A DNA stretch of 31,487 nt from a virus: the IMG/VR virus record IMGVR_UViG_3300013131_000155, positions 1 to 31,487 of that record; one strand, 5' to 3'. The notes below the pieces were generated by a model, which was given only the letters and a program-made list of their open reading frames with translations, was not told the origin of the DNA and did no database searches. Shown here in pieces: positions 1 through 31,487 of the stretch; position 1 is the first letter of the stretch; the number at the start of each line of letters is the position of its first letter. The position numbers and the translations under genes were made by a program.

Positions 1-350
1 AATTTAAAAACATCTACATTATCTAATTTTGCCTGTTGTAATAAAATTGTGGCAACACTCACTGCAGCAGCTTTATCAAATTTTCTTTTTTCAAAGAATC
101 CAATTACTGCATCAACATCGCCTGCTGGCAAACTAATTGGCTCAACAAAATATCTATCAAAAAAATTCTTTACTGGTTCAGCACTGTCATTATTTTTTTT
201 TGGCGCAATATTATTTTTAAAAGTTAATGCTGCCGCTGGTGAATCAACAGATTGATTGGTGATATTTTGATTATCATCGTTTATTTGATATAAATCTGTT
301 TCTTCATTAGGTACTGTGATGTTTTCTAATTGTCTAGGATCTATTGCCAT
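1..350 (-). CDS. Conserved phage protein, probably virion-associated (3' part beyond window)
   Basis: The reading frame opens with ATG at 348-350 on the minus strand and stays open for 116 codons to the window edge, so the C-terminus is missing. The visible part has a polar, Asn/Asp/Gln-rich N-terminus (about residues 1-65). An alpha-helical segment follows that contains FFDRYFVEP and VIGFFEKRKFDKAAA. It starts 1 nt after the stop of the upstream tube-fold protein, so it is almost certainly cotranscribed with it from the late promoter at 1482-1489. The helix with FFEKR-F-K resembles a conserved protein I associate with marine T4-like phages, of unknown function. No enzymatic motif is visible. 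The position among tail genes suggests a structural or assembly role, which is inference. Confidence 0.7.
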   Translation of the reverse strand, partial: MAIDPRQLENITVPNEETDLYQINDDNQNITNQSVDSPAAALTFKNNIAPKKNNDSAEPVKNFFDRYFVEPISLPAGDVDAVIGFFEKRKFDKAAAVSVATILLQQAKLDNVDVFK

Positions 351-351
351 T

Positions 352-1476
352 TTATAAACCTTTTTTCAATTGTGCTGCAGTAACATTGTTAGTGCCTGTG
401 TTAGTTTTTGGAAATACAGTATTAACCAGTCCACTAACTCCTCCCCTACTGACTGATTCTAAACCACCTCTCAAGATTTGTAATCCTTCTTGTCTTAATC
501 CTTCTTTATTTAAATTTTTTAAATTTCTAAATCTATTAGCGGTCTGAATAGCTCTTTTTAACAAAGATCCTCCACCCGATTTATTAGCTCCTTCTATGTC
601 ACTAAAAGGACTATTGCTACCTTTAAAACCAAATAAATCACTCAATACTCCTCCGGTTCCAAACACACTGGTAGTACCTCCACCAGCCAATGAAAGTGGA
701 CTGGGTGATCTATCATAGTGTCTGCCACCAAATCCTTTTGGAGCAATGCCAGCTTGCACTGGTCCTCTACTCATGAACACAGTTTCATATTCTATGGTCA
801 TTTGATTGGCTGCCGTATCGTTATTACCATAGGCTAATGTATCGCCTTGCCATGCAGTAATTAATGGATTTACTAAAGTGTAGCATGTGTATCTTTTTCT
901 TGCCATTTGAAATATTTGTATGGAATTGAAAAAAGGAAGAGCAGAATCGTTGTCTAAACCATATCTATATTTGTTAAATTCTTCATCGTTGTAAAAATTA
1001 CCTCGGCTGTATTGTCTAGGCACGGTGCTGGATACATTACCTGAACCATCTTTGGTTCTGTAAGTACCATCTCTAAAATAATATTGATAATACAATTGCC
1101 ACAAGGCTGTGGTTATGCCATAATTGTCGTCGTGAAATACAATGGTAATTGGATCGTAATCAATTCTTGTTTGCAATTTTCTTTTTTTATTATATTGTTG
1201 TTTGGTAGTGGTTTGAATTGAATACTTGGGAAGATCAACGGATTTTACCAGCATGTTTAATTCTTCAGTGACTGTGGCATTAAAGTTAGGCAAGGATGCC
1301 ACTGCTTTGTCATTGATATTAAATGAAACGTGGTATAAAAATTTTTGTTTTGGAGCCAGTCGAAAACTGTCATCCACAAACATCCTAGCTGCATGTTGAT
1401 AGTCTGCTAGATTACCTTTGGGATTGAGTGTTCCTTTGAATACTGAGTCTAAAAATCCTTTGATTAAACTGGCCAT
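352..1476 (-). CDS. Tail-tube-fold structural protein (gp19/gp48/gp54-like)
   Basis: This is a 374-residue protein immediately downstream of gp19. Residues of about 35-125 look like the tube-protein fold: a LAPKQKFLYHVSF strand, NMLVKSVDLPKYSI, a charged KKRK loop, then YDPITIVFHDD and an aromatic WQLYYQYYF helix. gp19 shows the same order (VTRPNLSFEKITLD, then EPITLNLRED). The C-terminal ~130 residues are Gly/Ser/Asn-rich and low complexity. T4 has three tube-fold proteins (gp19, gp48, gp54). The length here is close to gp48 (364 residues), but I cannot assign it to one of them. The ATG lies only 5 nt below a perfect TATAAATA late promoter and has no Shine-Dalgarno sequence, so the mRNA is probably leaderless. 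A terminator separates it from gp19. Confidence 0.7.
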   Translation of the reverse strand: MASLIKGFLDSVFKGTLNPKGNLADYQHAARMFVDDSFRLAPKQKFLYHVSFNINDKAVASLPNFNATVTEELNMLVKSVDLPKYSIQTTTKQQYNKKRKLQTRIDYDPITIVFHDDNYGITTALWQLYYQYYFRDGTYRTKDGSGNVSSTVPRQYSRGNFYNDEEFNKYRYGLDNDSALPFFNSIQIFQMARKRYTCYTLVNPLITAWQGDTLAYGNNDTAANQMTIEYETVFMSRGPVQAGIAPKGFGGRHYDRSPSPLSLAGGGTTSVFGTGGVLSDLFGFKGSNSPFSDIEGANKSGGGSLLKRAIQTANRFRNLKNLNKEGLRQEGLQILRGGLESVSRGGVSGLVNTVFPKTNTGTNNVTAAQLKKGL

Positions 1477-1481
1477 ACAAG

Positions 1482-1489
1482 TATTTATA
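1482..1489 (-). promoter_or_regulatory. T4-type late promoter TATAAATA
   Basis: Perfect TATAAATA followed by C on the minus strand, 5 nt before the ATG at 1476. In T4 late transcription the start lies roughly 6 nt after this element, which here falls on the start codon itself. Confidence 0.75.
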
Positions 1490-1516
1490 TGTGAAAAATC
1501 TATGCTGCGTAAACTA

Positions 1517-1543
1517 AAAAAGGGGCCATTTAGACCCCTTTTT
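1517..1543 (-). terminator. Rho-independent terminator after gp19 (possibly bidirectional)
   Basis: A nine-pair stem, AAAAAGGGG (1517-1525) with CCCCTTTTT (1535-1543), encloses a 9-nt loop. Read on the minus strand, the hairpin ends in a run of T and lies 20 nt after the gp19 stop codon. The A/T tracts on both arms would also allow termination on the plus strand. It isolates gp19 from the tube-fold gene, which has its own late promoter just beyond. Confidence 0.8.
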
Positions 1544-1562
1544 GAATCAATTTATTAATAAA

Positions 1563-2189
1563 TTATTGTCCACCGCCTGTGGCTAATGTGTTGATTGTTC
1601 TGCCTACTTCTGTGCCAATGCCTGTGTTTTTAGGTGTTTGGATGGCATTGTCATAGGCTATAGCTAGAGTTACACTAACAGGTGTGTTTTCTTGATAAGC
1701 TAAAGAGTTGTAATTGGCGCTTTCAAGATAGCAACCATATAATTCAAAAGTTTCTAATATTCCTGGAGTCAATGCACCATTGCCACCATCCAATATTTCA
1801 ATCCTTGTTAAAAATTTATAATCAGATCCTGAAGCAGCAGCTGACTGTTCAAAGAAATCAAATTGTTTCTGTAACTGTTCACCCACTAATTTTTGCACGT
1901 TGTTGTTGACATCTTCTCTTAAATTTAATGTGATTGGTTCCCAAGTGTGTTTGCCAGCCAAGTAAACTTTTGAGTTGTACACATCCAAAGTGATTTTTTC
2001 AAAAGATAAATTGGGTCTGGTCACGTCCATCACCTGTTTGGTTAATTCTGTGGTGGGAGTTGACACTCCAAAGTTTTCCAAAGATACTCTGAAACGATAC
2101 TGTAGTTTTGGCATCAACAAACCTTGACCTGCTGCACTTGCGTTGCTGGCCAATGGAACTGTCAATTTAGATAATGTAGATATACTCAT
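1563..2189 (-). CDS. 19: Tail tube protein gp19
   Basis: A 208-residue homologue of the T4 major tail tube protein (163 residues in T4), whose hexameric rings form the inner tube through which DNA passes. Visible family features are a KLQYRFRVSLENF strand near the N-terminus, VTRPNLSFEKITLDVYNSKVYLAGKHTW in short blocks, then PITLNLRED and a QLQKQFDFFEQ helix. The C-terminal part is beta-rich, with FELYGCYLES. It directly follows the sheath gene gp18, the usual T4-like order. A perfect late promoter lies 18 nt upstream and a clear AGGAGA ribosome-binding site precedes the ATG. A strong terminator follows, which fits a separately and abundantly expressed protein. Identification rests on the fold pattern and synteny. 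Confidence 0.9.
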   Translation of the reverse strand: MSISTLSKLTVPLASNASAAGQGLLMPKLQYRFRVSLENFGVSTPTTELTKQVMDVTRPNLSFEKITLDVYNSKVYLAGKHTWEPITLNLREDVNNNVQKLVGEQLQKQFDFFEQSAAASGSDYKFLTRIEILDGGNGALTPGILETFELYGCYLESANYNSLAYQENTPVSVTLAIAYDNAIQTPKNTGIGTEVGRTINTLATGGGQ

Positions 2190-2207
2190 TGTTTCTCCTA
2201 TTGCTAG

Positions 2208-2215
2208 TATTTATA
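2208..2215 (-). promoter_or_regulatory. T4-type late promoter TATAAATA for gp19
   Basis: Perfect TATAAATAC on the minus strand, 18 nt above the gp19 ATG and followed by the Shine-Dalgarno AGGAGA. It lies between the gp18 stop and the gp19 start, so the tube gene can be expressed independently of the sheath gene. Confidence 0.8.
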
Positions 2216-2221
2216 ACTTTA

Positions 2222-5200
2222 TTATAAACCCGATATTTCTCCTGTGTTTTTCAAACGTAACGGTATGTAAATGAACTCAACTGCTTTTACTGGTTCAATT
2301 GCTATGTCCAAGTACAATTCATTACGATCTATTCTGGCTGGAGTGTTGTTGCTTTCGTCACACACGACCAAGTAGTCATACAGTGCTCTAGTGCCCACTA
2401 ACTCTAGCAATAAACTTTCTGTTTGTTGTTTGATTTCATCTCTCGTGATCTTGTCATTGGGTTCAAATACATAGGGTTTAGCCAATTTATTCAATTGACT
2501 TCTTAAGTATATCACCAATCGTGCCACGTTAATTCTGTCCAATGCTGATGCGTTTCTTGCTCTGGTCTTTTGACCATAGTTTACTAGACCCGCTCCTGTA
2601 ATTACAGTAATTGGGTTTACATTGGAAGAGTATAAAGTGTCTCTTTGACCTTCATTCAACACGGTGTTCACAAATTCTCCTTCAGAGCTCACGTAACCAA
2701 CTGCAGAAGCATTAGTGATACCACCACGTCTAGTACCTGCTGGAGCAAACCAAGGATAAGAAACTTGATCGCTCAATGCAATAGTTCTTAATATCATGTG
2801 ACTTGGTGGGACTACTATATCGCGACCAAAATTATCACTGGTGAATCCTGATGGATAAAATACACCCATGTATTCATCAAATGATGTTAGTCCTGTGTCG
2901 CTGTCTTGCACTGCTAAATTTACGTTGGTCGCCCATTCGTTCAATGAAGTAGCATCAGGCTGCAATCTAAACGGTGAGTCTCCTATTACAAAAGCTGTGA
3001 GACCTCTGTCATAGTTTAAAGTGATCATTTCACCAATTAATTCTGGATAACCAGGACAAGCTATTAAATTGAATAATCTTGATGCATCATCTCTGATATC
3101 ATCATTAGAATTCAACATTGCTTGAAGTTGTTGTACCACAACTGCTCTTTGTGCTTTTCTTCCAAATGTGCCTGCACCGTTGACTTGATTTGCAGATTCA
3201 GTTTTCCATCTATGAGGATAATAACCAGACATTGATTCATCACCAAATCGCACGTTTTCATCGTTGACATCCACATAATTTCTTTCAAATCTCTTCACAT
3301 TAAAGCCACTTCTGCGTGTGTTGAATAACAACATGCCTTTGGGATATAATGCTGGATCTGGAGCATCAAAATCTAAAAAGTTATTGGTCAATAATGCTTC
3401 AATAGTAGCAGGCTCTTCACTCAAAGCGCCTGAAGTGCCGTATCTAGCGTCAGCAAATATGATTCCATTTTCTGTAGTCTGATCTGAATTGTCCACTTCA
3501 GTAAATATTGCTGTGATTGAATTCCATCTGTAAATTTTAGGATAATTTTCTATGTCACTGGTATCAATCCATATATCACCAGTCACTAAAGGTGTTTCAT
3601 CACTCTGCTCTGTTGGTTGGGTGGCCGACACAATTGGTCCCAACGGATCAGTGTTTGGCAATGCTGAGGCGTCTCTGTAACCTTTCCAAGTGGTGCCATT
3701 GTGATACATTATATCAACTTCGTCCACCACTGAACTGTACCAAAGTGTACCGTCAGCGGTCAAGCTGGTTGGATTGTTTGTGCCTGCTACATATGACAAT
3801 ACTTTGAAGTTTGATGCTCTCAATACCACAGGGTTAGTTGAACCATCAGTTTGATCATCGTTGTATAAATTTGTAGTTGTTTCACCCACAAATCCAGCCA
3901 AACTTAATAAATCATCGGTGTCAGTAATTTTAATTTCTCCACCAAGATTGTGTGATATTACTATGCGATTAAGTTCGTCCACACTTGCTTGAATGTTGGT
4001 AAATCCGGCTGCATTAATTGCTGCTGCAATTTTATCTGCATCGCCTGAAGCTCCAGCCATTGCATTTGAAGTGGCTGCGGATAAAGTGATTGTCACTGCT
4101 GCTGCTAATGATTCTTGATTGACTTTGGATTCTGCCATGGTAAATGAGTAATCGCCTGCTATCAATTGAGTGGTAATCACACTGGATTTAATAATGGTAG
4201 CACCACCATTTTCTTTTCTTAAAATCCTATAATCAACCTCATCGCTGGTGTTGTTGGAATTCACATACAAAGCACCCAATGCTATGTTGACTCCACCACC
4301 TGTTCTGTCTAGATTATAAATGGCAGATTCGTTAGAGTTGTACAAAGGAGCAGATACATCTTCAAACAGATTGGTTACTCCGTTGAATTTTTTAACTTTG
4401 AATTTAGCGCCTAAATTTGGTGCAGTGATTTTGATCCATAAAGAACCAGTGGGTCTTGGATTAGCATCTGTGGATTTATACAACGGAACCTGTGTGTGTG
4501 CAGCAGTGCTCACAGCTGGTATGTAATATGTGCCTGCTGTCAATCCTAAATCTGCCAGTATGGTTCCAGCACTTGATGCCAGCACAATATTTGATGTGGT
4601 TGAAAATATAGCTAAAGAAGTGTTAACAGAAGCTGCTGTTACGCCTGATATACCAGCTGAATTAATTGCCGATACCACAGCATTCAGGGACACTCCTGTG
4701 ATTGGTGTGCCATTGATTGTAAAAGTTCCTGAAACAGATACTGGATTTTGCACAGTGCCTTTCACAGTGTAGTGACTGGCTTTCCAAGCAGTGCTTCCAA
4801 CTTTTACCCATGTGCCTAAATAATTCTTGTAGTACAAATCATTAAATGCAGTAGTGGCATTAATAAGATAATCACCAATTTTTCCTGTTGATCCTTTGGG
4901 AGCATTGCCTGCAGTTTCTCCCACCAGCTGATCCACTTCTAATGCTGTAATCACTGTGGGAATTTTATTTGTAAATGTCTGACCATTTGTGGCTGTGATT
5001 GGATTTGAATTCCATTCAAATATTCCGAACAATGTGTTTCCAGTGTCAAACCAATATGTGCCTGCAGCAGGATTAGCTTCTGGAGCTGTGGCTGATGCTT
5101 CTAGTTCTGCTAGGTCAATGTCTGCTCTAACCACATACGCTCTATTGCTGACTCCCAAATAAGAGTATGCTGCTTGTAAACCATATTCATTCAATTCACC

Positions 5201-5458
5201 ACCATGAACGGGATTGTTATTAGTGTCTGTTAGAAACACTGCATCGCCAAAAGTTTCACTTAAATCTCTTTGAGAAGTTATTAAGAAAGGTTTTCCAGCA
5301 TTGGCTGCAGTTGTTCCTAAGGCTGTGCCTGTGGCTGAAGCATTAGCTTTGTTTTGCCTAGTGGCAATGAAAATCATTGGAACTGTACCTGGTTCCGCTG
5401 GTGTATAAAAACTTTCGTCTATTACTGTAACTTGTACGCCCGGTGATACTAGTGCCAT
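2222..5458 (-). CDS. 18: Contractile tail sheath protein gp18, with large insertion
   Basis: A 1078-residue tail sheath protein (T4 gp18 has 659). The N-terminus (MALVSPGVQVTVIDES... AYSYLGVSNRAYVVRADID, about 1-118) and the C-terminal part from about residue 660 are typical sheath sequence. The latter includes the YPHRWKTES region, NLIACPGYPELIG, an RGG loop, the ARLVIYLRSQL helix and a FEPND...LVVCDESNNTPARIDRNELYLDIAIEP end that packs around the tube. About 540 residues between them are an insertion expected to project from the sheath surface. The insertion is Ser/Thr/Ala-rich and beta-type, and contains several copies of a G-D/T-x-W ... W-N-x-x-W pattern. A strong AGGAGA ribosome-binding site precedes the ATG, with a late promoter 33 nt upstream. 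gp19 follows. Only two cysteines are seen. Confidence 0.95.
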   Translation of the reverse strand: MALVSPGVQVTVIDESFYTPAEPGTVPMIFIATRQNKANASATGTALGTTAANAGKPFLITSQRDLSETFGDAVFLTDTNNNPVHGGELNEYGLQAAYSYLGVSNRAYVVRADIDLAELEASATAPEANPAAGTYWFDTGNTLFGIFEWNSNPITATNGQTFTNKIPTVITALEVDQLVGETAGNAPKGSTGKIGDYLINATTAFNDLYYKNYLGTWVKVGSTAWKASHYTVKGTVQNPVSVSGTFTINGTPITGVSLNAVVSAINSAGISGVTAASVNTSLAIFSTTSNIVLASSAGTILADLGLTAGTYYIPAVSTAAHTQVPLYKSTDANPRPTGSLWIKITAPNLGAKFKVKKFNGVTNLFEDVSAPLYNSNESAIYNLDRTGGGVNIALGALYVNSNNTSDEVDYRILRKENGGATIIKSSVITTQLIAGDYSFTMAESKVNQESLAAAVTITLSAATSNAMAGASGDADKIAAAINAAGFTNIQASVDELNRIVISHNLGGEIKITDTDDLLSLAGFVGETTTNLYNDDQTDGSTNPVVLRASNFKVLSYVAGTNNPTSLTADGTLWYSSVVDEVDIMYHNGTTWKGYRDASALPNTDPLGPIVSATQPTEQSDETPLVTGDIWIDTSDIENYPKIYRWNSITAIFTEVDNSDQTTENGIIFADARYGTSGALSEEPATIEALLTNNFLDFDAPDPALYPKGMLLFNTRRSGFNVKRFERNYVDVNDENVRFGDESMSGYYPHRWKTESANQVNGAGTFGRKAQRAVVVQQLQAMLNSNDDIRDDASRLFNLIACPGYPELIGEMITLNYDRGLTAFVIGDSPFRLQPDATSLNEWATNVNLAVQDSDTGLTSFDEYMGVFYPSGFTSDNFGRDIVVPPSHMILRTIALSDQVSYPWFAPAGTRRGGITNASAVGYVSSEGEFVNTVLNEGQRDTLYSSNVNPITVITGAGLVNYGQKTRARNASALDRINVARLVIYLRSQLNKLAKPYVFEPNDKITRDEIKQQTESLLLELVGTRALYDYLVVCDESNNTPARIDRNELYLDIAIEPVKAVEFIYIPLRLKNTGEISGL

Positions 5459-5491
5459 ATTATTTTCTCCTATCTATGACTTATTTGAAAG

Positions 5492-5499
5492 TATTTATT
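5492..5499 (-). promoter_or_regulatory. T4-type late promoter AATAAATA for gp18
   Basis: AATAAATAC on the minus strand, 33 nt above the gp18 ATG, which has a good AGGAGA ribosome-binding site. It sits back to back with the plus-strand element at 5557-5564. Confidence 0.7.
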
Positions 5500-5556
5500 C
5501 TGAACGCTCAAAAACACACCTAATTAAACCCAGCAAAAAGGGCCTAAAAAAGGGCA

Positions 5557-5564
5557 GCTAAATA
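5557..5564 (+). promoter_or_regulatory. Late-promoter-like element GCTAAATA
   Basis: GCTAAATAC (6 of 8 matches to TATAAATA) ends 4 nt before the ATG of the small HNH-like gene. No ribosome-binding site is visible. CTAAATA variants are plausible late promoters in marine T4-like phages. The assignment is weaker than for the perfect copies. Confidence 0.5.
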
Positions 5565-5568
5565 CGGT

Positions 5569-5910
5569 ATGAGACCTTTGTGCAAAGCCTGTAAACAACG
5601 CCCGTGTGCTGTGAATTATCACAAAGCAAACAAGGTATTTTACAGAAGTCAGTGCGAGTTGTGTGTGCGTTACAAAGGCAAAGCCATGGGTCAGCCCAAA
5701 TGGCAACAATCAGGATATGTCAAAAAGAATGAGTGTGATAAATGCTCACATAAAAGCCGACATCCACAACAATTTAATGTGTTTCATGTGGATGGCAATC
5801 TCAACAACTGTAGGTTCAGCAATTTAAAAACGGTGTGTGCCAATTGTCAAAGAGTGCTGCAAGCACAAGGCATCAAATGGGTGCAAGGAGACCTTGTACC
5901 TGATTTCTAA
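5569..5910 (+). CDS. Small zinc-binding, degenerate HNH-like protein
   Basis: A 113-residue protein rich in paired cysteines: C5/C8, C29/C32, C56/C59 and C90/C93. The C-terminal half follows the HNH endonuclease layout, with a strand and H-V-D-G-N-L-N-N (H73, N80), then N85-L and a C-x-x-C knuckle. The last metal or catalytic His of a typical HNH (normally in C-x-x-C-H) is Gln here (Q94), so nuclease activity is doubtful. It could be a nicking or homing-type nuclease relic, or a DNA/RNA-binding zinc protein. It lies alone on the plus strand between two minus-strand genes. The ATG is 4 nt from a late-promoter-like element, and the 3' end overlaps the convergent dNMP kinase gene by 38 bp. Confidence 0.75.
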   Translation: MRPLCKACKQRPCAVNYHKANKVFYRSQCELCVRYKGKAMGQPKWQQSGYVKKNECDKCSHKSRHPQQFNVFHVDGNLNNCRFSNLKTVCANCQRVLQAQGIKWVQGDLVPDF

Positions 5911-6466
5911 GATCCTGCACAGTGCTGTTGTTGGTTAACTCTGCATCAAACTGACATCTAGCCCAAGCCCATTCACTGGCGTGTATGTCTTTGGGTTCTA
6001 CTCCCACATCTTGATATATTTTGAACCACAGTGGCAATGTGCCTCTTTTTACCCACCATACTTGGCCGCCTACTGTTTTAATCATGTCAGCTTCATTCAC
6101 AAAACGCACATCTGGAATCACCCAGTTTATTTGAGGATTATCCATGATTTTCTTTTTGGCCAAACTGACCCATATGCCATCGTAGAATCCATTGCGCATG
6201 CATTCTGTGCCAAACTTTTGTAGAGCCAATCTAGGAGTTACTGTGCTGCCAACCTCTTTGCTCCAATATGCATCTGGCTGTTCACGCCATGCTCTACTCT
6301 CATCTGTTTTGCCATCCAGCAACTGTCTATCCCATTCAAACATCTGGGCCACTGCATCTTTGAGCTTGTCAGCAAAAGACATTTTTTGAAAATTGTGTTG
6401 TGTAACCAGATAGTCAGCTATGGTATCTTTGCCACTGCCTATCAACCCGCAAATTCCGATGATCAT
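5873..6466 (-). CDS. 1: Deoxynucleoside monophosphate kinase (T4 gp1-like)
   Basis: A 197-residue P-loop kinase. The N-terminus reads MIIGICGLIGSGKDT, a Walker A motif with K13 and D14, as in T4 gp1 dNMP kinase (241 residues). It is followed by the LVTQHNFQKMSFADKLKDAV block typical of this family and by a distal WVIPDVRFVNEAD segment (Walker B and substrate region). The enzyme phosphorylates dNMPs with ATP to supply dNTP synthesis during infection. It follows gp13 on the same strand after a 47-nt gap that holds a perfect 8-bp hairpin just before the ATG. No Shine-Dalgarno sequence is visible there. Its 3' end overlaps the convergent HNH-like gene. dNMP kinase specificity over other adenylate-kinase-like enzymes is family knowledge. 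Confidence 0.85.
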   Translation of the reverse strand: MIIGICGLIGSGKDTIADYLVTQHNFQKMSFADKLKDAVAQMFEWDRQLLDGKTDESRAWREQPDAYWSKEVGSTVTPRLALQKFGTECMRNGFYDGIWVSLAKKKIMDNPQINWVIPDVRFVNEADMIKTVGGQVWWVKRGTLPLWFKIYQDVGVEPKDIHASEWAWARCQFDAELTNNSTVQDLRNQVQGLLAPI

Positions 6467-6468
6467 AA

Positions 6469-6488
6469 TAAAGTACTATTGTACTTTA
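6469..6488 (-). promoter_or_regulatory. Hairpin directly upstream of dNMP kinase start
   Basis: A perfect inverted repeat, TAAAGTAC (6469-6476) with GTACTTTA (6481-6488) around a 4-nt TATT loop. It ends 2 nt before the dNMP kinase ATG on the minus strand and lies in the gap after gp13. There is no T-run typical of a terminator. It could modulate translation or RNA processing of the downstream gene, or be an operator. The function is unknown. Confidence 0.5.
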
Positions 6489-6513
6489 AATTTATTAAAT
6501 TGTCAATGAAATA

Positions 6514-7272
6514 TTAACCTATTGTAAAATGATAGCCCACACCGCCAGCCATCTGAGTGGCCAATTCTGCATCCAATCTGTCCATTTCAGCTTGTGCTTC
6601 TGTTTTCAAAGTGTCCCCATTCAGTGTGGTTCCGCCTTGTGGACCAGCCACAGTGTTGAATTTGGATCTGGCTTCGCCCAGCATGTATTTGCAATTGGCC
6701 AAAGTATAGCTCTTGATCCATTCTCTAGCTTTGTAATCCTGCAACAACTGACTTTCAGGTCTGTAATTGTAGGCGTACAACAGTAATGTTTCATTGGCTC
6801 TAGGTCTCTGCAACAGTGTCAATACTTTGGTGGTCGGATTCCATTTAAATTCGATAAAACTGCCAAACATTCTGCCCACCAATTCTTGATATTGTGAAAA
6901 CATGTTGTAGGTAGCAATGCCTCCTAAATTAGTGCTGGCCAATAGATATGTATTGGTATATGCTAGATTAAAAGGCTCAAATAATGTGCCACCATCTCCA
7001 CCACCAGAACGTGATCCCACTGATCTTCTGAACAACTGTCTCACTTCCATTATTTCATTGGCCAGTGTGTAACTGTTCTGATCCAATACTGTGTTTAAAA
7101 ATATGTAACTTTCTTCCACTGAATTGTCGGATCTTTGACGGTATCTGCCCAAGGTTCTTGTGAGAGCAGTCTCATAATGACTGGGGTCTAATTCCACTTC
7201 AACCATGCCACCGCCCAGCATGTTTTTGACGAAATCATATATTTCTTGACGTTGTGTTTGCAGATCGCTCAT
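6514..7272 (-). CDS. 13: Neck protein gp13
   Basis: A 252-residue protein from the ATG at 7272 (MSDLQTQRQEIYDFV). The frame is open to another ATG at 7326, but the 7272 start has AGGA 6 nt upstream, and the longer version would overlap gp14 on the other strand. Blocks I associate with marine T4-like gp13 include VEVELDPSHYETALTRTLGRYRQ, LFEPFNLAYTNTYLLAS, YQELVGRMFGSFI and LGEARSKFNTVAGPQGGT. T4 gp13 (309 residues) forms the neck with gp14, connecting the filled head to the tail. The pairing with gp14, here divergent rather than collinear, supports the call. A GATAAATA late promoter lies in the 52-bp divergent region. Confidence 0.75.
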   Translation of the reverse strand: MSDLQTQRQEIYDFVKNMLGGGMVEVELDPSHYETALTRTLGRYRQRSDNSVEESYIFLNTVLDQNSYTLANEIMEVRQLFRRSVGSRSGGGDGGTLFEPFNLAYTNTYLLASTNLGGIATYNMFSQYQELVGRMFGSFIEFKWNPTTKVLTLLQRPRANETLLLYAYNYRPESQLLQDYKAREWIKSYTLANCKYMLGEARSKFNTVAGPQGGTTLNGDTLKTEAQAEMDRLDAELATQMAGGVGYHFTIG

Positions 7273-7288
7273 TATGTATCCTATAACA

Positions 7289-7296
7289 TATTTATC
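7289..7296 (-). promoter_or_regulatory. Late promoter GATAAATA for gp13
   Basis: GATAAATAT on the minus strand, 16 nt above the gp13 ATG, with AGGA between promoter and start. It is one half of a divergent late promoter pair with the element at 7312-7319. Confidence 0.65.
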
Positions 7297-7311
7297 AATG
7301 CAGGATGCATG

Positions 7312-7319
7312 AATAAATA
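7312..7319 (+). promoter_or_regulatory. Late promoter AATAAATA for the gp14-gp15-heptose operon
   Basis: AATAAATAT on the plus strand, 5 nt before the gp14 ATG, with no Shine-Dalgarno sequence. It is the only clear promoter I see upstream of the plus-strand run 7325-12858, which puts the sugar-nucleotide genes under late control if no internal promoter exists. Confidence 0.7.
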
Positions 7320-7324
7320 TACGC

Positions 7325-8482
7325 ATGCCAAGAATCAGTTTATATAAGCCAGAAAAAGGCGAAGATTACACATTTTTAGACCAGACTATAGCAGAAATGT
7401 TCACTGTGGGTGGTACTGACGTGTTTGTACACAAATATCTTGGCCCTGTGAATCCTGAAGAAGAAGATGCCACAGCCACTCAACCAAGATACAATGCTGT
7501 GAAAGAAACCAACATTCAGGACCTATTATTTTTAGAAAATAGAGATAGAAAATACGATCCTAACATCTATCAGATCAGAGGTATCTACAACGTGAATGAC
7601 ATTGACTTTGACATGAGTCAATTTGGATTATTTCTACAAAATGACACCATATTTCTCACAGTACACATCAACAGTTCTGTGAAAACCATTGGTAGAAAAT
7701 TAATGTCTGGAGATGTGATAGAATTGCCTCATCTCAAAGACCAATACGCATTGAATGATTATCAGGTTGCGTTGAAAAGGTTTTATGTGATTCAGGACAT
7801 TAATAGAGCAGCAGAAGGGTTTTCACCCACTTGGTATCCGCATCTTTATCGACTTAAACTTAAACAAATAGTGGACAGTCAAGAATTCAAAGAGATACTG
7901 GATTTGCCAGCCGAAGAAGGCAGCACCAACACACTGCGAGATGTGCTCAGCACCTATGAAAAAGAAATGCAGATCAATGAAGCAGTAGTGGCACAAGCAG
8001 AAGCAGACACAGCCAAAAGTGGCTACAACACCAAACATCTGTACACACTGCAGGTGGACGACCAAGGCAAACCAGAACTGGTCACCACAGATATCAACAC
8101 ATTGGATGCCAGCACTGCCAATGAAATGGCAGATAGAATCAATCAAACTCCAGAAAGAAATGGTTATGATGGTTATCTATTAGGAGACGGATTTGCTCCT
8201 AATGGCGAAGTGTTCGGTCATGGCATAGGCTTTCCTGTAGGTTCTGTTAAAGGTGATTATTTTTTAAGAACAGATTTCTTGCCCAATAGATTGTTTAGAT
8301 ATGATGGTTCACGCTGGGTCAAAATGGAAGATGCAGTGCGCATGACCTTGACCAACACCAGCAATAGAAACACACAAAAAACAGGATTTATCAACAACAC
8401 CAATACCACCACAGTGGCAGGTGAAACCATAGATCAAAGACAGAGTTTATCACAAGCACTCAAACCCAAAGCGGACAATTAA
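7325..8482 (+). CDS. 14: Neck protein gp14
   Basis: A 385-residue protein (T4 gp14: 256). The MPRISLYKPEKG start, FVHKYLGPVN, the IQDLLFLENRDRKYDPNIYQIRG region in short blocks, then FGLFLQNDTIFLTVHIN, LMSGDVIELPHLKD, and VIQDINRAAEGFSPTWYPHLYRLK are what I recognise as gp14 of marine T4-like phages. gp14 joins gp13 in the neck that closes the head and receives the tail. The C-terminal extension (about residues 200-385) has a helical Glu/Ala-rich linker. A small module follows at 8252-8326 (G-D-Y-F...R-Y-D-G-S-R-W), similar in pattern to repeats in gp18 and gp15. It is followed by gp15 after 2 nt. The start codon is 5 nt from a late promoter. Confidence 0.8.
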   Translation: MPRISLYKPEKGEDYTFLDQTIAEMFTVGGTDVFVHKYLGPVNPEEEDATATQPRYNAVKETNIQDLLFLENRDRKYDPNIYQIRGIYNVNDIDFDMSQFGLFLQNDTIFLTVHINSSVKTIGRKLMSGDVIELPHLKDQYALNDYQVALKRFYVIQDINRAAEGFSPTWYPHLYRLKLKQIVDSQEFKEILDLPAEEGSTNTLRDVLSTYEKEMQINEAVVAQAEADTAKSGYNTKHLYTLQVDDQGKPELVTTDINTLDASTANEMADRINQTPERNGYDGYLLGDGFAPNGEVFGHGIGFPVGSVKGDYFLRTDFLPNRLFRYDGSRWVKMEDAVRMTLTNTSNRNTQKTGFINNTNTTTVAGETIDQRQSLSQALKPKADN

Positions 8483-8484
8483 AC

Positions 8485-9945
8485 ATGCAATTTTTTTACG
8501 ACGGACAAATACGCAGATATATCACTCAAATCGTGAGATTAATGAGCAATTTTGCCTACAAAGATGGCAAAGGAAACTTGACCACTATACCTGTAATGTA
8601 TGGTGATTTGACCAGACAAGTAGCAAATATTATTAGGGACAATAGCGAAAACAAAATTCCCAGTGCTCCACGAATGGCAGTTTATATAACCTCACTGGAT
8701 ATGGATCGTACACGTACTGCTGATGCTTCATATGTAAGTAAATTGCATGTGAGAGAAAGAGCTTTTGATTCCAACAACAAAGAATATTTGAATATACAAG
8801 GTGCAAATTACACAGTGGAAAGATTGATGCCTACTCCTTACACATTGGGAGTAAATGTTGACATATGGTCCACTAACACAGATCAAAAATTACAGATTTT
8901 AGAACAGATATTAATGTTATTTAATCCTAGTTTAGAATTACAGACAACAGATAATTTTGTGGACTGGACCAGTTTAACTGTGTTAGATCTTAATGGAATA
9001 ACTTTCAGTTCTAGAGCGATTCCCACAGGTACAGAGAGCGAGATAGACATCGCTACACTGCAATTTACTACTCCTATTTTTATAAGTCCTCCAACCAAAG
9101 TAAAAAAATTAGGAGTAATTACAAAAATTGTCACCAGCATATTCAATGAAGAATCAGGAGAGATTGATTTAGGAACCAGTATGCCTGAGCTTAAAGCCTA
9201 TGAAGATGGTGTGGCCAATAATGCCAAAGCAGATATTAACACCACTGCTGATGGCACAGTCAATATGAGCAAAACTGTTAGAAAAGATGCTGATGCAGTA
9301 TCATTAACTACTGGATCAGGTTATGACATAGTGGTGTTGAACAGCACAGTGCAAATAGTGGACAAAGGAATACTTGGTCAAACCAATTGGAAAAAAGTGT
9401 TGGATGCACATCCTGGGGTGTACCAAGCGGGTATCAGCAGAATACTTTTAGATCGACAAGACATATCCAATACTGTGTCCGGAACATTTGCCGTGAATAG
9501 TTTGAATGAAAATCAACTGATTGTAAATTGGGATCAAGACACTATACCAACCAACACACTATTCAGCGGAGTAACTACAAGAGGCACTGTGGATTATATT
9601 GTGGATCCATCCACATTTAATCCTACATCAATCAAAGTCACCGGACTTAGACTATTAATTTTAAATGACATAGGAGCAGCCAATCAAGTGGATGGAGCAG
9701 ATGCTTGGAAGTCCACTAGTGGTGCGGATCTAGTGGCACAAACCAATGACATAATAGAATGGAATGGCACTCAATGGAACATATTGTTTGATGCCAGCGC
9801 TAATGCCAATTCTGAAGATTCTACTGTGGACTTTAAATATGTTACCAATCTCAACACAGGTGTGCAGTACAAATGGAACGGGGACACTTGGCTGTTGAGT
9901 TTTGAAGGCGAATATCGCAAAGGAACCTGGAACCTAAGTCTATAG
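8485..9945 (+). CDS. 15: Proximal tail sheath stabiliser gp15, C-terminally extended
   Basis: A 486-residue protein (T4 gp15: 272). The N-terminal ~235 residues carry the family signature: MQFFYDGQIRRYITQIVRLMSNF, IPVMYGDLTRQV, PSAPRMAVYITSLDMDRTRT, YTVERLMPTPYTLGVNVDIW and QILMLFNPSLELQ. gp15 caps the distal end of tube and sheath and joins the tail to the neck. The rest (about 240-486) is an extra region of beta-type sequence, including a Y-K-W-N-G-D-T-W module near the C-terminus (9832-9900). The gene follows gp14 after 2 nt, with a weak GGA element inside the end of gp14. The Nudix gene begins 13 nt downstream. Confidence 0.87.
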   Translation: MQFFYDGQIRRYITQIVRLMSNFAYKDGKGNLTTIPVMYGDLTRQVANIIRDNSENKIPSAPRMAVYITSLDMDRTRTADASYVSKLHVRERAFDSNNKEYLNIQGANYTVERLMPTPYTLGVNVDIWSTNTDQKLQILEQILMLFNPSLELQTTDNFVDWTSLTVLDLNGITFSSRAIPTGTESEIDIATLQFTTPIFISPPTKVKKLGVITKIVTSIFNEESGEIDLGTSMPELKAYEDGVANNAKADINTTADGTVNMSKTVRKDADAVSLTTGSGYDIVVLNSTVQIVDKGILGQTNWKKVLDAHPGVYQAGISRILLDRQDISNTVSGTFAVNSLNENQLIVNWDQDTIPTNTLFSGVTTRGTVDYIVDPSTFNPTSIKVTGLRLLILNDIGAANQVDGADAWKSTSGADLVAQTNDIIEWNGTQWNILFDASANANSEDSTVDFKYVTNLNTGVQYKWNGDTWLLSFEGEYRKGTWNLSL

Positions 9946-9958
9946 CATAATTATTAAC

Positions 9959-10393
9959 ATGAGCATGAGGAAAATAATTGGCTGCGGAGCCTTGTTTTAT
10001 AATCTCCAAACCAAAAGATTCTTATTTCTACACAGAACACAGAGCAAACAATCCAATGTGTGGGGGTTAGTGGGCGGCACTAATATTGAGAGTGAAACTC
10101 CATGGGAATCTCTCAAAAGAGAAATCAGTGAGGAAGTGGGTCCGGTAGATATTGTTAAAACCATACCTTTGGAAACTTTTGTTAGCAATGATGAAAATTT
10201 TTTATATCACACTTATTTGTGTGTGGTCAAACAAGAATTTTTACCCCAACTGAATCAAGAGCATGATGGTTATGCTTGGGTGCAGTTTGGCAAATGGCCC
10301 AAACCTTTGCATCAAGGATTACGCAATACTCTCACAAATAGAACCAATCAAATCAAACTGGAAACAGTTTTTAAGATGTTAAAATTTCTATAA
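9959..10393 (+). CDS. Nudix hydrolase
   Basis: A 144-residue protein with a complete Nudix box, G40-x5-E46-x7-R54-E-x-x-E58-E59-x-G61, the Mg-binding catalytic loop that cleaves X-linked nucleoside diphosphates. GALFYN and WGLVGG before the box, and the YAWVQFGKWPKPLH strand after it, complete the fold. The substrate cannot be read from sequence. Its position directly before ADP-heptose synthase (stop TAA and next ATG share one base) raises the possibility that it acts on an ADP-sugar or cleans up a nucleotide by-product. MutT-like housekeeping is equally possible. Two ATGs (9959, 9965) are in frame. No good ribosome-binding site is seen, so translation may be coupled to gp15. Confidence 0.92.
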   Translation: MSMRKIIGCGALFYNLQTKRFLFLHRTQSKQSNVWGLVGGTNIESETPWESLKREISEEVGPVDIVKTIPLETFVSNDENFLYHTYLCVVKQEFLPQLNQEHDGYAWVQFGKWPKPLHQGLRNTLTNRTNQIKLETVFKMLKFL

Positions 10394-11643
10394 TGATCAA
10401 AATAATTGGTGATATAATGCTGGATCGTTGGATCATGGGCACTGCTAATCGCATGTCTCCTGAAGCACCTATTCCTATTCTATTAGAACAAAATCAAAAG
10501 GTTTCTCCAGGAGGAGCTGCCAATTTGGCAGTGAATGTGGCTGCCATTTGCAATGATGTACAATTGTATGGAGCAGTGGGCAAAGACGCAGATGGATACG
10601 GATTGGTTAATTTATTAAAAAACAGCAATGTATTTCTGTCCATAGCAGAAGATGCAGTGATCACCACAACAAAAATAAGATTGGTTGAACAAAGAGGTCA
10701 GCACATACTGCGTTGGGATAGAGAAAAACAATACACCAAGGACAGTTGTTTATCACAATTGTTATTCTCTCTCACAGAAAAAAGCATGGTATTGGTGAGT
10801 GATTATGCCAAAGGAGTTATCAAATCACACACAGTAAAAAATATTTTAGAAAAAACACAGTGGGTATTGGTAGATCCCAAACAAAGTGCTGATTATTATG
10901 ATGGAGCATTTCTAGTAAAACCCAACATGAAAGAATATGAATCTTGGAATGGTGTGTTTGATGTGGATTCAGCTGTGAAATTTGCACAAGCACACAACTG
11001 GCAATGGCTGGTGATCACTGATGGCGCCAAAGGTATTCATATCGTTTCCAAACAAGGATCATACTCACATGTGAAAGAACCTGTGAGAGAAGTAGCAGAT
11101 GTTACCGGAGCAGGAGACACTGTGCTGGCAGTGATAGCGTATGGTATCAAACGAGGCATGACTGTGCCACGTGCTTGTGAATTGGCATGTTATGCAGCAG
11201 CAAGAAATGTGGAAAAATTTGGCGTTGTGCCTGTGACCAAACAAGATTTGAACAAAGGAGTGGTATGGACCAACGGAGTGTTTGATATACTGCACACAGG
11301 ACATTTGGAACTGTTAAAGTTTGCTAGAAATCAAGGCAAAAAATTAATAGTGGGCATCAATGATGATGCCAGTGTGTGTAGATTAAAAGGTGAAGGCAGA
11401 CCAGTGAATGATATCAACACAAGAAAACGTCAATTAGAAATGTTGCCTTGGGTGGACGAAGTAATAATATTTGCGGAAGATACTCCACAAAAAATTATAG
11501 AACAAATCAAACCAGACATCATTGTGAAGGGTGGAGATTACACAGTGGCCACCACAGTGGGCAATGAGTTGGCACAGGTAATTATCTTTCCCACAGTGGA
11601 AGGATTTTCCACCACCAAAATCATAGATAGATTACAATCATGA
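10393..11643 (+). CDS. hldE: Bifunctional ADP-heptose synthase HldE (heptose-7-P kinase / heptose-1-P adenylyltransferase)
   Basis: A 416-residue two-domain enzyme (E. coli HldE has 477; the linker here is short). Residues 1 to about 275 are a PfkB/ribokinase-fold kinase: GDIMLDRW, SPEAPIPI, PGGAANLAVN, LVSDYAKG, VDPKQ, KPNMKEYE and the VTGAGDT anion hole with catalytic D242. Residues from about 290 are a cytidylyltransferase-fold domain: TNGVFDILHTGH (HxGH at 301-304), DASVCRLKGEGRPVN, EDTPQKIIEQIKPDIIVKGG and a final TTKII. It converts D-glycero-D-manno-heptose 7-P to the 1,7-bisphosphate, and after phosphatase action adenylylates heptose 1-P to ADP-heptose. All signature residues look intact. 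It overlaps the Nudix stop by 1 nt and the hldD start by 4 nt (ATGA). It is very unusual between phage structural genes. Confidence 0.96.
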   Translation: MIKIIGDIMLDRWIMGTANRMSPEAPIPILLEQNQKVSPGGAANLAVNVAAICNDVQLYGAVGKDADGYGLVNLLKNSNVFLSIAEDAVITTTKIRLVEQRGQHILRWDREKQYTKDSCLSQLLFSLTEKSMVLVSDYAKGVIKSHTVKNILEKTQWVLVDPKQSADYYDGAFLVKPNMKEYESWNGVFDVDSAVKFAQAHNWQWLVITDGAKGIHIVSKQGSYSHVKEPVREVADVTGAGDTVLAVIAYGIKRGMTVPRACELACYAAARNVEKFGVVPVTKQDLNKGVVWTNGVFDILHTGHLELLKFARNQGKKLIVGINDDASVCRLKGEGRPVNDINTRKRQLEMLPWVDEVIIFAEDTPQKIIEQIKPDIIVKGGDYTVATTVGNELAQVIIFPTVEGFSTTKIIDRLQS

Positions 11644-12467
11644 AAATATTAATCACAGGACACAACGGATTCATCGGTCAAAATCTATTCAAACATTTCA
11701 TGCATAAAGGACACACAGTGGAAGGTTATGAGTATGTTGCTGGCAAATTTCCAGACACAGTCAAATATGATCAAGTGATACATCTAGGCGCTATCAGCAG
11801 CACTGTGGAAACCAATGTGGAAAAAATCATGCTGCAAAATTATGATTTCAGCATGCAGTTGATCAAAAAATGCATCAATGCAGGTGTGCCTTTTCAATAT
11901 GCCAGTTCAGCCAGTGTGTATGGCAACACTGATAATTTTTGTGAATCATCCGCTAAAAATCCCAATTCAGCCTATGCCTGGAGCAAATATTTGTTTGATA
12001 GAGAAGTGGAGACATTACTGAAGATTCATCCCAAAACAATCATTCAAGGATTTAGATATTTTAATGTGTACGGTCCAGGAGAAACACACAAACAAAATCA
12101 AGCATCACCCATTTCAAAATTTATTTTGGAAGCAAAAACCAAAGGCACAGTGACAATTTTTGAAAAAAGTGAAAATTATTTGAGAGATTTTGTGTGCGTG
12201 ACAGATGTGTGTGAGATACATGATCAAATGCTGCACAAAAAAGTCAGCGGCATTTTTAATGTGGGCACCAGTATTGCCACCAGTTTTGCTGACATCGCCC
12301 AAATTATTTCTCAAAAATATCAAGCCAAAATTGTCACTGTGCCCATGCCTAACATGTTGACTCACCAATATCAAACTTATACCTGTGCAGACAATAGTCT
12401 TTTAAATACTCATGTGAACATCCAATTCAAAACCATAAAAGAATATATTGAACATGACTGTAACTAG
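11640..12467 (+). CDS. hldD: ADP-L-glycero-D-manno-heptose 6-epimerase HldD
   Basis: A 275-residue extended short-chain dehydrogenase (E. coli HldD: 310). The NAD(P)-binding GxxGxxG is G7-HN-G10-FI-G13. The active site Y112-x-x-x-K116 (YAWSK) and ASSASVYG are present. The substrate region FRYFNVYGPGETHKQNQAS, followed by LRDFVCVTDV and GIFNVGT, is the distinctive HldD signature rather than that of UDP-glucose epimerases. It epimerises ADP-D,D-heptose to ADP-L,D-heptose, the donor used by LPS heptosyltransferases. Its start overlaps the hldE stop (ATGA) and its end overlaps the cupin start by 14 nt, so translation is coupled. The C-terminus is shorter than in E. coli, with the final beta/alpha elements trimmed. 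Confidence 0.95.
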   Translation: MKILITGHNGFIGQNLFKHFMHKGHTVEGYEYVAGKFPDTVKYDQVIHLGAISSTVETNVEKIMLQNYDFSMQLIKKCINAGVPFQYASSASVYGNTDNFCESSAKNPNSAYAWSKYLFDREVETLLKIHPKTIIQGFRYFNVYGPGETHKQNQASPISKFILEAKTKGTVTIFEKSENYLRDFVCVTDVCEIHDQMLHKKVSGIFNVGTSIATSFADIAQIISQKYQAKIVTVPMPNMLTHQYQTYTCADNSLLNTHVNIQFKTIKEYIEHDCN

Positions 12468-12858
12468 ACCTGAAGGCAAAGTGGACAAGGGGTGGGGCTA
12501 TGAATTGATATGGGCCACCAATGATCAATACTGTGGAAAAATACTGGTGTTCACCAAAGCAGGCAACAAATGTTCATTGCATTTTCACAAAATCAAAGAT
12601 GAAACTTGGTTTGTGAATTCAGGAAAATTTTTGGTGCGTTGGATAGACACCAAAGATGGAAAAATTTATCAGAAAGAACTGCTGGAAGGACACACTTGGA
12701 GAAATCCTCCTTTGCAACCTCATCAATTGGAAGCAGTGCAGGACAACAGTTCAATCACAGAAGTTTCCACTGCGGACAGCGTGGAAGACAATTACAGAAT
12801 AGTGCCAGGAGACAGTCAAAAAATTGTTACGCCTGAGCTTCACCCCAACGTAAAATAA
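12454..12858 (+). CDS. Single-domain cupin, sugar-isomerase/epimerase type
   Basis: A 134-residue protein from the ATG at 12454 (an in-frame TTG at 12448 is less likely). It has a complete first cupin motif, G37-x5-H43-x-H45-x4-E50-x6-G57, and a second metal His in PLQPHQ (H90), so a metal site is likely. The layout (GWGYE start, HFHKIKDETWFV, NPPLQPHQLEAV) resembles small cupins related to the C-terminal domain of type II phosphomannose isomerases and other sugar-phosphate cupins. It overlaps the end of hldD by 14 nt, which links it to the heptose pathway, perhaps as an isomerase or a sugar-nucleotide modifier. The reaction is not determined. Its last 32 bp overlap the convergent giant tail gene. 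Confidence 0.88.
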   Translation: MTVTRPEGKVDKGWGYELIWATNDQYCGKILVFTKAGNKCSLHFHKIKDETWFVNSGKFLVRWIDTKDGKIYQKELLEGHTWRNPPLQPHQLEAVQDNSSITEVSTADSVEDNYRIVPGDSQKIVTPELHPNVK

Positions 12859-15800
12859 CAGACCCACTTACTGCTGCACCTGATATCTTGTAGATATTGA
12901 TAGCCAGCACGTCAGGACCATTAGGGAATGTGCCCCTGCCACCTATGGCAGTGGTGGTCAATTCTTTTAATTCAGACAAGCTCAATGCATTCAATGCACC
13001 TGGTTGTACCAAGAATGAAAATACCTGTTCGCCTGGCAGCGCGAATTGAGGGTCACCAAATTGGAATGTCACTGTGCCAGCTGCTGATACAGAGGTGGTC
13101 AGTGTCTGTGTGAATGTGGCTCTGATCACAGTGGTAGTGCCCAATCTTCTGTTGCTCACAGCACTCACAGATGTGTTGGCTGGAAATTGAGTGAATGAAG
13201 TGGCCACCCTGGTACCATTGGCAGCACCTGAGTTGTTCCAAGAGGCCTGTGTGAAAAATATAAAGTTACCTGCATATGTAGCACCAGTGCCTGATGCAGT
13301 CACAGTGGTGCTGGTATTGGTATTCACTGCCTGTGTGGCATTGGCAGCTGAACTCATCACTATTCTGGTGTAATTCACACCATTGACACGAGCATAGGTA
13401 GAGGTTATGCCAGCCACGGTCTGACCGCTGATCACGTAGGTGCTCGCATTCAACACATCACCCAACGTAACATTGGATGTGGTGGTGTCTGTGTCAAGGA
13501 TTAAAAAGTCTGTTCTGCCGTTCACATAGGCCCTGGCATAGTTCAAAGAGATACTGTTCTGCACTGGTGTAGTGATGTTGGTACTTACAGGGCTGGTGGC
13601 ATTGGCCACTGAACTCATCACAATTCTAGTGTAAACAGATCCCAAATAAGCGCGAGTGATGGTGGATATGGTTTGACCCGTGGTCACATAAGTGCCCACC
13701 ACTATTCTATCTCCCACTCTCAAAGGAGTGCTGGTTAGTGCATCATAGGCCACATTAGTGATGTAGAAATCATTGTCGGTGGTTTGAAATGCTCTTGTTC
13801 TAAATCCTGAGTTGGCAATGGCTGTTAAATTCTGTGTGACTGTGGTGAATCCTCTGGCAGTGATTGTGGTGGTCAATGCACCTTGAATGGTGGCTGTGGT
13901 GGTCGTCAGTGGTACACCTCCCCAGTTGATGGATCCTCCCAATGCTATCTGTGCAAAACTGGGTTGACCTCCTGCTGCTGTGCTGGCCAAACCAGTCCAG
14001 GTAATGTTGGCAGGATTGGCTGGATAATTTCTTGGATTCAATACTCCTTCCACAACCACGGTGCCTGTGCTGGTGTCTGTGGTCACGGCCACTTCGTTTA
14101 ATAATAATTGTGCTCTGTTTAACAGATCTCTTTCTCCCAAATCGCCCACCAATGCATTGGAAACTGAAGGAGCCAATCTGATCATGAAAGCAGTCTGTTT
14201 GGCAGTGCTCACGCTCAATCCTGTAGCAGCATAGTTGAAAATGTATCCTCGGTCTTCATCAAACATACCGTCTGTTAATAGTGCTGATCCCCAGTGACTG
14301 ATGGTAGGAGTGGCTGTGCAACTGATCAGTGTGACTCCCACTCCTGCTGTGTGTGATGCTGCCGCACCAGCTGTGAATAATCTGTTGATACCTGCTGTGA
14401 ATGAACTGAATGTGGCTGCTCTGGTGCAATTTATTAAAGATCTGCCTGATTTTCCATTGTAGGATATCATTTCATTGTCGATATATATCACACCGTTTGT
14501 AGGAAATTTGCTTGTGTCATACAATTGCACTGTAGTCTCTGAATCATTGATACTTGCGTATAATTTGTTCACTGCTGTGCGATTTTCCACTTCATATCTC
14601 ACAGGAAGGTTGGCAGTACGCATATAAGCTTCAGTGTTGGTGTTGGAATTTCTTAACTTATGCAAGAACACAAATTTACCATCAGCGCCTCGCAACATCC
14701 ACTCAATAAATCCTGCTGCATACCATGAATACTGTATGCCCAACATCTGCATACGCCATGGCAATATGTCATATCCACTGGGTCCTGTGCCATCCAATTT
14801 GTCCAAGTTCCATTGACTCTGCGGCACATATAATTCTTCGGTGATACACACTCTAGCTCCGGTGACGTTGTTGGCGCCTCGCCAGTCTGGAGTCACAAAC
14901 ATTTGACTTTGAGATGTGATTTGAGTAACCAAATGACTCATACCTCTGATCACAATTTTATCTCCTTCTTTTAACTGATCTTGGAATCTTGTGCCTGTGC
15001 CTTGCACGGCATTGCTGTCCACGTTGCAGGCCACTGTACCAGTCAATTGATTGGTGCTGCTTCTGCGTACCACTGCCATTTCATTGCCGTCGTACTGATA
15101 AAATATTCCATTCTGTTCATCAAAAGCACCAATGCGCACAGCGCTGCCATGCCAACGTTTCAAAATCATTTTGCAATCAGTGCCCAACTGTGCTGTGGTG
15201 GTGCTGAGTACCACTGCTGATCTGGCAGTGAATCTGCGTGCATCTATCACGCTTTCCACTGTGAATTCACCGTTGTATTCAAAACTCACAAAGCCTATGG
15301 TTTCTATCACACAACCTGCTTGTACTCCGTGGTCTGTGTCATCTGCCACAAAAGTTATTAGACTGTTTATAGCGGTACCATTAGCTGTGGCTCCTGACAA
15401 GTTGTAACTGGGTGCAAATAAACCTCCAGTGGTGTACATGATGCCTTTGCCTGATTGATATCTGATATATTTTTTGCTCTGACGTATGGCTTGCGCACCA
15501 TGACTGGGATTGCCTGTGCCCAATTGTACTCCCCCATCAAATGGTCTATGCACAAAGAAACTGTCTGGTCTGGCATACAACACTCCTGTGACTGAACTGT
15601 TGGTGGTGTTCACAATGCCTGTGGTTCTAGCCACAAATCTAATGGAAGAACGACTGGGCACTGCAGATACCACATGTGGACCTGTGCCCAATTGATGATT
15701 GGCTGAAGTTAAATTGATTTCCAAAGCAGTGGTGCTTTGATTTGTTAATACAAATCTTCCAAAACCTTGACCTGTGTAATAGCTGTAGGCCAATGAATCC

Positions 15801-18800
15801 CAAGTGGATGATGTGGCTAAAGTTCTTGCAGTGAATGAACCTGTTTCACCAGTGAATGATGTCAGTGCATTATCAGTACCCGTGGCAGTTATTAAAAATA
15901 CATCATCACCATAAATTATCTCGTTCCATGTGGTACTGCTGGGTAATGTGCTCAGCGTCCAAGTGGTTCCGTTGGTGGAAAATGCCGCATTGGTACTGCC
16001 GGAGCTGATGGCCACAAATCTGTTGTTGCCGTAGCTGATTGCACTCCAGTTGGCACTGGCTGGCAGTGCTCCTGTGGCAAGCCAGCTGGCTCCATAATCG
16101 GGTGAATAATTAGCAGCAGTGCCACCTGAAGCCACTGCTACGAAATATGTGGAAGTTCCTATTAATCCTGAAGCTACGCTTGTCCAGTTGCCGCTGCTGG
16201 CTAAAGTGCTGGATACCCAGTTAACTCCGCCATCGGTACTGTAGGCAGCTGCAGTGCCTCCAGTGGACACAGCCACAAATCTTCCGTCTCCATAGGCAAC
16301 CTTGCTCCAACTGGCGCTGCTGGGCATTAATGTGCTGGCAATGCTCCAGCTGACTCCACTGTTCACTGACCAAGCAACATCAGTGCTGCCACTGGCAATG
16401 GCCACAAAATATGTTGTGCCACCCACTTGACCAGCTGCCACTGAACTCCATGTGACTGATGAAGGCAATGCTCCACCTGCTGCCCAAGTCTGTCCATTGG
16501 TTGAACGCTGGGTGGCATTGGATCCTGCTCGCACAGCCACAAATACACCTCCAAAACCAGCCACTGACCATGTGCCGCTGCCCACAGAAAAAGTTCTAGC
16601 AGTGGATGCAAGATCTGGTGCAGGTTGTGAAGTGACCTCACTCAATATAGTGGTGCCTGGAGTCAATCCATGCGGAGCTTGAAAGTCCACTTGGAAAGTG
16701 GCAATGGCTCCCACGTTTAATGCAGTGCCAGCAGCTATGTTGCCTGTGATGGGTTCACTGATGGCCATGGTGGGATAAACAGTGATGGAATCTCCTGCAT
16801 AACCTACGCCGCTGATAGAGATAGTGTCTATCAAACCTCCACCTGTGATACCAGTCACTGTGATGGTGGCATCGTTGGCAGTGGTCGCACCATCTAAAGT
16901 GGTACCCAACACAGTGATTGTGTTGCCTTCTTCATACAATGTGCCTGCTTGGTTGATGGTGGCTGAATATGTGCCTGTGGTTCTGGTGATATTGAATTCT
17001 GCTCCACTGCCCAAATGTGCCACGTTGGCAGCTGATGTACCGTTGTAGGTTTGGTCACCCGAATCTCCCACTGGTGAGCCCACCACACTAAAGGTTATTA
17101 CATCTCCTCCAGGAGCCACTGAGTCTATTTCCAACACGATGTCATTGGCTGGTGTGGCACCACCAAAAAGAGTACCTGCAAATGTGACCTGTTCAGTCAC
17201 AAGGTAACCAGTGCCTGCTACTATCAAACTGATGGAATATGTGCCTGTGCCACCTGTTCTTGTGACATTGATTTGAAATCCACTGCCTGTGCTGCCGGTG
17301 TAACTGGTGTGTCCCACGTTGGTGTAAGTAGCACCTCCCAATATGGAAGTGCCTGTGTATGTGAATGAGTCAATGTCCCCACCAGTGCCCGCTGCTGTGA
17401 CCAATATGTTCACATCGTTGGTTGGAGTGGTGCCGCCCAAAGCAGTGCCTAATATTTTTAATCTGTCACCTTTTTGATAATTGTAAGGTGTGGGTGATGC
17501 TCCAGGCGTCTGCACTAAGGTATACACTCCAGCACTGCGGCTCACATCAAACTGAGCTCCCACTCCTGCTGGTGCTACCAGTGTGCCTGACACAGCGTTG
17601 TTGGTATGATTGCTGCCTTTGTAAGCAGTGCCCAATTGATTGCTCAAAGATAATTGATTGCCCACTATGGTGTTGATGGTGGCAGCAGTGCCTCCCACAT
17701 CCAAAGCCATGCCTGTTTGTATGCCAGTCAAATCGGTCAAACTTATTTGAGTATCAGTGACTAGAGTGTTTAACAACACACTGGTGGTCACAGAAGCCGC
17801 GCCCACTGTGCCTGACACACTGGTGCCCACAGGTATTTCTACTGGACCTGTCACAGGTGAACCCACTGTGGGGGCTGATCCTATATAAACAAATGAAGTG
17901 GCTCCTGTGGTGGCTGCCAATGCAGTGACCACGCTGAGTGTGGTACCGTTGGTGAACACTGAGAAACTGGGTTGACCTATGGAAGCACCTGTGAAAAATT
18001 GTGCTTGACGTATTTGAATAAAAGATGTCAATAAACTTTCTTCATTGGTGGTGCCCACTTTGGCACTGGCATAATACGTGAAACTCACTGAACTGGGCAC
18101 ACTGTAAATCAAGAAAGATCCTTCTGCTCTGGCGAATCCACTCACTGTGTTGTTCAATCCTTTCACAGAGATTGGTTGACCCAAAACAAATCCATGCACT
18201 CCTGAAGTGGTCACTGTGATCAATGAACTGCCGAAAAATCCTGTGTTCACTGATGCATCAGTGGTGCAGCTCAAAACAGTCAAATCACTGCCGGGTATTT
18301 CATAAGTGGAAGGATACATTCTTAAAGTGCCCAAAGCCTGCCATTTGGTGGGCTGTAATCCATATTCAAAGTCAGCATCCAACATGGCCTGTGGTGCTGC
18401 CACTCTCATTCTTTCAATAGCGTCAGTGCCAAACTCCCAAGGTCTAATTTGTTGGCTGGCTTCTTCCACAAAAATTTGCAAGTTGGCAGTGGCAGTGAGT
18501 GTGCTGGTGTCTGCGCTCAAATCTATGGTGGTGATAGAATCACTGGTTTGCCACCAAGTGGGAAAATCCAAATCACTTAATAAATTGCCGTCGCCGCTGC
18601 TGCGTCCTTGTTTGTAAGATACTGAAATTGAATTGGCTGGATCAGCAAAACTGTAGAGCACATTGCCTGAATCCACATCTGTAATCAATAGTACAGAAGA
18701 TGGATCAATCTGTCCCATCAATCTTATGGAAGACACTCCAGGAACTTTGGCTGGCATTGCACTGGGACCATTGGTAATCACTGTGCTGAAAATATTCCAC

Positions 18801-19279
18801 AAGGTAGTGTTGGCAGTGGGTGCATCACTTTCTGTACTGATGCCTGCTGTGAACACTTGAGGTGTGACGTTGCCGTAGGCGGGACTCACTGGTGTTTTGG
18901 TCAGTATGTATTGATTGATAATATCACGCAGATAGGCCTGACCAGTGGTTTCGGGTGAGACATCACCTCGGATCTGGGGTTCTCCATCTATCCAAAAATA
19001 ATCTGCCACCTGTCTTGATTTGACGTTGCCACCATATCGCAAATCGTGTGTGACAGCGTCTATGAAAAATCCCACGTCTCTGATACATTTTTGTGAAGCA
19101 TAGGTGTAGCCCACATAGGGTGCTATGCTGTTGGCGATGTTGTAGTTGATGAACGCTACAACCTGCTGTTGTAAAAATGCTTTGTTGGCCAATACCAGTG
19201 TGGCAGCATTGGGATATAGCCCATCATCTTTGCCGATGCCTGGCTCAAATATAAAATTTTTTAACTGTTTTTTAGCCAT
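12827..19279 (-). CDS. Giant tail/adhesin-like virion protein with Asp-box beta-propeller
   Basis: A 2150-residue beta-rich, Ser/Thr/Gly-rich protein. Residues 1 to about 330 are a globular domain (FEPGIGKDDGLYPN, CIRDVGFFIDAVTHDLRYGG, PWEFGTDAIERM) of a type seen in large tail proteins of marine T4-like phages. Residues of about 560-830 contain three tandem modules with GxxYxxG and GGxTPxND. Residues of about 890-1135 contain five Asp-box repeats (S-T/V/P-D/N-x-G-x-x-W, ~44-residue period) and a degenerate sixth, a beta-propeller typical of sialidase-like and glycan-binding domains. Residues of about 1195-1560 hold another conserved tail domain (SQWNLDKLDGTGPSGYDI, WMLRGADGKFVFLH). Two ~85-residue repeats sit near the C-terminus. 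It is a plausible host-binding baseplate or fibre component. The start has a weak ribosome-binding site below a GGTAAATA promoter. Confidence 0.85.
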   Translation of the reverse strand: MAKKQLKNFIFEPGIGKDDGLYPNAATLVLANKAFLQQQVVAFINYNIANSIAPYVGYTYASQKCIRDVGFFIDAVTHDLRYGGNVKSRQVADYFWIDGEPQIRGDVSPETTGQAYLRDIINQYILTKTPVSPAYGNVTPQVFTAGISTESDAPTANTTLWNIFSTVITNGPSAMPAKVPGVSSIRLMGQIDPSSVLLITDVDSGNVLYSFADPANSISVSYKQGRSSGDGNLLSDLDFPTWWQTSDSITTIDLSADTSTLTATANLQIFVEEASQQIRPWEFGTDAIERMRVAAPQAMLDADFEYGLQPTKWQALGTLRMYPSTYEIPGSDLTVLSCTTDASVNTGFFGSSLITVTTSGVHGFVLGQPISVKGLNNTVSGFARAEGSFLIYSVPSSVSFTYYASAKVGTTNEESLLTSFIQIRQAQFFTGASIGQPSFSVFTNGTTLSVVTALAATTGATSFVYIGSAPTVGSPVTGPVEIPVGTSVSGTVGAASVTTSVLLNTLVTDTQISLTDLTGIQTGMALDVGGTAATINTIVGNQLSLSNQLGTAYKGSNHTNNAVSGTLVAPAGVGAQFDVSRSAGVYTLVQTPGASPTPYNYQKGDRLKILGTALGGTTPTNDVNILVTAAGTGGDIDSFTYTGTSILGGATYTNVGHTSYTGSTGSGFQINVTRTGGTGTYSISLIVAGTGYLVTEQVTFAGTLFGGATPANDIVLEIDSVAPGGDVITFSVVGSPVGDSGDQTYNGTSAANVAHLGSGAEFNITRTTGTYSATINQAGTLYEEGNTITVLGTTLDGATTANDATITVTGITGGGLIDTISISGVGYAGDSITVYPTMAISEPITGNIAAGTALNVGAIATFQVDFQAPHGLTPGTTILSEVTSQPAPDLASTARTFSVGSGTWSVAGFGGVFVAVRAGSNATQRSTNGQTWAAGGALPSSVTWSSVAAGQVGGTTYFVAIASGSTDVAWSVNSGVSWSIASTLMPSSASWSKVAYGDGRFVAVSTGGTAAAYSTDGGVNWVSSTLASSGNWTSVASGLIGTSTYFVAVASGGTAANYSPDYGASWLATGALPASANWSAISYGNNRFVAISSGSTNAAFSTNGTTWTLSTLPSSTTWNEIIYGDDVFLITATGTDNALTSFTGETGSFTARTLATSSTWDSLAYSYYTGQGFGRFVLTNQSTTALEINLTSANHQLGTGPHVVSAVPSRSSIRFVARTTGIVNTTNSSVTGVLYARPDSFFVHRPFDGGVQLGTGNPSHGAQAIRQSKKYIRYQSGKGIMYTTGGLFAPSYNLSGATANGTAINSLITFVADDTDHGVQAGCVIETIGFVSFEYNGEFTVESVIDARRFTARSAVVLSTTTAQLGTDCKMILKRWHGSAVRIGAFDEQNGIFYQYDGNEMAVVRRSSTNQLTGTVACNVDSNAVQGTGTRFQDQLKEGDKIVIRGMSHLVTQITSQSQMFVTPDWRGANNVTGARVCITEELYVPQSQWNLDKLDGTGPSGYDILPWRMQMLGIQYSWYAAGFIEWMLRGADGKFVFLHKLRNSNTNTEAYMRTANLPVRYEVENRTAVNKLYASINDSETTVQLYDTSKFPTNGVIYIDNEMISYNGKSGRSLINCTRAATFSSFTAGINRLFTAGAAASHTAGVGVTLISCTATPTISHWGSALLTDGMFDEDRGYIFNYAATGLSVSTAKQTAFMIRLAPSVSNALVGDLGERDLLNRAQLLLNEVAVTTDTSTGTVVVEGVLNPRNYPANPANITWTGLASTAAGGQPSFAQIALGGSINWGGVPLTTTTATIQGALTTTITARGFTTVTQNLTAIANSGFRTRAFQTTDNDFYITNVAYDALTSTPLRVGDRIVVGTYVTTGQTISTITRAYLGSVYTRIVMSSVANATSPVSTNITTPVQNSISLNYARAYVNGRTDFLILDTDTTTSNVTLGDVLNASTYVISGQTVAGITSTYARVNGVNYTRIVMSSAANATQAVNTNTSTTVTASGTGATYAGNFIFFTQASWNNSGAANGTRVATSFTQFPANTSVSAVSNRRLGTTTVIRATFTQTLTTSVSAAGTVTFQFGDPQFALPGEQVFSFLVQPGALNALSLSELKELTTTAIGGRGTFPNGPDVLAINIYKISGAAVSGSVILRWGEAQA
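13290..13800 (-). repeat. Two ~85-residue coding repeats near the C-terminus of the giant tail protein
   Basis: Two adjacent copies of a module share GD-x-x-x-x-x-T-Y-V-x-x-G-Q-T-x-x-x-I-T and YTRIVMSS-x-ANAT. They are diverged at DNA level. They are probably stacked beta-domains that lengthen the protein. Boundaries are approximate. Confidence 0.7.
15870..16605 (-). repeat. Five to six Asp-box (BNR-like) repeats coding a beta-propeller
   Basis: Asp-box peptides STNGQTW, SVNSGVSW, STDGGVNW, SPDYGASW and STNGTTW are spaced by about 125-138 nt, each followed by a W-S/T-x-(I/V)-x-(Y/S)-G and F-V-A-(V/I) strand. A sixth degenerate unit follows. The boundaries given are approximate. Confidence 0.75.
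16790..17600 (-). repeat. Three tandem ~90-residue modules in the giant tail protein
   Basis: Each unit carries G-x-x-F-x-(V/I)-(S/T)-R-(S/T), a Y-x-x-G turn, then GT-x-L-x-G-x-T-(P/T)-x-ND and GG-x-I. The units are diverged at DNA level but clearly homologous in protein. Such modules build long beta-structured tail proteins. Boundaries are approximate. Confidence 0.7.
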
Positions 19280-19306
19280 TTTTCACTGAGTTAAGTTTAG
19301 ACATTG

Positions 19307-19314
19307 TATTTACC
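19307..19314 (-). promoter_or_regulatory. Late-promoter-like GGTAAATA for the giant tail gene
   Basis: GGTAAATAC on the minus strand, 27 nt above the ATG at 19279, overlapping the stop codon of the preceding gene by one base. It departs from TATAAATA at two positions but matches the window's own R-TAAATA-Y pattern. Confidence 0.55.
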
Positions 19315-20027
19315 TATGCTCCAAAAGCCACAGCATAAGCCAATGCAGTGCGATCCACATAATCTTTTCTAGTGATATTGGCTGCTGCAGTGGGGGTATT
19401 CACCACAGTGCCGCTGACGAACGCAGCAGTGCTGGCCACAGTTAATCCTATAGAGGTATTGTTGATGATGGTATTTTTCACAGGCAAATTGGAACCAGTT
19501 GCATCAATTCTGCCCACTTCCACACTTTGACTGCCAGTTTTAAAAATCACATCACCCAAAGGTTCAATGAAGAGATCGCTGAGAGTACTGCCATCATCCA
19601 CACTGGTGATACTGTTGGTGATCAACGAGTTGTTGGTTTGAATATTGTTCTGTACTAATAAATTTTGACCTATGTTGACATTGCTGTTGAATATGCTGTC
19701 GTTGTTTACTCGTAAATTGTTTTGAATGGCCACTCCTCCTGACACAACTAAAGCAGCAGAAATCAATGAATCAGCAGCACTGGTGTCAGTGATGTTCACT
19801 GTGTCATTGAACACTGCAGCACCATCCAATGCAAAAGTGCCTTGCAATTCAGTGGAGTCAGTGACCAATAAATCTGTCAGTGTGCTGATGCCTGCAGCAG
19901 TGATATCATTGGCAGTGACATTGTTGACTGTGACGTTGTTGGCTATTAGATTTCCTGCAGTATTCACGCTGAATGAAGGGCTTTGAAAGCCATTCAATGA
20001 TTTAAATGGATTATTGACTACTGGCAT
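19314..20027 (-). CDS. Tail fibre-like virion protein with beta-helical repeats
   Basis: A 237-residue, cysteine-free protein. Residues of about 20-150 contain short periodic strands (NLIANNVTVNNVTANDIT, then NNLRVNNDSIFNSNVNIG and LLVQNNIQTNN) typical of trimeric beta-helical or repeat-stalk tail fibre segments. The C-terminal part (LFIEPLGDVIFKTGS, TRKDYVDR) resembles the ends of structural proteins in marine T4-like phages. No enzymatic motif is seen. It sits directly upstream of the giant tail gene and has its own GATAAATA late promoter 19 nt above the ATG, but a poor ribosome-binding site. It is a probable tail accessory or fibre protein. The exact position in the virion is unknown. Confidence 0.7.
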   Translation of the reverse strand: MPVVNNPFKSLNGFQSPSFSVNTAGNLIANNVTVNNVTANDITAAGISTLTDLLVTDSTELQGTFALDGAAVFNDTVNITDTSAADSLISAALVVSGGVAIQNNLRVNNDSIFNSNVNIGQNLLVQNNIQTNNSLITNSITSVDDGSTLSDLFIEPLGDVIFKTGSQSVEVGRIDATGSNLPVKNTIINNTSIGLTVASTAAFVSGTVVNTPTAAANITRKDYVDRTALAYAVAFGA

Positions 20028-20046
20028 AAATGTCTAATTTTTAGTG

Positions 20047-20054
20047 TATTTATC
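20047..20054 (-). promoter_or_regulatory. Late promoter GATAAATA
   Basis: GATAAATACACTAAA on the minus strand, 19 nt above the ATG at 20027. The same 15 nt recur exactly at 25607-25621, which supports a shared functional element. Confidence 0.65.
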
Positions 20055-20071
20055 TAAGGCCAGCTGGTATT

Positions 20072-20488
20072 TCAGCGTGTGATAGGATTCAAAGTTTCAA
20101 AATACGTGGCTTGAAATATGCATTTGGAACCATAGTATATGGTGCTGTCAGCGCCTTGTGCTGCAGTGGCTCTCAGTTCCACATATGAGTCATTCACTGT
20201 GGCTGTGAGAGTGATCAGTTCATTGCCAAGATTTCCACGACCATATATGGTCACTGTGGCAGTGTTTGGCCCACCCACCAGCAAACATCTAATGATTTCT
20301 TTGTTGTTGGTATCATAGTCTATCATTATGGTGTATTCAGCAGCTGACACAGATGTAAATTGCCATCTGTCTATGAGTGTGTCTGTTTGCACAGTGGTGA
20401 AAGGTCCTCCCACTGAAAAATTCAAACCATTTTTCAACAGCAGTGTGTTTTTTACACCCTTACCAAACAAGTTGTTTACATTGAACAT
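20072..20488 (-). CDS. Small virion protein of unknown function
   Basis: A 138-residue protein (MFNVNNLFGKGVKN...). It is predicted to be mostly beta from alternating hydrophobic stretches such as YTIMIDYDTNNKEIIRCLLVGG, in short strands, and ATVTIYGRGNLGNELITL. No known catalytic motif is seen. It lies between the tail fibre-like gene and the 2OG oxygenase. A GGTAAATA element ends 5 nt above the ATG and no Shine-Dalgarno sequence is visible, so the mRNA may be leaderless. The position and style match the small structural proteins of marine T4-like phages. I do not recognise it more precisely. Confidence 0.65.
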   Translation of the reverse strand: MFNVNNLFGKGVKNTLLLKNGLNFSVGGPFTTVQTDTLIDRWQFTSVSAAEYTIMIDYDTNNKEIIRCLLVGGPNTATVTIYGRGNLGNELITLTATVNDSYVELRATAAQGADSTIYYGSKCIFQATYFETLNPITR

Positions 20489-20493
20489 GTGTA

Positions 20494-20501
20494 TATTTAC
20501 C
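20494..20501 (-). promoter_or_regulatory. Late-promoter-like GGTAAATA
   Basis: GGTAAATAT on the minus strand, 5 nt above the ATG at 20488. The spacing equals that at 1482-1489 and 7312-7319, and no ribosome-binding site is visible. Confidence 0.5.
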
Positions 20502-20526
20502 TGTGAATTGGGTTATTTTTTAAGTG

Positions 20527-21135
20527 TCATTTGGCACACCACTTTGCAATGTCTTGCCATTGTGTGGCACTAAAAATTTCTTTATACATAGAATCTTCAT
20601 TGACATAAGGTATAAAATTTATGTTTATAGCCACTCTTACTTTTGCATCAGTACAGGTGGTTCCTGTGTGTTTTAAATTGCTGGGAAACAAAACTATTCT
20701 ATTTTGTTTGCTTTCTATTTTGTCACCATCTTCAAACTGAGTGCAACCATTGTTGTCATTGACATAATAAATTCCGGTTACACTGTATGGTGCGAATGTG
20801 TCAATGTGCAGTCCATGTGGCACAATTTTTTCTGCTCTAGGAATAAGATTTGCTTTTACCCTTATAAAATTCATAGGTTGAATCACATAATAGATAGGAA
20901 ACAACATTTCCCAATTTTCCATTGGTGTTACTATATTGCCGTTTTCTTGGAAGGAATGAGTAAATTGGAATTGATAATCTTGCGTATTTTCAGTTGCATC
21001 TTCATCAGCTACCACGTAATCCTTATAATACCAACTGAAAAACACGCCAAATATTTGTGATTTTATTTTCTCACTTTCAGCATGAGATATTACATTGTCT
21101 AAAATCAATTTATTATTTTTAATTGTTTTTTCCAT
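20527..21135 (-). CDS. 2-oxoglutarate/Fe(II)-dependent oxygenase
   Basis: A 202-residue protein from the ATG at 21135 (a GTG immediately upstream is an alternative start; AAGGTG directly precedes it). The catalytic core is H110-I-D112, then H156 in FPSNLKHTGTT, and R167 in VRVAIN for 2-oxoglutarate, all within the double-stranded beta-helix (GIYYVNDNNGCTQFED). This is the prolyl-4-hydroxylase-like architecture common in marine phages. It would hydroxylate a protein side chain or a small molecule using O2 and 2-oxoglutarate; the substrate is unknown. It lies downstream of the GT9-carbamoyltransferase-GT9 group on the same strand, 40 nt after the last of these. Hydroxylation of a tail protein or a glycan is the attractive but unproven role. 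Confidence 0.85.
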   Translation of the reverse strand: MEKTIKNNKLILDNVISHAESEKIKSQIFGVFFSWYYKDYVVADEDATENTQDYQFQFTHSFQENGNIVTPMENWEMLFPIYYVIQPMNFIRVKANLIPRAEKIVPHGLHIDTFAPYSVTGIYYVNDNNGCTQFEDGDKIESKQNRIVLFPSNLKHTGTTCTDAKVRVAININFIPYVNEDSMYKEIFSATQWQDIAKWCAK

Positions 21136-21175
21136 CACCTTTTATTATTTAATGTGTATTCACGTGTTAATCTCT

Positions 21176-22126
21176 TTATTTTTTATTCTTTTTATAGCCG
21201 TGTTTGATCATGCTGTTCACTGATTGCACAATTCTATTCTCTATCTCTGTGTCCATTTGCATGGCATCTTCGTTGGCTCTGTCAGCATATTCGTCCATGG
21301 TGATACGTATGGGACTGTAAATTCTGCTGTCTTTATTCATGTCAATGATATCAAATTTATTGTTGTCTGGATATGAAACATTTTGTGGAAAAGTGGACCC
21401 AAAAACCACTGTGGCAGTTTTATCAAATGCATTGGCTAGATGTTGTCCTAGACTGTCGCAGCCTAAAAAATGATCGCACATTTTAATCACTGCGCTCCAA
21501 ATTCTCACATGTATATTCTGAGGCACAGCCACAGGAAAGTTTATTTGATATTTGTTTAAATCAATGGGAAATTCTGACATCAACATCACTGCATGTTGTT
21601 TGCCCAATTGTCTTATGATACTCACTATATTTTCTAATTCAAAACTTCTACCACTCACATCTATAAAACTATCATTGTCTTTTTTAGACACTCTACCAAA
21701 AGGTTGAAACACTACTATTTTTTCTTTTTTAGTGGTATCCTTTATTTCTTTGATCATCTGTCTAGCCATAATCAGTTCTTCTTTGGACAGATAAATTTTA
21801 GGCTTGTTGAATGTTCGCAATCCTTGGCCGTTGATTTCTATATCATAGGCTTGAGCAATGTTGCATTGTTGATTGTAGTATTCCCAAACTCTATAAGGTT
21901 CAGGAGTGATCAGTTGTCTATCTTTGAGATATTCATTGAATAAATTTTTGTGCCATACATCATAAGCTCTAAAATGTAACTTTGGATGACCTTTGTAAAA
22001 ATCAGTGCCTCCTTCACACACAATGATAAAATCATCATGGGGGTTATCATTGGCGTAATTTTCCAATGCTGGCACAGAACACAGTGTTCTACCTGCACCA
22101 CCATTGATGAAGAATGCTTTATTCAT
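21176..22126 (-). CDS. GT9-family glycosyltransferase (ADP-heptosyltransferase type), copy 1
   Basis: A 316-residue protein with the GT9 layout. The N-terminal nucleotide-fold loop is GGAGR (9-13), followed by PALENYA and FIIVCEGG. The C-terminal donor-binding part has VVFQPFG and then CDHFLGCDSLGQHLANAF near residue 220, plus VVFGST-P-N-SYP, equivalent to the D-S/T-G-x-x-H and G-x-T-x-P motifs of WaaC/WaaF. GT9 enzymes transfer heptose from ADP-heptose. Because HldE and HldD are encoded nearby, ADP-heptose is the probable donor. The acceptor may be a glycan or, as in TibC-type autotransporter heptosyltransferases, a protein. It is clearly paralogous to the gene at 23926-24867. It starts 1 nt after the carbamoyltransferase stop. 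Confidence 0.85.
   Translation of the reverse strand: MNKAFFINGGAGRTLCSVPALENYANDNPHDDFIIVCEGGTDFYKGHPKLHFRAYDVWHKNLFNEYLKDRQLITPEPYRVWEYYNQQCNIAQAYDIEINGQGLRTFNKPKIYLSKEELIMARQMIKEIKDTTKKEKIVVFQPFGRVSKKDNDSFIDVSGRSFELENIVSIIRQLGKQHAVMLMSEFPIDLNKYQINFPVAVPQNIHVRIWSAVIKMCDHFLGCDSLGQHLANAFDKTATVVFGSTFPQNVSYPDNNKFDIIDMNKDSRIYSPIRITMDEYADRANEDAMQMDTEIENRIVQSVNSMIKHGYKKNKK
21870..21901. repeat. 32-nt direct repeat, copy in GT9-1
   Basis: The 32 nt are identical to 24605-24636, in the same orientation and the same place in the paralogous gene (coding EPYRVWEYYNQ and neighbours). It marks a duplicated gene pair or later recombination between the copies. Confidence 0.9.
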
Positions 22127-22127
22127 A

Positions 22128-23933
22128 TTAATTAGGTACGTGTATTAATTTTTTATATTCAGGTAGATAAAGATATTCTATTTTAGAATTTTGAAGAGTA
22201 CGCACAGCGTCTTCCAATGTTTCTACCAATGGTTCTCCACCCAAATTAAACGAGGTATTAAAAATTATTGGAATACCAGTTTTTTCATAGAAAGTTTTGA
22301 TTAAATTGTAATAATTTTGATTCTGTTCTTTGGTAACTGTTTGTATTCTACAAGTGCCATCCACATGAATTATGGCAGGAATTTTTTCATGCACACCATC
22401 CTTACAGTTCACAGCATACATCATGTATGGAGATTCGTCCATGCCTCGCAAATCAAACCAATCATGCACATGTTCTTTCAATATGGTTCCAGCAAAAGGT
22501 CTGAAATATTCTCTCTTTTTAACTAGATTAACGAAATCTTTGCCATCTTTAAAAGTTGGATCAAACAACAGTGATCTATTTCCCAAAGCTCTTGGTCCAT
22601 TTTCAGATTTTCCTTGAAACACAGCCACGATGTTTTTTTTGGTCAACAATTCAGTTATCTCATTATCATTGGAATCTTTCAGTATGGTTTTTGCTCCGTC
22701 ACACAATTGTTCTATGTCTGTAATGCTGTATTTTCTTTCTGGTCCTAAATATAGAGTGTGACTGTTCAATGGAGTTTTGTGTGAGAATATTTGATGATAA
22801 AATAACAGAGCAGCGCCCATGGCAGTGCCTGCGTCATTGCTGACTGGTTCCACATACAATTCTATTCCGTCTTTGCGCAGATATTCTAGATATGAATAAT
22901 TGGCCACACAATTTAAACCATATCCTCCTGACAGTACCACTTTTTTCTTTTGAGTCATTTGCACTGCTTTGTATATTAATTTCAGCACTTCGGCCTGAGT
23001 TTCCATCTGACAGGCGTATGCCATGTCTCTGCGACTCTGTAATTTGGTCACATCATCGTATGAGCTACCATCAGGATCCTGCAAGCCTTCAAACAATTGT
23101 CCGTTCACTAGAGCTGCATTTGGATATGTGGGCAAAATTAAATTTCTATTTGATAATGATATTACACTGTTGGTTTCGAATAGTTTGGGAATTTTATCAT
23201 TGGGTGTGCCATAAGGAAATAACCCCATGGTCTTGCCAGCTTCAATGGGCATAAATCCACAGTATTGAGTCACTGCTTCATAAACTTTTACAATGCCAGC
23301 TCTGTCACTGAACACAGCCTCATGAGTCTTGCCAGGCTCATCTGTAATCTCAGAAGGAAAATTTTTCATCACTGCACCCAATACTGGATCTCTAGTGCCA
23401 TAATGTTTGTATAAAGATTTAAACTCTGCAGGGTAAGCACAATCTATGATGGATTCCACTTCCCACACTGTGGTAGGACCTTGTATGTTATTGTTGATTC
23501 CTATGAAAGTGCCAGCTCCATCCACTATCACACTCACGGCACTGTCAAAACCGCTACGATAGAAGGCACAAGCTGCATGTAATTTGTGATGTATGTGACT
23601 GAGATCAATCACTTGTGGATGATTGTGTGAGTCAGCCTGTCTATCAATCAGTCCTAATTTTCTTGCCAATCCTGTATAAACATCATCACCTGAAAAATCC
23701 ACTTTGCCTGCAGTGTCTTTGAGTTTTTGTGTGTGTGCAACCACTAGATAATCTATTTTATCAGTGTGTTTGAGTATTTCAACCATGGAAGCAAAAGGAC
23801 CTCCATCATATTTTTGTCTACTTAATCTTTCTTCTTCAATGGAAAAAACTATCTTTCCATTTTTCAATAAACAAACTCCTGCGTTGTGTCCTCTGGCAAT
23901 AGCAGCAATATATCCTGAAAGTTTTTTAGTCAT
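22128..23933 (-). CDS. O-carbamoyltransferase, NodU/CmcH/TobZ family
   Basis: A 601-residue protein from the ATG at 23933 (MTKKLSGYIAAIARGHNAG). A longer open frame reaches 23984, but it would lie inside the upstream GT9 gene. The N-terminal Kae1/YrdC-related domain has H16-NAG, EEERLSR and the metal-binding H-x-x-H-x-x-H cluster (HIHHKLHAA, near residue 115), then VIVDGAGTF. The C-terminal domain starts near residue 430 with the signature ENGPRALGNRS and continues with YFRPFAG and PIIFNTSFNLGGEP. These enzymes form carbamoyl-adenylate from carbamoyl phosphate and ATP and transfer the carbamoyl group to a hydroxyl, usually of a sugar. It overlaps the end of GT9-2 by 8 nt and abuts GT9-1, so it very probably carbamoylates the glycan made by these enzymes. 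Confidence 0.95.
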   Translation of the reverse strand: MTKKLSGYIAAIARGHNAGVCLLKNGKIVFSIEEERLSRQKYDGGPFASMVEILKHTDKIDYLVVAHTQKLKDTAGKVDFSGDDVYTGLARKLGLIDRQADSHNHPQVIDLSHIHHKLHAACAFYRSGFDSAVSVIVDGAGTFIGINNNIQGPTTVWEVESIIDCAYPAEFKSLYKHYGTRDPVLGAVMKNFPSEITDEPGKTHEAVFSDRAGIVKVYEAVTQYCGFMPIEAGKTMGLFPYGTPNDKIPKLFETNSVISLSNRNLILPTYPNAALVNGQLFEGLQDPDGSSYDDVTKLQSRRDMAYACQMETQAEVLKLIYKAVQMTQKKKVVLSGGYGLNCVANYSYLEYLRKDGIELYVEPVSNDAGTAMGAALLFYHQIFSHKTPLNSHTLYLGPERKYSITDIEQLCDGAKTILKDSNDNEITELLTKKNIVAVFQGKSENGPRALGNRSLLFDPTFKDGKDFVNLVKKREYFRPFAGTILKEHVHDWFDLRGMDESPYMMYAVNCKDGVHEKIPAIIHVDGTCRIQTVTKEQNQNYYNLIKTFYEKTGIPIIFNTSFNLGGEPLVETLEDAVRTLQNSKIEYLYLPEYKKLIHVPN

Positions 23934-24867
23934 CTGTATTTCTGCCCATGATACCATTAATAACAAATTCTTCAATCTGTTCATTCATATTCATAAGCAA
24001 CTCATTTTTTCTATTGATTCTTTCATCCATAGTGATTCTTATGGGATCGTATTCTCTATCAATTTCTCCAAGGTCCATGATGTTGAAATATTCACATTCA
24101 GGATAGCTGGTATTAATGGGGTATGTTGGGCCCAATACCACCGTTGTAGGCGTGCCTACTGTGTAGGATAGATGTTGTCCCACACTGTCACAACCAAAGA
24201 AATGATCAGCATGTTTGATCACTGAGGCCCATTGTCGCAGATTTAATCCTTCAGGAAAAGCCACTTCGTCTGTGTATTTCTGATCTTTGAGATCCAATCC
24301 AAATTCTGACATCAGTATCACTGCAAAGTTTTCTTTTTGCAATTTTCTAATGAGACTTTTAACATTTTTATATTCTATGCTGCGACTGGTTTTGTCGATC
24401 AAAGTGTTGTCTATGTGTTCTATGCCTCTGCCAAATGGTTGAAATATAATTGTTTTTTCTTTTTTTATTTTATTTTTTATTTCATCGATCAATTTTTTGC
24501 CTTGTATGATTTCTTCTTTGCTCAGCATCACAGTGGGTTTGGGTAGAGTTCTTACTCCTTTGTTGTTGATCAATATATCAAATGCTTGTGAAAGATTACA
24601 CTTCTGATTGTAGTATTCCCAAACTCTATAAGGTTCCAAACTCATTACATCTCTACTCTGCAGTTTGGAATGAAATAAATTTTTATGAAAAATGTCGTAG
24701 GTTTTTTGATCCAACAGAGGATGCCCTTTGAGTATGTCCACTGCTCCTTCACAGATCACTAAAAAATCTTTGTCTCCTGATTCTTCTGCATATTTTTCCA
24801 GTGCAGGAATGGCACATAAGATTCTACCTATGCCACCATTGAGAAAAAATGCTTTGGATCTGTTCAT
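23926..24867 (-). CDS. GT9-family glycosyltransferase (ADP-heptosyltransferase type), copy 2
   Basis: A 313-residue paralogue of the 21176-22126 gene. Shared features are the GGIGR loop (11-15), PALEKYA, LVICEGA, KGHPLL, EPYRVWEYYNQKCN, IIFQPFGRG, then ADHFFGCDSVGQHLS near residue 220 and VVLGPTYP-N-SYPE, and a PIRITMDE segment towards the C-terminus. The GT9 (WaaC/WaaF-like) assignment rests on the two-domain layout and the D-S-x-G-x-H and G-P-T-x-P motifs. Two non-identical copies suggest two sequential transfers or two acceptors. It is the first gene after a 61-nt gap holding a small hairpin and a sigma70-like candidate promoter. Its stop overlaps the carbamoyltransferase start. No clear ribosome-binding site precedes the ATG. 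Confidence 0.85.
   Translation of the reverse strand: MNRSKAFFLNGGIGRILCAIPALEKYAEESGDKDFLVICEGAVDILKGHPLLDQKTYDIFHKNLFHSKLQSRDVMSLEPYRVWEYYNQKCNLSQAFDILINNKGVRTLPKPTVMLSKEEIIQGKKLIDEIKNKIKKEKTIIFQPFGRGIEHIDNTLIDKTSRSIEYKNVKSLIRKLQKENFAVILMSEFGLDLKDQKYTDEVAFPEGLNLRQWASVIKHADHFFGCDSVGQHLSYTVGTPTTVVLGPTYPINTSYPECEYFNIMDLGEIDREYDPIRITMDERINRKNELLMNMNEQIEEFVINGIMGRNTDD
24605..24636. repeat. 32-nt direct repeat, copy in GT9-2
   Basis: Identical to 21870-21901, see that entry. Sequence outside these 32 nt diverges at once on both sides. Confidence 0.9.
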
Positions 24868-24874
24868 ATAAATG

Positions 24875-24887
24875 CTGTCTTGGACAG
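24875..24887 (-). other. Small hairpin in the leader of the GT9-2 gene
   Basis: CTGTC (24875-24879) pairs with GACAG (24883-24887) around a 3-nt loop, 7 nt above the ATG on the minus strand. No T-run follows, so it is unlikely to be a terminator. It may affect translation of the glycosyltransferase or nothing at all. Confidence 0.4.
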
Positions 24888-24888
24888 T

Positions 24889-24918
24889 ATTATATATCAG
24901 CTGAATGTTTTGTTTGAA
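24889..24918 (-). promoter_or_regulatory. Candidate sigma70-like promoter before GT9-2
   Basis: A perfect -10 TATAAT (24889-24894, minus strand) lies 18 nt from a weak -35 TTCAAA (24913-24918). It lies in the only real gap before the GT9/carbamoyltransferase genes. In AT-rich DNA such matches arise by chance. Confidence 0.3.
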
Positions 24919-24928
24919 TTATTCTTGA

Positions 24929-25585
24929 CTAGTATTGTGGTACTTCGTGTTTGAATGGAATTTTCCAATGACTCACATTAGCGTATTTGGTTGGTATGTT
25001 TTCCAGCCAAGTTTTATAGGTTTCTAATTTGACTCTGTTAGCGTCAGTTAAATTTTCATTGGTTTCCAAAGCTCTGCCAATGTTGGCTGCCTGCGTTACC
25101 ATGCTGTCTAAAAAACTCTGTCTGCTGAGAGCATGCACTCTAAATCTTGGTCTCACGTATGCACCATTTTCAAATTTTAAATCTAAACCATAATACTGTT
25201 GTGCAATCATGCCGGTGTTTTGATCCCAAACATATTCCCAAGTTTCTGGTTCACCTGCACCATCCACAGTGCCTAAATTGCAAGTGAATGGGTCCACAGC
25301 ACCTGTGTCATACATGTTGGTCACATAGGCTGCTTCAAATGTGTTCACTGTGGCATCCAACACTGTGTAGGCTTTGCCTGGTTCTTGCACATATGAATTA
25401 AAGCTGTTCATTTCTTCCATGGTGTCTGAAACAAACACATATTTTTCCACATATTTGGTTACTGCATCGTATTGCAGTCTGATGTATTTTGGTCCATTGT
25501 AGGTGGCTGCGTATGTTTTGTTCTGTGTGGTGGTGCTTAGATAAGGCTCATCTGTTAAAGGTATTTGAAAATTTTTTGTGATCAT
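24929..25585 (-). CDS. Probable tail fibre assembly or virion protein
   Basis: A 218-residue protein of unknown function. The last ~60 residues (NLTDANRVKLETYKTWLENIP then HWKIPFKHEVPQY) resemble the C-terminal helix and W-x-x-P tail of phage tail fibre assembly chaperones. The N-terminal part is beta-rich and aromatic (YNGPKYIRLQYDAVTKYVEKY). The position directly downstream of three putative adhesin paralogues fits a chaperone or accessory for them. It has a GATAAATA late promoter 28 nt upstream and a good AGAGGAA ribosome-binding site. The glycosyltransferase gene starts 61 nt downstream and may be read from the same promoter. Confidence 0.6.
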   Translation of the reverse strand: MITKNFQIPLTDEPYLSTTTQNKTYAATYNGPKYIRLQYDAVTKYVEKYVFVSDTMEEMNSFNSYVQEPGKAYTVLDATVNTFEAAYVTNMYDTGAVDPFTCNLGTVDGAGEPETWEYVWDQNTGMIAQQYYGLDLKFENGAYVRPRFRVHALSRQSFLDSMVTQAANIGRALETNENLTDANRVKLETYKTWLENIPTKYANVSHWKIPFKHEVPQY

Positions 25586-25613
25586 ATCTTGTGTTCCTCT
25601 GCTTTATTTAGTG

Positions 25614-25621
25614 TATTTATC
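25614..25621 (-). promoter_or_regulatory. Late promoter GATAAATA
   Basis: GATAAATACACTAAA on the minus strand, 28 nt above the ATG at 25585. It is identical over 15 nt to the element upstream of the gene at 19314-20027. It probably also serves the downstream glycosyltransferase and carbamoyltransferase genes. Confidence 0.65.
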
Positions 25622-25632
25622 AACATATCCTA

Positions 25633-26595
25633 TTAAGACTCAATAAATCTGATACGAATGCCACCCCAGCCGCCTCTGATACCGTGATCTCTCACACCTG
25701 GGCATGCTTGTGGAGGCAGTCCGCCTGCTCCAATGGGCAAGTAAGCTGAACAACCTTGCATCTCGTAACATCCGCAAGATCTGTCTGATCTCCAGCAATG
25801 ACTGTTGGGAGCTCCTCTCTGAGGAGATTTGGTCATGCCTGCCAATGCTGCAAAATATGGCATCAATTGTGATCCAGCCATACCGTCTGTGTGCCTGTTG
25901 CCGTCTGTGGTATTCACAGCCACTCTAGCTCCTTTTTCCGCAAACATGTAAGAAGGCAATGGAGCATAATGATAAAATTGACATGGACATGTTGGATGAC
26001 ATCCTAAGAAAGCTGAACAGCCAATGATACCGCAGCAGTTGATGTCACCACCGTAGGCCAGTGCTTCCCAGCCTCCTGAGCAATGATTACAGATAATACC
26101 GCAGTTGTCGTTGATGGGTCCAAATCCACAAAATCCATTGGCATAAAAACAACACCACATGCTGGTGTTGGTGCTGCAAAAACTGGTTCCACCTCGGCCA
26201 CCTCTAGCACACAAACAACCGTTGGTAGTGGTACTGGTCCAACACACTGTGGTGGGGTCGCCGCAACCTGAAAAACACAAGTCGTGTGCGTAACGAGGAA
26301 AGCCCACACAGCCACACACAAAGTTGGCAGTGGTCACTTCAAAAGATTTTCTAGAATATCCACCTGCATTGCCTGGCACTCCTGAACCGCAGCAACACAT
26401 ACGAGAACCAGATCCGCCAGCTCCCCATACTTCCACAATCACACAGCCAGCTGCTGGTGGCTTCCAACACAATCCATTGCAGTAGTTGGTGTAGAATGTG
26501 CCGGGTGAAAAGGCGTAGATCACACCTGTTTCCAGATTGGTCTCTATGACTTCGTACTGCACTCTGCTTGATAATATGCTTTTTAATCCTGGCAT
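25633..26595 (-). CDS. Gly/Cys-rich adhesin-like protein, paralogue 3
   Basis: A 320-residue protein with 31 cysteines (about 10%) and many glycines. The N-terminal ~45 residues (MPGLKSILSSRVQYEVIETNLETG and FSPGTFYTNYC) are shared with the two genes upstream. The VEVWGAGGSGSRMCCCG-x-G block then opens a Gly/Cys-rich body, and a conserved CPGVRDHG-x-RGGWG-x-IRI end closes it. WGAGG-type glycine-rich domains occur in phage receptor-binding proteins. The regular CC and C-x-C pattern is conserved in all three copies, implying disulfides or metal sites. No signal peptide or enzyme motif is seen. Its ATG overlaps the stop of the previous paralogue by 1 nt. A tail adhesin role is inferred. Confidence 0.75.
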   Translation of the reverse strand: MPGLKSILSSRVQYEVIETNLETGVIYAFSPGTFYTNYCNGLCWKPPAAGCVIVEVWGAGGSGSRMCCCGSGVPGNAGGYSRKSFEVTTANFVCGCVGFPRYAHDLCFSGCGDPTTVCWTSTTTNGCLCARGGRGGTSFCSTNTSMWCCFYANGFCGFGPINDNCGIICNHCSGGWEALAYGGDINCCGIIGCSAFLGCHPTCPCQFYHYAPLPSYMFAEKGARVAVNTTDGNRHTDGMAGSQLMPYFAALAGMTKSPQRGAPNSHCWRSDRSCGCYEMQGCSAYLPIGAGGLPPQACPGVRDHGIRGGWGGIRIRFIES

Positions 26596-27593
26596 TAGTT
26601 TAACCCCAATATTCCTGTTCCTGTGTATTTAATCCTGATCATTCCGTGACCACCTCGGTAGGCATGATCTCTCACATCTGGACATGGATGCGGTCCTGAC
26701 CCAGGATTTCCTGGCGGAGAGTATGGTATACAACCATTGGCCTGATAACATCCGCAGTATCTAAAACCTGTCCAACATGACGAATAATTTCCGCCACCTG
26801 TGGGATTTCTTCCGGCCAATCCCAAAGTGTGTAAAAATCCATAAATGGATCCACCGCTCCAGTTGTAGGCTCCATTGTCCACATCGTTGGTATAAGTGAT
26901 CCATGCTCCGCAATCAGCAAATTGTTTGGGTGGAGTTCTCAAGTGATACCAGAATGCACAAGGACATGTTGGCAAACATCCAAAGTAACTCACACAACTG
27001 AATCCACCAGCCATGTTGCAGGTTCCGCCATAAGCCTGTGCTTGGTGAATGGCACAGCCTGCTCCTCTGTAGTTGCACACAATGCCGCAGTTGTCGCCAG
27101 CACACTTGGTGCTGCAAAAACCACCTGCCGTGAAACAACAATAAGCAGATGGAGTGGTAGAACAATAACTGAATCCACCTTGACCACCTTCTGCACACAT
27201 ACATCCTGTGGTGCCATTGCCTTCCCAGCACACTCCTGTGCTTTCAGATCTGCCTCTGTAACATAAATCTTCTGTGTTGCCGCAGCTCAATCCCACGTTG
27301 CCTCTGATGCAGCAGCCCACAGTGACCGAAACTGTTCTGCTGGAGTAAGCACCTGGATTGCCTGGCAAACCATATCCGCAACAGCACATTTCTGCGCCGG
27401 ATCCACCTGCTCCCCAGATCTCAATCACTGCTGTGCCTGTGCCTGGTGATCTCCAACACACGCCACAACAGAAATTAGTTCCTTGTGCTGTGCCTGGAGT
27501 GTAGGCCCATATTCTACCTTCTTCAAGGTTTGATTCTAAACCTTGCAGTTGAAATGCCAATTTGGTTTCTATCAATGATCTAAGTGTGGCCAT
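26595..27593 (-). CDS. Gly/Cys-rich adhesin-like protein, paralogue 2
   Basis: A 332-residue protein with 32 cysteines. It shares with its neighbours the MATLRSLIETK-type start, the TNFCCGVCW segment, the IEIWGAGGSGAEMCCCG block, GC-x-CAEGGQGG, AYCCF, DNCGI-x-CN, CPCAFW, CGCYQANGC and a final CPDVRDHAYRGGHG-x-IRI strand. The three copies differ mainly in the loops between these cysteine clusters and in the segment at about residues 220-270, as expected if different surface patches bind different ligands. It begins 3 nt after the stop of paralogue 1 and is translationally coupled to paralogue 3. Function is inferred only from composition and tail-gene context. Confidence 0.75.
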   Translation of the reverse strand: MATLRSLIETKLAFQLQGLESNLEEGRIWAYTPGTAQGTNFCCGVCWRSPGTGTAVIEIWGAGGSGAEMCCCGYGLPGNPGAYSSRTVSVTVGCCIRGNVGLSCGNTEDLCYRGRSESTGVCWEGNGTTGCMCAEGGQGGFSYCSTTPSAYCCFTAGGFCSTKCAGDNCGIVCNYRGAGCAIHQAQAYGGTCNMAGGFSCVSYFGCLPTCPCAFWYHLRTPPKQFADCGAWITYTNDVDNGAYNWSGGSIYGFLHTLGLAGRNPTGGGNYSSCWTGFRYCGCYQANGCIPYSPPGNPGSGPHPCPDVRDHAYRGGHGMIRIKYTGTGILGLN

Positions 27594-27596
27594 AAT

Positions 27597-28580
27597 TTAA
27601 TCCTGTATCCATTTGATTCTGATTGCTCCACCACCGCCGCTCATGGCGTGATCTCTCACACCTGGACATGGATGTGGTCCTGATGCTGGGAATCCTGGTG
27701 GTAAAAGAGTGGTACAACCTTCGTTCTCATAACAACCGCAGTTGAGAGAACCGTTCCAGCAGGCCGAAAAAGGTGCTCCGTACTGTGGATTTCTAGCTGC
27801 ACCCGACAATGCTTGAAAATATTGACCACGACCCTGACCTGACCAGTTGGCAAAACCATTGCCATCGTCATTGTTGAAGCTGACCACCACTCCGCATTTG
27901 GCAAAGTATCCTGCTGGACCTTGCATGTGCCAGTGTGTGGCACACGGACATGATGATCCTGAAGCTCCTAAAAAACTCACACAGCTGAATCCACCCGCGC
28001 AATTGATTGTGCCGCCGTAGGCCTGCGCACACCATCCACCAGAACAACATCTGTTACAAATAATTCCGCAATCACCGTTCACACCCAAAGTGTGACGGAA
28101 TCCATTTGCTGCAAAACAACAGTAGGCATTGGTGCCTGTGGAACAGATTGAAACTCCGCCTCGGCCACCTTCTGCACACATACAACCTTGTCCTGTTGCA
28201 GTGCCAACGGGATAATAGGTAATGCCTGTGGCATCACCACAGCCTCTGAAACACAAATCGTTAGCATTACGACAGCTCTGCCCCACCTGACCACAGATGT
28301 ATCCACAGCAGCTCAGTGTGATATTTCTTTTGGAATAGGCTCCTGGATTGGCTGGCATGCCAAATCCGCAGCAACACATATGAGCACTTGATCCACCTGC
28401 TCCCCATATCTCCACAATGGCTGTGCCGGATGCACAAGGTTTGAAACAGATTCCAAAGTGATAGGGGCTAAAGTTGGGACTGGTGTTGTACATGTAGATC
28501 TGGCCCGACTCAATGTTGGTCTCTGTGACCTGTGGAAAGTCAGATTTCTTTGTCGCCGTAAGTGTTTTTAAACTTGCCAT
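27597..28580 (-). CDS. Gly/Cys-rich adhesin-like protein, paralogue 1
   Basis: A 327-residue protein from the ATG at 28580 (MASLKTLTATKK), which aligns with the starts of the two downstream paralogues and has AAAGGA upstream. The open frame extends to 28649, but that part overlaps the preceding gene. It has 31 cysteines in the same order as the other copies: the VEIWGAGGSSAHMCCCG block, SCCGYICG, GC-x-CAEGGRGG, AYCCF, CGIICN, CPCATHW, CGCYENEGC and CPGVRDHAMSGGGG. It follows the small 110-residue virion protein. No hydrophobic membrane segment is visible. Probable tail tip or adhesin protein; the biochemical role is unknown. Confidence 0.75.
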   Translation of the reverse strand: MASLKTLTATKKSDFPQVTETNIESGQIYMYNTSPNFSPYHFGICFKPCASGTAIVEIWGAGGSSAHMCCCGFGMPANPGAYSKRNITLSCCGYICGQVGQSCRNANDLCFRGCGDATGITYYPVGTATGQGCMCAEGGRGGVSICSTGTNAYCCFAANGFRHTLGVNGDCGIICNRCCSGGWCAQAYGGTINCAGGFSCVSFLGASGSSCPCATHWHMQGPAGYFAKCGVVVSFNNDDGNGFANWSGQGRGQYFQALSGAARNPQYGAPFSACWNGSLNCGCYENEGCTTLLPPGFPASGPHPCPGVRDHAMSGGGGAIRIKWIQD

Positions 28581-28627
28581 ACTTTCAAATCCTTTTTGAT
28601 CAATTGAGCTGTGTGAATTGCGTTCAA

Positions 28628-28960
28628 TTACACTGCGCCAACGATCCAACCAGTGCCCGCGCCTGTGTAGATCAAAGTTACGATTGCTTGGTTCAAGTCA
28701 ATGGTTAAATTGTCAGCTGCTCCGTTGATCAATGCACCATTTCTAGCCACTGTGATGTTGTTGGTAGCTGAGCTATTGCCAACATCTATGATTTGAATGG
28801 TGTCATTGTCCAACAAACTGGTGCTGAGTGGTAAAGTGATAGTGAAGGCTCCTCCAGAGGAGTCTGCCAAAATTCTATCATTCACAACTGCTTGATACGT
28901 GGTCGTAACGTTTCTGATCACTATGCCAGCGGTTCCGGTTGTTGATATGTATCTTCCCAT
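28628..28960 (-). CDS. Small tail-fibre-type beta domain protein
   Basis: A 110-residue protein with no cysteine. The pattern Y-Q-A-VVNDRILADSSGGAFTITLP, then IQIIDVGNSSATNNITVARNG and ITLIYTGAGTGWIVGA-like strands matches a domain common at the C-terminus of phage tail fibres and in small virion proteins of marine phages. Here it stands alone as a complete gene. It has a CATAAATA late promoter 23 nt upstream and an AAGGA ribosome-binding site. It directly precedes the Gly/Cys-rich paralogue cluster, which its promoter probably also transcribes. Confidence 0.75.
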   Translation of the reverse strand: MGRYISTTGTAGIVIRNVTTTYQAVVNDRILADSSGGAFTITLPLSTSLLDNDTIQIIDVGNSSATNNITVARNGALINGAADNLTIDLNQAIVTLIYTGAGTGWIVGAV

Positions 28961-28983
28961 GTTTTAGTCCTTATGTTTGCTTG

Positions 28984-28991
28984 TATTTATG
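28984..28991 (-). promoter_or_regulatory. Late promoter CATAAATA
   Basis: CATAAATAC on the minus strand, 23 nt above the ATG at 28960 and followed by AAGGA. It is the apparent promoter for the 110-residue gene and the three Gly/Cys-rich genes. Confidence 0.7.
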
Positions 28992-29006
28992 CTAATGTTG
29001 GTATTA

Positions 29007-29327
29007 TTACAGCGTTGATGTTTCAATGCCATAAACAACCGCACTAGCGTTGCCCCCTGATGCGTATGCCACTAATCTTTGTGATGCTGCCAAAACTAAG
29101 CCGGTTCTTTCCAGCACTCCTTTGGACAGTACTTCCACATCGTATTCAATGTACTCACCCGCAGTTGGAGTGCCTGTGGTAGCCACAGCCAATCTAAAAG
29201 TTTGAGCCTGATTGCCCCGATTAAGGAAGTTCACAGCAACCACTGCAAACGTATCAGCTGGACAGGTGTACACTGTTGTCAAAGTAGCAGCGGTCAAATC
29301 CGATGCTCCCAATCTTCCTGTTGCCAT
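29007..29327 (-). CDS. Small conserved virion protein of marine T4-like phages
   Basis: A 106-residue protein with a beta-sandwich-like pattern: MATGRLGASDLTAATLTTVYT, then FAVVAVNFLNRGNQAQTFRLAV, EYIEYDVEVLSKGVLERTG and VVYGIETSTL. I recognise this arrangement as a small protein repeatedly found among structural genes of marine T4-like phages. Its role in the virion is not known to me. The ribosome-binding site AAGGAGA is strong. It starts 28 nt after the stop of the large structural protein and is probably cotranscribed with it. Confidence 0.75.
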   Translation of the reverse strand: MATGRLGASDLTAATLTTVYTCPADTFAVVAVNFLNRGNQAQTFRLAVATTGTPTAGEYIEYDVEVLSKGVLERTGLVLAASQRLVAYASGGNASAVVYGIETSTL

Positions 29328-29355
29328 TTACTGTTCTCCTTTTGTTGTACTCTTG

Positions 29356-31487
29356 TTATCCTTGTAGGAACAAGCCCAATGCTACGGGTGTTCCTTTTAT
29401 TCCTGCTGTGAAATTCACAGGAGAATCAAAGTTTATTGTCACTCCAGTGGTGGTCTCAATGATATTACTGTATATCGTGATTAAACCTGCAGTGATCTGG
29501 TTCACGTTCAAACTGCTGGCTCCACCGCCGATCTGACTAGATATATATGTTCTAATCGCTCTCTGAGTGGGCACAATTTGGTCACTGTTGGCTGCCATTG
29601 TACCATCTGTGGAGAATTCATTGATGGAAGCACTGGTGCCTCCCAATACTAATTCACCCAACTGAAGTTCTTGTAATCCTGATATGTTGAACGCATCTGC
29701 ATTCAATGTGGCAATACCCGTGCTCTGTTCCACTGAGAAAAGATCTCCCACTCGGAAGTTACCATCTTGATCCGTGCTGGTAAAGAATACTCTACCTCCA
29801 CCACCTTCCACAGTTTCATTGTCGGAATCTGCTGGAATCAAAGGTATGCCTGGATAGTTGGTGTTGGTGAAATTGCCTGTGCCTATGTCTAAGAAGTCAT
29901 GACCAGTCAATCTTATCTGTGAATATCTAATTTTTATTGTGACTGCATCACCATGTGCGGGTGCTTCTCCCACTGCTATTTCTGGACTCACCTGCAACAA
30001 TGCTGTGAACGGATATTGAGTGCCCAAAAGATTCTGCACAGAGACCAGTTTGTAATAATTGCCTGACAGAGATGCAAACTCCACATTGGAACCTGCCTGA
30101 GGCACTTGACTCAATCCTTGCACTTGGATAAAACTGCCACTCTGTAAACTGTTTCTAAATCCAGCGAATTCTGTCACTGTGCCAGCTGACACCACATAGG
30201 TTCCAAAACTGGTGGTATTCAACGGTATAGTGAGTGCTTGATCCACATACAGTGCAAAAGTGGTTGGGGTCAATACATCCACGTAATACCATACTCCGCT
30301 GTTGATCTGGAACATGCCTGCCACATTGGCAAAAATTACTTTTTGACCATCTACGTATGTGTGAGCTGTACTGGTAGCGACCACACCTGGATTAGCATTG
30401 GTGATGCCTGACACAGTGCGTTGCACACCTGTTTCTGTGATGGTGGTAACTGCTGTGAGATAGGCAGATCCTCTGTTGGTGAATGTGGGTTGACCCAAAG
30501 CTCCATCGCCAATGTACACTTGCACTGGTGCTTCCACAGTGTTGCTGGGATCCACAATGGTCACAGTGGGAGCAGACACATAACCTGAACCTGGTTCAAT
30601 AATTCTAATAGACGATATTTTTTCAGTGGTCACCACTGCTCTAGCAATGGTTGTGACACCTGACGGTGGTGCACTCACAATAATGCGTGGAGCATATTCA
30701 TATTTGGTAGTACCGTCCAATATGGGCTCTACCACTCTCACACTCATGGTGCCTGCGGCTGTGCTGAGTGTGACTGCTGAGCCGCCCAAAGAAGTGCTGA
30801 CTTTGAATGTTGTTGCTGTATGTCCTGTAGCTATCACATAATATTGTGTGTATGGATTGATGCCACCAAATGTGGTGCCATCAAACTGCACTGCTGCGCC
30901 CACATACACTGCTGAAGTGGATGCACAAGTGATCAAGTCAGTGGTCACTGTGGTTGCAGTACAAGTGGTGTTCACTAGATGATCCCATCCTGCTTTGTGT
31001 AGATACATGGTGCCTGTGTCATCTGCTGTGATGTCGAACACAGATCCACCTGGTGTGGTACTGATTGTGAATGTAGTGCCAGTGGGTATGGCCAACACAT
31101 AGTAAATGGTTGGGTTGGTAGCAGTGGTGGTCACTCCACCAAATGCTGTGCCGCTGAACATGATTGGCATGTTGACTTCCAATGTGCTGCTGTCAGCACA
31201 GGTGAATCTATCATTTGAAGCTGTGGCAGCTGTGACTGTCAATGTGGTGAAAGAAGGTCTGGCCACTTTGGTGGCTTTGGTTCCAGCGTTGAATCCCACA
31301 ATGTATCCGTATTGTCCAGCTCCCAATCCTTCAGTGAGCCATATGGCCAAACCTGTCAATTGACTGGCCAATGCAGTGTCAGTGTTGGAAATTGTGATGG
31401 TCATGTCAGTGCCGTTCTGTGCCACGTTGGTAGCCGAGCTGTATCCATCACCACCATAGTTGCTCTCAGGTGACGTCACAGTTTCAT
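29356..31487 (-). CDS. Large virion structural protein (5' end beyond window)
   Basis: The frame is open to the window edge. The first start-like codon, a GTG at 31479, has open frame before it, so the gene almost certainly begins outside. About 710 residues are visible. Two ~85-residue modules (RFTCADSSTLEV-x-MP and LITCASTSAVYVGA, each followed by F-x-G-T-x-FGG, an (I/Q)YYV segment and TTF-(T/K)-(I/V)-ST) lie near its start. A PGSGYVSAPTVTI module follows. The C-terminus contains GRVFFTSTDQDGNFRVGDLFSVEQ and LQELQLGELVLGG, then a fibre-like end (NFTAGIKGTP). This arrangement is typical of large structural proteins of marine T4-like phages, probably baseplate or fibre components. No enzymatic motif is seen. 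Its C-terminal style is shared with the fibre-like gene at 19314-20027. Confidence 0.8.
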   Translation of the reverse strand, partial: ETVTSPESNYGGDGYSSATNVAQNGTDMTITISNTDTALASQLTGLAIWLTEGLGAGQYGYIVGFNAGTKATKVARPSFTTLTVTAATASNDRFTCADSSTLEVNMPIMFSGTAFGGVTTTATNPTIYYVLAIPTGTTFTISTTPGGSVFDITADDTGTMYLHKAGWDHLVNTTCTATTVTTDLITCASTSAVYVGAAVQFDGTTFGGINPYTQYYVIATGHTATTFKVSTSLGGSAVTLSTAAGTMSVRVVEPILDGTTKYEYAPRIIVSAPPSGVTTIARAVVTTEKISSIRIIEPGSGYVSAPTVTIVDPSNTVEAPVQVYIGDGALGQPTFTNRGSAYLTAVTTITETGVQRTVSGITNANPGVVATSTAHTYVDGQKVIFANVAGMFQINSGVWYYVDVLTPTTFALYVDQALTIPLNTTSFGTYVVSAGTVTEFAGFRNSLQSGSFIQVQGLSQVPQAGSNVEFASLSGNYYKLVSVQNLLGTQYPFTALLQVSPEIAVGEAPAHGDAVTIKIRYSQIRLTGHDFLDIGTGNFTNTNYPGIPLIPADSDNETVEGGGGRVFFTSTDQDGNFRVGDLFSVEQSTGIATLNADAFNISGLQELQLGELVLGGTSASINEFSTDGTMAANSDQIVPTQRAIRTYISSQIGGGASSLNVNQITAGLITIYSNIIETTTGVTINFDSPVNFTAGIKGTPVALGLFLQG

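Follow-up and report, generated by a model that had tools for sequence, protein, structure and literature searches.

A tail-linked ADP-heptose cassette of aquatic T4-like phages, with a candidate cupin isomerase in place of GmhA and GT9-fold proteins lacking the canonical aspartate

The DNA analysed here (the window, a whole IMG/VR contig that is a linear fragment of 31,487 bases) carries genes of ADP-heptose synthesis, two GT9-fold glycosyltransferase genes and a carbamoyltransferase gene among T4-like tail genes, and would be one form of a sugar-donor module conserved among phages, the tail-gene module that houses it being common to hundreds of T4-like viruses from aquatic habitats. Other phages have the cassette too, and its linkage in cyanophages is already published: Sullivan et al. 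(2010) described T4-GC 304, 305, 307 and 308 as linked, co-occurring 'LPS genes', leaving their function open (PMC3037559). New here are a cupin that probably substitutes for GmhA, an arginine where GT9 enzymes have a catalytic aspartate, and the placing of a Nudix gene and a 2-oxoglutarate (2OG) oxygenase gene outside the core. The GT9-fold pair would transfer heptose and the carbamoyltransferase (CarbT) would add an O-carbamoyl group, to an acceptor that, as the least certain step, would be a protein of the tail or tail fibres and not the LPS of the host; since heptose is not made by some hosts, the phage would bring the pathway complete. Taken as a whole, from donor module to tail acceptor, this explanation is one that we favour with moderate confidence. 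The more specific proposal, that phages and part of the Patescibacteria have come to use a cupin isomerase instead of GmhA and that Asp-less GT9s put a carbamoylated heptose glycan on the phage's own tail proteins, is offered tentatively. If it is true, a second, unrelated isomerase fills the hole in the pathway of widespread aquatic phages and of some Patescibacteria, and cultured phages, P-SSM2 and S-CAM1 among them, offer a way to test the long-open role of the phage 'LPS genes'.

The T4-like tail module of the window comprises tail tube proteins, sheath, head–tail adaptor, sheath stabiliser and tail-fibre-like proteins. One operon-like group on the plus strand consists of the genes for the gp3-like sheath stabiliser, Nudix hydrolase, HldE, HldD and cupin, with every junction overlapping from Nudix onward (Nudix/HldE, HldE/HldD and HldD/cupin), and another on the minus strand consists of GT9b, CarbT, GT9a and the 2OG oxygenase, in which GT9b and CarbT overlap and CarbT and GT9a almost touch; the arrangement is thus as in operons. 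Between the two halves lies the minus-strand gene (12827..19279) of a 2150-aa virion structural or tail-fibre-like protein (phrog_5838, 1.7e-230). The original prediction had named these sugar genes as interleaved with tail genes, and all of them are indeed present where it placed them, as open reading frames that match specific families (weakly by sequence for the GT9 pair). Megablast of the window against phages gave zero matches.

HldE (10393..11643, plus strand; 416 aa) is a fused heptose-7-phosphate kinase and heptose-1-phosphate adenylyltransferase, both domains being evident from its matches to NF008454 (5e-105), TIGR02198 (6e-70) and TIGR02199 (1e-44), as had been predicted; it also matches the solved heptose-7-phosphate kinase 4e84 (1.5e-35). 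The HldD-type ADP-heptose 6-epimerase (11640..12467, plus strand; 275 aa), whose gene overlaps that of HldE by 4 bases, matches TIGR02197 (1.2e-66) and, in alignment to Escherichia coli HldD (1eq2), keeps the second catalytic base Lys178. It lacks some 35 residues that would follow the first strands; like that of HldE, its score is below the NCBIfam equivalog cut-off. Kinase, adenylyltransferase and epimerase of the bacterial GmhA–HldE–GmhB–HldD pathway are thus represented, whereas neither GmhA nor GmhB is encoded in this 31,487-base fragment, the cupin probably taking the place of the former. A GmhB-like or small HAD phosphatase was found near the cupin at 31 of 60 non-redundant cupin loci (from the best 80 of 575 matches), about half of the cassettes having no phosphatase nearby, which counts against the favoured explanation; the GmhB-like HAD of relatives matches NF006506 (1.5e-37).

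The carbamoyltransferase is a firm member of the NodU/CmcH O-carbamoyltransferases, as predicted. From the likelier ATG, which puts the start at 23933 rather than 23984, the gene (22128..23933, minus strand) encodes 601 aa with both Carbam_trans domains above cut-off (PF16861, 1e-59; PF02543, 9e-24), and the best PDB matches are within the family (the solved carbamoyltransferase 7xb6, 6e-56, and TobZ). It differs from TobZ, GdmN and NovN in that the phage CarbT is always paired with a GT9-like gene at the GT9 loci examined.

How general is this arrangement? IMG/VR relatives were taken from the best 80 of 489 (GT9), 343 (HldE) and 575 (cupin) matches, with near-duplicates removed. Among non-redundant GT9 loci with enough flank, CarbT was less than 3 kb away and in the same orientation in 68 of 68 (best 80 of 489); HldE had HldD within 2.5 kb at 55 of 56 non-redundant loci, and a cupin within 2.5 kb likewise at 55 of 56 (best 80 of 343). 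The co-occurrence survey that the original prediction had proposed thus finds the ADP-heptose, GT9 and CarbT genes linked in the tail module of many phages. P-SSM2, S-CAM1 and S-SSM7 have the same genes beside their tail fibres (T4-GC 302–308), in the reverse-strand order tail fibre region, GT9-like, CarbT, HldE adenylyltransferase, HldE kinase, small HAD, cupin, epimerase (interrupted by insertions in S-SSM7). The window departs from this cyanophage version in several ways: its HldE is fused and full-length and more like that of bacteria, CarbT has a GT9 copy on either side, an HAD gene is absent, and a 2150-aa structural gene splits the cassette. Two Neomarinimicrobiota MAG loci that looked like cellular cassettes were rejected as such, a phage tail module being present there.

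Does the sugar go to the virion or to the host? The core of LPS is classically built by GT9 enzymes, and carbamoylated heptose is known from the core LPS of Pseudomonas. Both facts would suit a remodelling of the host surface, in which phage-made ADP-heptose modifies LPS or O-chain and blocks superinfection, and O-chain modification has been proposed for pelagimyophage 'host recognition clusters' that contain rfaE and glycosyltransferases (PMC7029224). Against this, the cassette is interleaved with genes for late structural proteins, and the GT9-like family stays directly among tail genes even in unrelated phages: in Aeromonas phage HJ05 the gene has a tail-fibre-like gene on one side and the sheath gene on the other, and in Vibrio phage D505 it directly precedes a tail protein gene. 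In addition, heptose is reported to be absent from the LPS of Synechococcus (PMC4377996). Host-surface remodelling therefore seems unlikely, though it deserves to be kept in mind; because of the tail-gene company of the GT9-like family and the reported lack of heptose in Synechococcus LPS, decoration of the virion is likelier, and its reading as a carbamoyl-heptose tail glycan is plausible. The cyanobacterial host implied by the original prediction was not borne out, as psbA and psbD were found in none of 16 long IMG/VR relatives and were present in all four cultured cyanophages tested; a sheath search pointed to mixed hosts, and identification of the window as a cyanophage is unsupported.

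How might the pathway begin? In textbooks, ADP-heptose synthesis opens with GmhA, a SIS-domain isomerase. A search of 36 phage records, among them the complete genomes of P-SSM2, S-CAM1, S-SSM7 and P-TIM68, found no SIS-type GmhA. The cyanophage 'phosphoheptose isomerase' cannot be counted as GmhA, since the protein so labelled is an HAD of 112 aa with relatives among capsule phosphatases. Among the pathway-linked cassette genes a single one has no assigned role, the cupin (12448..12858, plus strand; 136 aa), which lay near an HldE piece at 60 of 60 non-redundant cupin loci (best 80 of 575) and at two phage loci forms one protein with the adenylyltransferase domain of HldE; fusions of cupin and HldE domains occur in phages and bacteria. 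The best matches of its profile are aldose–ketose isomerases: D-lyxose isomerase 2y0o (5e-6), D-lyxose/D-mannose isomerase 7nzo (2.8e-4) and L-ribose isomerase (0.0018), with the score of CapF, a cupin-bearing capsule enzyme, falling between them. The reaction needed, from a ketose to a manno-configured aldose, is by analogy the heptose counterpart of fructose to mannose, so that sedoheptulose-7-phosphate to mannoheptose-7-phosphate would be the manno analogue of what the D-lyxose/D-mannose isomerases and type II phosphomannose isomerase cupins do. The YCxK, HxH, E and H positions of these enzymes align with the window cupin (metal motif HxH..E..H: H45, H47, E52, H92), although the latter has just 136 aa and about 20% sequence identity to them. 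Structure search was dropped as a guide to function, for the model fits without discriminating (D-lyxose isomerases, Z 13.6, are level with many other cupins); the VIA-align list for the cupin held no closer unrelated family among its matches, an absence that proves nothing.

The Patescibacteria provide a cellular parallel. Among 333 genomes, 16 passed a cut of at least 219 bits for the HldE kinase; this cut was set after the data had been seen, and the sample is small and of genomes related to one another. GmhA adjoins HldE in nine of the 16 (fused to it in one) and is encoded elsewhere in the genome in one more; a cupin is beside HldE in two and fused to the HldE kinase in four, three of these four fusion genomes having GmhB adjoining. 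None of the 16 has both GmhA and cupin beside HldE. For cupin linkage against GmhA presence, Fisher's test on these related genomes, with their post hoc cut, gives P ~1e-4 (counting as GmhA-absent one cupin genome, of the six, that has a weak SIS match elsewhere), or, for the same small sample, 9e-4 if the tenth GmhA genome is counted as absent; three lower-scoring HldE kinases leave the pattern as it is. In one Parcubacteria genome, where no SIS_2 protein was found, GT9 is followed by the cupin and the HldE kinase and then, immediately downstream, by an HldE-A-like transferase and an epimerase. Other patescibacterial cousins of the cupin directly adjoin a mannose-1-phosphate guanylyltransferase (GMP-linked cupins) that matches TIGR01479 over the first 341 of 467 positions, that is, with the isomerase part missing, as would befit an aldose–ketose isomerase family. 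In a quick midpoint-rooted tree, whose support values are not shown, the GMP-linked cupins (Y[AV]GK) separate from the HldE-linked ones (YC[GS]K), with which the cyanophage-type cupins group, while the clade of the window cupin lies across the midpoint root.

Alternatively, the cupin may serve a later step of the pathway, either as an accessory sugar epimerase or as a metal-binding protein, with the host supplying heptose-7-phosphate. The fold is common to many enzymes, cupin epimerases do act on nucleotide sugars, and one distant cupin lies beside aminotransferase-type sugar genes with no HldE. Such a role is nevertheless improbable for a protein that swaps with GmhA beside HldE, that is found fused to each of the two HldE domains, and whose GMP-linked cousins sit where a mannose-6-phosphate isomerase is expected; nor was a SIS-type isomerase found in the one Prochlorococcus assembly tested. 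From the lack of GmhA in the phages, the isomerase-like profile, the fusions with HldE and the patescibacterial swap, we infer that the cupin is probably a displaced sedoheptulose-7-phosphate isomerase. The original prediction, which listed a sugar-type cupin, had overlooked both the absence of GmhA and this probable filler of the first step. Literature searches, as far as they could reach, found no cupin tied to the GmhA step and nothing else relevant. If the assignment is right, two labels on cyanophage genes need correction: 'phosphoheptose isomerase' denotes a small HAD phosphatase, and 'cysteine dioxygenase' a likely isomerase.

The two GT9-fold proteins, a (21176..22126, minus strand; 316 aa; phrog_8954, 1e-139) and b (23926..24867, minus strand; 313 aa; phrog_8954, 4e-135), are 49% identical to each other. 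Both are below the Pfam gathering score (17 and 22 bits), so that sequence alone supports the predicted GT9 assignment weakly, and a GT9 profile run against PDB sequences gave nothing useful. It is the AlphaFold model of GT9a (pLDDT 89) that carries the assignment: in the structural comparison proposed earlier it clearly matches WaaF (Z 21.3), WaaC (Z 18.9) and TibC (Z 18.9), with the first non-GT9 enzymes at Z 12.5 and a chain of the plant NDH supercomplex that has this fold at Z 19.2. The VIA-align list for GT9 again held no closer unrelated family among its matches, which in itself proves nothing. On this modelled structure the fold of the pair is settled as GT9. The active site is another matter. 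In WaaC, Asp13 is the proposed base, and its replacement by alanine costs 4688-fold in activity (PMC5713226); TibC uses Asp110 (PMC4358343). This aspartate is absent from the phage proteins, in which the residue aligned with WaaC Asp13 (by way of a Parcubacteria GT9 as bridge) is Arg13, present in 123 of 123 readable phage sequences and also in distant Vibrio and Aeromonas phage relatives. By contrast, the equivalent of Asp261 in the D-[ST]-x-G-x-H-[LA] motif is kept as D224 in 124 of 124, other residues are invariant too, and one of these, R160, may match WaaC Lys192, where the alignment is gapped. With a GT9 fold and Arg for Asp, either a different chemistry or a different donor or acceptor must be at work; judged by these alignments, the proteins are not straightforward heptosyltransferases, and the plain heptosyl transfer originally predicted is not supported.

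Might the proteins even be something other than glycosyltransferases, or use another donor, their link to ADP-heptose being incidental? The invariant arginine and the occurrence of the fold in the plant NDH supercomplex could be read in this way, as could the phages that have GT9 and CarbT and lack a source of ADP-heptose. The routine existence of such phages had been named in advance as evidence against the heptose reading, and it is borne out in part: of 34 long records bearing GT9, at least seven (one contig of 165 kb and one of 223 kb among them) gave no match to HldE and a further two gave a weak one, some such contigs ending near the cassette. These phages might use ADP-heptose of the host. 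An incidental link is doubtful given the invariance of D224 and other residues and the cultured cyanophages with GT9 (S-CAM1, S-CAM3, Sf-FS3, S-SSM7 and P-SSM2), all of which have HldE pieces and the cupin. That the genes are selectively neutral 'stuffer DNA', a possibility raised for LPS clusters of large cyanophages (PMC3037559), is very improbable in view of the intact frames, invariant residues and near-universal adjacency over dozens of divergent phages.

Finally, the Nudix and 2OG genes are both present as predicted, but neither belongs to the core cassette. The gene for the 2OG-Fe(II) oxygenase (20527..21138, minus strand; PF13640, 1.4e-5; phrog_274, 3e-41) is a variable insert, absent from beside GT9a in four close relatives. 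The Nudix hydrolase gene (9959..10393, plus strand; PF00293, 2.4e-14) was rejected as a sugar-pathway member because it follows gp3, beside which it occurs with no HldE nearby at five loci, gp3 being near the Nudix gene at 48 of 48 loci.

The variable slots of the cassette hold many different 2OG-oxygenase-like genes, together with a methyltransferase (phage loci L126, L148, L048, L113 and L131), which suggests that its decorating enzymes turn over fast. Whereas a second GT9 gene occupies the slot between GT9 and the carbamoyltransferase in the window's clade, one or two SGNH-like proteins separate them in marine relatives (L034:10984-11811; L040:10993-12813); these have an FGCSYT motif and gave no Pfam match. 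Some relatives (L216:2949-5929, and also L186, L221 and L223) have an insertion between the Nudix gene and HldE: two flavin halogenase-like genes, the first matching PF04820 (2e-84).

Three paralogous Gly/Cys-rich tail proteins with CCxG-type motifs (320, 332 and 350 aa; window 25633-28649, minus strand) are possible glycan acceptors and are conserved beside GT9 in close relatives.

In one patescibacterial genome (G165), GmhA and the HldE kinase are apparently fused in a single 538-aa frame (contig C4:266204-267724), mirroring the cupin-HldE fusions of bacterial genomes G207, G229, G259 and G342. Bacterial MAG bins also include phage cassette contigs (L243, L244 (Neomarinimicrobiota MAG), L246 and L254), and these are not to be taken for cellular genes.

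Two labels in cyanophage records (NC_006883.2, at L002:16030-16374, and NC_020837.1, NC_015287.1 and NC_028955.1) look wrong: the 'phosphoheptose isomerase' genes encode HAD proteins of c. 112 aa, TIGR01689-like and with a DIDGTIC motif, and the adjoining cupin is called 'cysteine dioxygenase'.

Finally, a small plus-strand HNH-like frame (window 5569-6466) overlaps a deoxynucleotide monophosphate kinase gene at that gene's end, between the sheath and gp13 genes.
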